The notes under the pieces: model-generated
The model's database searches: none
What the model was told of the DNA's origin: nothing
What the model saw: the letters and a program-made list of their open reading frames with translations, nothing else
Source: Brachionus manjavacas
Lineage: Eukaryota; Rotifera; Eurotatoria; Ploima; Brachionidae
NCBI GenBank assembly: GCA_019054805.1
Contig: JAHQIY010000001.1
Span: forward strand, 5,098,501-5,162,500
Direction: 5' to 3'
DNA: 64,000 nt
Translations under genes and position numbers: made by a program
Shown here: positions 1-64,000 of the stretch, piece by piece
Position numbering within the stretch: position 1 is the stretch's first letter
Layout: each line of letters begins with the position of its first letter

Positions 1-9
1 TTACCATAC

Positions 10-180
10 CTTGACCACCAAACAAGCTTCTGGAATATATTTCTTACTTCTAGTCATCATTTTTTGTGCTTGTTTTTGTTGATAATCACGTACATTTTTT
101 CTTATACCCAATAAAGAATGAGTTATATCGATAATATCATCAATAGGAAGATCTTCGTTTGATGGCTCTGGTTTGACCAT
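10..180 (-). CDS. First coding exon of an unrecognised gene (partial, runs off the left edge)
   Basis: The minus strand has an ATG at 180-178 followed by 57 open codons. It ends at a GTATGG donor at 9-4, in phase 0; read through, a stop follows two codons later. The encoded N-terminus is acidic for about 20 residues (MVKPEPSNEDLPIDDIIDI), then becomes basic and glutamine/lysine rich (RDYQQKQAQKMMTRSKK) and looks helical. There is no signal peptide or membrane segment. I do not recognise the family. The next exon would lie to the left of the window. A short open exon with a clean donor and balanced composition in AT-rich DNA argues for a real exon, but chance cannot be excluded. Confidence 0.5.
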
Positions 181-877
181 TCTACAAAATTTTCAAAATT
201 ACTAGTATAAAAGCAAAACTTAATTTTATTCCTATTTGTTTTACATTTTTACTGGTAGACTGGTAAATTTACAAATTAATTTGTTATAGAAATTTACTGT
301 TGCATTTATAAAGAGAGAACTGTTTTTTATTTTTTTTTAAATCCTTAATAATCCTCAAAAAGTCCAAAAAAAAATTTATGATATTGTTTATTTTAAAATA
401 TATATTTAAGAAATAAATCTTTTAAAATAAAAAAACGAAAAAAAAACTTTCTAATTAAACTTTGAATATAAATTGCAACAAATTAAAAAGATAAACTAAA
501 GAAAAGAAAAAACTAAAAAATGATAAAAAAAAAACGATTGCAATTATTAAATAATAACACTCTCTATTTCTCTCTCTCTCTTTCTATGTGTCTCGTCGTC
601 ATCGTCATCAATATCCCAAACAATCAGCAGTTCATTTTGCACATATTTATATTTATATAGAATAAAAAAGCCCAAAAAAAAAGAATAGAAAAAAGAAAAA
701 AATTCTTTTTTCTTTAGAAATTTTTTAAAGTTGGAAACAAAAAAAAAGCAAAAAAAAAAAAAGAGTTTAAATAAATGTACAAGTCGTCACTGTGTATGTA
801 AGCATGTATGTTTGAATGAATGAATGTATGTATGGAGTCGATTGAGATCAATATTTGGCCGTGGTCACTGCGCGGGT
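181..877. other. Intergenic or 3' UTR, low complexity
   Basis: This is AT-rich sequence between the first exon of the left-edge gene and the stop of the first homeobox gene. It holds poly-A tracts and a CT microsatellite at about 560-585. Part of it (about 640-877) is probably the 3' UTR of the homeobox gene, which is transcribed leftwards. No other gene was seen. Confidence 0.6.
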
Positions 878-2156
878 CTATTCACTATTCGAGCTCATGT
901 CATGACTGAACGACTTTTCCTTGGACGACTTTTTGGTCTTGTATCGGTGATTCTGGAACCAAATCTTGACTTGGGTGGGCGTCAAATTGAGGCCCGATGC
1001 CAAGTGCTCGCGCTCCTGCGCACTCAAATACTTCTGCATTTTGAACCGCTTCTCCAGCTCGTACACTTGAGCCTGCGAGAACAGCACTCGCCTCTTTCGC
1101 TTCGACTGATACGGATACTGGGACAATTGGCTCGAGTAGCTCGAGTACGACTTGATGTTCTCTTGATTCATGCTGTTGGACGATGTGGACGAGCTCGACG
1201 AGGCGGACGACGTCGACGACGAACACTTGGGCACCATCAGCTGACTTGCCGAAGAGTTCGAGGCTGCCGCAGCGGCCGCCGCAGCCGCCGACTGGTACTC
1301 GTCCGCGCTGTTCAAAAACCTCGACACTTGAAGAAAAAAAGAATTAATTTTTTAATCCAGCATGGTCAACTAAAAGAGATGAATTACTGGTGAAGCGGGC
1401 ATCGTTGGGATTTGAGTACCACGTGGAGGTGTTGGCGTACTGTAGGTGAGCGTACGAGTCGGACTCGTTGGCACAGTAGGGCGCCGAGTTGTAGTAGTGA
1501 GAGTAGGAGTTGGCGTAGTGCGGCGTGGTGGCGCCGACCAGCGAGTTGGAGAACTGATTTGAAGCGTAGTTGAAGTAGGGGTTCTGGATGGAGGTGGGCG
1601 ACGGCTGCACTACGCTTGGCGAGAAGGAGTCGGGCGAGCCGGCCGGCTGGTAGCCGCACATGTTGCCGTGAACGCCCAGGCTCAGCGGCGACTCTTGCTT
1701 GACGCTGAGCGACGACGACGACGACGAAGTGGTCGACGACGGCGTGCTAGATGAGCCGCCGCTGCCGCCGCCGCCGCTGCTGCCACCACCACCGCTCCCG
1801 CTACTGTTCATGTTCGTTCTGTTCGTGTACGATTGAAAGTCGAGCTGTTGTTGCTGCTGATGCTGATGCTGCTGCTGTTGCTGGTGTTGGAGAATTTGCT
1901 GGTGTTGCTTGCGATAGGAGTCCTCGAGGACCGGGTTGAGGAGGTTGGTGACGTTGAATGCCGTGTTGTACTTGGGACTGAGGGCGGATATGGCGGCCGC
2001 GTAGTCTGCACTGTTCAAGTGATTGTGCAGCAGATTGAGATGCTGTTGGTGCGAGGCGGCGGCGGCGGCGGTCGCGGCGTCGACCACCGTCGATTGTTGG
2101 TGCAAGTGGTGAGCGGACACTGGCACTGCGTTTCGATCGCACTCAGGGTATAGCAT
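878..2156 (-). CDS. NK2.1: NK2.1/Nkx2.1-type homeobox transcription factor, paralogue A
   Basis: Two coding exons: 2156-1388 and 1326-878, joined over a 61 bp GT..AG intron (1387-1327) in phase 1, giving 405 residues. The C-terminal NK-2 homeodomain (about residues 331-390) has the recognition helix [13 protein letters not shown]. Tyr at homeodomain position 54 (QNHRYK) is the mark of NK2 proteins that bind CAAGTG-type sites. The N-terminus has a TN/eh1-like repressor motif (FNVTNLLNP) followed by EDSYRK, and [17 protein letters not shown] before the homeodomain, both as in vertebrate Nkx2.1. Long Gln/His, Gly/Ser, Ser and Ala runs lie between. The exons are much more GC-rich than their surroundings. 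The family patterns forebrain, foregut or neurosecretory tissue. It is divergent from paralogue B. The start is the first ATG of the open frame. Confidence 0.93.
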
Positions 2157-4569
2157 TATCTGTTTGAGAGTGTGTGTGTGTGTGTGAGTGAGTGTGTGAG
2201 TGAGTGGTAAGAGGATTGTGGTCGCGCGTGCTCAACAATGATCCAGAGTCGTTTTTGAACAATCTAGAATAGAAAAATAGCAAATTCGCTTTTTGTTTAG
2301 CCAACAACAAAAAGAAAAATTTATATATATATATTTAGAGACAGAGAGAGAGAGCGATAGAGAGTGAGAGAGAAAAAGAGAAAGAGAGAAAAAAATAATA
2401 AAATAGAAAAAAAAAATTTTTCAATGGATAGTTTAAGATTTTATTTTAGATTATGTAAATTAGTCGAGTTGGTTCGATTGGTTGAGGCGTTCGAAGCGAA
2501 CATATCTGATTGGTTGTGTGTGTGAATTGTTGGAATGGTTGAGCGCTGCGCTAAGCTCAGCCCTGCTAAGCACAATCGACCAATTAGAAATTAACTTTGG
2601 TTTTAAAATGCCAACAGAAAGATTTTCTCTTTTTTTTGTGTGTGTGTGTGTGTGTATGTTGCAAAGGTAAATTTTAAAACTGTTAATTTATCTAAATGGC
2701 ATTTTTCGTATTTTTTCTCTTTTTCTCTCTCTCTCTAAACTGGCAAATATTATAAAACCACTTGAAATTTAAAATCGAAAAAAATTAGAAAGAGAAAAAA
2801 AAAGAGAGAGAGAGTTTAGAGAGAAGCCCGCGCAGAATATTAAGCAATTTGGGTAAATTTAGTTTAAATAAACTTTTAGAACGCCTCGAATTCATGTCAA
2901 CTCTAATCCACTAGCTCTTGAGAATATTTAGGTTTCTAGAAATGCCCAATAGGCCAGACCACTTCAACACACACACACACACTAACTTCATAATTGATCC
3001 TCCACTTCTTTCCATCCATCCATTCAAGCCTATCTATTAATTACACAAACAAAAAATTTATCAATTAATCTTATTATGAAAAAAAAAATTTTATTTTTAT
3101 TCCAAAACTTAAAATGACAAAAACTGCAACTCATTTTTTGCATCTCTGATATCAGTCTTTGCGTTTTGTTTTTGCTAAGACCTTTCGGTTAATTTTCTTT
3201 CATTTCTCTGAATACTTCTGATTGTGGAACCTGCACTATCCTCTAATGCTCACTTGATACAGGTCCTTTAGACGTTGAGTAAGTTTGATATGTATTTTAA
3301 GGCGGTGGTAGCAAAAGAACTGCCAATGTGTGCACACAAATGCTTTAAATAAATTTTCGCTTTACATCTGATTCAGACCTTAGACAAATTGAGAAAAAAA
3401 ATTCCTTAAAAATTTCAATTGACTCAAAGTGGGCAGACGCACAAACTATTTATATAGTCGTGTGTGAGTGAGTGAGTGTGTGTGTGTGTGCTGGATAATT
3501 ATGGTGGTCATTGCACAACAACAATGTTGTTGTATTGACTATTAGGTAATGTTATCGATTAGCGTACAATGTCATACTGATATTGATAGTTTAATTAAAA
3601 ATAAAGCTAAACAATTTTGCAAATGCTATAATTGCTGTTTGGCTTGGATGGACAGCCAACAAAAAATGTGTAAACATTGCACTATCTATTTTAGAGTCGA
3701 GTTGCTCGTGCAAGTGTTTTTTAGTTTGGAGAAATGCTCGAGTTGATGTCATTTGAAGAGGACAAGGTATTGTCTCACACACATACACACACACATGCCA
3801 ACTAATTACTCGGACCACTTTTGTTATCTAACAAAGATAAAGAAGCATTTTTTGTTGCCCTTTTTTTGCTGCTATCTGTTGCTTGCTTTTTTGCTGTTGG
3901 TTGTGGTTGTTAATTAAAAAATTTAATATAGTTTATCTAGTTTGGATAGTAAAAATCAATAAATTAATTGCATGTGATCAAGCAATAAAATGTTTAGCTA
4001 GGCACCATATAATAACTCTTGTTTGTTTACCTAACTCATAACCTCAATCTCTCATAATTCTGCAACACTATGGCCTAGCCTTTTTCACATATAAAAGCAC
4101 AACACAATAACTAAGCACTTCATTTGAATGAGTGCTGAGTTAGACTGTACCTGTGCACCATTGGGCGCATCTTTCTCTCTCTTCCTCTCTCTCTCTATCT
4201 CTACATTTATATTTATGTATATGTCTCTTTCTTTATCTGATTGTAATTTTTGGATTGGTTGAATTTTTGGATTGGCTGCGCTCAAAGCGACCAATCAGCC
4301 TAGTGCATATTTTAATTAATTAAAAAATATGACAAATCGAGCTCATCGACGAATTAACAAACTTCAAGTACTTGGCTTCAATTCTTTTCTTTTGTTAATT
4401 CTAGTCGATTAATTCTTCTCGGCAATATATACTTCCGTCCGATCGTGAGCCGATTTGCCATTTTCTATCACTTCACTACTTCAATAAGCCTCCACTTCCA
4501 CTTTCTGCAATTTTTTATTTCATTCTTTTATTAACTATTTAGCCAAAGAAAGAAAGAAGCCAGTCAGCA
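2157..4569. promoter_or_regulatory. Shared 2.4 kb upstream region between the two divergent Nkx2.1 genes
   Basis: No convincing coding sequence. It contains (GT)n/(CA)n tracts at about 2168-2204, 2637-2656, 2970-2982, 3458-3490 and 3777-3797, a GA-rich block at 2338-2390 and CT/GA blocks near 2720-2740 and 2805-2822. Sites resembling the Nkx2 core (CAAGTG or CACTTG) lie at 2758-2765, 3251-3257 and 3711-3716, and the perfect palindrome CAAGTACTTG is at 4365-4374, about 200 bp before the start of paralogue B. An inverted repeat ACAACAAC-AAT-GTTGTTGT is at 3515-3533. Both genes must take their proximal promoters from here; that these sites act is inference. Confidence 0.55.
4365..4374. promoter_or_regulatory. 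Palindromic Nkx2-like site CAAGTACTTG
   Basis: A perfect 10 bp palindrome containing the CAAGT half of the Nkx2.1 recognition core on both strands, 195 bp upstream of the paralogue B ATG. It is a candidate auto- or cross-regulatory site; function is inferred only. Confidence 0.3.
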
Positions 4570-7500
4570 ATGTCAACAAGTCCCTTTAGCAAGTATCAGA
4601 CACCGGGCATGCCGTTCATGGTCAGCGACATACTCAACCCGGTCGCCGACACCGATTCCTACTACAGAAAAAGTGTGCACAACTCGTACTCGTCGTGCAC
4701 GCCCTCACCCTCCATCCACAGTCCGACGCGGTCGCACGATCCGGCCCTTGCCTACCAGCTCACGCCGCCCAGCTCATCTAACATATCGCCCACTCACTTC
4801 ACCGCCTCCTACAACCAACACTACTACTACGCCAGCCATGAGCCCATCTACCACGCCACCACCGAACATCCTTACCAAACTCAAACACCACAAACCACGA
4901 CCAGTTGGTACGAGCCAGCACATTTCGACTCTCGTCATTTAGCAAGTATTTAAGCCATTTTCTTTCTTTACTTTTTTTTTTTTTTTTTTTACATTTTTGC
5001 TCTTAAATAAATCTAAAAGTTAAAGAAGAAAAAATGTCGTTGTGAATATTTATTTAAAATTATTTGTAAATTAATGTGCTGAAGTGACGATGAAACCTGG
5101 AGTCAGGAACATAATGAAAATTTGTCGAGGCCCCTTCAAAATAGTAGATGACTAGATGATTAGCTAGCTTTCAAGTATCAAGAATGTATATCTATGTGCC
5201 AGCATTAACAAGTCATAAGACTGAACATTGAGTGCTTTTTGTAAAATTGAAAATTTCTCTTGACTATCACAATCAAGAGTATAGGATTTTATGATGACAA
5301 AAAAAATTAAATTTACATCTAAAAAGTGAATGAATGTACCCTGTTACTGTTAGCAGAACAAACACAGTATATATTTTAAAAGTCTTGTCGAATAATCAGG
5401 ATTAATCTCTTTTTCTAAAATTTGGATGAATAATTAATTGACAAAATGTTTATGCAAAAAAACAATTTTATCATTGTATATACAATTTTTCAATATTTAT
5501 TTTTTATAAAATTTAAATTAACAAACACAGTTATTATAAGAAAGACTAAATTTCTAAATTCTTACTGACTCAAGTTTTTTTATTTTTTATTACATCGCCA
5601 GAATTGGCGTTAATTGAATTAAATAAATAAATAAATAATTTCCATTCCCAATCTTGTTAATAATACTCCAAAACTCGTGTGCTTAGAACACAGGCTTAAT
5701 AATTAAGGCTTGCACTGACGCCTCTTGTGGAGCTTAGGACCAGTTTTTATTTGTTTGTAACTAATCATGAACTAAGGCGGCAGTAAGATAGCGAGCCATT
5801 GTGCCATCAGCTCGACTAGGTCATAATTGTGGTGTAGATGATCAACTCGGTGCAGTAACCTCTGAGTCAGATGGAAGCTGTTGCTCAAAAAGGCACTGGA
5901 AAAGCGACAAATAATTGTAATGAGTTCAAGTTAGAAGAAGAATGAAATTTGCATTTGTGCATCATCATCATTTCTTTGGTTTTGTGAAGTACAGTACAAA
6001 AGAACACAGTGTGGCGTTTGAGTATGTTGCATCATGTTGCATTCACAGAGCTAGTTGTGGAATTATTGGAAAAGAATTGTACTCAATTATAAATCATGAA
6101 AACCCTTGTATTTTTGAATTCTTTATTATTCACATCAATTGTACATAACAGACTTTGAATCGTTATGAACTGTGTGAGGATGGCATTGCTTGAATTTTTT
6201 TTTGAATTCATTGCAAATAATTGATGCCTTTTTCAAAAAAAAAAAAGAATAAGAAACACTCTTTTTTCCTAGGATTTTCTTTTCTTTACTTTTCTCCATC
6301 GGCTCGGTGTCCACTGATCAAATAGAATGAAAGTGTAAGTAATTCAAATTTAATGTAATGTTTTGATGAACTTTATTCGAAATTTTAATCTTTTAATTAA
6401 TTGATACTTGTTGTAAATTAAATTAAATAAATTCAGTAGCTGCACATATTGAGAATACAAAAAAACTTGGGACTAGAGAAACCAAACTTTAAAGACTAGC
6501 TAATGGTTCAGGCTCTAAAGCTTGTGTGGATGATTGTTAGCGTTCATTGATCAAAAATGCACCTTTGTATCAAATAATTATCTTAACATGAGAGCGTGTC
6601 AAGGGGACTGCAAATAATGAGCTCTAATTCAGAAAAGTTCTGTTATAAGCAAAAATATTGAAAAAGTGAACTACTACTGCTGCTATTATGTTTCAAAAAT
6701 TTTAGCTAATTACCATCAACGACTTGACATTGAACATTACAAGTGCCAATTTTTTTTTTCATTTTTTTTCACTTTTTTTTTCTTGACAATTTCGTCAAGG
6801 CATAAATTGAATACAGAGTTGCACTGAGAGCTTTTTTTGTTTTTTTATTCAAAGTAATAAATCAGACCAAATCTTGGGTGCTTGGAATGCATACTTGGTC
6901 CTTCGTTTCAGTCACATGATTTTGAATTAAAAATAGCTGGAAATCTAAAATGAGACGATAGCTTGGAGAGCTTTTACTTGTTGCTATTTAAATTATAGTC
7001 TGGTTACGGCTGGGTTAAGTGTGCCAATTAGCATATATTAAAAAAATATTAAACAATATTAAAAATAATATTGTGCAGTCTCAGTCCGTCAAAAAAAGAA
7101 AAGTTTTTCGTGCAAATTATAACAAATATAGTTTTGGAATTGCCCAGGCAGGTTGGAATGAATCTTAGTCCTTTCTTTCAGTCGAATGTTAATGAGGATT
7201 TGATTTTTTCAAAAAAAATTTTTTTTAAATTTTATAAATTTCAAAATTTTAATTTCTACAGAAATTAATTTTTTTCATGCGTAAACAAAAAAAGAGAAAA
7301 AAAAACAAGTGATTATTTGTAATTGAGAGTTTGTTTATCTTTTGCGTTCGGCTGAAAGTAAGTTTGTCGGCTTAGAACACAGGAAAATAGTCAATTACTT
7401 GATACAAGCAATTATGAGCTTTGTGTGTTTGGCTTTGCCATCAAATTACAGGCAATTAAGAGATTATATCAGTCTTTGAGTTGAAAAAACAAACTTTAGT

Positions 7501-8103
7501 CTACATAATGATTTAGTTTATCTTTCTTTGTCGATAAAGATAATTGCCCATACTTTGCTTTATTGTTTGTTATAAGTGTGCTCTTAAAGCAAACATAGTT
7601 ACGTAAGCCAAATAGCTTTGTCAAACTATGTCAAGTGTATTGTAGTTAAGAATCGATTTTGTAGTACTTTAGTGATACAAACACACTAACTGATTGCGTA
7701 ATTTTAAGTGTCGAGATTTTTGGGCTCGTCACCAGCGGACTCCATGAGCCAAACAAGCCAGGCACACTACTTGCACAAAATGAACAGTCCCAACGAGCTC
7801 AAACCGAGCGTCAACTCTTCGCCACTCGCTCACACATATCAATTCGGCAGCAGCTATGCCAACTGCAGCGGTGCCATAAAGCGAAAGCGTCGCATTTTGT
7901 TCAGCCAGGCTCAAGTGAACGAGCTCGAGAGGCGATTCAACAAGTCGAGGTACTTGAGTGCGCCTGAGCGCGAAGTTCTCGCCAACGACCTGCATTTGTC
8001 GCCCACACAAGTCAAGATATGGTTCCAGAATCACCGATACAAGACCAAAAAAGCGCTCAAGGACCGCATCAAAATGGACCCAAATCCTTACCACAACTAC
8101 TAG
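4570..8103 (+). CDS. NK2.1: NK2.1/Nkx2.1-type homeobox transcription factor, paralogue B
   Basis: Two coding exons: 4570-4945 and 7709-8103, joined in phase 1 over a 2,763 bp intron, giving 256 residues. The N-terminus starts MSTSP, then has the TN/eh1-like motif [10 protein letters not shown], very close to the vertebrate Nkx2.1 start, and [19 protein letters not shown] before the homeodomain. The homeodomain is at about residues 182-241 with recognition helix [13 protein letters not shown]. By hand count it matches paralogue A at about 45 of 58 aligned positions. It differs in helix 1 (QVNELE instead of QVYELE), so it looks the more derived copy. It lacks A's long Gln and Gly runs. A poly-A signal AATAAA is at 8300-8305. 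The intron sits at the same codon and phase as in paralogue A, which shows common descent by duplication. The start is the first ATG, giving the conserved N-terminus. Confidence 0.93.
5591..5640 (+). repeat. Hairpin element with (AAAT)n tail, copy 1
   Basis: TACATCGCCAGAATTGGCG forms a CGCCA/TGGCG stem with a GAAT loop and is followed by (AAAT)n. A second copy on the minus strand lies at 63252-63312 with one paired-compatible change in the stem. This looks like the 3' end of a LINE or SINE family. Confidence 0.5.
5752..5912 (+). mobile_element. SINE-like repeat, copy 1 (diverged)
   Basis: From about 5808 to 5906 it aligns with the copy at about 17292-17400. Both contain ATTGTGGTGTAGATGATCAA, then CTC-G-TGCAGTA, CCTCTG-GTCAGAT and GTTGCTCAAAAAGG in the same order and spacing. 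The left part, where copy 2 has a tRNA-like head, is too diverged to assign. Confidence 0.6.
5978..6060 (+). mobile_element. Relic of the MITE family found intact at 54101-54461
   Basis: It starts GGTTTTGTGAAGTACAGTAC followed by AAAAGAACA, matching the terminal inverted repeat of the intact element. It then has GTTGCATCATGTTGCATT-CACAGA, matching the inner part of the repeat. The second end was not found, so it is a decayed or truncated copy. Confidence 0.5.
6878..6935 (+). repeat. Short dispersed repeat, copy 1
   Basis: TTGGAATG-AT-CTT-GTCCTT-TTTCAGTC is shared with 7138-7200 and, on the minus strand, with 12176-12255. The family is unidentified. Confidence 0.4.
7138..7200 (+). repeat. Short dispersed repeat, copy 2
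   Basis: CCCAGGCAGGTTGGAATG followed by TCTTAGTCCTTTCTTTCAGTC. It is the best match to the minus-strand copy at 12176-12255, which shares CCAGGCAGGTTGGAA. Confidence 0.45.
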
Positions 8104-8867
8104 TTTCTGTTTTCAATGCACGAACCTAAACGCACCTAGTCGACATTGTACTTCTGTACATACTCTTTTTTTTGGTTCCTCTCATTTTTTTTCGTTAATT
8201 TATTTTTAGATGGTTTAATTTGATTTGAAGATTAAAAATACAGTAATTTTTTTTTGTTAATTTTAATATTTTTTTTGTTTAATTATTGATTATATTTTGA
8301 ATAAAATTAATCCACTCAAGTTTTGTTTCTTTGCTACTCAAGAGCCGTTTCTAAGAAGTTTCCGCAAATTAGACTCTTCAGCAATCTAAGCCAATTATTT
8401 GAAAAAGGGCTTCTATCAATTAATAACAATCCAAATAAATCACTAAAAACTTAGTTTTATTTATTTATTTATTTTTGCATTAAACAAATAATTTAGAAAT
8501 TTAAATTTGATGACAAAAAATTAAGCACTCTTTCTCTTCGACGTCGACTTTCAATGGCTTTAATTAAATAAGTAGAAATAAATTGAAATATACTCAATTT
8601 ACAATAGATATAAAAATTGATTAGAAAAAATGTAAACTAACATATTGGGGCATTCAAATCAGCTCAAAGATACGGAACCAAGAATGTTTCTGCATTAAGA
8701 GTGTTCCGTATTGATACTTAGCTATTTTGTCAGAGAAAGAACATTTTTGATTGCATTTTTGTCGATTGATTTTTAATATTTTAAACATATTGTTATATAA
8801 TTTAGAGTAGCTGAAAATATGTTTTTTTTTTAGAAAAATATAAAAAACATCTCTTGAGATTTAAAAT

Positions 8868-8965
8868 AATAATAATGATAAAAAATAAGCCACGGCAAAG
8901 ATGCTTGCGGAGATGCCTTACAAGGAAGACATCTATGGTAGCTGGATGCATTGAAATCTAGTTAC
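8868..8965 (-). mobile_element. LINE 3'-end relic
   Basis: On the plus strand it reads (AAT)n, then AAGC-A-GGCAA, GCTTGC, and ATCTATGGTAGC, in the same order as 56890-57085. The orientation is therefore minus with an (ATT)n tail. It is too short to code. Confidence 0.4.
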
Positions 8966-11900
8966 AAATACAAAGTTATCAATAGTTTTCTTTTTCATTA
9001 TAGGCACATTATATCTGTAAATTATAAAAAAAAATTCTATAACTTAATTAACTGACTCATGTCTCTCAACATCGAGTGTATTTATTTGCTCAAGATTTAA
9101 TTTGGAAGTTCTGCAGGCTTAGCCTCTCTTAATATCAATCAGAGAAGTTGGACGCGATGGACGTGAAAATAAAATAAAAATTAGAACAATTTGCCACAGG
9201 AGGCAAGAAATATTTTTCTACACTTTTTAATGCCAAGCTTTTTTCAAATTGAGAGCTTTTTTAAGAGATTTTATTTATTTTAAAATTTTGCTTTAAAGAT
9301 TCAAAATAAAATTTTTATATTACCTTTAGGATGTTTTATCAATAAAAAAATACATAACTTTCAAGACATTGCCTTTGCGTCTTTAGAGTTTTATGATAAA
9401 AATTGAAATTCAAGAAAAGAATTTTACAATCAAATTTATCATTCAGTTCTTTTAATTAAATAAGATATGCAACATTTTTTTTTTTTTCATTTTTTTTTCT
9501 CTTTTTGAAATTCATAATCACATGAACTCACTATCATGAGGCTGAAAAGAATTCCTGGGGTCATTCCAAACAATCTGTGAGATAAATAAAATTAAACTTT
9601 TAAAACACATTTTTAAATAAAAAAATTTTTTTTGATAAAAATTGAAATTCAAAAAAAAGAATTTTTTCCTTTATTCTTAAAACTAAATTTTTTTTTATAG
9701 ATTTACCTCTAGGACCCAAAAAATATAAATAGAACTATTAGCTTTGTCAATTTTATTCATTTTAATTAAGTTCTTTATTTTTTTTAAATACTTAATAAAA
9801 ACAACAGCACCATGTCCAAACAGTAAGGACTTTCAAATGAACTTTGGGCTGACTCAAAGTTATTTCTTAAAAATGATAATCAGAATTATTGGTATTTTTA
9901 TTAATTGTTCCAATGTGTTAATTCAAAATGTTATCATTTAAATTTTGATTGAAAGATTAAAAAAAATTTACTTTATTATATAAAAAATTGGAAAAAAATT
10001 AAAATTAATTAATTAAGTTTAGTTATCGACAATTTTCAGGCTTGTACTTGTTGTCACTGATTATGATATAATTAAAAACAATCGATTAGCTAATATGATA
10101 GTTTTTATTAAAATTTTAGATTAGATAAAATAAAGGACTCGATTGCAACTGGATTTTGTCAAGAGATTAAAAATTAGAAGAATTTTTTAGTTGCCACTTT
10201 TGTTTGAAAGCTAATTCTCTTCAAAGTTCAAATATGCCTTTGTCTTTATATTCAGGTTTTTAAGAAATAAATTTCCAAGTGGCTTTAGAGTAATCAAATT
10301 TTAAGTAGCAAGAATTACTCTAGAGTGTTTTTGTTTTTTTATTCTAAATGACATGAAAGTCTATCGAAATACTCAATCATATTCCGAAGTTTTAGACAAG
10401 CATTCCAAACTATCCGGGATATTTTCCTGACAGTTGTCAAAAATTCACTTCTTAAGTGTTTTTTTTTCATGAGATAAATGGTCATCTGTAACAAAAAATT
10501 CAAGAGGTATTCAATTGTAAAAAGCAAGTTTTAAAATTAAATTAAAAAAAAGGACTGCTAGTGAGTCGAAGCGAACTAAGCGTCATGTAGAAATTAAATG
10601 TAAGCTAAAAATATAGAAATTAATTTTCCGTTTTAGCATTGATGCGTCAGGAAGCTTTTAGCGAGTGGCACTAAGAGAAGGTGAATTAGCTACGGAAGCC
10701 ATTAGACAAACTAGATTTTAGTGACAAATTGAATTCAATTAGCTAAAATTTAGTCATTAGACTAAGAGAGCTCGTAGTAACCAGCTGCTTTCCATTGGGA
10801 ACTATTGCAATTTACCTATTTTCTAGTTCAATTGGATACCAAGCTTTTTCCATTTGACTAATTGTTCAAGTTCAATCTGCATCATACGGATTAGGGATTA
10901 GATTAATGCAGCTCTATTACCCGCTGGTTATGAACAACTAAATTAATTATTTTTGTAAATAATCTCTATTTTCTAATCAAGAGATTTGATAAAAAAAATA
11001 TTTTATTTAAACTTTGAATTGATTTTGAAGAGGCCTCTTGAAACCAAAAAAGCCTCTAACTAAACACAAAATAATATTAAATAATTCACATAGTTTTCGA
11101 GTGCTACAGATGACGAGGATAATGACGAAGACGATTTTAATTGCATAAAAAAGACACACACGATCAATTATTATTTTCTTGCTCAATATTTAATATTTGC
11201 CGTTAAGGGCACTTAATAATTTTGTTGATGAAATATTTATGTAGAAAAACAAAAATATTTTCAAGATATCTCAGGTGTTTGAAAAACAATCCATGAAACA
11301 AAATCCGACAATGCTTGAGTGTTTAGTTAAACTAAATAAATTTTTCAATCAAATAAGACATTTAAGCTTAAAAGGGAATTCAAATAATTTTCTAGCTATA
11401 TTTACAGCCCATTTTCTTAAAATGATCTGACATCAAAAAAAAAACCCTTGAAAAATCAAATTATTCAAGATTAATACACTTTTTTTACAAATAAATAAAA
11501 AAATGCTCAATCTTAGTTTTTTTTTCTAGATCAACAAAAATAAAACTGTCCGACACAAAAAGGGAATTATTTCAAATTATTCTTTAAAATATATTAATAA
11601 ACTAAAAAAAAATTATAAATTTTATCGTTAAAATTTTATACATAAATTCTCATCAAACATTTAATTGATTGAAATTGTTTAGATAATGTAAACTTAATAT
11701 TTTTATGATCATAACATAATAAAAAATTATTTTATCTAATAAACTAAATTTTAAAGCCTAATCTAAACAACAGTTTCAACATTTAGCCAAGATAAATAAA
11801 GTCAAATTTTTATTATTTTTAATAATTATCATCCAAGTATATTTTTTTCAAATGTCAATTCTTGGCAAAATGTTGTGCTCGTTGATAACTTAATTGAAAA

Positions 11901-12175
11901 ATATGAAAGAACAACTTTTTTACATATTTTTTTTATTTAATAAAAAATGATAAAAAATCAAAAAAATCATATTATCACATACAAATTATTTTTATTTTTA
12001 TCCAATTTTATTCGATCATCTAAATTTATATCAATTTTTCTTTTTAATGCGGGCTCAAACGAAGGTCTTGAACCATTCGGACGTGCCTTGGGGTCACCCC
12101 CTAAATTATTTAAAAAAAAATAAAATTATAACGATACAACTATCACATAAAATTTTATTTCAATTACTTTTATTT

Positions 12176-12255
12176 ATTTCTATTTATTTTAAATAAAATC
12201 TCTTTATTTGGCTGACAGGAAGAACTAAGCTCCGTTCCAACCTGCCTGGGGGTTT
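12176..12255 (-). repeat. Short dispersed repeat, copy 3
   Basis: The reverse complement reads CCCCCAGGCAGGTTGGAACG, then CTTAGTTCTT and CAGCCAAAT, matching 7138-7200. Confidence 0.4.
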
Positions 12256-13271
12256 CTCAAACTATATTTTTTATTAATAAATATTTGTTAAAAAATCTCC
12301 GAATCTGGAAAAAATCTTTTTAACTTAAAAAAAATTCTTTTATATTATTAATTATTAATAAGTATTCCCTTGTTCGATTATGCCGCACAAACCAGGATAC
12401 GCTTTTGGATCATGCACCAAAGTAAATCTCGCCCATGCTAAGACATTTTTGATTTAGAACGCAGGGTGTGAAAGTATTATCACGGGTTAAGGGCCTCATC
12501 GAATTCTGAAATTATAAATTGAATGCGTTATCAAGACTTGATTTTAAGACAGATAATAAAATGAACTTTTTTTTTATTTTGCATTATGTGCAGCACCAAG
12601 AATTAAGAAATTAAAATATTAGAAAAATTAATTTTTTATTTATTGTCTTAAAATTATTATTTTTTTATTGATGTTCACAAACCCGGCATGATTTGGTTTA
12701 TCACAGATTAAGTGAATATTTGATCAAAAATCGAACATGACCCAATTTAATAAATTTCGGCTATTCAAAACTTGCCAATTTAAATTTCAGATTGAGAATA
12801 AGCAGCAAAAAAACCTGAAAATTTTTTTTTAAAGTTATTTTATTCATAAATATATATACAATAACTAATTTTACTCCCATTTCATATTCTTTTGAAAACT
12901 TCTTATATTAAAAATAAATAATTTCAAAAATGTTATTTCTTTATTAAAATATCTTTAAAAATTTTTGACATTCTAATTGATTCTTCAGAGTGTGTAAGTT
13001 TATTTAAAATGATGAATGCAAATTTTTATTTCTAATTTTTCAGCTTTAAAACGAGTAATAATTATTAAATTATCTTTTTTTACAAACAAAAATTGCTTTT
13101 TAAAAACCATTTAATTTTGAAATTTTATTAATTAACAAAATACAGAGAGCAAGCAACAAACTTAATTTTAATAAGACATTAGTTAAAGCAAATGCAATCC
13201 ACTTCGTTTTTTTGTGTGATTAATCTCCTAGGTTGGACTTTTTAAGAATGACAACGAACATTGGAAAAGTC

Positions 13272-13849
13272 TTTTGACAACAAAAATCTGGTTTTCACAA
13301 CCAAAAAAATTCTAGATCAAAACTACTAAAATTTTTATAAAATCAATTTTATTTTAATATACACACAAAAAAATTTCTCATTACACACAAAAAATAATGA
13401 ATTAGGAGTCTAATTTTATCTAATTCACCAAAATTGTAACAATCTCTATTGACACAAAATCCATATTTTTGGCGCATTTTGTGGTTTGACCGATGCTTAC
13501 ATATTGTACAACCAAATTTGACTTTGGGTAATGAATTATTATTATTTTTTGATGCTCTTTAAGCATAAAAGTTAAATTCTTCAAAAAATTGTTTCAAGTT
13601 CAAAATTTAGAATTTTTGGCATTTTATGAAATTTGAAATTTAAGATAATATTTATAAAACAATTGTAAGAAATAAAATTCATGTACTTTTTTTTTAATTT
13701 TTTTTATTTTTTATTCATGTGAAATATTTTTTGTAAAAATTCTCAATGCACACAAAAAAAAAATTTTCACAACCAAAAAAAAAATTTTTAGATGTTGTGT
13801 GTGAAAATCTGTTTTTTGGCTGTAATGAGCAGATTTTTGGTTGTCAAAA
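13272..13849. mobile_element. Putative foldback/MITE-like element
   Basis: The left end TTTTGACAACAAAAATCTGG (13272 on) and the reverse complement of the right end, TTTTGACAACCAAAAATCTG (up to 13849), form imperfect inverted repeats of about 38 bp. Inside are repeats of TTTTCACAACCAAAAAAA and ACACACAAAAAA. Target duplications were not resolved. Confidence 0.35.
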
Positions 13850-14310
13850 TACTAGACCCAACGAGCATTTACTAGAAATGAACAAAAGAAACTTATTGTG
13901 TTGAAAACTACTTAAATCCATTATTTTTGAAAATACCAACACCAGGTATAAAACATATGAAAAATTTGCATGACAATAGCTTTTTAGTGTTCATATTAAC
14001 ACAAAAGAAAACTTCCTTCCTGAAGAAGAGAATTAAAATACCTTTTATAAGTGGATTGTTGAAATAAAACGAAATAAATAAAATAAAACTTTAAACAAAA
14101 AATCATGGCAATTATTTTGAACATTTTAAAAAATAAAAATTTAATTGATTTAGTTGCGTCAAATAATTTTGGTCACCTTTGAATGAAAAAAGAACGATTA
14201 AAATTTTTATTAAACAAATTTTCGAAAAGTTTTGATAAATTTGTAATACAAAAAATATCTAATTATCTGAAATTATTTATTGGAATATTTTATTCGAAAA
14301 TTTATTTAAA

Positions 14311-15891
14311 TTAATTTTTTTTAATTTTTTTTACTGAATCACTAACAAACTCTTTTATTTGAGTTTCCTGCATTAAAATAGCCACACATGTAAATCCGAA
14401 GACCACAGCTCCGACCAAAAAATGGCATGTAAAATTCTGTGCCAAATAATGCTCGCTCATTTTAGTTAACAACAAACCACATAGGTAAACACATGCTAGT
14501 TTTAAATTAGGAATAAATCCGCAATAGATATCATAGTTTACCACGTCGGATAAATACTTTTCATTTTTAAACTTAAAACCCTGAAAAAAATTTGCTATAT
14601 AAACTGAACTGAATACTATTCTGACTAGCATATTGAGGCAATTGGCCACCAAAAATCCATAAATCCAAAACACATTCACCGATAAGAAATTAAATAATAA
14701 GAATAAAATTGAAAATAAAACCAGTCTGTAGTTGTGCTTGTTTATTTCACGCTGAGACATGGTAGCGTTGAAAAATCCCTCCGTTAGTCCATTAATGCCC
14801 AGTAGATAAATGTACACGCAGTGAAAGCGGAGCAGATTTATGCACAAATCGTTTCGGCCCAGTTTGTCACCACCATAAATTTGCAGCAGCAATTTTGAAT
14901 ATGACTGACCGAATACCAGAACCAGCAGACCGATTGTGCTCAAACTTTTCAGCAAAAATTCAAAATAGGACTTTGATTTTGGGTTCATTTGATTTTTAAA
15001 TTGTACACCTCTTTGCAAAGAGTTGGTAAAGTAAACATAGGAAGCGTCTTCTATTGGCAAAAATACAAATCTGGCCAATAAAGAGCCCAAATTGTTTACT
15101 ATATCGTAAACACCTGACTCACTGTAAGACATTAGGTTGAAAAAAGTTATCAAATATCTTTCGCCTTCGGTCAAAATTTGTTTAAACAGCGACTGGGCGC
15201 AGTATGCTCTGACCAGTTGAAGATATTTGGTGTCAAAATGAACTATTGAATTGGGCAGCAAGGATTTCAGAGTCAGATTGGGTTTTTGTTTGAGAATAAA
15301 GTAAAAATTGGATGCTACGAACAGGATAGAATTGACAAAGCGAGCTATTGAATAGGACAGTGCACCAAGTTGTGGAATATAGATGGCCAGGCATATGAAA
15401 ATTAAGTTAAAAATAAGCAAACAAGACGCCTCGATTATGACTCTAAGCTTTGCTAGAAAATACATTTGGCTCAGAGCGTAGCTCGGCTCTCCGACAAGCT
15501 CGATTAAACACGAACAGCAAAGTAGAATAATCGAGAAGTCGTAGTTTTTTACGGTCAATTGACTCGGCTTTTCGAAAAAATTCCACAATGTGCCGAAAAA
15601 TAGAGAAATAACAAAACCGCTTGGAATTACTAGCCATAGAGAATTGATGAATTTGTCGAATTGTTTTACATCTGACATGGTTGGCAAGGCTCGCCGAAAG
15701 GGCTCTCTGGACAAAAACATCACTGTGGTATAGAGCAGGGCTAAACGAAAATTGCAGGCGCCAATCAGATCCGTGTGGACATTACGATATAGCACTGCAT
15801 TTAGCACAAAACTTAGCAGACGGAACGCCAACTGCAATATCATGTTGTATGATATTGATTTGAACAAGAACGACTCCAGTTTCTCGCTCAT
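14311..15891 (-). CDS. RFT1: RFT1 homologue, ER lipid-linked oligosaccharide translocation protein
   Basis: A single exon of 526 residues, close to the usual length of about 540. The N-terminus carries the RFT1 signature: MILQLAFRLLSFVLNAVLYR, then FRLALLYTTVMFLSREPFRRA with the conserved SREPFRRA block. About a dozen hydrophobic spans follow, as expected for a polytopic ER membrane protein of the MOP/MATE-like fold. RFT1 is required for Man5GlcNAc2-PP-dolichol to reach the ER lumen for N-glycosylation; whether it is itself the flippase is debated. The C-terminus ends with a lysine-rich KKIKK tail, compatible with ER retention. The ATG at 15891 gives the expected N-terminus. No intron is needed. 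The gene is isolated, with 3 kb of repeat-bearing DNA upstream. Confidence 0.93.
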   Translation of the reverse strand: MSEKLESFLFKSISYNMILQLAFRLLSFVLNAVLYRNVHTDLIGACNFRLALLYTTVMFLSREPFRRALPTMSDVKQFDKFINSLWLVIPSGFVISLFFGTLWNFFEKPSQLTVKNYDFSIILLCCSCLIELVGEPSYALSQMYFLAKLRVIIEASCLLIFNLIFICLAIYIPQLGALSYSIARFVNSILFVASNFYFILKQKPNLTLKSLLPNSIVHFDTKYLQLVRAYCAQSLFKQILTEGERYLITFFNLMSYSESGVYDIVNNLGSLLARFVFLPIEDASYVYFTNSLQRGVQFKNQMNPKSKSYFEFLLKSLSTIGLLVLVFGQSYSKLLLQIYGGDKLGRNDLCINLLRFHCVYIYLLGINGLTEGFFNATMSQREINKHNYRLVLFSILFLLFNFLSVNVFWIYGFLVANCLNMLVRIVFSSVYIANFFQGFKFKNEKYLSDVVNYDIYCGFIPNLKLACVYLCGLLLTKMSEHYLAQNFTCHFLVGAVVFGFTCVAILMQETQIKEFVSDSVKKIKKN

Positions 15892-18800
15892 TTCTTTAAG
15901 AACAAAAAAAATAAATTAATATTCTCAAAAAATAAAAAATTTTTTAATTAAAAAAAAATAATGATCCAGATTTCTTGTACATTTTAGACTTTTAATATCG
16001 TTGTTGGTTAAGATACCAATTTCGACAATATAAAAGACCAGCAGGCTAAATTAAGACAACAATTTGTTTTTTGTTTATTAATTCATTTTAATTTTGTTAA
16101 TAAAAATTATTAATTTAAGATATTTATTTATTTTTATTACTTTTTTTCAATTTGTTTCCCTTTCTTACCAAAAATATCTAAATTTAAAGAAAAAAATCAA
16201 CCAAATTTGAAATTTTTTAAACTAATTAGTGAATTGAATTGACAATAAATATCAATATTCTAGCATAAATACAGTTTTTTAAATTTCCATGTATTACTTT
16301 AAATATGGCAAAATATCTTAAAAAAAGTAAATTCATCAAAATCAAGATTAGTGCAAAATCAATCTTAAATTTTTTCAAAAAATTTTGCAATTTTTGATTT
16401 TTTTACTTAATTAACTAAAGACAGCTTAAAATTACGAAAATTTTCGTAAATTCCTGATTTTCTTTTTTTTGGAATTAATAGTATTTTACGCAAATTTTGG
16501 TAAATTTGCATTAAATCAATTTGTTTGGTAATTTTATATTCACGTAAATTTAAAGAAAAACAATTAAATGTCAAAAAAAAATTTAGATATTTATCTTTAA
16601 ATTAAGCAGTGGTTGGAATCATTGGAATAAATAAGGTAAAAATTAGATTTTTTCTCATTAAAAAATCTCAAGTCTCGTTTGACATGTAATAAACACAGCA
16701 ATTATTTCTAGCTTAATCTGGGAAGAAAACATTAAGTTTAGATTTAAAATACTTGAAATATGTTTTTGTTTCTATGCAGAGTTGCGTTGAAGTTATAAAT
16801 TAATCATTTTTTAATTTTACATTATTTTTTTTGATATTTTAGTTAAATTTTACTTCAAATTTTTAATGATAATATTTTATTTTAATTCCTTATATTCAAA
16901 ATGGCTATAAACTGAAATTTCTTAAATACTATTTTTTGTAAAATTTTAGTTAACAGCTCTTTTATTCTATCTATTTGAATAACCCTTTTAATGTGTCTAA
17001 TTCTATCAAAAAAGAACGATGTATAGACATTCAGAATATTAAAAAGTAAAAATTCTTTTTGTACTTATTGTAATTTAATTTAGTATTTTAATTAATCAAT
17101 TGTTTAGTTATCTATTTAAATTTTAATTAATAGTTCTAATCTCTAATCTAAAACGTATAACCGGATGGCTTGCGTGTTAGTTATGCAAGCAGGGGATCGA
17201 GGGTTCAAAACCTGCTGAGGGTGAAAAAATCTTCAAAATATCTCTGCAATACGGGGCGAATGTATAAACCTCTTTCGTCATAAAAATAGGGGGACCAGTT
17301 TCGACTGGGTAATGATTGTGGTGTAGATGATCAACTCGATGCAGTAGCCTCTGTGTCAGATCGAAGCCGTTGCTCAAAAAGGTACTTGAAAAGTAGATGA
17401 GCGCCTCCCCATTATCCACTAGGATAGAAAAAGGGACGATTATAGTTAGAATCTAAAACGTACCCGAATCACTAAACCAGGGCTTCGCGCAGTTTAATTT
17501 TTACTGCTTTTATGTAAATTTACGTAAAATTACCAAAAAGACACTTACCAAAGCAGCACTATATATATTTATTCATATGAGATAATATGATGAGATAATT
17601 AAAATTTGAATTAAAAGAAATAACTTCATATTGCTTTATACATTGATTGACAATGAACTCATTTTAAATTTATGAATACTTTATTCTTTAGCATAAAAAG
17701 TGTCCTTATCTGTCCTGTTGTGTACTTTACCTTTACAATGCAAAAGCTTACTTAAAATAGGTCACAAAATTACCGAATATTCTACTTTCCAAGAAAAGTA
17801 CGAAAAAGGACACAAAAGGACACTTTTTGGACATTCGAGGGTAAAATTTGAAAAAAAGAAGTTTATTGTCTATAGCTCGTTTGTATCTAAAGAATGTATT
17901 AAATTAAAGTTTTTTTTAATTTTTATAATAAAGATTGCTTTTTAATTTAATTTTATTATACATTTTTAAACTGGGTAGTTTTTAGAGCTATTTTCATTAC
18001 CGGTACCATATATCAAGCAATTCTATTTATCTGATCTAGGAAAAACGGCGGATTATGCCTGGAAAATGGTTATATATCACAAACAACGCTCTTTGAGAAT
18101 ATATTTAACAGCATATTTAACACTCATATTTGAAGTATAAGTTAGTACAAGTTAATATTATCATTAAAGAAGAATCCAGAATATTTTAGAAATAGCAATA
18201 AATAGCAGAGAAAGAAATTATCAAATTGATTTAAAAAAAAAAGTATTGAATGGTGTTTTAATACCAAAAAATCATAATCAAAAGTCACTTGACAATTTTT
18301 TCATCAACTTATCTAATAAAATAATTGTAAAGAGTATTGCTTTTAAATGTCATTAATTATTGCTATTTTTACTATTAATTGCAGTTCAAGATTAGACAGT
18401 TACGTATTTTACTTTATGCCATCGCTTCTGGAAATAATTAGTTTACTCAAAAAAGATATCTTTAGAAATTTTTGATCTTGTTTCACCCATGATAGGAATC
18501 TTTCAAAAATGATGAAATTAAGAAATATTTTTTTTTTAAAAAACGAAATGTTTAAAAGAAAACTTCTCATATTGATTCAAATTTCAAATACTAAGTAGCA
18601 TAATTAATTTTAAAATTTCTAATTAAATTAAAACTAAAGCATTTTTTTGTCCAAAGAAATAATATAATTTTTATTAATTAATATAACTAGTAAATTATTT
18701 AAATTAGTGTCAGTAGTTCTTTGTAAAGTTATTAAAAAAAATCAATTAAAAAAAAAAATACCTGCACATTACTCTTCAAATTATGTCATTAAATTTTTTC

Positions 18801-18946
18801 TTCAATAAATATAGCGAAAAATTTAAATTTACATTTTATTCAATGAGCTTATAAAGGCACATTTTGTACATAATATCTTAAATACGAAATTATATTGTTT
18901 TATTATATTAAAAAAAAATCGAATTAAATAAAAAATAAATTAAAGT
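15892..18946. other. Intergenic region with a tRNA-headed SINE
   Basis: AT-rich with no supportable gene apart from a SINE copy at 17158-17418. Between 17700 and 17860 there is a small internal repetition of AAAGGACAC. A poly-A signal for VPS37 (AATAAA on the minus strand) is at 18840-18835. Confidence 0.65.
17158..17418 (+). mobile_element. tRNA-derived SINE, copy 2
   Basis: The head reads GGATGGCTTGCGTGTTAG (A-box-like TGGCTTGCGTG) and then GAGGGTTCAAAACCTGC (B-box-like GGTTCAAAACC with an AGG/CCT stem), so it looks like a pol III tRNA promoter. The body from about 17292 repeats the sequence at 5808-5906. The tRNA acceptor stem and anticodon arm are not intact, so this is a SINE and not a tRNA gene. 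Confidence 0.65.
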
Positions 18947-19474
18947 TTAATTTGGTAAAAGCTCTTTGAGTTTGTCGGCTTTAATTTTTTTCAAATGAAC
19001 CTGAGTTCTTTCTTCCAAAAATTTTCGCTGAAAAATAGTCAGCTCTTCATCGGTGTGTTGAACATTATACGAGTAAAAAAACTCCTCAGCATTCTGGTCT
19101 GAGCTTTCTTCGTCTTTAATGGCGTTTTGTCTCAGCGAGTTATATATTGAATTTAAAGAGAACTCGCTGTTGGCAAAAGAATGCGCTTCATAAAAATCCT
19201 TGGCACTCAAATACTCTTTTCTGACCTGTTCAAAATCTGTTATCTTCTCTTTTAGCTTTGCCTTTAAATTATTCAATACAGGCTCTAGTTTTAAATTGGA
19301 TTCAGCCAAAAATCTATTCTTAGATTGCAAGTCATCTTTGTCCTTTAGCAATTTTTGGTACTGTTCCATTGACTTGACCAACAAATCGGCTGATTCGTCA
19401 TCATTTAGGTACTTGTTGAGTTGATCTTTGTCGCAACTATTCAATATTTGAAGCAATTGCTGATCAAAATTCAT
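18947..19474 (-). CDS. VPS37: VPS37 family subunit of ESCRT-I (Mod_r domain)
   Basis: A single exon of 175 residues. The central part (about residues 45-100) is a coiled coil with the Mod_r core LQSKNRFLAESNLKLEPVLN followed by LKAKLKEK. This is the region of VPS37 that packs with TSG101, VPS28 and MVB12 in the ESCRT-I stalk. The C-terminal helices end FLEERTQVHLKKIKADKLKE, also typical. ESCRT-I sorts ubiquitinated cargo into multivesicular bodies and acts in abscission. There is no proline-rich tail, so it is a short family member. A minus-strand AATAAA is at 18840-18835. CRIPT is divergent 347 bp upstream. Which of VPS37A-D it matches is not decided. Confidence 0.85.
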   Translation of the reverse strand: MNFDQQLLQILNSCDKDQLNKYLNDDESADLLVKSMEQYQKLLKDKDDLQSKNRFLAESNLKLEPVLNNLKAKLKEKITDFEQVRKEYLSAKDFYEAHSFANSEFSLNSIYNSLRQNAIKDEESSDQNAEEFFYSYNVQHTDEELTIFQRKFLEERTQVHLKKIKADKLKELLPN

Positions 19475-19821
19475 TATTTTAAAATTTCAAAATTTTCTTT
19501 TTATAATTTTCTCAAATTTTATAATTTCATTTTCAAAGTCAAATGGATTCAAGCTGAATAAATTAAAATAAAGCTCTATTTTTAGTCTGATCGGTATGAT
19601 TCAAACAAAATAGTTAAGTAACAGGATCTAAAATCTAAATTTAGTTATGAAATTAATTTATAAACTTAGAAATTAATTTTTACATTTTTAAAATTTAATT
19701 TGAGCAATATTTTAGTGTAAAGTTGGTTTTGAATTTTTTGTCTAGGCATAATTTGGTACTAATAAGAGAAATTTTTAGATTTTAGTGAATAAAATTAATT
19801 TAATTTTCTGATTTTGAAAAA
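19475..19821. promoter_or_regulatory. Short divergent promoter region between VPS37 and CRIPT
   Basis: 347 bp of AT-rich DNA between the start codons of two head-to-head housekeeping genes. No individual element stands out. A bidirectional promoter is inferred from spacing alone. Confidence 0.4.
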
Positions 19822-20124
19822 ATGGTCTGTGAAAAATGTACAAAAAAATTGGGCAAAGTAATAACCCCGGATACATGGAAAGAAGGCGCTAGAAACACAA
19901 CTGAAAGCGGTGGTCGAGCGATAAATGAGAACAAAGCCTTGACATCCAAAAAGTCAAGATTCAATCCCTACACGACCAAATTTGATAAATGTAGAATTTG
20001 TAAACAGGTAGTTCATCAAGCTAAATCATACTATTGCCAGCAATGTGCTTATAAAAAAGGAATCTGCGCTATGTGTGGAGTTAAAATACTTGACACCAAA
20101 GGATATAAACAGTCTTCGGTTTAA
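19822..20124 (+). CDS. CRIPT: CRIPT, cysteine-rich PDZ-binding protein
   Basis: A single exon of 100 residues, the same size as human CRIPT (101). The N-terminus MVCEKCTKKLGKVITPDTWK and the segments GARNTTESGGR and NENKALTSKK are near-invariant in the family. Four CxxC pairs (CEKC, CRIC, CQQC, CAMC) can bind zinc. The C-terminus SSV is a class I PDZ ligand, the equivalent of TSV in vertebrates, which binds PSD-95 domains. CRIPT is also found with minor spliceosome components. A poly-A signal AATAAA lies at 20169-20174, 45 bp after the stop. It is divergent to VPS37 and convergent with the ADAR-like gene. Confidence 0.96.
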   Translation: MVCEKCTKKLGKVITPDTWKEGARNTTESGGRAINENKALTSKKSRFNPYTTKFDKCRICKQVVHQAKSYYCQQCAYKKGICAMCGVKILDTKGYKQSSV

Positions 20125-20774
20125 ACCCATTTTCTTTGGTTTGGGTTAAATGATTTGTAAATTTTTTTAATAAAACATTTTAAAATACTTGATTTTTTGT
20201 ATATTTTTGGAATTTTTTTTTTACTAAGGTACTGTTTATCAGAGTCTATAAAGGACTTGCATAAATTCTTAAAAGTTTTTTATGAGAATTCAAAATACTT
20301 CTGAAATTAGAATTTTTTGACAAACAGTACAAATAACAATTTGTTTCGAAAATTTCTTAAAATTATTTATAAAAATTTTGCTAGAAATTTTACCAAAATA
20401 AAGAATAAATAAATAAATTTAAAACTTTTCTGAAGATCCATCAAACAAACCAAAAAAATATTTTTTTTTTAATATTTTTTGAATTTTTCTCTCTGATTAT
20501 TTTTTCTAAATCTATAATTTATTATTTTTAAAACAAATTTAGATTATGTATTCAATTCATCTTTTGGTAGCACTAGTATATTTTTTTGTTTTTTTTAGAT
20601 GAGAATATTTTTTTATTGTCAAAATAAAATCCAGGAAAAAGAAAGAATCGAATCAAAATTTATTAGAATTTATTTAAAAAAAAGGATTTTAGTAGAGAAA
20701 AACAATTTTCTAAATTAAGAAAACTTAATTAACTCAACTATCAAAACAAAACAAAACAAATATACAATTAATTG
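20125..20774. other. Intergenic, convergent 3' ends
   Basis: AT-rich region between the convergent CRIPT and ADAR-like genes. It contains the CRIPT poly-A signal and homopolymer runs. Nothing else was seen. Confidence 0.6.
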
Positions 20775-23686
20775 CTAAGGTTTTGAAGATGTTGTAAAAA
20801 GATTTTGTTCCAATGGAGCTGTTAGCCACTGTCCAAAATTTTTCTCTTTAAAACATTTATACAAAATTAGCTTTGCCTTTTGATAATCCAAAGCCATTTG
20901 CTTAGCTTGGTTGTATGTCATTTGATCCAAATCATCTTCAACTTTCAAATTAATTTTTTTCTCTTTTGACAAGTTAATTAAAGAAATCCACATTTTAAAC
21001 ATTTCGTATTGACAAACTTCAGAATGAGTATCATCATTTTTTTTCCCAGTTTTACAATTTATAATTTCTATTTGCTTCAAGATGTCAGACCAAATTAGGG
21101 ACTTGGTGGATGGCTTGCTGGTTTGTCTCTGTAAACTGTTTGTTATGGAACTCAGAATTGGTTTATTAACTTTAAATGGTGAAGGCAAGTCTTGCTGGCA
21201 CTTGTCAACAAATTAATAAAACAAATGAAATGGTTAAACAAACCTACTTGGGATATTCGTGAAAAAAGCGCCCTGCTTAAATGATTTTTGTTATAAAAAG
21301 CTCCAATAATTATGCCATTAAAATAAACTGGTTCTATTAATTGACTGAGTAGTGCACCTTGTATTCCTAGTACATTGTATTTGCAAATTTTGTCCGAACA
21401 GGACATAACTTTGAGTCTATCCCCCAACATAATGCCATCCCAAGTTTGAATGTGTTCACAAGACCGAACAGGAATAGTTCCCATTCCTGACTCAATTTTG
21501 GTTCGCAGTAAACCTCTGACTTTTCGATTAGGATGGGAATCAGTAGACTCAGAGGCCAGATTGTCACTTATGGAAAATATGCGTGAGTCTCCACACGGCG
21601 CTGATGATATAAATAGATGAAAATTTACATGCTCCTTTAGTCTATACAAAGAATTATCAACATTTAATTCAAAAATGTCCGATGAAAAATTATTTTTAAT
21701 AAAATCCTCCAATTTAGCAAACAAATATTTTCTCAGAACCCGAACAGCAAGAATTTCAGCATGACAGTCATTCAAAGATGTGCCTAAAAGACTCATTTGG
21801 TCACCGCCAATGCATTTTGTACCAGTGGTAAGGCAAATTAATTTAGCAGTGTTAATATTCAAGCCGTTTGATTGAACTATGCCTGAGTATACATTCAAAA
21901 ATTTATTCGGATTGAACTCATTTTCTTCGCTTAGTTGCTCCACTAGTTCTTTGTATTTTTGGTTTATTAATTCGCTCACACTATCTGCAAATTCTTTAAA
22001 TTTGTTTCCAGTTTCTTCACTATGTGACTCGGAAATAGCAAGTTCAGTTTCTAAAAAAATTTGACAAATTTTAAATAAACGCTTTTTAAAATTTTCCAAT
22101 AAGTAAGATAACTTTTTTTAAGTTGGTTAAATAATTTACGGAAAGCTTCTAATTACTGATGCAATTAATTTTATATGTTTATTTTTATTTCAAATAAATT
22201 ATTTATTCTAGCTAAGTGAATACAAAATTAAAATTAAAAAAAAAGGAAAAATAAAAGAAATTCTCTTTTAAAGATTTAAAATTACAATAAACATTTTTAA
22301 TTCATAAAAGTGTGACTCGAGTGATTATTTACAAAAAAGATTTTGAGCGAGAACCGTCAGTTGGGTATCAACTGGTCTGCTTGGCTTGGACACTTTTTCA
22401 AAATATTAAATCACTTTCAGTTCTGAGAATTAAAGATATTTAAAATTTTTCATCCGTACTTAAAAAAATAGACAGTTGATGAATTTCAAAATTTTTAGTA
22501 TTACTTATTGTAAAATTGACCTTTAAAAATTAAATTTGAATATCTATTTTTAAACTAAATATTTTAAGTAAGTCAAAATACCAATTAAAATAATATTAAT
22601 TTAATTTTTGCCTAGCCAAATATTATCACTAAGTCACATTTCAACCTGTGAGGAATATTTTTAGATCCAAATTATATTCTAAATTATAAAAATAAAAAAA
22701 ATTCCTAGTAAAATTAAATTTGGAAAATTTTATTTACCTGAACTTGTGAGTTTGATATTGAATAAAATTTCGAGCAAATACTGAGCTGCTCTTGACTTGG
22801 CAATTTTTTTCGTAGTCCCAATTCCGAAAAAAATAAATTCATCCCCATCGTCCTTGAATAATGACAAGCTTTGGTGATCATTGCGCACCAAATTGGAAAC
22901 ATCAACTTTCAGTTGTAGTTTGCTCTCTAGGATCTCTTTTTTGTTAAGTCGTATTTCAACTTTAAAAGTTTTTGAATGTGATTGACCGGACTCTTCAATT
23001 AGATTGTCAGTGAAGGGCTTCTTTGGCAATAGATGATTTAGAATGGTAAGTGGATTTCTTGTAGCTATTATCTCTTTTGTTTTTAGATCAAACTCTGAGC
23101 TAGAGGAGTCATCTGACTGAGATCCGGGAAGATCTATCACCAAAGACGACTCAGACTCTTCAAACGATGAGACTGTAGAGTCGTCAAGCAAGTTTGCATC
23201 TAATTTATGAACTTGAAGCTCTATATCAATGAAATACTGAAAATGTTCTATTTCTTCAGGAGTAAAAAAGTCCGGCAACTTAATCAAATAGGAAATGGCT
23301 TTGAGTGAGGCGATTACTTTGGCAACTTTTTTAGAAGGCCCAGTGGAATAGAATGAGACTAAATTGCCTAAAATCTGAATATTAAGACAAAATCTAAATG
23401 TTGGTTTATGAGCTTGGCCTGCTTGGCAAATCAGCTCAAATTTGATGGGCTGAATTCGGGCTATTTCGTGTATGTATTGAATTGAATTTTTGTAATTTTG
23501 CGATACAGAGAAAGATTCTGGAGAAGTTTTTATTCTTTTGTTCAATATTTGGTTTAGATCCGAGTACTGGTCTAGTTTTCGTTTGGTTGCTGGTCCAGAG
23601 TCGATTGACATTTTCGATATTTTTCGCTTAAAACATGGGCTCTTGTTGGAAAATGCACTTGGAATCCGAGTCTTATGACAAAACAT
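20775..23686 (-). CDS. ADARB1-like: ADAR2-like double-stranded RNA adenosine deaminase
   Basis: Three coding exons: 23686-22738, 22050-21244 and 21190-20775, with introns of 687 and 53 bp. Phases agree and give 723 residues. There are two dsRBDs at about residues 66-136 and 211-309 (the second ends KKIAKSRAAQYLLE), then the A-to-I deaminase domain. Zinc and catalytic residues are present: His413 and the proton-shuttling Glu415 in DCHAEILAVR, Cys469 in APCGDSRIF, Cys534 in SCSDKICKYN. The C-terminal part (NKPILSSITN) follows ADAR2, not ADAR1; there is no Z-DNA domain. All hallmark residues are intact, so activity is expected. ADAR2 edits pre-mRNA in the nucleus. A later in-frame Met at residue 26 is an alternative start. 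Confidence 0.93.
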
Positions 23687-24058
23687 TTTAAAAATTAGTT
23701 AATCGAGATTTAATAAAAATAAGAGATAAAATATATGAATTTTTTTTAATACTTGGATTAACCTATATTGTCGTGATTAGGGGAGACTTATTTAAAATTT
23801 TTATTAAAAAGTATTTGGGCTAGTTACTCAATTTTGATACAGAAAAAAGAATAATTTTTTTTTTATTTTATTATCATTATTATGCTATTTTTCTTATATT
23901 TTATGATTTTGTTTTAGTTGCATATAAAATTCATTTTTTTGTCTTAGAATAATTACTATTCAATTTTAGATTGTCTTTTGAAATTTAAATGACTTAAATG
24001 TGTTTTAGGAAATAATATTTAGTAACTTGTCCAATGTATTACTTGCTATTATTTATTA
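23687..24058. other. AT-rich gap upstream of the ADAR-like gene
   Basis: The upstream region of the ADAR-like gene, ending where the LINE fragment begins. No element was recognised. Confidence 0.5.
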
Positions 24059-25032
24059 TCGGTCTTAGGACCTATACTGTTCATTATTTTTATAAATGAC
24101 ATGCTGGAGATGATCAATTCCCATTGTGAAGCCTACGCTGATGATACCAAGATGATCTCAGTCATAAAAAACTTAAGATCTATGGAAACATTACAGAAAG
24201 ATTTGGATAATGTGGCAAGATGGTCTAGTGATTGGTCTACTCAGTTAAATGCCGATAAGTGTAAGATTGTACATTTTGGAAGGCTAAACAAGAAATTTGA
24301 CTATGATATTCAATTTGGCCCAAGTAAAAAACCATTAACCAAGTCAGATTGTGAGAAAAATCTTGGGATATATATAAATCATGACTTAAAATGGAACGTC
24401 CAAATACGAAACTGTACAGCGAAAGCAAACAAAATATTAGCCATGATTAGGAAAGCATTTAAATTCCGAGAAAAAAATAATGTCAAGCTTCTTTAAACAT
24501 CGTTAGTGAGACCGCACTTAGATTACGCTATTAGCACTTGGTTTCCGTATCTCGAGAAAGACGTTATTGAACTAGAAAAGGTGCAGATAGAAGCCACCAA
24601 ACTTATTTCAGGGCTTAAAAACCTTGACTATGCGCAACGTTTAAAATAACTTGGACTTAGTGATCTAAAAACAAGGAGACTACGAGGAGATCTAATTCAA
24701 ATGTACAAATTGGCAAACAATCTAGAGAAAGTGAATTTTGTAAATGGACTTGAAATCGGTTATGAATCAAGCTACAATTTAAGAAGGCACAGAAAATCAA
24801 TGCATCGAGAGCAAGTTAGGAGTTGTTTACCAAGATTTAACTTTTTTGTTAATAGGGTTGTGAACGATTGGAAAAGTCTGCCGGTGGATGTGGTCGAAGC
24901 AAGAAGTTTGAACTCTTTCAAATCGAAACTTGACAAGTGGCTCTTTGAAAATCGCGAAGTATCTGCTACAGCTCAGTAGAGCTTGCTTGAATATTATTCA
25001 AGTTGCAGATTATTTTTACTACTACTACTACT
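24059..25032 (+). mobile_element. 5'-truncated, inactivated CR1-like LINE (reverse transcriptase end to 3' tail)
   Basis: The open frame starts at SVLGPILFIIFINDM, reverse transcriptase block 4, and continues through the catalytic box AYADDTK. The frame is then broken by stops near 24494 and 24647, after which typical LINE C-terminal text continues (SLVRPHLDYAISTW; LGLSDLKTRRLRGDLIQMYK; FFVNRVVNDWKSLPVDVVEA) and ends SATAQ-stop at 24977-24979. The 3' UTR has a hairpin (CTTGAATATTATTCAAG), then TTGCAGATTATTT and a (TAC)n tail to 25032. It is dead: it lacks the endonuclease and the 5' half of the reverse transcriptase. Four shorter relatives lie in this window. Confidence 0.88.
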
Positions 25033-28000
25033 GCTATTTCTAAAAAAAAAAAATTCAAATATTTTTTAGAATTAATTTATGTCTTTTTTTTGTTGAATAT
25101 TTTATGTGAAATTTATTGAAATAATAAAATTTTCAGTATACTAAATCACTAAGCTATAAAAAAGGTCTTAGATTCTTTTTATAGATTCACCTAAGCACAT
25201 CCTTTAAATACTTCAATAGATCGTATTTTTTGAAAATCCAAATTATTAAACTTTGGTTTAGTTAAAAATGTTTCTGATATTTTGAATGTTGTTTATATTT
25301 ATCTTGTTTTATTCATCTTTTTATAATAATTATTTTATTTGCAATAGTGTTGAGAAACTTAAGCATGCTAAAAATTTTTAGAATTTTTCAGATTTTTTTT
25401 AAAAAAGCAGGAAACGCTATCATTTTAAAGAAAATTAATTAATGAATTAATTATTTTGTGTTTATTTATTGATTATATCTAATTATTTAGTATTATTAAC
25501 ATTTTAATAATTTCTTTCTTAATTATTATCCAAGTTTTTTATTATTTTATTAATTGACCAGGTAAAGAATAATAATAAATTTTCCATAAAATGACACAAA
25601 GTGACAAGACTCCAAATTTCATTCATTTTTATGTAAATAAACAAGAAGTTTGAATTAAACAAACACTGCATGTGATGAGAATATTTTTTTTTGGGTGGAA
25701 AAAAATTTGAATTAATATATCTGAAATTAATAATTGTGCATTATATTATTTTCTAAATTTGAATCTAATAGAAAATAATAAAGATGTTCATCTAAAAAAG
25801 CAACATAATTTTGATGAAAAATTTGCTTGAATGTCTAAAATTTTTATATTTTTGCTATCACTACTCTCTCTGGTTTCAATAATCAAACTCATCATAAAAT
25901 TTTTTTGTTTTTCATAAACCGGAAGTTGTCTCGGATTGAATACTTATTAAAAAATTGAATACCAAAATGCATTGATAAAATTAATAAAAAAATTTAATTA
26001 TATATTTCTAACCCTTATTAGTCTTTTGGTTCTATAAAAATTTTAATTATGTTTGTTGATATACAGTCAGTCCACTCGAGCGATAAGAAAAAAATCTTTT
26101 GTAAATCTAAGCATAAAAGAAGAAAAACTATTTTTAAAAATTTTGATAATTCCAATTTTATTGCCTTTTTGGCCCTTCAAAATTCTTTGGTAAATTTACT
26201 TGATTTACTTTTTTGACAATAAACCTTAAATTTTTTTTTTTAATAGATTTTTTTTTTAATAGATTTTTTTTTTCGTTTTTTTTTCGTCGTAAAATTGTCA
26301 TCCAAACCATTAAAATCAATTTTTTATAATTCCTAGCCACTTTTAAACAGCATATTTGATGCATACAATAACATTGAATTTTCTAACAAATACAGCAAAA
26401 TTTACGCACCTTACACAAAGCTGTAGAATTTTTTTGTTGGAATGATTTAATTCATTTTTTCAAAAGACTGATCAAAATTTCAACTTTTTGAAAATTTTTT
26501 TTTTATTTTTATTCTACAATTAGTATATTTATAAAGTTTAAAAAAATGGAAAGGAATATTATATATTTCTTGATTAAGTCAATTTTAGCTATTTTTTGAA
26601 AATTTTATAATCTTCATTTTTTTAACATACTGAATCAGGACAATGAAATTTATTAGAAGCTTTAAGCATTTCAATTTTTAAGCTTAGAAAATGAAAGAAA
26701 ATTAATTAATTACAAGTAATTAATTTTATTATAAAAAAATCTTCAAAATATATAATTAAATATTGTGATATGTTTTTTAATTAAATCAGATATTTTCTTG
26801 ATTAATTGGCAACCATTTCCTTAAAATCTTTAGGAATTATTAAATCAGACAATTCTGATAATTTTCAGGTAATTCAGGTTAATCATATTAAATGAAATTA
26901 AGCTTGTAAATTTTAAATATTAAGTAAACTAATATAAAAACAATTAAATCAAATTAAAGGTGTTTTTAAGGCAATAATTTTATTTTATTAAATTCCGATT
27001 TATTCAAACGTAAAGGAAATAAAATTAAGACGAAAAAAATTAATTTTTAGGTAAACTATCAAAAGCATATTTTACATGATTTTAACTGAACACTGAATAG
27101 ATATAATAACCTAGCATGACATAAATTTGATATTTAATAATTTAAGCTCACGCTTTGCGAGTCGGAAAGCCAAAATTATTTATGCTGGTGGTGCTATCTT
27201 GGTTACCGTAAAATAAATCGTGTTAATTTTACTGATTGAAAATAGCAAAATTTTAATGTCTTGTTAATAAATTCAGAATTTTTTTCTTTAAATAAATAGT
27301 TATCTTTTGGAAAAAAAATTTGTTTATTTATTTATGCCAAAATTACATAGTTAATATTTATTTAAAATTTTATTTGTTTCAGAGTCCCAATGAAACAATG
27401 TTTTAGAAGTCAATTAAATTCTAATTATTTTAGTCAATTTGACGTGCCAAACAAGGATTTCGGCTTGAAGAATTAAATTTCCAAGTGAATTAACTCGAAA
27501 GGTTCACTTTTTCATGATTGAAATTAAAAATTTGCTTCCTCTTCTACTTAAACTCTCATTTATAATCTAAAAATTTTAATTATTATTCAAAATTTAATTT
27601 CTGGAATAAGAAATTGATTAATTAGACAGTCCATAGATCAATTTTGGGACAAAATGTGAAGCGCTTTAATTCGATTTCCTTTTTTTTTCGGGCATCCAAT
27701 TGACTCAACAAAACAATTTCTCTTCTTTTGTTTGTCAGCTCTTGTTTCTTGCAAATAGCTAGCAAAAAATCCATATTTTCTTATTTGGTTCCTTATAATT
27801 CATCAAAGTCTACCTAATAATGTATTTGTTTCCAGAGTTACAAGATGAGGAAATTATACAGAAGAAATAAGCCCAGCAACAAAAAAAAACAAATAAATCG
27901 AATTATGGAAGTATTTAAAAATGTCACACTACCATCATAATTTATAATAAAACCCCATCGTTTATCACTGTTTATCACTTGCATAGCAACTAAAATTATT

Positions 28001-28145
28001 ATTTGCCTTTAAAGATCTTCCAATATTTAATATTTGTGTAGCTTTAAATAAATAAAGTTATTTTTTATTTTCGATGAGAAAAATTTTTAACCTTTTTAAA
28101 AATCAAATTAATATCCTGATTTTAGAATTTTGTTTTTGATTTCAG
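25033..28145. other. 3.1 kb AT-rich region upstream of the ankyrin gene
   Basis: No supportable gene. It holds a short tandem repeat of a T-run followed by AATAGAT at about 26227-26270 and long A/T runs. Around 27150-27230 a more GC-balanced patch (CACGCTTTGCGAGTCGG) has no recognised identity. The last bases before the ankyrin ATG are a strong 3' splice site (28130-28145), so a 5' UTR exon or a trans-splicing leader may belong here. Confidence 0.55.
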
Positions 28146-31100
28146 ATGGCATCGATACCAACTATTGAAATAACACCGTTGATGCTGGCATGTCAGAATA
28201 ATAATCCAGATGACGTCAAATCCATGTTGTCCAAAGGTGCTGCCGTGGACGCCAAGGACTCAAATGACAGAACCGCGTTGCTACACTGTGCCGAGAACAT
28301 AGAAACAGAATGCATTGAATTGCTGTTGTCCTACAACGCTCAAATAAATCATCAGGACAAGGACGGCTATTCATGCCTTCATCTGGCAGTAATATGCGGA
28401 AATTTGACAGTTGTTCAGTACCTGGTCAAAATGGGCGCTGATGTGAACATATCAGATGGCGAGATGCACTCTGCCATACACTGGAGCGTGGTTTGTGGTC
28501 ATGACGAAATTTTGGAATTTTTGCTTGAAAACAATGCTGACCCTGAGACAGCTGATATACATGGTGCATATCCCATTCACTATGCTGCTCAAATGTGTGG
28601 ACAAATAGACATCTGGGACGAGTCTATCAGCCGCAATCAATCGAAAAGCTTACTAATTCTTAAAAAATTAATTGACCAAAAGGTTAAAATAGATGTAGAG
28701 GATTTTGATCAGCGCAATGCGATCATATGGGCTGCCAGCAGTGGTAGGATTTTTTTTTTCAAATTTTTAATAAAAAAAATAATTGTTAAGGCAGCAGTGA
28801 AGCCTTGCTAGAACTTTTTGCAGCAGGTTCAGATCCAAATAAGCACGAAAAAGACGGTCTAACTGGTAATTGAAAATTTTATTTAAAAATTATTAAATTA
28901 AAAAAAAATTCGTTTCAAAGCTCTTCATTGTGCCTCAAGTCGTGGTCATTTGGAGTGTATGAAGATTTTAATTGAACAGTGCAAAACATCTGTTGACATA
29001 ATGGACAATAATAACTGTACGCCCATATTTTATGCAGCAACACTTGGTCAAGTGAGTGCTTGTAATTTGTTGCTAAAATACGGCAGTAATTTGCACGTTC
29101 AGGACTGTAAAGGAAGAACGTAAGCTGGAATTAAATTGGATCTGATTTTTAAGTGTTAGTTTAATTAAAGGGCTTATCACTGTGCGGCAGCAAAGGGCCA
29201 GCTAAAGTGTCTCAAGGTTCTCTGTCGCAAAAATTCAGATATTTGGCTGAGGAATCGTCGAGGAGACTATCCAATTCATGAAGCCTACTATAACAAACAA
29301 ATGGGTAAGTTTAATACGCAAAATTTTCAAGAGGCTTTTAATCTTAATTTAAATTATAATTTATCGATTTAACTTAAATCCTGAAATAGTTTTAAGCCTA
29401 ATGGTAAAAATCTGTCAAAATAAAGATTAAAATTTTTCCTTTAATAAAATCCAATTAGTAACACATTTTTAGAATTATGGTGATACAAAAATTTAAAATA
29501 TTTAGGGAATTTTATTTTAATTAAATTAGAACATAATTTGAAATTTTATATTATCCCAAAAATAATTTAATTACTTAAAATTTTAATTATCTTTTAAATT
29601 ACTTTTTTTGAAACACATTATCAGTAAAATTAATTTCTGTAAAAAACTCTGCAGTAAAATTTAAGACATTAAAATGTGTGTGCATTAAATGTATCATCTG
29701 GTAAAATTTAAGGTAAAAGCTTTTAGAAAAAAAAGTTACCAAATTGTTTCCATTTAATTCTAATTTTTTCCACAATGCCTAAATGATTTAGATTCAAAAT
29801 AATTATTGGAACCATTTGCATTAGATTTTATTAAATGTATCAAATAATTCAATCTGTTTCAAATACTCTACAATTTAATTTTCAATTTTATTTTTTTTTT
29901 TGCAAAATTTCAAAAGGTTAGATTTAGGTTTTGCTTTGAATGTATTAGCTGGCACAGTTTTCACACTTTTCTTCAGAATTTTGAGTAAAAATCGGTTTGT
30001 TTTCGTTTATAAATAATCACAACACAAAATTTTTAAATCTCTTAAAATGAACTATCTTTAATTTTTCAGACAAAAAGATAGTTCATTTTAGTAGATATTT
30101 CACGTTTGTAAAAAGAGACATGATAAAGATAATCATGTGTGATTATTTTTAAATAAATACAAATTTTCTAACTCTTGAAAAATTTTATAGAGAAGTAAAA
30201 ATTATTTCCGAATAGATCAGAAAACTCAAGCTTCATTTTTCTCTATGGAATCTTTAATTTTTTCATTTTTCAAAACATATTCATAAATTTGCTTTTTCAC
30301 AAAATAATAATTTAGATTTTTTTATTTACATAATGCCGACTAAACATCGTCGAATAAATAAAATATTTCGATAAAGAAATATTTTTTTAGAATATGAATA
30401 TTTGCTGAAATCAATTACGATCTTAATTTGAATAATTCATAATCTAAATAAATTTTTTCGAATTTAAAATTTTAAAATTTGCTATTTAAATATTAATTTT
30501 TAGAGTGTGTTTATTTTTTAATGGGCGTAATTAAGAATAAAAAAGCCTCCAAATCGTCTAATATTTATGATGGTCGAACATTGCTACATCTAGCCGCAGC
30601 TGACAACGACTTAAAACTATGCAAAAGATTAATCGCTGATGAAGTCGATGTAAACTGCTTAATGAAAGCATCATCGGTAAGATTAAAAAATACTGTAAAA
30701 CCTTGCAAACTGCTTAATAAAGCCACAGAATATAAAATATTATAAATGATTTATTTAAAATCCAATGAATTAGAAAAAAATTCAGAAAATAAAAAGAAAA
30801 TAATAAACAAAAAGATAGTTTTCAAATATTTAATGATTAATTACTAGATTTAATTTCAAGATTAGTATTGTACTACTACGCTCTTTTGGTATGCATGCAA
30901 ATATTTTTTAAAAAGGTAAGAGCAAAAATAATAAAATAAGAGAAAAAAATATTTTCTATATTACACCTTAAACAAAATAATAAAGATGTGAAAATAAGAA
31001 AAAGAGAAAGATATTTACTATTGAAAAGTACATTAAAAGTTTTTTTTTTTTAAATGAGACCAAATATAATTCTGTTAAAATATTAGCTCTCAATTTTTTT

Positions 31101-34100
31101 TATTATTTGATTTATTTTGCTTTTAAATATTTTTTTTAAAATCAAGTCAAATTTGTGGCGATAAATGTTAAAATTAAAAAAAAATTTAAGTCCGGATTTG
31201 AAATAAACTTAAAAAAAAATTAAAGAAAATTTTGAATTTTCATTTGTAATTTTTTCAGATTAAATTTTAGTCTTTTTTAAATTATAATTTAAAGAAGTTT
31301 ATATTTTTAACTAGGAATATTTCGTAAAACTCAAACTCTAATAGATTTTTAAAAAAATTTATGAATTTATTTTCTTCTTTTTTTTAATCAATTCTGGTTA
31401 ATATATTAAAAAAGGACCACAAATACAAAAAAAGATAAAAAAGTTTACATGGTTTTACATTGTTCTTTTTTTAATATCTAAATTTTTTTGTCAGAGTTCT
31501 TTTATGACACCTTATGACATTGCTGTATTGAAAAACGCCAAGGATGTAGCCAAATACCTTAAATCAATCGGTGGCTTAATCGGCAGCGAAGTGGCTGAAA
31601 AAAATTCAGATGATATTAAAAAAAATTTTAAAAACATTATTGATAATGAGAAAAATTCTTTGATTAATTATGAAAACGTTTCCGAGCCTGAAAATGAGCA
31701 CAAAAAAACAAACAAAATTCAAAAACAAATCCCAAATAAGCCGAACAAAAACGATTCAGACTTTTATAATAATCCCGCGGAAAAAAATCTTGTTTCTAAA
31801 CCAACTAAAAATGTCAAAAAAACAGACAAGAACAAAAAAAAAAGCAATAATGTTATACCTATTTATGACTCAGAAAAAACGCTAATTCAAACAAATTCAA
31901 AAGAGAATAAAAATAATAACGATTTAATGAGGGAAAAAAAAAAGAAAAGATTACAAGAGGCTCAGGAAATAAGAAATGAAAAGACCAAGAAAAAAATTGA
32001 AACATTGTCTACAGTTTATGATAAAAAGTCCAAAAAATCAAACGAAACAGAGAATAATTTAACACTCGATAAAGAAAAACAAAAAAGCCTTGATTATGGT
32101 GATAGTGAAGTTGAAGCAGAATTGATAGACTTGGGTGAGAATAATGATGGGACAAATTACGAAATAAGTTCGAATGATCCAAAGAATGAGAATAAAGATT
32201 ATGATCTAATTTTTAAGATAAAAAATGATGACTTGGTCAACGAAAATGAAGTTTCAGTGAAAAATTCCAAGGGCCAGGTACCTAAAGAAAATCATGCTAA
32301 TTCAAAATTGCGAAAGATTGAGATTGGTAATTCGGACATTGAAAACAACAATGATGATTTTCAAAAAAATGAAGAAATTTTTGATGATACATTCAAAAAG
32401 TTGAACAAACAAAAAAAAGATGAAAGCGATTTCAAAAATTCTAAATCGAGAAGTAAAAAGATAATTTTGAAAAATGATTTTAATGATGATGATCAGAGTG
32501 ATAATGAAGATGAAAAAAAATACATGTTTAGTTCTAATCATACAAATCTACCGGATATAAATGACAGAAACAGAAGTAAACCAATTGTCCCAAAAAGCTA
32601 TCAAAAAAAAAAAATAGTCCAAAAAAATTCAAATAAATTAAAAAAAAATGCTAATGACTCAATTCCCGATGATACATCTTCGCCTGAAAGAAATACTTTA
32701 AAGAGTAATTTTTTTTTTGATTTTTAAAGATCATCAAAAGATTAATGAGGATAAATATTTCTTTTCGTCAGCTTAACATTTTATTACAAGCAAAAAAAAA
32801 GGCTGATCAATCTTTTTAAAACTATTTTATTTTTTTAACAGCAAAATTATTTTATTCACCAGAAAAATATCAAAGAAACAGAAAATGTGAGGGATAAAAA
32901 AACAAAAAAAATCTAATTCTCTTTTGGTCTTAACCTTTTTTATCTTGTGGTTTGGCAAATTTCATTTTCATTAACCACTACTGGAATTATTTGAGATGCT
33001 TGGTGATTGAATTGTGATCATGGTTTTTTCATTGCGAGAACAAGTTCAAGAGTTGCTGATTTTGATCTAGTTTGATTTCATCTTGGTTCACTGTAAAATC
33101 TTTACTATTTCCATTTGGCTGATATGTAATGCAGGCCTTGTTTTTGATGATTTACCTCTTTTACGTAATCTTGATAAGTTGTTTTGACAATTTATCAAGA
33201 TTGACTTCCGAAGGGTAAAAGAGAATCCAAAAAATTAAGCTTAGTGACTTTTTTAAATGATCTTGCGGTGGAAAAAATAATCGGAATAAAAATGAATACA
33301 TTTTCTGGTAAAAAAATTATTTTGCTGGAAGAAAATAAAATGAGCTGCTTTTTTTACTAAATTATTAATTTAATTGACTTTAATTGAAAATATATGTTTT
33401 TGTATATTCTTTCAGTTGTCAATTTTTAAATAAATTATTGTCAACTATTAGATTTTGATATTCTGCTTAATTTTTTCGAAATTACCTGAGAACAGGAGCT
33501 AATAAAGTTTTCTGAACTAATTAAGCATTATGTTTTAGCAAACTTACTGCTTATGCTATTAAAGTTCGCCTTATTTTAAGAGAAGTAGCCAAGGGTTTAG
33601 CGTAGTTTTTACCACATTTTATCATCCGAATAAATGAAATAAAAAAAATAATCATGCTTAAATTTATTAATTTAAATAATTTAAGAGAAAGTTAAGGTTT
33701 TAAGAGAAGTTTGGAAAAGATCAAAGTCTTTAATTTCAGTGTATCGTTTAATTAAATATTTTATAAAAGCTAGATTAAATATTTTTTTTTATTTTTCTAT
33801 TAATTTGACAATCAAAATTAAATTAACTATTATTTATTTATCATCAAAAAATACTTTTAATTAATTGATTCTATAATAGAATTTTTTTTCAATTTTTTTT
33901 GTCAAGTAAAAGAATTCAAATATCCAATATCTGAAAATCAAGCAGCATTATCTAAAAAAGAAAGCTCAAATTTAATCCAAAATGGTTCATGTCAAAATGA
34001 GGATAGCATTGTTCGTCTGGTCATAAAACCAAACGATTTCAAATCAAATTTGATGGGGAAAAAAAATTACGGAAGCTTATTCGACCAGCAGCGTTTAGTC

Positions 34101-35691
34101 CTCAAGTCCTTATACGAAATTCGACGCTGCCGAATAAACAACCGAGACGTAAGTCTTTCCTAATTCTTTTATCTTTCATCTTCTAGAACAAGCTTTTAGA
34201 TAATCATCAATTCTGAACTCAATAATTTGTTGTTAAAACAGTACGATTTTGATATTAAAAAAAATTGTAGAAGCCTTAAGGAATTGGAAAAACTACTCGA
34301 GGTAATTGCTATCGAAATATCAGAAGAATTTAAAAAATATAACAAAAGATCACATGTAATCTTTTACCATTTAACCTTAAAACCCCTCTTAAATAACTTG
34401 AAGTTTTAAATATAAATGTAATTAGACTCTGGTATCTTTCAAATCAAGAAATCAAGCACACAATTCCAAGTCTTGCGAAAGAGCGACCAAATCTAGTGAA
34501 AGAAAGTATTTTAAAACCAGGTGATCAAATATTTTTTTTAATTTTCAATTTTTTTTATTAATCTTTTTAGTGAGGAAAATATAAGTCGATCAAACGAAAC
34601 ACCCAACAATGACATTCGTCTGAAAAATGAAAAACACAATATGCAGTATGATCAGTTGAAATCAGCTTATAGATCATTGTTGCCGAATGATATTTACAAA
34701 CAGTACTATCAGAGCAGAAGTAAATTTTTAATTTAATACTGCCAGTCCGCCTGCTGTGATGCATCAAAGTTCTAAAATCAAATAACAAAATTTTTTGTAT
34801 GAGAACATTCTTAAACTTATTGATAATTTTTATTGACTTAAATAAAATAAAACGTCAAAATTTTGAAATAATTGTGAGCTTTTTTCTAGATAATTTTATT
34901 CATTTTTTTTCTTTCAAAAAGGTTTTTTTTAAGTATTAAGGGCAATTATAAATTTTACATTGTTTTATAAAAAATCTGTTTTTAAATAAATGATTAAAAT
35001 TTCAAAACTTTTGGTACAATTAATCATCAAATTTTTGATGTTTTAATGGAGATTTTTTTGAGCAATGCAAAATATAATTTTCTAAGATTTTCTAAAGAAT
35101 ATATTTAAGAAAAATGACTAATCAATTATCAGAAAAACAAGCTCAAAATTGATATAAAATTTAATATTTCCAGACATTTGAAAATTAAACAAGAATTAAC
35201 TTACTTGAAATATTAAAGGATTTAATAACTAAATTAAATAAAAAAAATCAATAAGTTAAAAAAACAGGAAAATACTCATCTAAAATCATTTTGATTTTAG
35301 CTAAATTTATCCGGTTTTTTACTAATATTAAATAATTTAATTTGTTTAAAAATATTCGAACAAAGCTTAAATAATTTTTAAATGATTATTTTTAAATATT
35401 AAAATGAGAAGTTTTTTTTAAATTAAAATATTTGCTTATTAAAAGCATTAAAAGGCATTAAAATCTTAATTATTTTAAATTAAATTTTTGTTCAAGAAAT
35501 TTCCTTTTTTTAAGAAATCATTGATCATACTTGAATTAAAATTTCATTTTATATACATTACCAAATTGATTCGATTTTTCTAATTTATTCTTTTAGGTAA
35601 TACCAAGATAACTCCACAAAAGGATCAGCCGGCAAAAGACAAAGCGATTCTTTTACCAGTGATCAATCATAAAACTGGATTTACTACATAA
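28146..35691 (+). CDS. Large ankyrin-repeat protein (11 coding exons), possibly inversin-like
   Basis: Coding exons by frame and splice sites: 28146-28743, 28791-28865, 28921-29119, 29171-29304, 30504-30676, 31495-32704, 33907-34148, 34242-34355 (or to 34301), 34426-34520, 34571-34719 and 35597-35691. Phases agree throughout and give about 1,027 residues. Residues 1 to about 425 hold about 12 ankyrin repeats (for example GLTALHCASSRGHLECMKIL). The region to about residue 796, almost all one exon, is Lys/Asn/Asp/Glu-rich and disordered. The C-terminal 230 residues contain FDQQRLVLKSLYEIRRCRI, probably helical. There is no signal peptide or membrane span. The repeat region resembles inversin-type proteins, but no IQ motif was found, so function is open. 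A poly-A signal AATAAA is at 35753-35758. The ATG is immediately preceded by a strong acceptor. Confidence 0.8.
29305..30503 (+). other. Intron 4 of the ankyrin gene (1.2 kb), contains a perfect hairpin
   Basis: Donor GTAAGT at 29305, acceptor TTTTTAG ending at 30503. AT-rich. It holds the miRNA-like hairpin at 30037-30096; nothing else was recognised. Confidence 0.7.
30037..30096 (+). ncRNA. miRNA-precursor-like hairpin in an intron (candidate)
   Basis: The arm TAAAATGAACTATCTTT (30043-30059) pairs perfectly with AAAGATAGTTCATTTTA (30074-30090) across a 14 nt loop. After one mismatch and one wobble the stem extends with ATCT/AGAT, giving a stem of about 23 positions in 60 nt on the gene's sense strand. 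The seed is not one I recognise. It could equally be a small palindromic repeat. Confidence 0.3.
32705..33906 (+). other. Intron 6 of the ankyrin gene
   Basis: 1.2 kb between the Lys/Asn-rich exon and the conserved C-terminal exons. AT-rich, no recognised content. A further small in-phase exon inside it cannot be excluded. Confidence 0.5.
34720..35596 (+). other. Intron 10 of the ankyrin gene
   Basis: 877 bp of AT-rich sequence before the last coding exon. Nothing was recognised in it. Confidence 0.6.
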
Positions 35692-35752
35692 TTAAATTGT
35701 TATTCTGTTTACCTCTCATAACCTCTAAATAGCCGTTTAATATCATTACCAA

Positions 35753-35758
35753 AATAAA
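35753..35758 (+). terminator. Poly-A signal of the ankyrin gene
   Basis: AATAAA 62 bp after the stop, within an AAAATAAAATAAAAT run. The minus-strand signal of the convergent GY-rich gene (AATAAA, 35789-35784) lies 26 bp away, so the two 3' ends nearly touch. Confidence 0.55.
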
Positions 35759-35830
35759 ATAAAATTTAAACAAATCAAGTCTTTTTATTCAATCTAAAAA
35801 TAATTAAAGTTAAATTAAAATTAAATATTT

Positions 35831-35986
35831 CTATGAAGAGTATCCATGGTAATGATGGTGTTTATTATGATATCCAAAATGATGCCCAAATTGGTTGTGT
35901 CCTCCATTATAGTAACCATTGTAGCCACTGTATCCTCCAAAACCACCATAGCCGTAATCTGGATATCCGTAATGATAGAAGCTCAT
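35831..35986 (-). CDS. Small Gly/Tyr/His-rich peptide, 51 residues
   Basis: An uninterrupted frame from ATG (35986) to TAG (35831) encodes 51 residues: MSFYHYGYPDYGYGGFGGYS, then YNGYYNGGHNQFGHHFGYH and a HHHYHGYSS tail. By hand count Gly, Tyr and His make up well over half. Pro and Glu are nearly absent and there is no Cys. It has no clear signal peptide. Such GY-rich miniproteins occur in animals as structural, secreted-matrix, biomineral or antimicrobial peptides, but I cannot assign this one. The composition is far from the AT-rich background, where chance frames give Phe/Lys/Ile/Asn. It is tail to tail with the ankyrin gene, 139 bp away, with an AATAAA (minus) at 35789-35784. A 5' exon with a signal peptide cannot be excluded. 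Confidence 0.6.
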   Translation of the reverse strand: MSFYHYGYPDYGYGGFGGYSGYNGYYNGGHNQFGHHFGYHNKHHHYHGYSS

Positions 35987-38584
35987 TTTTAATTTTTTTC
36001 TTGAACAATTGATATTTTTAAATCATTATTTATAGATCTTTTTTTTTAATTATTGATTATTCAAGCGTGTTTTTCAAATCAATTCACGTCATTAAATTTA
36101 ATTTTTATAAAATGAAAATTATGCCAAAATTTTAATGCATTCAAAAAAATAAGTCTTGAAAAAAACTTAATTGATGTAGAAATTTAATAAAAATTTTGAT
36201 CTGAGGTGCGTCATGATATCCATGAAATCTCACAGAAACAACAGCAACCTCTTATTTCAGATAAAAATTGTGCCTTCGAAATGTCTTGATCGCCATTCCG
36301 CATCGTATTTTTCAATAGTAAAAAAAATACGAGTGTCATTTACGACAAAGGCCCTTTTTAAAAGCTGTTCAAAAAATTAACTTATAAAAGTATTCATAGA
36401 ATTAAACTAAAATTTAAGTTTTTTTCGTTAATCTTTATTTTTTTGGATTATTTAAAGATGTCAGTTTTGTATGATTAACAAAGATTAAAATTTAGGAAAA
36501 TAGAAAACTAAAAACTCGTGTGACTTTAAGTCATTTTTCAACAAATTTATTCCTTTTTTAAAAAATTCAAATTACGACTTTGATTTGAGTCTTTAATGCA
36601 GCTGTAATCTAAAATGAATCTTAATTCTCCTGTCGAAAAAATTAAGAAGAAATGACCTTATCTGCTTATTTAGCCACCCAGTCAACCCCAATGTAACATC
36701 GAAGAAAAGTGTCACAATTCATCATTTTGCATTAGTTATCATTGTTTTTTATCAAGTAAAAGAAACAAACCATCGAAAATTTTGAAGGAAAATTTTGAAA
36801 TTGGTAATTTAATTTAATTTCATCGATTTAAGACAAGTCATAGATAAAGATTGATTTTGTGATCAAATTTTGTTGACTGGTCCATTTAGTTAAGTTCATT
36901 ATTGAATATTCTATTATCAATTGCTTCGATTGAAGTAGTTTTAAGCGTACAATTGCTAATTTTAAGCCCTCCATCTTTAAGATGTGCTTTTTTTAAAATA
37001 TTTTTTATAATTTTATTTAAATTCATATGAATTATTTTTTGTCTTTTAAATGACTCTTTATCTTATTTTATTTTTAATGAAAACATTTTTTTTATTTGAA
37101 TAAATTTTTTTTGTTAATAAATTTAATTAAAACAAAAATTATTTAATAGAAAAAAAACAATGTTATATTTATATTTCCTTGATATTTTTATAATTAGATG
37201 AGTACCTGTAGCCAGCCGAATTCGGAATTCCATTTTGTGGTTTATTCGCATATTTATTTTTTCGAATAATTTAAAAATTTCTGACAGGTAAGTAAAATAG
37301 AAATATTTAAAAATTTTCGTTCACATAAATTTTATTTTTCTTTTCGTTCAATTTGTTTTTGTTATTTCAAATTTGAAATTATCTAATTAACAGGGAATCA
37401 TCGGTATCTTGCATTGAAAGCTATTTTAAAAATTAATTCCAAACCTTTTTCTAAAATTTCAAAATAATTATTATTATTATTAAGTATCAAGTATAAAATT
37501 AATAAGTAAAATTTTTTTAATTACAGAATTTTATTTGAACACCAAATATCTTTTTCCACAGTGCTTATTAGATCATTTAAATTTACTAAATTTACCATGT
37601 AAAAAAATTTTATTAATCTTAAGAAAATTGTCCAAATATTATCACTTACCGAAAAATAATAAAATAATTTAAAAAAATTCTAATTTCGCGAGATATTGGG
37701 TGGTCAAACAACCATTGTAATACAGTGAACAATTTCGACTAATTAAGCATTTAAAATCTTTAGATCCATTTTTCCCTAAAAAATTCTATTTTGCAATTTT
37801 AATTTTTTTTACCTTATTTGACTAAAATTTTCCAATTTTTACTAAAAAAACAGTAAAAAATTGGAACATCATTTTATTTTTTTGCCAAAATTAAATTATC
37901 ACATTTCCGGAAAGATACTTATTTTCATTTTTTTTGTGAATACTTGATCAAATAGCCTACATAACTGGAAAAGTTTTAATTAACCCAAAATTATGTTTTA
38001 AAGATTTGATTTAAGGCAAGTGGAGCTTTTGAGATATTAATCCGTTGAATTATACTAAAAAAAATTTGATACTTAGTCTGAAAATTCATGATTTTCAAGG
38101 AATAAAGGAAGAAAAAATTTTCCTTAAAAAATAAGATCGAAAAAAAGTTCAATCCTAAATTTAAAATCTTAAAAAAAATTTTTTTTTCTTTAATTGTCAT
38201 TTTAAGGAAAAAAGAAACTTCAATTTGAATTTTTCTTGTTTTGATTCGATCACCAAGTCTTGATGCTTTTAATGGTAAAAAACCAAAAAAAAATTAAAAT
38301 ATTAGTCATTTATTTATATTATACAATTCAAAAAGATTTTTTTTTGAGCGATCAAAATAGTCATGATTGAATTTATCTGAAACAATACTCCATTTCAAAA
38401 AAGAATAGTCTAAAAGTTATTGATTAATTAATTTTAAAATTAAAAAATTTTACACATCAATTCAATTTCAATTATTTGATACAAAAAAAATTTCTCTATT
38501 CGTACAAAAGTAAGAAAGGTGTCAAGCTATAACAACTAAAACGCCTAAAAGAAAACAAAAACAACTGTGCACAGAACAGAGGTC
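35987..38584. other. 2.6 kb intergenic region
   Basis: AT-rich. It contains the upstream region of the GY-rich gene and the 3' flank of KIF23. A more balanced patch at about 36205-36310 has no recognised identity. No supportable gene. Confidence 0.6.
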
Positions 38585-41500
38585 TTAAACATTGGCCACA
38601 TTCCTTGTTTTTGTAAAACTCGAATGTCCCTCTATAGCTATCGAACACCTTTCTTCGATTAAATTGCGGTCTTCGACCGGGTTGTCACTGTCAAACGGTC
38701 TTTTCAAAGGCCGTCCAATTTCCTGCTGTCTAGTCTCCAAAGTCTCTACATCCGTGAATATGATGTTCGCTCCACCAGATGGCGATCTAATGATGTCGCC
38801 TTTGATCAAGTTGGTTCGAATTTCGCCATTTTCGTCCTGTTGCTGATGAGTGAGCACGTACTTGGACGACTTTTTGGCGTCATGCAGCTCCAATTTGCTT
38901 ACCGATTTTTTGCGGTGCATTTTGGGCTGGAGCACAGTGTCAGTTTTGGATATTGTTGGGGGCTTGTGATCCAGCCACATCTCTGCCGACTTGGACCTTC
39001 GCGCGGCGCGTCTGTTCGCCACTGGGATGCCTTCTTTGGACTTGGCCGGCGTTTGGTATCTATTGTAAGCGGCTGAGTTGAGTATGGAGCCGACTACTCG
39101 GCCTGTAGACGGCGTCTGAGAGCTAGAACTGGTCTTTATGGCTGAATTGACATTGGCGATCCTTGTTCTCACTGGTGTGTCATTGACTGTGCTGCCCATG
39201 CTGCTGCTTGGAACGCTGGAGCTCGAAATAGGCCTGTCTGACACCTGGGTGCTTCCGCTGTTGTTGGTCGAGCTGCAGCTTGACATGAAGCCATTGCTTG
39301 GCGTGTTCATCACATTTCTTGAATTGTGAGCCAAAGGTGTCCGCTGGTAAGAGCTGTTGGTATTGATTATTTTTTCCAGAGCTTTTATTTTGCTGTCAAA
39401 TTTTAGTTGTTCTTTTTCCTTGCTTTCCAAGCGGTTCTTGTACTCGGTGCGCTCCTCTTTCAAGCGATCGAGTTCGTCATTTACTTCGCGCAGTTTGACA
39501 TAAAATTGCTGCTTTACCAAGTCTGTTTCGTGTATGAGGGCATCGCGACGACGCTGAAACTCTTCCAAGTAGTCGATTATGCGCTTGATGGTTTGGTCGT
39601 CGTCGGGAGAGAATATGTCCAAAGGAGGAAAGCTTTCGGTCATCAGCGAATAATTACTTTGGATTGACAAACATTAGGGTAAAGATTAAAAACTGGATTC
39701 AAAGTTACTTTTGCTGTAAGCTGTTCAGCAAGACCAAGTTGTGGTTTTCGAGTTCGTCGAATGTTATCTTGACGTTTATGTTGGAATTAACTGATGCCGA
39801 TTTGGGAATCTTCGAGCCCTGGTTCACGTTGGTTTCCGAGCTGACCGGAACAAGCACATCTTTGACCAGGTCACTAAATTTAAGAACATTCTAAAAAAAA
39901 TTAGTCAATAAGAATTTTTTTAAATTGAATAAAATGTTAAAATTTTTTAGAAAAATTTTCTTTTTTTTGTTCTAGAACTTGAATTTGTAGTGAAAAGTGG
40001 TGTTGGAAAATTTTTTTATCGATTAAGATAATTATAGAATTTTTCAAGATAAATTATCAAAAATTTTTAGTCTTTGCGATTTTAATAATAAGTGATCAAT
40101 AAAGGTTTGAAGATGCTAAATTTTATTTTTTATCAACTTTTTTTTTCTCTTAAATTTTAAAAAGTAATTACTTTTTTGAAAATTCAAACAAAATAAAAGA
40201 AAAAATTATTTTTTTTTCAATTTTTTTACACTATTTTTTGTTGTAAAATACATATCAGAAAAAACTTCATATCTAAAAGGTTTTTGGACTAGATCATTAA
40301 TATAATGAAATTTATTTTTTAATTCGATAAAGGTAAAGTAACAGATGATAACTAAAAACATATAAAAACTGAAAAAAAATAGTTCAATTTAAAAACAATT
40401 TCAAATCTTCAACAATTTCAAAGACAGAATTGGAATCCTCAGAGTTTGTTTTATTGTTAGTTTTATTAACTTTTTGAAACTAACAAAAAAATGCATCAAA
40501 GAGAGACTCATCAAAATCATGTGTATCTTTTCTATGAAAAAATTAGTCAATTAGGAAAAAAATTTACTTTCGACCATAAATGAAAACGACAATTATTTTT
40601 CCGAAAACAACCAACAGACTTCACCTAGTGTTAAATAAAAAGATCATGTTCGAGAAAAACATTTATTTTGGGTTACTGTGACTGCGAAAAGAATAGAATT
40701 AAATGGATCATGCCGATAAGATGGATTACCCTGCAAATTTGCCTATTGAAGATTTTTGGTCAATATTGTAAAGAATAGTCTTCGAGGATGGCTGGGAAGC
40801 GAACAACTTCAACATTTGAGGTTCAGGATACTAAAATTTTCAAATGACAAAATTCGAAGAAATGATATAATATAAAAAAGTTAATAATAAATTTTCTATT
40901 TTAAAAAAACAAATTTATTGAAATATAAAAATCACATTTAAAGCTAATTTTTAAATCAAAATTAAGTTTTAAAAAATGTCAAAAAGTAATATAAAAAAAG
41001 AAAGTTTTAATAAAAGATTATTTTTCTTTCATTAAAATTAAATTAAATTTAAATGTTTAATTATTAACTTTTGAAATTTCAAGGTATTTTTTCTGCCATC
41101 TTATAGATCTAGATTTATTATCAAAAAGAAATCTCAAAAAAAATTATAAATTAAAATCAATTTGAAAAAGAATAAATAAAGTTAAAAAAACTTTAATAAA
41201 AAAAAATTTAGAAGCTGATAAACTTAAAAAAATATCCTTGACAGATTTAGTTTTAGGTTTTTTTTTAAGTTTTACTTTTTTTTTGTTTTAAATCTTCATC
41301 CTAAAGAAACTTATTTAAAATGGGGGGCTAAATTCAATCAAAAAAAAACTAGGTTAGACAAAACAATTTTTTTCAATTTTTAAAAAAAATTCCAAATTTA
41401 CGACTCAATTTAAAAGTAATCTTTTGTTATTTTTTAAAATACTCAAGAAACTTTAAATTCAAATAAAAGTTAAATTCTTAAGTGAAAAAAAATATTTGTT

Positions 41501-44500
41501 TAATGTTATTTATTTTAAAGAGTTTAAGGTTCAGTTGTTCGTGAGAAGAGCATTTCATTTCATTTACACTTATTGTGTATTCATTTTTAGTAATTGAGGA
41601 AAATGCGTTTTAAAATGAATCAATCGGAATCTAATCAATCAAAGATTTTAATGCCGAATAATTTTGGACTTATTTGAATAAATCTTGATAATTTATTTAC
41701 GCAATTTAATTAAATGGTAGTTTTAATTTTTACAGAACTATATTTTTACATTTTAAACCAAAGAAATTTATAATTAAAATTAAAATTTAAAAGATTCTCG
41801 AATTTAAAATATTTTGAGCGAATTTATAAAAGAGATTTTGTTATTAAATATTTAAAAAAATAATCTTTTTAATTACGCAAATTTACACAAGGCTAAAACA
41901 AAAAAATGCAAATATTAAAATTATAAAAATATCATAATAACTAAATAGAAGTGCTTTAAATTAAAACATCATTAAGCATTTAAATTTGCTAGAAAAAAAA
42001 TCAAGGAAAACCATTTAAAATTCCATTTATTCTAATAGATTGATTTTGTTTATAATTTACTCTTTATGATTTTTTGTTGCTGAGTATTGTTCACTGATAC
42101 TTGAAAGCACAGAATATAAAAAAGTAAATTTGTTAATTGTTGAATACCCAATTCCATAGTGTAATTGCTACCTTACTTTTTCCTACTTTTTTTCTCAAAC
42201 CTGAACTATGTAAACATGTGCCACATGGAACAATCTGTGTCTTCTTTACTTCTTAATTTTTTTATCTCATTTTATTAACTTTAATTTTATTTTGATTTAG
42301 ATTTTTTTTAATTTATTCTAAAGGAGTCCTAGCTCTGTACGGAAAAAAAATAAAATAAAGAATAAATAATAATTTCATCAATCTTAATGAATGAAAAGGT
42401 TTAGATATTTATCTTAAAATAAACTAAATATTCAAATATTAAAGCCCCTTTAAAGAAATATTTTTAGAGAAAAGTGCAAAAGTTCCAAAAGAATTATACG
42501 AGTTAAAATTTTTAATGAAAGAAAAAATTATTTTAATTTAAAAACAAATTTTTATTTTAATTTTGGAAGATGTAATTTAACTGCTGTTGATGATTTAAGT
42601 TGTTTTAACAATATTAAATATTAATCTTAAATTTTTTTAATTTGATATCCTGCATTAAAACAAATGAGCAAGATTTATAAAAATTCCTTAATCTGTTTTT
42701 CTTTTAATTATTTGGAATGACGTTTTCAAAAATATTTTGAAAAATTTCAATTTCTTAGTTTAGATTATGTTCGATAAACTAGAGAAAAGTCCTAGAAAAA
42801 AATGAAAAGTTAAAATATTGATTTTGACTCATTAATTTCCTTAATTAAAAAAAAAAAATTTGTTTCAAATAATAATAATCGTTTTTGAAAGAAATTTTAC
42901 CTTTAAAAAAAATTTTAAAATAAAAAAAATACGAATAAATCAAATTGAGAATTAAAATTCTTGGATCTCAAAGACAAAATAAAACTTAAACTTTTTTTAT
43001 TTTTCTTTTACAAAAAGATCCATAATTTCTTTCACGTTAATAAATGTTAGTTAACTATTTGCTAATTTAATTAAAATCACCGCTATATTAATAAAAACAT
43101 ATGTATTTAAAAAAAAATTTAAATTTAATAAAAAAATTATTATTTTTTAATTAAATCTAGAACAAAATAATGTCTACATCTAGCCATTGGAATGTTGTAA
43201 ATCGGGCTCAACTTGATGTCAGGATGACAAATTTATTTGAAGCGACTGCCATAGCTGATTCTGCAGTTTACAGCACTTCTTTACTTCTACTATTATTAAA
43301 ATGTTATTTAAAAATTAATTAATTTTTTTCGATATTATTTCTTATTAAAAAAAATTGATAAAAAATTTAAAATAAGTTTAGAAAGCGAAGAGATATGTTT
43401 CCAATCAGATCTGTTAGTAGTTTTGAATAAGAATTAGAGTTTAAAAATTCCTAAGCTTACTCAAGTCAATTAGTTCAAAATTTAAATGCTCTATGTTCTT
43501 AAATATAGAAAATTACAAATCAGTTAAAGCTAAGCTTAATTCTCACTTTCGCTTAGTTTTTGATTTTAGCTGGCTTAACTTAAGAAATTACTCCCATCAC
43601 TACTATTTTCCAAAAGAGGTAAGTAATAAACTGACTAAAAGTTATAATTTTTCGATATCAAAATTATTTGATTTTATATTTGAAGTTAATTTATTTATTT
43701 ATTGAATTGAATTAACCTCCTTTAATGAGAAGTAAAAAAAATAAAGAAGAGACAAAAAATAAAAATAAAATTTTTTGTTTTTGTGTTTTTATTTTTTAAT
43801 GAAAAAATAGTTTTACCTAAAAATAAAATTATAAAATAAAAAAGGAACATTAGTTCGAAAATAGAAAAAGGCATGAGAGTAAGAATGTAAGATAATTTGG
43901 ACCAAAATTCATGAATTTCTTTTATTTTGAATTAGCTCATTTAGGAGAGTTCTGTAATGTTTTAATTTTAAATTGCAAAGACATAACCAAATTGAATCAG
44001 ATATACCATTATTACAAATCAGATTAATCTTAAGATTTTCTTTAAGTATATTTACTGTAATTTTTGAGGTTTCAATTTTAAAGTACTTGGAAATAAGAAC
44101 CAAGTCGGAGGAAAAAGATTTATTAAAGGGGGGGTTATTTAGCATTTATTTTAAAAATTGTGAGAATAAATAATTATAATTAATTGTATCAATAAAAGTT
44201 AGTTTTGAGAATAGATAAAGTTCATCAAAGTTGAATACTTTCAGTACTTTTAAGACTCGTGACATGTGACAGTAGGTTTTTAAACCAAAAATTTGTCTAA
44301 TTAAGCTATTTTGTAATTTATTTATTGAATCCTTTGTGGTCGAATTAAGAGTGAGAGCCTTAAGACCATATGTGAATTTAGATAAGCAATATGTTTTGTA
44401 TATAAATGATTTGAATTTAGGTGAAGAGGTAGGACTATTTTTAATTTTAATAATATTAATGAAATAAAATTTTTTTATAAGAATGGCTTTTTTAATTTTG

Positions 44501-47500
44501 TAATCAGGAAAAAAGAAGTAATATCGGTCTTTCATGAGAGGTGCACTAGCCTGTTGATTAATTTTGAAATTCCAAATTCCAAGTTGATGCAACTATGTTT
44601 GTTGCACTGTGTTACATTTACAGAACTAATTCTGTACTAATAGAAAAAAAGTTATTTATTATTCTTTTAATATCAAAAGATAAATAAACTTAGCTTTTCT
44701 ACCTTTTATTATTTTAATTAATTATTTTTACTCATTTATTAATAATTTACCTCTTATTTTTAATTATTCTGACTTCAACAAAACTAAAATCATGCAATTC
44801 GGTTAAGATTGTAATCAATTGAGTCATTCTGTTCCATTGGTGGTCATACTGGTGAAAGAATTTAGAGAAGGTTTCGAATCGAGATATATCGAATATCCAA
44901 TTCCATTGTGTAATTGCTAGCTAGTAATTTCTTCTTTTTTTCCGGAATTATCAAATATTTAAACATGTCTAACCTATAGCTATTTAACTTATCGATTTTA
45001 ATTTTCTTTTCATTACCTAGACTTTTTTATTTTTATTTAATTTTTTTTAATTATATATTTTTATTCTGAAGGAGCATTATCTAATTACAGATTAGATGTT
45101 ACAGATTAACAAATAAAAAAATTAAGAACCCCTGCAAAAAATTTAATAAATATATGATGAATTACTATTTACTGAGATTCAAAAATACGAATATCAAGAT
45201 TCTTTATCAGACAACAATATTATTGAAGCTCCAGAATTAAGAAAAAAGAAAAATTGGACTTACAATAAAGGGATGAGGTATAATAAAACATAAAAAAAGA
45301 GAATAAAAAAATTTTTTTTCATACTTTAAATAAGAGAGAAATACAACATAATTTTTTTTTGGACGAGGGGCTTTGACGCATAAAAATTAAACCATCGCAT
45401 AATGAATAAATCCTTTTAAAAATAATTTAATAGTCTTGGAATGCCAAGGCAAAAAATTGACTGTATTTTCTTAACCAAACTTAATTCAGAGGTTGATTTG
45501 GAAAATTTTTTAAACAGTAGCCTAAACAATCATCAGGACATTCTAACTATTGTACTATCTTCTTAGATTACAGCGATTGTCATAAAACACTCGTCATAGG
45601 CGTGAACATGCATCCAATATTAAATCATACTGAAATTTAGACTCAAGCTAAATAAGCATGGAATATCCGTCAAGTATAAGGAAATAATTGAGAATTTAAT
45701 TTATTGAAATATTTCCAAGCCGTTTCATATTTATCAAAATCTGCTTCTCAACCATAACCATAATGGTGACCGTATACCAATACTTACAATACAGAGCTAT
45801 ATGAAATATTGAAGGATGCGTGATGAAAAACACTTATAATATGGTAACACAGCCTAAATGTATTTAATGTAAATTCGATGACGTAATTTGAAAAACCGAA
45901 ATATATCAGTCGTTTTATTATTTTTTTTTAAACAACCACATATTCTTGTAGATCTTGAAGAGAGGAATCCAAATATATATATGAAATATTTTTTAAAAAT
46001 TTTTAAACTTTTTTTTTTAATTCAAAGTTTTTTTTCGGCTTATTCCGTAGAATTTTTCAAATTAGTAATTATGTTTGACAATTTTTGATCCGATGACGGA
46101 ACAAGTTTGAACTGACCTTATTTGCTTATCGTTTTCAGTGGGTCTTAATTAGTAGAAAATAATTTTACTAGAATTTTAAGATAGCCGATGGGTTCGTTGT
46201 CTAATGTTGTTATTTTTTATGGGTTAAGAGGTTAATGAGGTATCACCTCAATACCCAAAAATCCCACCCATTTACCCCTAAAAATAAAATATTTAACATA
46301 ATTAGACTGAAAGCACAAAAATGATCACAATGGCGTCATTTTTTTATGAAAAATTTAAAATTTTGTTTCTCTTGTTTTTACAAAAATAATTTGATTTTAT
46401 TTGATAAAAATATTCATTCTGTATTATCAAAAATCGTCAATATATTATAAAAATGAATCAGAACAAACAAAAAGAAGTCAAAAAAAAAAGTTTACGATGA
46501 AAGATCTTGATAACGCAAAAAAAGATGTTTTTGAAAAAAAATTGAACACTACTCAAGCTTTAAATTTATGCTACATTCCGAGACAGATTTTTTAAACTAA
46601 CCTTTTTAACTAGAAAAAAATCAAACATAAAATTTATTTTGAATTCGTTAATAGTTCGTTTAAATTTTTTTCTAAATAGTTATGTTTTAGCGTATATTTA
46701 AAAGAATAATAATAAAGAATATTTTAAATATTTATATTTTTAAAAATAACACTTAAAATCCTTTTTTTAATTATTATCGGGCTAATTGGGTGAATTCGGT
46801 GAATATTCTGGAAAGAGGTTAGTTTTGGGGCAAAATATATATGGTTTTCGGGGTATTTCGGTTAAACCAATTATCCCTATTAGCCCTAACATAATTAACC
46901 GCAGGAGGTAAATGGGTGAGTCAAAAAAATAGGTCTAATTCGGTGACAATTTTTGGAGTTTTCGAACAAAATGGATTCGTTTTATGCAATAAAAAAATAG
47001 GTCACCCGGTTAGGCTCATTTACCATAATTAAATAAAGTTATTGATTTAATAGTCATTTGTAAAAATTTAACAACAAGCTATTTAAGTTAAATAATTCAA
47101 ATTTAGAAACAAAATTTGTGTAAATTAAATTTATGTTATTGAAAATTGAAAGCTTAAACGTTGAAAACTTCACCATTGATCTCTTGATCACAAAGCAATT
47201 TATTAATCTTATTAATCTTGAAATATTTTTTAGAGATCATTTAATTAATCAAGGAGATCGATTAAATGTCCCTTTTATTCCTACCTTTTTGTGCATTCTA
47301 AGTATTCCTTGAAAAAAAATCAGTCATGGACAGAATTGAGTTAAAGCAAATTTTTCGATTATTTCATTATTCTAAAGCAATTATTTTCTAAGGGATATTT
47401 TATAAATTCAATGAAGAAAAAATTTTATTGTTTAATTTATAACTAATCACAAATATAATTTTCTTTAAACAAACTGTGGAATAAACGGGGTCCGGGGCGC

Positions 47501-49130
47501 AGCTCCGGTTTAGGGACTTATGGTAATTAAGCAATCAGAGAGATTTTAACAATCTAATACTCGTATAATCGAATAGTAAAATAATCGAAAAATCGAATAG
47601 TCCTTTAGTTTATTATATCTGAATTATTGAATAATTGTACTTAATAAAATATAGTCCATACCTCAAAAAATGAAAATTTCATTAAAAGTCTATAAAAAAA
47701 GTTTCCATATTCCAAGTTTATTTTACATTTAACTAGCATTTTAGAATTTTTTTTATTCTATTTTATCTTAGTCCAAAATCATTTCTCAACAAAAAAAAAG
47801 AAAAAAAACAAATCTTACCGAAGTTTCATCGAACTCGACAGAATTGGGGTTGATGCACAAAATCATCTTTATTTTGCCATTGCCTTCGAAATAATTTTTA
47901 AACAAAAGAGTCAATTTAGAGTCTCTGTAGGGCACCATTTTTTTGTAGCCATTCAATGAGTTTTCCCTGAGTGTCTCGATGCAATTTCTCAGAGCCATCA
48001 GCGACGAGTTAATGCTGCCTGCCTCCCGCAGCCTCGATCCGGTGTTCTTGGTGCGCTTGGAGCGTTCACTGCCGGCCAAGTCCACCAAAGACAACTGGCT
48101 TACATAGACCGGACATTGTTTGCCGCTGCACTGCGACTGCACCAAACGAATGCTGAAAATACTATGGCTTCTAGACGACTCCGAGTTCAACTCAGTGTAC
48201 GCGACCACTCTTTTCTTCTGCGCCTTGGATATCAAATCCAAAGCCTCTTCGATTGTTTTCACCTCAAGCTCATTGACGTCCTTGATGTACATGCAGCCTT
48301 TCGAGTCTTCCTTTAAATTTTTCGACTCTTTCAAGTCCTGTCCACCTGACATGGTGGGAGTGCTGGACGAAGCAACATCGTCCAGTAGGTCATAAATGTA
48401 ATTGTTGTAGATTTCAATGCAGGATATGTACACGGCATAGTAGTTGTCGCGGTTTATTTGACACTGAAATTTGTTGCTCAGTTGAAGCTCATTAAGAAAG
48501 ACCTGCTGTTGCCTGGTCAATTTGGTCTGGTTGGTGGACTGGTTGGACAGACGGCCGTCACAGTCGGACTGAATCTCGAACGAGTTCATTCTGTCCGGCT
48601 TGAAGATGCTCTTGCGAGCAATGTTGCCTTGAATGGACTGAAAAAGACAGTCGAGAGAGCGTTGCAGCATGCCCGACTCGTGCTGGTTGCCGATCATTGA
48701 GTAAGTCTTGCCTGAGCCGGTCACGCCATACGTGAACATGAGGCCGTTTTTTCCGTTTAGCAGATCTTGGACTAGCGGCATGGTCACTTGTTCGAACAGT
48801 TGTTTCTGGGAGGTCTGATCGTCGTATATCTGGGTGAACGAGTAGACTAGTTGTTTGATTTGGCCGGTTCGGTACGAGGCCGAGCACTTAAAGAAGGGTT
48901 TAGTGTGGAATGGTGGCCGCTTATAAGCAGCGCCTACCTCTGGTATCTGGAGCATCAGGTTCGACTCGTCTAAAATTTTGAGGCATGATTCATCGGTTTC
49001 GTTGGGCAAGGGCCGGATCCGACAGTAGACTTCGACAGGGTCGACCCGGGCCGTTGTTCTAAGCTTTCTAAGCAAAAGTTGAATAAAAATTTTGTTTGAG
49101 GATTTTTTGTTCGTCAATTTACTTGCTCAT
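38585..49130 (-). CDS. KIF23: KIF23/MKLP1 (Pavarotti), kinesin-6 of centralspindlin
   Basis: Four coding exons: 49130-49123 (ATG plus 5 nt), 49067-47819, 39890-39709 and 39656-38585; introns of 55, 7,928 and 52 bp. Phases agree, giving 836 residues. The motor (about residues 10-430) starts DPVEVYCRIRPL and has P-loop GVTGSGKTYS, switch I NSESSRSHS and switch II LVDLAGSER, all intact. The neck (NVLKFSDLVKDVLVPV) is where kinesin-6 binds its RhoGAP partner. ESFPPLDIFSPDDDQT, a coiled coil, and the MKLP1 Arf-binding tail (SAEMWLDHKPPTISKTDT; LIKGDIIRSPSGGANIIFTD) follow. With MgcRacGAP it bundles antiparallel midzone microtubules for cytokinesis. RRSKSAE resembles the phosphorylated 14-3-3/Aurora B site region. 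Motor and tail could be misread as two genes; the small exon at 39709-39890 links them. Confidence 0.92.
40650..40840 (+). pseudogene. Tc1/mariner-like transposase fragment
   Basis: The frame around 40700-40800 reads HADKMDYPANLPIEDFWSIL, stop, RIVFEDGWEANN. PIEDFW is the block carrying the third acidic residue of the Tc1/mariner DDE triad, and the GW-A segment downstream also fits. In-frame stops and no terminal repeats: a dead fragment. Confidence 0.6.
42070..42335 (+). repeat. Unidentified repeat, copy 1
   Basis: CCAATTCCATAGTGTAATTG followed by CTA, then AAACATGT and TATTCTAAAGGAG in order. Copy 2 is at 44820-45090 with CCAATTCCATTGTGTAATTG, AAACATGT and TATTCTGAAGGAG. Confidence 0.45.
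43165..43305 (+). mobile_element. LINE 3'-end relic
   Basis: Ends with GCGACTGCCATAGCT, then GCAGTTTACAG and a CTACTATTATTA tail. The block TGCCATAGCT and the trinucleotide tail are shared with the copies at 52712-53120 and 56890-57085, where it encodes the protein end. Confidence 0.4.
43909..44580 (-). mobile_element. Broken LINE reverse transcriptase C-terminal region (second family)
   Basis: The frame includes SPKFKSFIYKTYCLSKFTYG followed by LKALTLNSTT, INKLQNSLIRQIFGLKTYCH and LYLFSKLTFIDTI. A stop near 44146 is followed in frame by more of the same type of protein to 43909. The LYKTYC-xx-TYG pattern is typical of the region after the reverse transcriptase palm in LINE ORF2. It differs from the CR1-like family at 24059-25032. 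It has no start, no catalytic YADD and is inactive. Confidence 0.65.
44582..44665 (+). mobile_element. Relic of the MITE family found intact at 54101-54461
   Basis: GTTGATGCAACT, TGTTGCACTGTG, TTACATTTACAGAACTAATT and AAAAAAGTTATT align in order with 54342-54415 of the intact element. Confidence 0.5.
44820..45090 (+). repeat. Unidentified repeat, copy 2
   Basis: Matches 42070-42335 in several ordered blocks (see that entry). Both copies are in the same orientation inside the KIF23 intron. Confidence 0.45.
45140..46085 (+). pseudogene. Decayed coding sequence of an unknown mobile element
   Basis: Protein-like stretches in plus-strand frames are interrupted by stops: EIQKYEYQDSLSDNN followed by APELRKKKNWTYNKG; HGISVKYKEIIENLIY; ISKPFHIYQNLLLNHNHNGD; KQPHILVDLEERNPN. 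The composition differs from neighbouring AT noise. I cannot name the family; a transposase is the likeliest source. Confidence 0.35.
46137..47025. mobile_element. Putative deleted DNA transposon with an HTH fragment and inverted arms
   Basis: Left arm: CCCACCCATTTACCCC near 46262-46278. Right arm: GAGGTAAATGGGTGAG near 46907-46922, its inverse. Within the right arm GGCTAATTGGGTGA (46790 on) and the reverse complement of TCACCCGGTTAGGC (46998 on) are also inverted. Between the arms is the HTH fragment at 46475-46595. Boundaries and target duplications are not resolved. Confidence 0.35.
46475..46595 (+). pseudogene. Pipsqueak/pogo-type helix-turn-helix fragment
   Basis: The frame reads KKKFTMKDLDNAKKDVFEKK, then LNTTQALNLCYIPRQIF, stop. 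This fits the psq/CENP-B-type HTH at the N-terminus of pogo/Tigger transposases (pattern: T..DL..A...V....L....A....IPR.T). It is cut off after the HTH, with no DDE domain nearby. Confidence 0.45.
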
Positions 49131-49630
49131 TATAAAAAGATATGAATGGGGTTAACAATTAACAAGTGGAATTTAACTGTGATCTCTATCAGGTATTAAT
49201 AATTTTGCTTTTGAGTATTTACTTTTACTTATGTTGCAAGTTTAGCAAAAAGTTTTTCGTTTTTGAATTACGGTACTAAATTTCCTTCAACTTTAAATCG
49301 ACATGGTGTCGTTGAGTTTGTCTGATAGTTTGTTCAAATTACTTTTGTCTCATTACATAACTAATTGTTTTTATTAAAACTTGCTACGGATTGTTTTCGT
49401 ATGATATAAAAATAAAAACAGTAATAGATAAAGCCTTTTAATTTCGATTGTTATTTATTTATTAGCATATATAGTAGGAAATTTATCTCTATTTAATTTT
49501 CTAAGTTATATTTGTCCAAGTTACGAGCCAAATATGACCATTCTTAGTATTATATCCATTAAAACTTTGAGCTGACATATATATCGAAACAACCCGTGTA
49601 CCTCAGGTCCTCTCTCTCTCTCTTGATATA

Positions 49631-49905
49631 TGTAACCGGATAATAAACAATGTTTAATCTTTAATAGCTTTATTTAAGTTATTGAACGTTCTGAAGTTCT
49701 AAGAATGGAATTCTTATTCTCGTGGAATGGAATTCTTATTCGTGTCAAGAACACGAGCATATAGGTCAAGATGTGAGCTTAATGCTTAATGTGTATGTCA
49801 GCATTTCGAAGCGTCTAACTTCTGAGATAGGTGAAAAGTATAATTCTTACTTATCTTTGTGCATCAGTTGACAAGCTGATGAATAAGTGATTATTCAGGG
49901 TAACA
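49631..49905 (-). mobile_element. Solo LTR of a retrotransposon (275 bp)
   Basis: Plus-strand ends are TGTAACC...GGTAACA, the classic TG...CA inverted termini, flanked by TATA on both sides (49627-49630 and 49906-49909), compatible with a 4 bp target duplication. On the minus strand an AATAAA sits about 45 bp before the end, favouring that orientation. An internal 17 bp direct repeat GAATGGAATTCTTATTC occurs at 49703 and 49725. No internal gag/pol sequence is adjacent, so it is a solo LTR. AT-rich flanks make the target duplication weak evidence. Confidence 0.6.
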
Positions 49906-50155
49906 TATATATATTTTGTATTTTAGTTTAAGTCAGAGTTTAATTTATTTTTTTGAATAAAGATTTCCAAGTTAAATCTTCTTTAAATTAATTTAATAGT
50001 TCCACGCAAATAAGTTGGTTATAGTAGTGAAAAATTTGTCTCACTCATGAGTAACACAAAATTTTTATTAAACCTAAAACCATGTTTTTTTTTTCCTGAA
50101 CGAAGAAATGGAATTGTTGAATTCAATAAATAAATAAATCTAACTGTCCAATTCA

Positions 50156-50750
50156 GAAGAAAAAATAAGAGTGCGAAGATGCCAAAAATTACGAAGAAAG
50201 GATCAAATTGTTTTTATTTTTGATCTTGGCCTAGAGCCCACAAGTTCCAATTGCTCCAATCGAACAAAAGCAAAAGGTCGAGACGATGGATCAAATGACC
50301 AAAAATCGAGATCTGTTTTTGCTACCGAAGAAGTGGAAATTACCATCTGGATGAATGCTTGATGCCAATGACAACATCGATGCACCTCTTTTTGTTGTTG
50401 CAAAAAACCAGCCTAGAAGCTCCTCCCTAAAAAAACACAGCCCGCAAATAAATCACATTGGAAATTTATCAAAATCTGCTTTTCTAAATACAAAAGCTTG
50501 TTCCGGCTAGTGTTAACAAAATTCGGCTGGAGGTTATCAAAATTGTAAATGCAATCTCGTTTTCCCGATCGTTGTTTAAATGGGGTGAACAAAAAAAGGG
50601 CATCATCTTTGAAGAGGAAGAAGAAGAAAAAGCGGAAATGGACTCTCTTCAGGAATGTGGAATGATAAATGAAATGATTGAGAGTCAAGTAGGGCAGAAA
50701 GAATTGATTCCTTTAAAACAAACCAAAAAGAAATCTTTTTACGAGTAATT
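50156..50750 (+). pseudogene. Decayed coding sequence, unknown
   Basis: Plus-strand frames read like protein in pieces (DAKNYEERIKLFLFLI; VETMDQMTKNRDLFLLPKKW; EMDSLQECGMINEMIESQVG followed by QKELIPLKQTKKKSF) but are separated by stops and frame changes. It shares a 17 bp run ATTTATCAAAATCTGCT with 45733-45749, which may hint at a common source. No family was identified. Confidence 0.3.
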
Positions 50751-51222
50751 TTTTTTTTATTTGATCTATTTAATAATTTATTAAATGAAATTGATAAGAA
50801 CTTGGAAGCATTTTAAAAAAATTATGAAAAATTTTATTTTATTTGATGTAAAAAATTAATGGCAATTTTATTTAATCAATGAAATTTTTTATTTAATTTA
50901 AGATATGTAATTGTTAATTTCCTAAATCATGTATTCAAATTTTTAGATTATTTTTTGTTTTGAAAATCATGAAGGCGACTAGCAAACTGGAAAAAAGTTA
51001 GTAAGATTAAAATGATTTTTAATTAATCTGAATTAAATTTTATTTTTACAATATTTTAAATAATAAAGAAAATTTGTTGTCCGCTATATTGTACCATGTA
51101 CCATGTACCATCCTCAACGTATGATTTGACTGTCAATAAATTTGACTGCAAAATGGACTGGTTAGCTCTTTCTCAAATAAAAATATTATATTTCAACATT
51201 AGATTCTAAATAATTATTAAAA

Positions 51223-51864
51223 TCATAAATTTTTTTTCCAAAAAAAATCATTTCCAAATTTTCTTCTTACTATATTAAGATCAAAACCTAAATAATTTAA
51301 AAGATCGGCTTCTTCATTATTTGTTGAAGTAGAGATAATTGTGTTGATATTTCGCCTTTTTAAATTTGCAAAAAGACTTATCATTGAAAAAGAGCTAAAA
51401 TAGAAATTTTTCATCGAAGAATTGATATAAAAATTTATCAATTCACAATTTTGTGTATTTGGTTTGATTTTTAAAATGACGTATCCTACTGAAACTCTTT
51501 TTTTGTTTGAAATCAACAAATAAATCATTTTTTCTGATTCAGATAATTCACAATAAAATCTTTTTCGTAAGTAAGTAATTAAAATTTGTAAATAAATTAA
51601 TAACGGAAGTGAAATAACAAAAATTTGATAAAACAGAAATATCAATAATACAATATTAGATTCGTTGTCTTTGTTAAAAATTAAAAACAAATCCAACATT
51701 GCAAAAATTATAATCAAATTTTTATAAATTTTTTGATTAAAAAATAATATCCAAATCGGACAAAATGACTTCCGAACATTCCATAAAAGATTTGAATAAA
51801 TTAACTTTTTAACATGTTGAGATCCATTTGACTCTTTAATGCTCAAAATGTTTTGTCCATTCAT
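51223..51864 (-). CDS. Unknown membrane protein, possibly NAT8-like acetyltransferase
   Basis: A single open frame of 213 residues with an ATG at 51864. Two strongly hydrophobic segments lie at about residues 47-64 and 70-95 (NLIIIFAMLDLFLIF; LLIFLFYQIFVISLPLLIYL). The C-terminal 100 residues are soluble-looking, with VGYVILKIKPN, then IISTSTNN-EADLLNYLGFDL. A membrane anchor followed by a beta strand near 'VGYV' and a terminal 'LLNYLGF' resembles GNAT-fold N-acetyltransferases of the NAT8 group. The acetyl-CoA loop (Q/RxxGxG/A) is not visible, so the enzyme call is weak and the protein may be inactive or something else. Codon use is very AT-rich, unlike the homeobox genes. Confidence 0.5.
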   Translation of the reverse strand: MNGQNILSIKESNGSQHVKKLIYSNLLWNVRKSFCPIWILFFNQKIYKNLIIIFAMLDLFLIFNKDNESNIVLLIFLFYQIFVISLPLLIYLQILITYLRKRFYCELSESEKMIYLLISNKKRVSVGYVILKIKPNTQNCELINFYINSSMKNFYFSSFSMISLFANLKRRNINTIISTSTNNEEADLLNYLGFDLNIVRRKFGNDFFWKKNL

Positions 51865-52023
51865 GTTTTCTAAATTTTAATATTTTAAAAAATAAATAAA
51901 AAGTGTTAAAAGAAATTAATTTTTTTTTCCAATTTTAAAAATAGAATTTAAAATTTATTTTTGATTTTATTATTTTTAGACAACATAAGAATTTAAAATA
52001 AAAATACAAAAAAACAATTTATT

Positions 52024-55000
52024 TTATGAAGTTTGGGCTTTAGTAGGTTCTATTCTTACAACAGTCTCTTGTTTAGCATCATCGGGTAATTCATGGTTTT
52101 GTCTTTTGCTTAAATATTGCAAATATTTTTCATGCTCGTTATTAGTCAACGAGTTCAAAACTAAATTAACATATCGATTGAATAAAACTCCAGTATCTTT
52201 CTTAAATTCCATAAAACTTAGAGCATATTGGTAAGCAGTTTCATCTCCATAAGTAGTGAGAAGAATATCTGTCTCTTCTTTAGATAAAGAACTATAGCTT
52301 GCATCATAAGTCGGAGCGTGAGAACCGAATGGTCCATTTTCAACAAAATGCACTTAAAATTTTAATTTGTTTATGATCATAATTTATAATAAAATATTTT
52401 TTTTGAGTATTTGAAAAGTCTAGAGATGATTATTTGTTTTCTTAATTTTATATTTTTTTCCTATAATTCAGTTTTTTCATTTAACTTTACAAATAAAGTA
52501 AAATAAATTATTAAAATAAAATGGTGTTTTTTTTATTGACCACCGATTAATTAGTTTTCTTTATTAAACTAATATCAAATAGAATAAAAAAAATAAATTT
52601 TTTTGGAGTTTTTTCTTTTTTTCCACTTCAAAAAAGAATACTGAAAAATGATCTTAATAATTTGATCATAATCACTTTTTAAAAGACATATTTAATAAGT
52701 TGGGTGATTTCAAAATTATTATTATAAATAATCTGCAACGAGTTTTATCTCGCGGAGCGTAGTACTAACGTCCTAAGCTATGGCAGATGAAATTGAGTTT
52801 AATAAATTTGTTTTAACAAATTTGTCTAAATTGTTTTTGAAACTGTTTACTGTAAGTGTGCTTTTGACTTCTTCTGGTAAGGCGTTCCAGAAGGGAGCAA
52901 TTCTATTCGAAAAAAAGTTGCTACGGGCTGGACATGATCTAACAAATTGTCTGTAGAGATGATTTTGTTTTCTTGTGTGACCAGCTGGGCCTGAAGAGTT
53001 TGAATTTGGAGTCTGAACGATTGGGTGGAACCAATCAATGTGGTTAATGTTTTTGTTGAATTTAAAGAACTGAATCAAGTCGCAAAAAATCAATCAAAGT
53101 TTTAAGACTTGGTCCTGTAATTAAAGAAATTTTTTCTTTAAATTTAATATTATTTTTATCAAAAAATGAAAAAAACTTGAATAGTATTTTAAAGATGCAA
53201 TATACTTTTGACCACCGATTTGACGTGATACGAGTAATTCTCGGTATACAAATGAAGTTGATTTGTCTTATTTTTTAAACGTTTTTTTTTTTAAATTAAG
53301 TTTCCTTTAGAAATAAAATTGTGTTTAAATAACTAAAAAAATTATTACAAAAGGAATCTTTATCCGACTTACTATAAAGCCTTTTTTATGAAAAAAAAAA
53401 CAAATTTTAATAATAATAGGAGAATTCCAATAAAAGTCTATTTTTTCTCTTGTTCGAATTTTGTCCCAGATTTAGAAGTCAAATTGAAGCTTATTTTAAA
53501 ATTCTTTAGACAAAAATTAAAAAATGTCCTATTCCTGATTACTTAACAGATACAACTAAAAGCTTTTAATATTTTTTAAACGAGTATATGTACTTTTACT
53601 TGAATTCCTATAAGAAAATTTACTTTCTATAATTTAATAAATATGATTTTTATTAAAAAATTGAAATATTAAAACTTGAAAAAAAAACTTTTAAGCTCAT
53701 GAACAATACTGATTCCTGTTAAATGCATAATATGTTCTACAATATCTTTTTATTTTAAATATTTGACAAAAAGACGAGAGTAGATTAACATTGAAAAACT
53801 TTTCTTTCATCTTAATTTCCAATAAGTACCAGGCTTGATTAAAATAATAAAAGTTTTATTTGAATCGATCTTGTTGTTAGGTTGATAATTGTTTTTTAAA
53901 TTTTAAACTAAAGGGTAAAAAGAAAATTAAAATAAAAATTAAACGAAATGATAAAAAATGTATTGATTGAAAGCATAGCGGTGTTATCTTTATTTTAGTT
54001 TCATATAAAAAAAAATTTTTTTATTGATCAACTACCCTAAAAATAAATTAGAAATAAATATTAATTCATTTTGTGGACTTTTTTTCATAAATAAACCGAA
54101 GGTTTTGTGAAATTCAGTACAAAATGAAAAAAGAACAGAAAAAATGTAAAAAAATTGAATAACTTTTTTTCTAAAGGTTTAAACTTAGTTCTGTAAATGC
54201 AACATAGTGCAATTTTCAAATTTGCATCAAATATCAAAGCCTGCTAAATTCGCAGAGCTATGCAGAAATTTAATTTCAATATAATCGAGCGTGGTGCATT
54301 TTGCAGAGATTCTGCACACCATTAGTAGACTTTTACAGTTGATGCAACTTAGAATGTTGCACCATGCTGCATTTACAGAATTTATTTTAAACTTTTAGAT
54401 AAAAAGTTATTAAATTTTTTAAAACTTTGTTCTGTTCTTTTGTACTGAACTTCACAAAACCTAAACCGAATCTAAAAGATGAATTTGTCAACTTCACCAC
54501 GGTCTCGTTTTCCAGCAACAAAAATTTCGTAAACTGAGAACAAATTTATTAAATCTAAACTAGCTCATACAAAAACTCTGCATTTTTCTAATACTTTTAA
54601 GCCATACTGGAGTATTTTAAAGTTTTGTAAATATATAAAAGAACAAAGTGATTAAAGTTTTAATTTTTTTAAAACAAATTTGAATTATTACGAACATTCT
54701 GCAAAAAATTATTTTCTTTTTTTAGTAAAGTACATTTTGCGGAAACTTTACATGTATCAGGCAGACTTGATCCTATAATTCGAAAAAAGTTAAAGAATTC
54801 TTATCATTATTACTATGTTCTTTAAGTACTTAAAATTTAAATATGCAATAAAGAAAAAATTCTTTAATTGTGTCTACTACAAGTCATTTATCTTAACTAA
54901 TAAACATTATTTAATTTTAGGAATAAACAATTCCTAATTTAGGAATAAATTTCAATTATTTCGATAATTTTTTGTATTTCTTTTACTATCAATTTTTTCA

Positions 55001-56402
55001 TATTATAAAATTTCATTAGAAAAAATTTAGTAATTTACTTGGCTTGGAAGAATTTTTTTTGTCTTCAATAAAAGTTGACATAGTAAATGAATTTGGTTGT
55101 AAGCCTTCGCTTAAATTTCCAATTGATACAGTTTTCTCGGTATTGTTCTCTTCTTTTTTTATCTGAGCCGAATTTTTTATAAAATTGTAACTCAAGCATC
55201 CATTATTATTTCGTTTTAAATATCCCATCTTAAATAAAAATTAATAATCTTAATAAAAAAAAATTTTCTAATTATCTTAAACCTGTCCATGTGGGTTTTT
55301 ATTCGCTAAACGCTGAGCTGCCAAAGCTGCTATTTCTTTAACTTTTTCAGTGACGTCTTCGTCTAAATCTTGGCCCTCAGGTGGAACAACAAAAGATTCG
55401 CTTTGGGCCAAATCTGATTTTCTAATAAAATCAATAAAAAATTTTTTACTAAAAAAATTGTTGACTTTTTTTACAATAGAAGTTTATTTTTTGAAATGAT
55501 TATGCTGTTGTTGGGACCTAATCGAGATGTGTACGGGGCACTAAATGACTTTTGCTGAGATTGTTCGGCTCTTTTTCTTATTAATTGAGGACTTGGCTCC
55601 GATTCACCACTGCCTTCTTCGAAACCAAATTCGCCTGGAGTCAAATACCTTAAGATACGCACTGTATTCCTCATTGAATTCAACTTTTCCTATTTTATCT
55701 GTATTTATCTTTTCAAAAAGAATATTTTTTATATTTTTTACTTTACTCAACAATTTAAGTCCATAATCGAGCATTTTCCGGGCAGCCTGATAATAAATAG
55801 TATCGGATTTGTTGTAAATCATACAATTTTCACACATTAATATTAAATCATTCTTAATAGAGAAAACTTAAAGCATATAATTAGAATAAAGAATAGATAA
55901 AAAAATGTATTACTCTGTATTCCACAATACTGTTATAGGCATGAGAATCAATTTTGTTTCGCATTGAGCTTAGATCCATCGGTTTTTTTATAATTGAGCT
56001 GTATCCTGGGGCAATATCGTCTGTTACTGGTAGTCCAAAAATGTCCTCTTTGTCCTTACGACTGACCATTCGATGCAAATAATCCAAGCACTCTGCCAAT
56101 CGAACATGATCGATCTGCTTGTTGGACGATTTGCTGGTTTTTAAACGCTTATCTCCAAGTTGAAGAAAGCTTAAGCTCGATGAAGAGTCATTATCACGGT
56201 CACATGTCAAGGAATCGTTTGAATCGTCGGCAATATTGGTTTTTGTGTTGCAAGTTATTTCAATATCACTATTTACATAGTCGGATGAGTCTTCTGTATA
56301 GTTTGAATTTATAATGAAATCTTATTATTGTTAAAAAAACTTAACTGTATCAATAGTTTAAGGAGAAATAAGATTACTTTTTATTTTATTAAATTTGTTC
56401 AT
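52024..56402 (-). CDS. BRD7/BRD9: BRD7/BRD9-type bromodomain protein (SWI/SNF subunit family)
   Basis: Coding exons: 56402-56378, 56320-55914, 55852-55747, 55661-55475, 55421-55283, 55228-55039 and 52352-52024; phases agree and give about 460 residues. The bromodomain reads FGLPVTDDIAPGYSSIIKKP, then MDLSSMRNKI and LILMCENCMIYNKSDTIYYQ, with the acetyl-lysine Asn in YNKSD. Downstream are AALAAQRLANKNPHGQMGYL and the DUF3512 region (GPFGSHAPTYDASYSSLSKE; LLTTYGDETAYQYALSFMEF), which marks the BRD7/BRD9 family, readers in PBAF or ncBAF chromatin remodellers. It is shorter than vertebrate members (about 600-650). The 85 bp intron 55662-55746 is the least certain join; the tiny first exon is inferred from phase. 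A 2.7 kb intron holds a MITE and a LINE relic. Confidence 0.85.
52712..53120 (-). mobile_element. CR1-like LINE 3'-end relic
   Basis: The minus-strand frame ends HLYRQFVRSCPARSNFFSNR followed by IAPFWNALPEEVKS, VNSFKNNLDKF and SAIA-stop, matching the C-terminus of the element at 24059-25032 (RSCLPRFNFFVNRVVNDW). After the stop: hairpin CGAGATAAAACTCG, TTGCAGATTATTT, then (ATA)n. 5'-truncated and dead. Confidence 0.8.
54101..54461. mobile_element. Intact 361 bp MITE with long inverted repeats and 9 bp target duplication
   Basis: Ends GGTTTTGTGAA / TTCACAAAACC. The inverted repeats run about 110 bp with few mismatches, through CAGTACAAAA, AATAACTTTTT and TTCTGTAAATGCA to GTGCAA. It is flanked by a perfect 9 bp direct repeat TAAACCGAA (54092-54100 and 54462-54470). 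A 9 bp duplication with long terminal repeats is typical of Mutator-like (MULE) elements. No coding capacity. Confidence 0.8.
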
Positions 56403-56889
56403 TTTAGACCAAAAAATAGAAAATTATTAAATTTAGTTAGCAATTTTAAATTAAAAAATATTGTATAATAGTAAATTATGCTAATAGCATTAAGAATATG
56501 AATATGCAATATCACTGAGAGTTTTAAAATTTTTTTCTACAGAATTTTTTAAGATTAATGATTTAATCCTAATTTTTAATTTTTTTTTTTAATTTTTATT
56601 TCATTTTAATCATTTTTTTCTATTAATTTACACCAAGTTTGAATTAAACATGGCTTTGGCTTTTAAAATGCAATTTATCGTGGTCAATTAAATTTTAGGT
56701 ATTATCAGGTATTAAAATTAAAATAATTTTTACTGCATTTAAATTTTATTTTGATTCAATAAATAATAATTTAAGGATCAGGGCAATCAGACTGGAAAAT
56801 GGATAATTGGAAAATTTTTGTTTACAATTAAAATCATTCTAATCAAAAAAATATAAAAAAATTTAAGATTTTTTTTTAACTTGATTATA

Positions 56890-57085
56890 GTAATAATAAT
56901 AAATAAAGCTATGGCAAGTAAGCTTGCAAGCAACCAACTAGGAGGTGGTCTATGGTAGCACATTGCGCTAAATAAGGAAAATTACAAAGTCTGTGACCTC
57001 GGCGGGAAGAACATTCCATTCATTGACAACCGAGGAGACTGTCCGGTCAGGCCTCAACAAAATGTATACATATGACCAATTTCTC
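56890..57085 (-). mobile_element. LINE 3'-end relic
   Basis: The minus strand reads RPDRTVSSVVNEWNVLPAEV, matching the VVN-W-LP-EV block at the end of CR1-like LINE proteins, then CTTGCCATAGCT and an (ATT)n tail. A stop in the last part shows decay. Confidence 0.65.
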
Positions 57086-58039
57086 TACTAACTTGAATTA
57101 TAATATTTTTTTTTAATTGATTATTTTTTATTTTTAAGTCATTTATGCAATAATTTCTAAATTCTAATTAAGAAACTTCAATTTTAGATATAAATTTACA
57201 AAAACTATTGCTTCTAAAATTTAGACAGAAGTGGTTACACCTTTTTTCATCTAAAATTTAAAATATTCAGTCGCCTTGATTGCAAAATTTTATTAATTCT
57301 GAATCTAGATTTAAATTCAATGCAAACTACCAACAAAAAATCAAAGGTTTGATTTTAAAGTATCAGAAAGATATCTACGCAGGAGCATATAGTAATAAAA
57401 TTACCAAAAATTTAATTTTGTTTTTTATAAACGAACTTAAATATCAATTTTAAAAAAAATCTTACGATCATTTTATTAAAACATTAAAAATTAAAAATAA
57501 AATGTGTCAGTAAGAAACAAGAAAATTCTTAGTATTTTGTTTTAGTTTTACATTTTATTCAGCTATCTATTATTATTTATTTAGGTTATAAAAAGAAAAT
57601 TTAAACTTTAAGGAAAGACTCAAAAATTCGATTTTAAAAAAAGATGACGCAAAAATTCGTAAAAAGGTAAATCCATATAAAATAGGCTTTAAAAAACACA
57701 AAATGGATATGTTTTTTAGGTTCATTCTAGAAAAAATAATGATTTGGACCCTATTTTTAAGTTTTGAAATTTATTTTAAGATCTTTTATTAAAGAAATTA
57801 ATTAAATAAAAAAAGAACTTTCAGCTTTTTCTGATCATGAAGTTTAATTTATTACTTTTAATATAATATTATTATTGATATTTTTTTTCTTCTCGTTTTA
57901 TTTCATACGGCTTTAATGATAATTCCAGACCTTAACAAGTAATTTATTCTAGATACTCAAAGAATTTTTAGGTTTTGATCCAAATCTTTTTTTTAGGATA
58001 CCTATTGTTCAAACAATTAGTGACAAAGTTCTCTCTCTG

Positions 58040-58325
58040 GCATTTGTACTACTAGATACTTACACAGTCCAATGAATATAGCTAGCTATTCAATTATCAT
58101 GTAAGTGTTGTAATTCTTGCATCAAAATGAGTTTATGTGCTCTTCTGCCTTTTTGCATTGTCTACATTACTTTGCGCTGGCTATTTATAAATGTCCTTCT
58201 GATGGTGCATGGTGTTAAATGCCTGATCATGGTTCCATGATTAAACTTTCGGTCTCTCCTTTAAGATCAAAACTGCGAAGCCACTGCATAGACGCCTGCT
58301 TGTCAACAAATTGCCTTTCCATCTC
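58040..58325 (-). mobile_element. Decayed LINE of another group (C-terminal Cys/His region)
   Basis: Minus-strand reading in one frame with stops: FREMERQFVDKQASMQWLRS followed by FDLKGETESLIMEP, then CRQCKKAEEHINSF, stop, CKN, and IFIGLCK. The order W-L-...-L-x-x-ETES-, CxxC...H...C and a final IxxxLCK is that of the C-terminal zinc-binding region of R2-like non-LTR retrotransposons. At least six stops. Confidence 0.5.
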
Positions 58326-60570
58326 ACGAAAAAATTGATCATGCAGTGGTCATTGTTTTTCAGAAGTTTTATTTTATAATTTTTTCATTTGTACTTATAA
58401 TCCCAAGTTTCGGCCTCTTGCTTCAATTACTTTAGTTTTATCTTTTGAGCTTCTTTTTGGAGAGAGTACCTAGCTATGATGCCATGATTTCTCTATTTTT
58501 ATTAGTATTATTTTTAGAGTTTAATGAAAAAAAGGTCATTGAAATGTATTAGTTTTTTTATAAAATAAATTATTTATATTTTAAAACAATAATGATCAAC
58601 TGGATAAAAACAGCAATTTATTGTTAAGAAAGTGTTATTTTTATTTAAAACAAAATTTAAGATTTTTCAATATAGAAAATTTAGAATAATTATATTTATG
58701 AACAAATAAATCAAAAGGAAAAGAACTTCTTTAATTATTTATGATTAAAAATTACTCTAAGATCAAAGTCTCGAAACAGTACTGTATTAATTTTATTATG
58801 TTTTTTTTCCAAAAACACTTCCATACTTTGTGCATTATTTTAATAAAAAAATTAAATTCAATTTCTTTATTTATTTTTTAAACAATCGTGATTACTCAAA
58901 ATGTTATACTATTATCATATTGGCGTTTAGCCAAACTAAAAAGTATGCATAATTAAAATTAATAATTTAACATTATTATTGAAATTAATATAAAAGCTTC
59001 TATTTGATGAAAAATCTAATAAATTGTAAATATTGAAGATCATTCTCTAAGGTAAGGATCAAAAATTAAATAAAAAAAAAACATTTATATTAATTAAAGA
59101 TAAAGTAATCATTTTGAGTATATTTTATATTTATATTTTTATATTGATCAAAAAAGTTATCTTATATCAATTACCTTGTTTCAATTTTACTCGATAATTA
59201 ATCAAAAATGTGAGAAAATTTTAGTTTTGAATAGTTTATTCGAGTAATTAAAAAAATTGATACCTTAAGAGTTAGAAAGTTTTTAAATTTAATTTTATTT
59301 TAAATTAATTAACATTTACTTCGACAACAAGATAATTTTTTTTCTATTTATAGAAAAACTTTTTTAATTCAGCTCGTCAAAAATATTTAATTAGACAAAT
59401 CATTTATTTAGCATTTCTATATTGAATATTTTTAGGAACTATGAATTTTGATTTCCTATTGTAAATGCAGATTATAATATAATTTTAGTATAGATTTCTG
59501 ATGGTAGTTAATCAATACTGATAACTAGATTAACTGATGGCCAAGGGTAGTTATTTTATTTCTTTTTAATTATAAATGATAATATTTTCTCACAATAAAA
59601 TAATCGTGAAAATCAATAAAATTTAATAATCATAATTAAATAAATTTGAATTAATTTTAAATGAGCAAATTCTTTTTTATTGATTATAATTATTTATTCA
59701 AGTTATTTTGACAGTGTTTATTTTTACTTGGAAAAATGTGTCTATCAAATATTTGGAAATTAATTAGAAAAAATTTTATTTTATTATATTCATTCATAGG
59801 AAGTTAAGGTTAAACAAACTTGATTTTTTAGAAATTTAAAAATTTATTCACGGTTATTTAGCACTTGCACGTTGAGTTTAATAATCTGATTTGGACTTGA
59901 AATAATATTTCGCAATTTTGCTAATTACGAAATTTAGAGATCACATTTTAAAGCATATTTATCAAGACCATAGACTGTCATCACAATACGGAACAGTTTA
60001 AATCCATATAAAAATTCATATTATGTCAACTACCTTTAAAATAATTGTTAAGAAATATGACAATTTATGGCGCATTTAAAATATTAATCAATTGAAAATT
60101 TACTTAGCAACTAGTAAAAGCTTCTATTAACCCAAAACAACCAACTAAATATTATTAAAATAAGAAAATTTGCAAAAATAAGAAATCTTTTTTTGGAAAA
60201 TACATGGCTATTGTTTCCTATCTTGAGACCAGTTCTCGAACATTTTTTGTTCTCAGTCCATAATTCACTAATAGTTCTTGATATTTTCTGTTCAATTTAC
60301 CATAATTTACAAATAAAAAGTTTTTTAAATTTTTTTTTATAATAAATATTCAACAATCGATACCATTTCAATTTGGATTTTTAAGTTCACATTTTTTTCG
60401 CATTGTTTGCTAATCAAGTACAAGTAAATTAATATAAATTTATTTATTTATTTACTTAAACAAATGTTTTAGTTTGAACATTTAAAATAAGCAGAGTCAA
60501 AGAATTGTGTACAGAACTAGTCAAATTAAAAGGTGTGTATATTTGGGTTGATAAAAGGTTCTCTTTTTTT

Positions 60571-60584
60571 GTTGCCATGGCAAC
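60571..60584 (+). promoter_or_regulatory. Consensus RFX X-box GTTGCCATGGCAAC
   Basis: A perfect palindromic match to the RFX-binding X-box (GTTRCC-AT-GGYAAC), which in animals sits about 60-200 bp upstream of ciliary genes. It stands in a small GC-balanced island in AT-rich DNA. The target gene is not identified; it may lie beyond the right edge or have short exons that I missed. Confidence 0.5.
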
Positions 60585-60744
60585 CAAAGTGTGCCACAAA
60601 GATAATGCTAATCTAGGCGGCGAAAGCCAAACAGAGCTACGACGACAAAGCTTGTCAATCTCAACTACTCGAGCAAAATTATGTTTGGCTTTATTTATTA
60701 TTTTCTATGAAGAGAAAATATTTTCAACTCTTCATTTTTCTTGA
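60576..60744 (+). CDS. Possible small or partial ORF at the X-box island
   Basis: An open frame starting at the ATG inside the X-box reads MATKVCHKDNANLGGESQTE, then LRRQSLSISTTRAKLCLALF and ends at 60744. The first 35 residues are of balanced composition; the rest is low-complexity. No family was recognised. The base composition could reflect the regulatory island and not coding. Confidence 0.2.
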
Positions 60745-63009
60745 TGCTCGCCTCGTCTTTGCCTTATTATAATATTAGTTAGTAACATGAAAGAACTTGA
60801 ATTAATTTCTAGTCGAAATCGATTTGCAATTTGGTTGAGAAAAGAGAAAAAAAGATTAATTTTGTGTTCTTATTTCAAATTATGATTTCAACTTGATTAT
60901 GATTGACGAAAAAAAAATATTAAAATACGCTTGTTACAATTAGTGGCAAGCTATTTCCTAAGAAACAAAGCTTGAACTTGAGCATCAATATAATGGATGA
61001 ATAGATAGATATTATTATAATTTATAAGATAAGATACATAAAATTTGGAACAAAAATTTCAACTCAGTGCAAGTAAACGAGAAATAATAATATTTTATGT
61101 TTGAGTTGCTTGCATTGATAAGTTCTAAATATAAGAACACAAAAACAAAGTGAATCTCAATATTTTAATTTCAATTTTTTTTTCAATTCAAAAAAATATA
61201 AAAAATAAAATTTGTTTTGTTCAGTATGTTCCTACATTAAGTGTTCAAGCAATATGCATGTTTAAACTATAATAGTAAAAAATTGATAGCATAGAATTAC
61301 AAACTTGTATTTATGTTGTAAATATGTGACGCATTTATCTTTTAAAAAAAGAAATTTAGCTAGCAAATATCACAAGTGACCATAATTAGCTAAATTAGCG
61401 TCATTCAAACGATCATTAATTTCAAATCATTTAAATAAACAAATATGATCTTTGAATATGTTTTTCTTTATTGATACCATTAGTCCAAGATTCTGGACCA
61501 TTATGCTCAAGGTATTTTATTTGGAGAAAATTCCCATACTTGGTATTAACGGTATCATATGACACATTTAGAATATGAATAAATTGAGAGAGTTTTTTAA
61601 AAAAAATTTTATTATTTTATCATCATTGCAAATAAAATTTTGAATAAACAATCATTTTGAGTTTCTGATTACTGTTTCAAAGGTATGCTTATTTGTAACA
61701 GCATGTGGGCTGCTGAAGCATAATAAAGAAAAAGATAATTTTGAAACTTTTTTTCTTTTAGTTTAATCTTTTTAAGATGACCAATTTTTAGATTCATTTT
61801 TTGTTCGGAATTTTTGGGAAATTACCAAGATGATTTCTTTTATCCTCTAGAAAAATTTTTTTTATAAATAAAACAATTATTTTTTTTAAATTATCTTCAT
61901 TTTAAAGCTAAAGAATCACAACTCAGTTTCAATTTTAATTAAAAAAAGAGTGTATGATTCATCTTTCCGTGCATCAAAAAGTATATTGGAGCACTTTGGA
62001 GAAATTTCAATTTTGCTATAAAATTAAAGCATCTTGGCTTTAATCACCATTGCTATTTTCGAGATGTAGTAGAAATCAGCTCAATTGATGCCGAGCAAAA
62101 ATCGAGAGTGCACTTACATCAAACATGCTAAATTTATCTAAATTTACCTATTCGTCAAAGTTGGAGCGAGAGGCAACTAATTTTAATCCAAGACATAATT
62201 TTTTGATATATTTCAAATTTCTGGCAAGCATAGTTTTTTTTTTCAGTTTAGCTTATTTTCGGTTGTTTTGTAATAATTTATGTTGCTATTTAATTTTCTA
62301 TCTTTTCTTAATTGTGTGTGAGTCAAGCTCACCCGCTCCGACTTCTTTCTCTCTCTCCTCTCTCACTTTTCTTGCAAATTTCAACAATAAATATAGAAAA
62401 AATAATTTTTTTCTTTAGTATTTCAAAAAATAATAAAAAAAGATTTCTTATTTCGATAGGGTTAAACTCAAGTGAAAACGACTTGCAACCCAAAAATAAT
62501 CCAAATATATTCACCTTTAACATCTAAACAAAACTCACTCTTTTCAAAAGTTCAACAAAATTTATACTAACTTTTTGTTTAAGTTTTTTTCTTTTTAGTT
62601 TTGCTTCAAATTGATCAGCCATGAATTGTGTGCAAATTAAGTTAATCATTTATTCAGACAAAATTGAATGCTAATTTTTAAGCTTAATCAAAGCTCTTCT
62701 TTATTGACAAGATTTTTCTTCTGACATAGATTCTAGTCATTTTGATCAAGATTGGCCCAAACAAACGACAAACTGCACAAGAAAACAATTGAATATTTTT
62801 GGCATACCACTAATCAGATACAAATTAAATTAGACAATTTTTTTTTTAATTTGTTTATTTAGTTATTTTAATGTTTAGTTGAAAAAATTAGAATTTTTGT
62901 AAGAATTAGAATGATGAGCTGTTTTCTGTTTTGGCAAAACTGTACAGTTTTGTAACGCGAAATTAGTCAAAAACAGCTTAATAGTTTAAAATTCCATTTA
63001 AGTTTTGAA

Positions 63010-64000
63010 TGAAAAAAAATTAAAAGGTGAACAATTAATAAGTTTATTCAAGATTTACCATTTTTAATTATTTTTTGTAAAAAAATATATTTTTTAATTT
63101 TAATGAAAAAATTTAAAAGGAAAAAAATTGAAAAATTTTATAATATTTATCATGATTAATTTGTTAATTTAAAAAACAGAGGTTATGTTAAAAAATCAAA
63201 TTTTTTAATTTTTCCAAGCAATGAAGAACTTTTAAAATTTTTTTAAATATAGGAATTATTTATTTATTAATTTATTTATTTATTTCATTTAGCGCCAATT
63301 CTAGCGATGTATTAAAATTAAATAGAAAAAAAAAATGTTCAATTAAAATAATATATAAGAATTATCTTTAATTATTAATCACTTTTTGTAAAAAATTTAA
63401 TTCTTTAGTTTTTCCATGAAATGGAGAAATTTTACAAGGAATAAAATTAATAAGTTTATTTAAGATTTATTATTTATTATTTTTTGTAAAATCAAAGTTT
63501 TGTAAAAAATATACTTTTAATTTTAATGAAGAAATTTAAAAGGAAAAAAATTTTTTACTTAAGATTTTTGATGATTAATCAGATATTAAAAAAAAAACAG
63601 AAGCTATGTTTAAAAATCAAATTTTTGAATTTTTTCCAAGAAATGAAGAAACTTAAAAAGGAATTAAATTTGACAATTTTTTTAATTATATAAGATTATC
63701 TTTAATTATTAATCAGTTTTTGTAAAAAATCAAATTTTTTATTTTTTCAAGAAATGAAGAAATTTTAAAAGGAATAAAATTAATAAGTTTATTCAAGATT
63801 TATCATGATTAATTATTTTTTGTAAAAAAAAGAAGCGTAAAATACTTTTAATTTTAATGAAGAAATTTTAAAAGGAAAAAAATTAAAAAAATTTTTACTT
63901 AAGATTTTTGATGATTAATCAGATATTTAAAAAAAACAGAAGCTATGTTTAAAAATCATTTGAATTTTTTCCAAGAAATGAAGAAACTTAAAAAGGAAAA
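63010..64000. repeat. Satellite-like tandem array running off the right edge
   Basis: Ordered blocks recur: AATAAGTTTATT at 63037, 63449 and 63782; ATGATTAATCAGATATT at 63571 and 63911; AATGAAGAAACTTAAAAAGG at 63642 and 63977. The period is about 333-340 bp for the last two units and 412 bp for the first, which contains an inserted hairpin element (63252-63312). Smaller sub-repeats (GAAATGAAGAAA-TTAAAAGGA) occur within a unit. Confidence 0.75.
63252..63312 (-). repeat. Hairpin element with (AAAT)n tail, copy 2, inserted in the array
   Basis: The reverse complement reads TACATCGCTAGAATTGGCG, then TAAATGAAATAAATAAAT. Compared with 5591-5640 the stem keeps pairing (C-G replaced by T-G). It is the extra sequence that makes the first array unit longer. 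Confidence 0.5.

Follow-up and report, generated by a model that had tools for sequence, protein, structure and literature searches.

A window of 64,000 nucleotides from the genome of Brachionus manjavacas was analyzed and found to carry two diverged Nkx2.1 copies, called here gene A and gene B, which lie head to head on one 12.1-Mb contig (Table 1). Two guide-RNA targets published for this species have exact matches. The models of both genes are predictions from the genomic sequence alone and give products of 405 aa for gene A and 256 aa for gene B, with stop codons ending at 878 and 8103, respectively. A preliminary description had placed the pair at 878..8103 in head-to-head order, and both the coordinates and the order are exact, with a spacer of 2,413 bp.

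Table 1. Positions of gene A, gene B and upstream elements in the 64,000-nucleotide window
Feature	Positions	Strand	Details
Gene A, exon 2	878..1326	-	SRFL, NK2 homeodomain, then 14 residues, stop
Gene A, intron	1327..1387	-	61 bp, GT-AG, phase 1 inside Met of MSRFL
Gene A, exon 1	1388..2156	-	start codon and N-terminal motif
Spacer between both start codons	2157..4569		2,413 bp, 33.5% GC
CCAAT-motif triplet, gene A	2475..2584		325-428 bp upstream of the ATG of A
Word pair in the A triplet	2546-2506	-	GCGCTCAA-N24-ACCAATCAG
CCAAT-motif triplet, gene B	4253..4298		279-316 bp upstream of the ATG of B
Word pair in the B triplet	4278-4298	+	GCGCTCAA-N4-ACCAATCAG
Gene B, exon 1	4570..4945	+	start codon and N-terminal motif
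Gene B, intron	4946..7708	+	2,763 bp, GT-AG, phase 1 inside Met of MSRFL
Gene B, exon 2	7709..8103	+	SRFL, NK2 homeodomain, then 14 residues, stop

Protein features and family of genes A and B

Both predicted proteins carry a TN/eh1-like N-terminal motif, which is a corepressor-recruiting motif, with the Nkx2.1 extension ending in SY(K/R)K, and in both a WY...R...SRF(L/M) block, in which H replaces R in gene B, precedes the homeodomain. The corresponding elements of human NKX2-1 are the N-terminal motif PFSVSDILSPLEESYKK and the block WY...ISRFM. The phase-1 introns of A and B interrupt the same Met codon, both homeodomains contain FSQAQV and NHRYK with H-R-Y at residues 52-54 (H52 and Y54), and YKTKK, MSRFL and LNPV are likewise common to the two genes. 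The N-terminal motif, the WY...MSRFL block, Tyr54 and the identically placed phase-1 intron had already been named as common features in the preliminary description, and each of them was found again here. The C-termini of A and B are equally short, ending 14 residues past the homeodomain, so that the vertebrate-type long C-terminal region with the NK2-specific domain is absent, and three C-terminal patterns gave no match downstream of the genes (8104-14300 for B; 877-1 and locus L040 for A). Past the homeodomain, the genome's two Nkx2.2-type proteins extend much further than A and B. A long C-terminal region with an NK2-specific domain is a feature of vertebrates, and we do not hold it to define the Nkx2.1 family across animals.

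The best PDB match of both genes is TTF-1/NKX2-1 (1ftt), with E values of 4.8e-29 for A and 2.8e-26 for B, followed by vnd (2e-28 and 1.7e-24, respectively), and NKX2-5 also scores behind TTF-1. The Nkx2.2 hallmark FTK/FSK.QT is not present in A or B and vnd is not their best match, whereas the homeodomains of two other loci of the same genome, L011 and L012, contain FTK.QT and L012 matches vnd best; the Nkx2.1 N-terminal motif is absent from L011 (FSVEEILKSDSEPD) and from L012 (FSVENILATSHQ). The NK4/tinman/Nkx2.5 marks R52 (NRRYK) and P4 are replaced by H52 and R4 in both genes. In a tree of six rows calculated from the N-terminal motif and the homeodomain, the group of A, B and NKX2-1 received support of 96/95 apart from Nkx2.2, and neither paralogue was placed firmly with Nkx2.2; the reference rows of the trees were few and came from outside the spiralian Nkx2.1 genes. 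A tree of 20 rows based on the homeodomain alone did not recover A, B, TTF-1 and scro as a clade, although the AU test did not reject such a grouping (p 0.178), and constraining B to group with Nkx2.2-type rows was not rejected either with this data set (p 0.207). On the motifs and the tree including the N-terminal motif, an assignment of B to NK4 or Nkx2.2 is rejected. The earlier assignment of both genes to the Nkx2.1 type, and not to Nkx2.2 or NK4, is thus borne out by the PDB matches, the motifs and the six-row tree.

Mirror order and age of the duplication

Searching the genome (114.17 Mb) with the homeodomain of A resulted in 42 matches at E<=1e-5, among which only four loci reached at least 70% identity (A 100%, B 75%, L012 71%, and L011 70%), and the next-best match was at 59%. 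A simple calculation puts the probability of finding two out of four such loci no more than 7 kb apart in a 114-Mb genome at about 7e-4. Among the 147 inverted repeats in 878-8103, homeodomain segments rank first and second in length (78% and 88%) and the N-terminal motif ranks sixth (74%), with the matches in mirror order; the others among the 25 longest are mostly simple sequence. The mirror-ordered matches on one contig support the inverted paralogue pair proposed earlier, and A and B do not lie at two separate loci. An assembly artefact or a pair of alleles is excluded by the single 12.1-Mb contig, the diverged sequence, and the different introns. Pattern searches for relatives outside this genome gave 21 matches in genome contigs and 19 in viral contigs, none of which was confirmed.

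The trees favour A and B as each other's sisters, with support of 81/76 for the homeodomain alone (20 rows) and 76/81 for the motif plus homeodomain (six rows). A topology that joins A to NKX2-1 to the exclusion of B was not rejected by the AU test (p 0.163, six rows) and the homeodomain of B is about as similar to A (45/60) as to TTF-1 (44/60), with 49/60 between A and TTF-1, so that an older duplication may be considered, in which A would be the bilaterian Nkx2.1. Gene B would then be an ancient NK2.1-like paralogue that rotifers retained but most animals lost, and the head-to-head order would be either ancestral or later. We consider this origin quite unlikely, as A and B are joined in the best trees and have YKTKK, MSRFL, LNPV and the equally short C-terminus in common, and as the two copies of Capitella teleta, Ct-nkx2.1a and Ct-nkx2.1b, are likewise judged likely clade-specific where they are described in PMC4407770.

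Gene B has diverged further than gene A. Its branch in the motif-plus-homeodomain tree is longer (0.57 versus 0.28) and its homeodomain is altered at the usually conserved positions N14, N21-K22-S23, and V33. Over 62 homeodomain codons, A and B have 32 identical codons, 14 with synonymous differences only, and 16 with residue changes. The longer branch and the shorter protein might be expected of a decaying copy with little function, but the open frame, the GT-AG sites, the homeodomain core and the N-terminal motif of B are all intact and the 14 synonymous-only codons also speak against decay, which makes this explanation highly improbable.

The spacer and the upstream regions

Upstream of both A and B, the word GCGCTCAA comes first and ACCAATCAG second, and the words are oriented alike with respect to their gene. 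This word pair was found by looking and the settings were chosen afterwards, and with these post hoc settings any such pair was shared in 27 of the 19,110 pairwise comparisons between real 600-bp tiles, in one of 392 comparisons with tiles for the A upstream region and two of 392 for that of B, and in none of 500 shuffled sequences. The 196 control tiles comprised 92 from window position 8200 on and 69 from loci L038, L040 and L050-L052; the remaining 35 were the initial 600 bp of loci within L001-L037, with the pair-holding L009 and L010 excluded. As L004/L037, L006/L033, L007/L026, and L008/L019 are the same DNA and L011 overlaps L038, some of the 27 sharings may be self-matches. Plain shared 8-mers were not unusual between the two upstream regions (2 versus 1.1 expected; 86 of 300 shuffles reached 2). 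Across the whole genome the composite word-pair pattern has three matches, two of which are, by construction, the A and B upstream regions, and because there are only three, the shared words do not represent a genome-wide promoter type. The third match falls within a gene for a histidine kinase on a Vibrio-like contig.

CCAAT triplets upstream of both genes together did not occur in 500 shuffles, and each alone occurred in 5 of 500. The word GATTGG is present five times in the spacer versus 0.8 expected, a count reached in none of 400 shuffles (12 motifs were tried). This excess, the joint triplets and the divergent genes across 2.4 kb would be consistent with co-regulation or promoter sharing, as suggested in the preliminary description, through a single bidirectional regulatory region that drives A and B in the same cells and so keeps the pair together. 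Such a region seems unlikely, though, since about 1.7 kb separates the two CCAAT clusters, CCAAT triplets occur also in 11 of 196 real tiles, and NK2-type sites are not enriched in the spacer (CAAGTG 3, a count reached by 62 of 400 shuffles). The distance between the clusters apparently indicates two promoters, and together with the post hoc word pair it gives a hint that the proximal promoter was copied and not shared.

Genomic context, proposed origin and comparison with other animals

An Nkx2.2 gene is located on the same contig as the pair at a distance of 2.1 Mb, and a single-exon Nkx2.2-like gene at 0.87 Mb. The preliminary description was therefore right that the locus is not an Nkx2.1/Nkx2.2 cluster. 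The NK2 (pharyngeal) cluster is described as containing xrn2, nkx2.1, and nkx2.2 (PMC11175523, PMC10726417), with xrn2 adjoining nkx2.1 in 6/6 spiralians according to PMC11175523. The rotifer resembles this arrangement in having Nkx2.2 on the contig of the Nkx2.1 pair (C1) and differs from it in the 2.1-Mb distance and in the XRN_N gene, whose sole genome match is on contig C25. None of nine PAX matches is on C1, and the four of 24 forkhead matches on C1 are all at least 1.4 Mb from the pair, so that a pharyngeal-cluster context is unsupported by the positions of PAX, XRN_N and forkhead genes.

We consider it probable that the pair goes back to one ancestral Nkx2.1 gene, of which a local copy arose in inverted orientation, that the inverted copy carried the proximal promoter along, and that two head-to-head co-orthologues, each with its own promoter, resulted. 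Both would encode DNA-binding transcription factors of the NK2.1 class with a TN/eh1-like motif and a short C-terminus, and their starting expression domain was probably identical, namely the anterior brain and foregut, where nk2.1 is expressed in other animals. Partial divergence would have followed, with A as the conservative and B as the faster copy. A further-reaching version, an old and stably kept rotifer Nkx2.1 module with a copied CCAAT-based promoter, enhancers in the spacer and in the 2.8-kb intron of B common to both genes, and the ancestral brain and foregut roles split between a conservative A and a fast B, is rather doubtful.

Vertebrates have two Nkx2.1-class genes, NKX2-1 and NKX2-4, which arose by genome duplication; they have the same motifs as A and B but, unlike these, are unlinked and have long C-termini. 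Among spiralians, Capitella teleta, of another phylum than the rotifer, also has two Nkx2.1 genes, expressed in overlapping but distinct patterns in the brain, foregut and hindgut, and their linkage is not stated in the part of PMC4407770 that treats them, the word scaffold being absent from its text. Spirobranchus lamarcki has more copies than the rotifer, at least three being named (Nk2.1a, Nk2.1b, and Nk2.1d) in transcriptome data for which the corresponding part of PMC6118893 does not state linkage. Capitella and Spirobranchus are exceptions to the single Nkx2.1 that the preliminary description gave for most animals. In view of these duplicates in segmented worms the rotifer pair is a further case of a known kind, and as an example of developmental gene duplication it is genuine but modest. 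The chaetognath Spadella cephaloptera, a gnathiferan or near relative, is described as having nk2.1 in single copy versus two in the rotifer (PMC12852818), and the same source mentions reported Nkx2.1 expression in the rotifer Epiphanes senta; Nk2 genes of dicyemids are the subject of PMC6543705. Nkx2.1 is a common anterior brain and foregut marker in comparisons across animals, and if Brachionus has two such genes, a probe for one of them may reveal only part of the pattern. As gene editing has been published for Brachionus manjavacas (PMC10395877), the A/B pair offers a test of role division between tightly linked duplicates in a gene-editable animal.

Gene models and family assignment

Genes A and B, whose models were predicted from the sequence of contig C1 of the Brachionus manjavacas assembly (G000), encode proteins of 405 and 256 aa and their start codons lie 2,413 bp apart, and the head-to-head Nkx2.1-type pair of the preliminary description is judged a correct observation, its family call included. 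Two published 20-base guide-RNA targets of B. manjavacas, for vasa and mlh3 (Table 1 of PMC10395877), each have a single perfect match in this genome (up to 2 mismatches allowed; the reversed-pattern control gave 0), in agreement with a source that is B. manjavacas or very closely related to it. The models also bear out the N-terminal motif, WY...SRFL block and homeodomain that the two genes had been said to share, together with the same-codon phase-1 intron, which in both interrupts the Met codon of MSRFL. When the whole genome (114.17 Mb, 61 contigs) was searched with the homeodomain of A, 42 matches were obtained at E<=1e-5, the top four being A, B (75%) and the loci L012 (71%) and L011 (70%), and the fifth (59%) having Thr at position 54.

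Predicted genes, upstream elements and related loci (plain coordinates count from the start of the window, G000:C1:5098501-5162500)
Feature	Location or size	Strand	Remark
Gene A exon 1	2156-1388	-	predicted from sequence
Gene A intron	61 bp	-	GT-AG
Gene A exon 2	1326-878	-	predicted from sequence
Gene B exon 1	4570-4945	+	predicted from sequence
Gene B intron	2,763 bp	+	GT-AG
Gene B exon 2	7709-8103	+	predicted from sequence
CCAAT triplet, A side	325-428 bp upstream of A
CCAAT triplet, B side	279-316 bp upstream of B
Short open frame	1-189	-	Pfam: no family matched
Rft1	14311-15912		nearest recognised gene to right of pair
L011	C1:3.01 Mb		Nkx2.2
L012	C1:4.23 Mb		Nkx2.2-type
L012 open frame	2604-1627 of L039 (G000:C1:4232500-4238000)	-

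In a homeodomain tree of 20 rows, 9 of them background sequences, L011 and L012 paired with branch supports of 95/93 inside a five-member set with vnd, NKX2-2 and NKX2-8 (94/99). The genome is thus predicted to have two genes of Nkx2.1 type and two of Nkx2.2 type, and contig C1 carries all four. L012 is a single open frame of 326 codons that holds the N-terminal motif and homeodomain with no evident intron, and is possibly a retrocopy of Nkx2.2. A diverged Tyr54/Arg52 homeodomain (L014, G000:C1:10399086-10399262, plus strand) has NKX2-5 as its best solved-structure match and is perhaps the rotifer NK4/tinman gene.

Among solved structures, TTF-1/NKX2-1 (1ftt) matched gene A first (4.8e-29), with vnd next (2e-28), and TTF-1 also preceded vnd for gene B (2.8e-26 and 1.7e-24); judged on the homeodomain alone, this lead is small. 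In our judgement, what settles the assignment of A and B to Nkx2.1 is their N-terminal motif, together with the WY...SRFL block. Their N-terminal motifs agree with that of NKX2-1 up to and including the SY-K/R-K end, and this end is missing in the genome's own Nkx2.2, L011 (FSVEEILKSDSEPD), and in L012 (FSVENILATSHQ) too. With the N-terminal motif added to the homeodomain (6 rows, including two human background sequences), A, B and NKX2-1 formed a group at 96/95; with the homeodomain only, an AU test of tree topologies did not reject B held with the Nkx2.2-type rows (p 0.207; 20 rows).

Origin of the pair and its upstream regions

A and B were sisters in the best trees with supports that are middling, 81/76 (homeodomain, 20 rows) and 76/81 (motif plus homeodomain, 6 rows), and both carry YKTKK, MSRFL, LNPV and a stop codon 14 residues past the homeodomain. 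Placing A next to NKX2-1 with B outside was not rejected (AU test, p 0.163; 6-row tree). Homeodomain identities were 49/60 for A and TTF-1, 44/60 for B and TTF-1 and 45/60 for A and B, and therefore either the A/B split is old or B is fast-evolving. The pair region contains 147 inverted repeats and, among the 25 longest, numbers 1, 2 and 6 pair A with B in mirror order and correspond to the homeodomain (1 and 2) and the N-terminal motif (6), the pattern expected after a local duplication in inverted orientation.

In the spacer between the start codons, CCAAT, one of 12 motifs tried, was observed 9 times versus 4.4 expected, a value reached by 11 of 400 shuffles, and the same comparison revealed no enrichment of NK2-type sites. 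A CCAAT triplet lies upstream of each gene; both triplets together occurred in 0/500 shuffles and either one alone in 5/500 each. Such a triplet is also present in 11 of 196 real 600-bp genomic tiles used as controls, and the upstream regions of Nkx2.2 and L012 contain two CCAAT apiece. The words GCGCTCAA then ACCAATCAG are found upstream of both genes in identical order and orientation to the gene, separated by 24 bp at A and 4 bp at B. With word length and span picked post hoc, after inspection, any such word pair appeared in 27 of 19,110 tile-tile comparisons (some perhaps the same DNA twice) and, for upstream regions against tiles, in 1/392 (A) and 2/392 (B); the plain count of words shared by the two upstream regions was not unusual. 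These elements hint at a proximal promoter copied together with the gene, which is no proof of the putative co-regulation suggested in the preliminary description.

Other spiralians and the genomic neighbourhood

Two Nkx2.1 genes, as in this genome, are described in the spiralian Capitella teleta, with a likely clade-specific duplication and distinct and overlapping expression (PMC4407770), and Spirobranchus is likewise a spiralian with several copies, listed as Nk2.1a, b and d (PMC6118893). One Nkx2.1 is given for the chaetognath Spadella in PMC12852818, which also refers to another paper for the expression of nk2.1 in the rotifer Epiphanes senta. Duplication of Nkx2.1 in spiralians is already known, and the B. 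manjavacas pair is a further case. In a search of the open-access literature, no report of a rotifer Nkx2.1 pair and no earlier report of the head-to-head layout was found.

PMC11175523 states that xrn2 adjoins nkx2.1 in 6/6 spiralian genomes examined. In the B. manjavacas genome, the only XRN_N match (L049, G000:C25:664628-665398) is on a different contig from the pair and none of the 9 PAX matches of the genome search is on C1, because of which the ancestral neighbourhood looks broken, save for loose NK2 linkage across ~2.1 Mb. The zinc knuckle of the L049 protein suggests XRN2. To the left of the pair, the nearest recognised gene, a carnosine N-methyltransferase, lies ~4.4 kb outside the window.

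Within the window, neighbouring open frames at 20775-23698 (minus strand) between them encode a dsRNA-binding motif plus an adenosine deaminase (editase) domain, a combination seen in ADAR-type RNA-editing enzymes, and open frames at 24026-24496 (plus) and 44146-44592 (minus) resemble, by eye, retroelement reverse transcriptase fragments. A full-length U11 spliceosomal RNA (79 bits) at 36221-36359 (minus) points to the presence of a minor spliceosome. Contig C42 (328,915 bp) bears bacterial genes at ~249-252 kb (L055, L056), one of its proteins shows 98% identity to a Vibrio europaeus protein, and it is probably a contaminating bacterial contig in the animal assembly.
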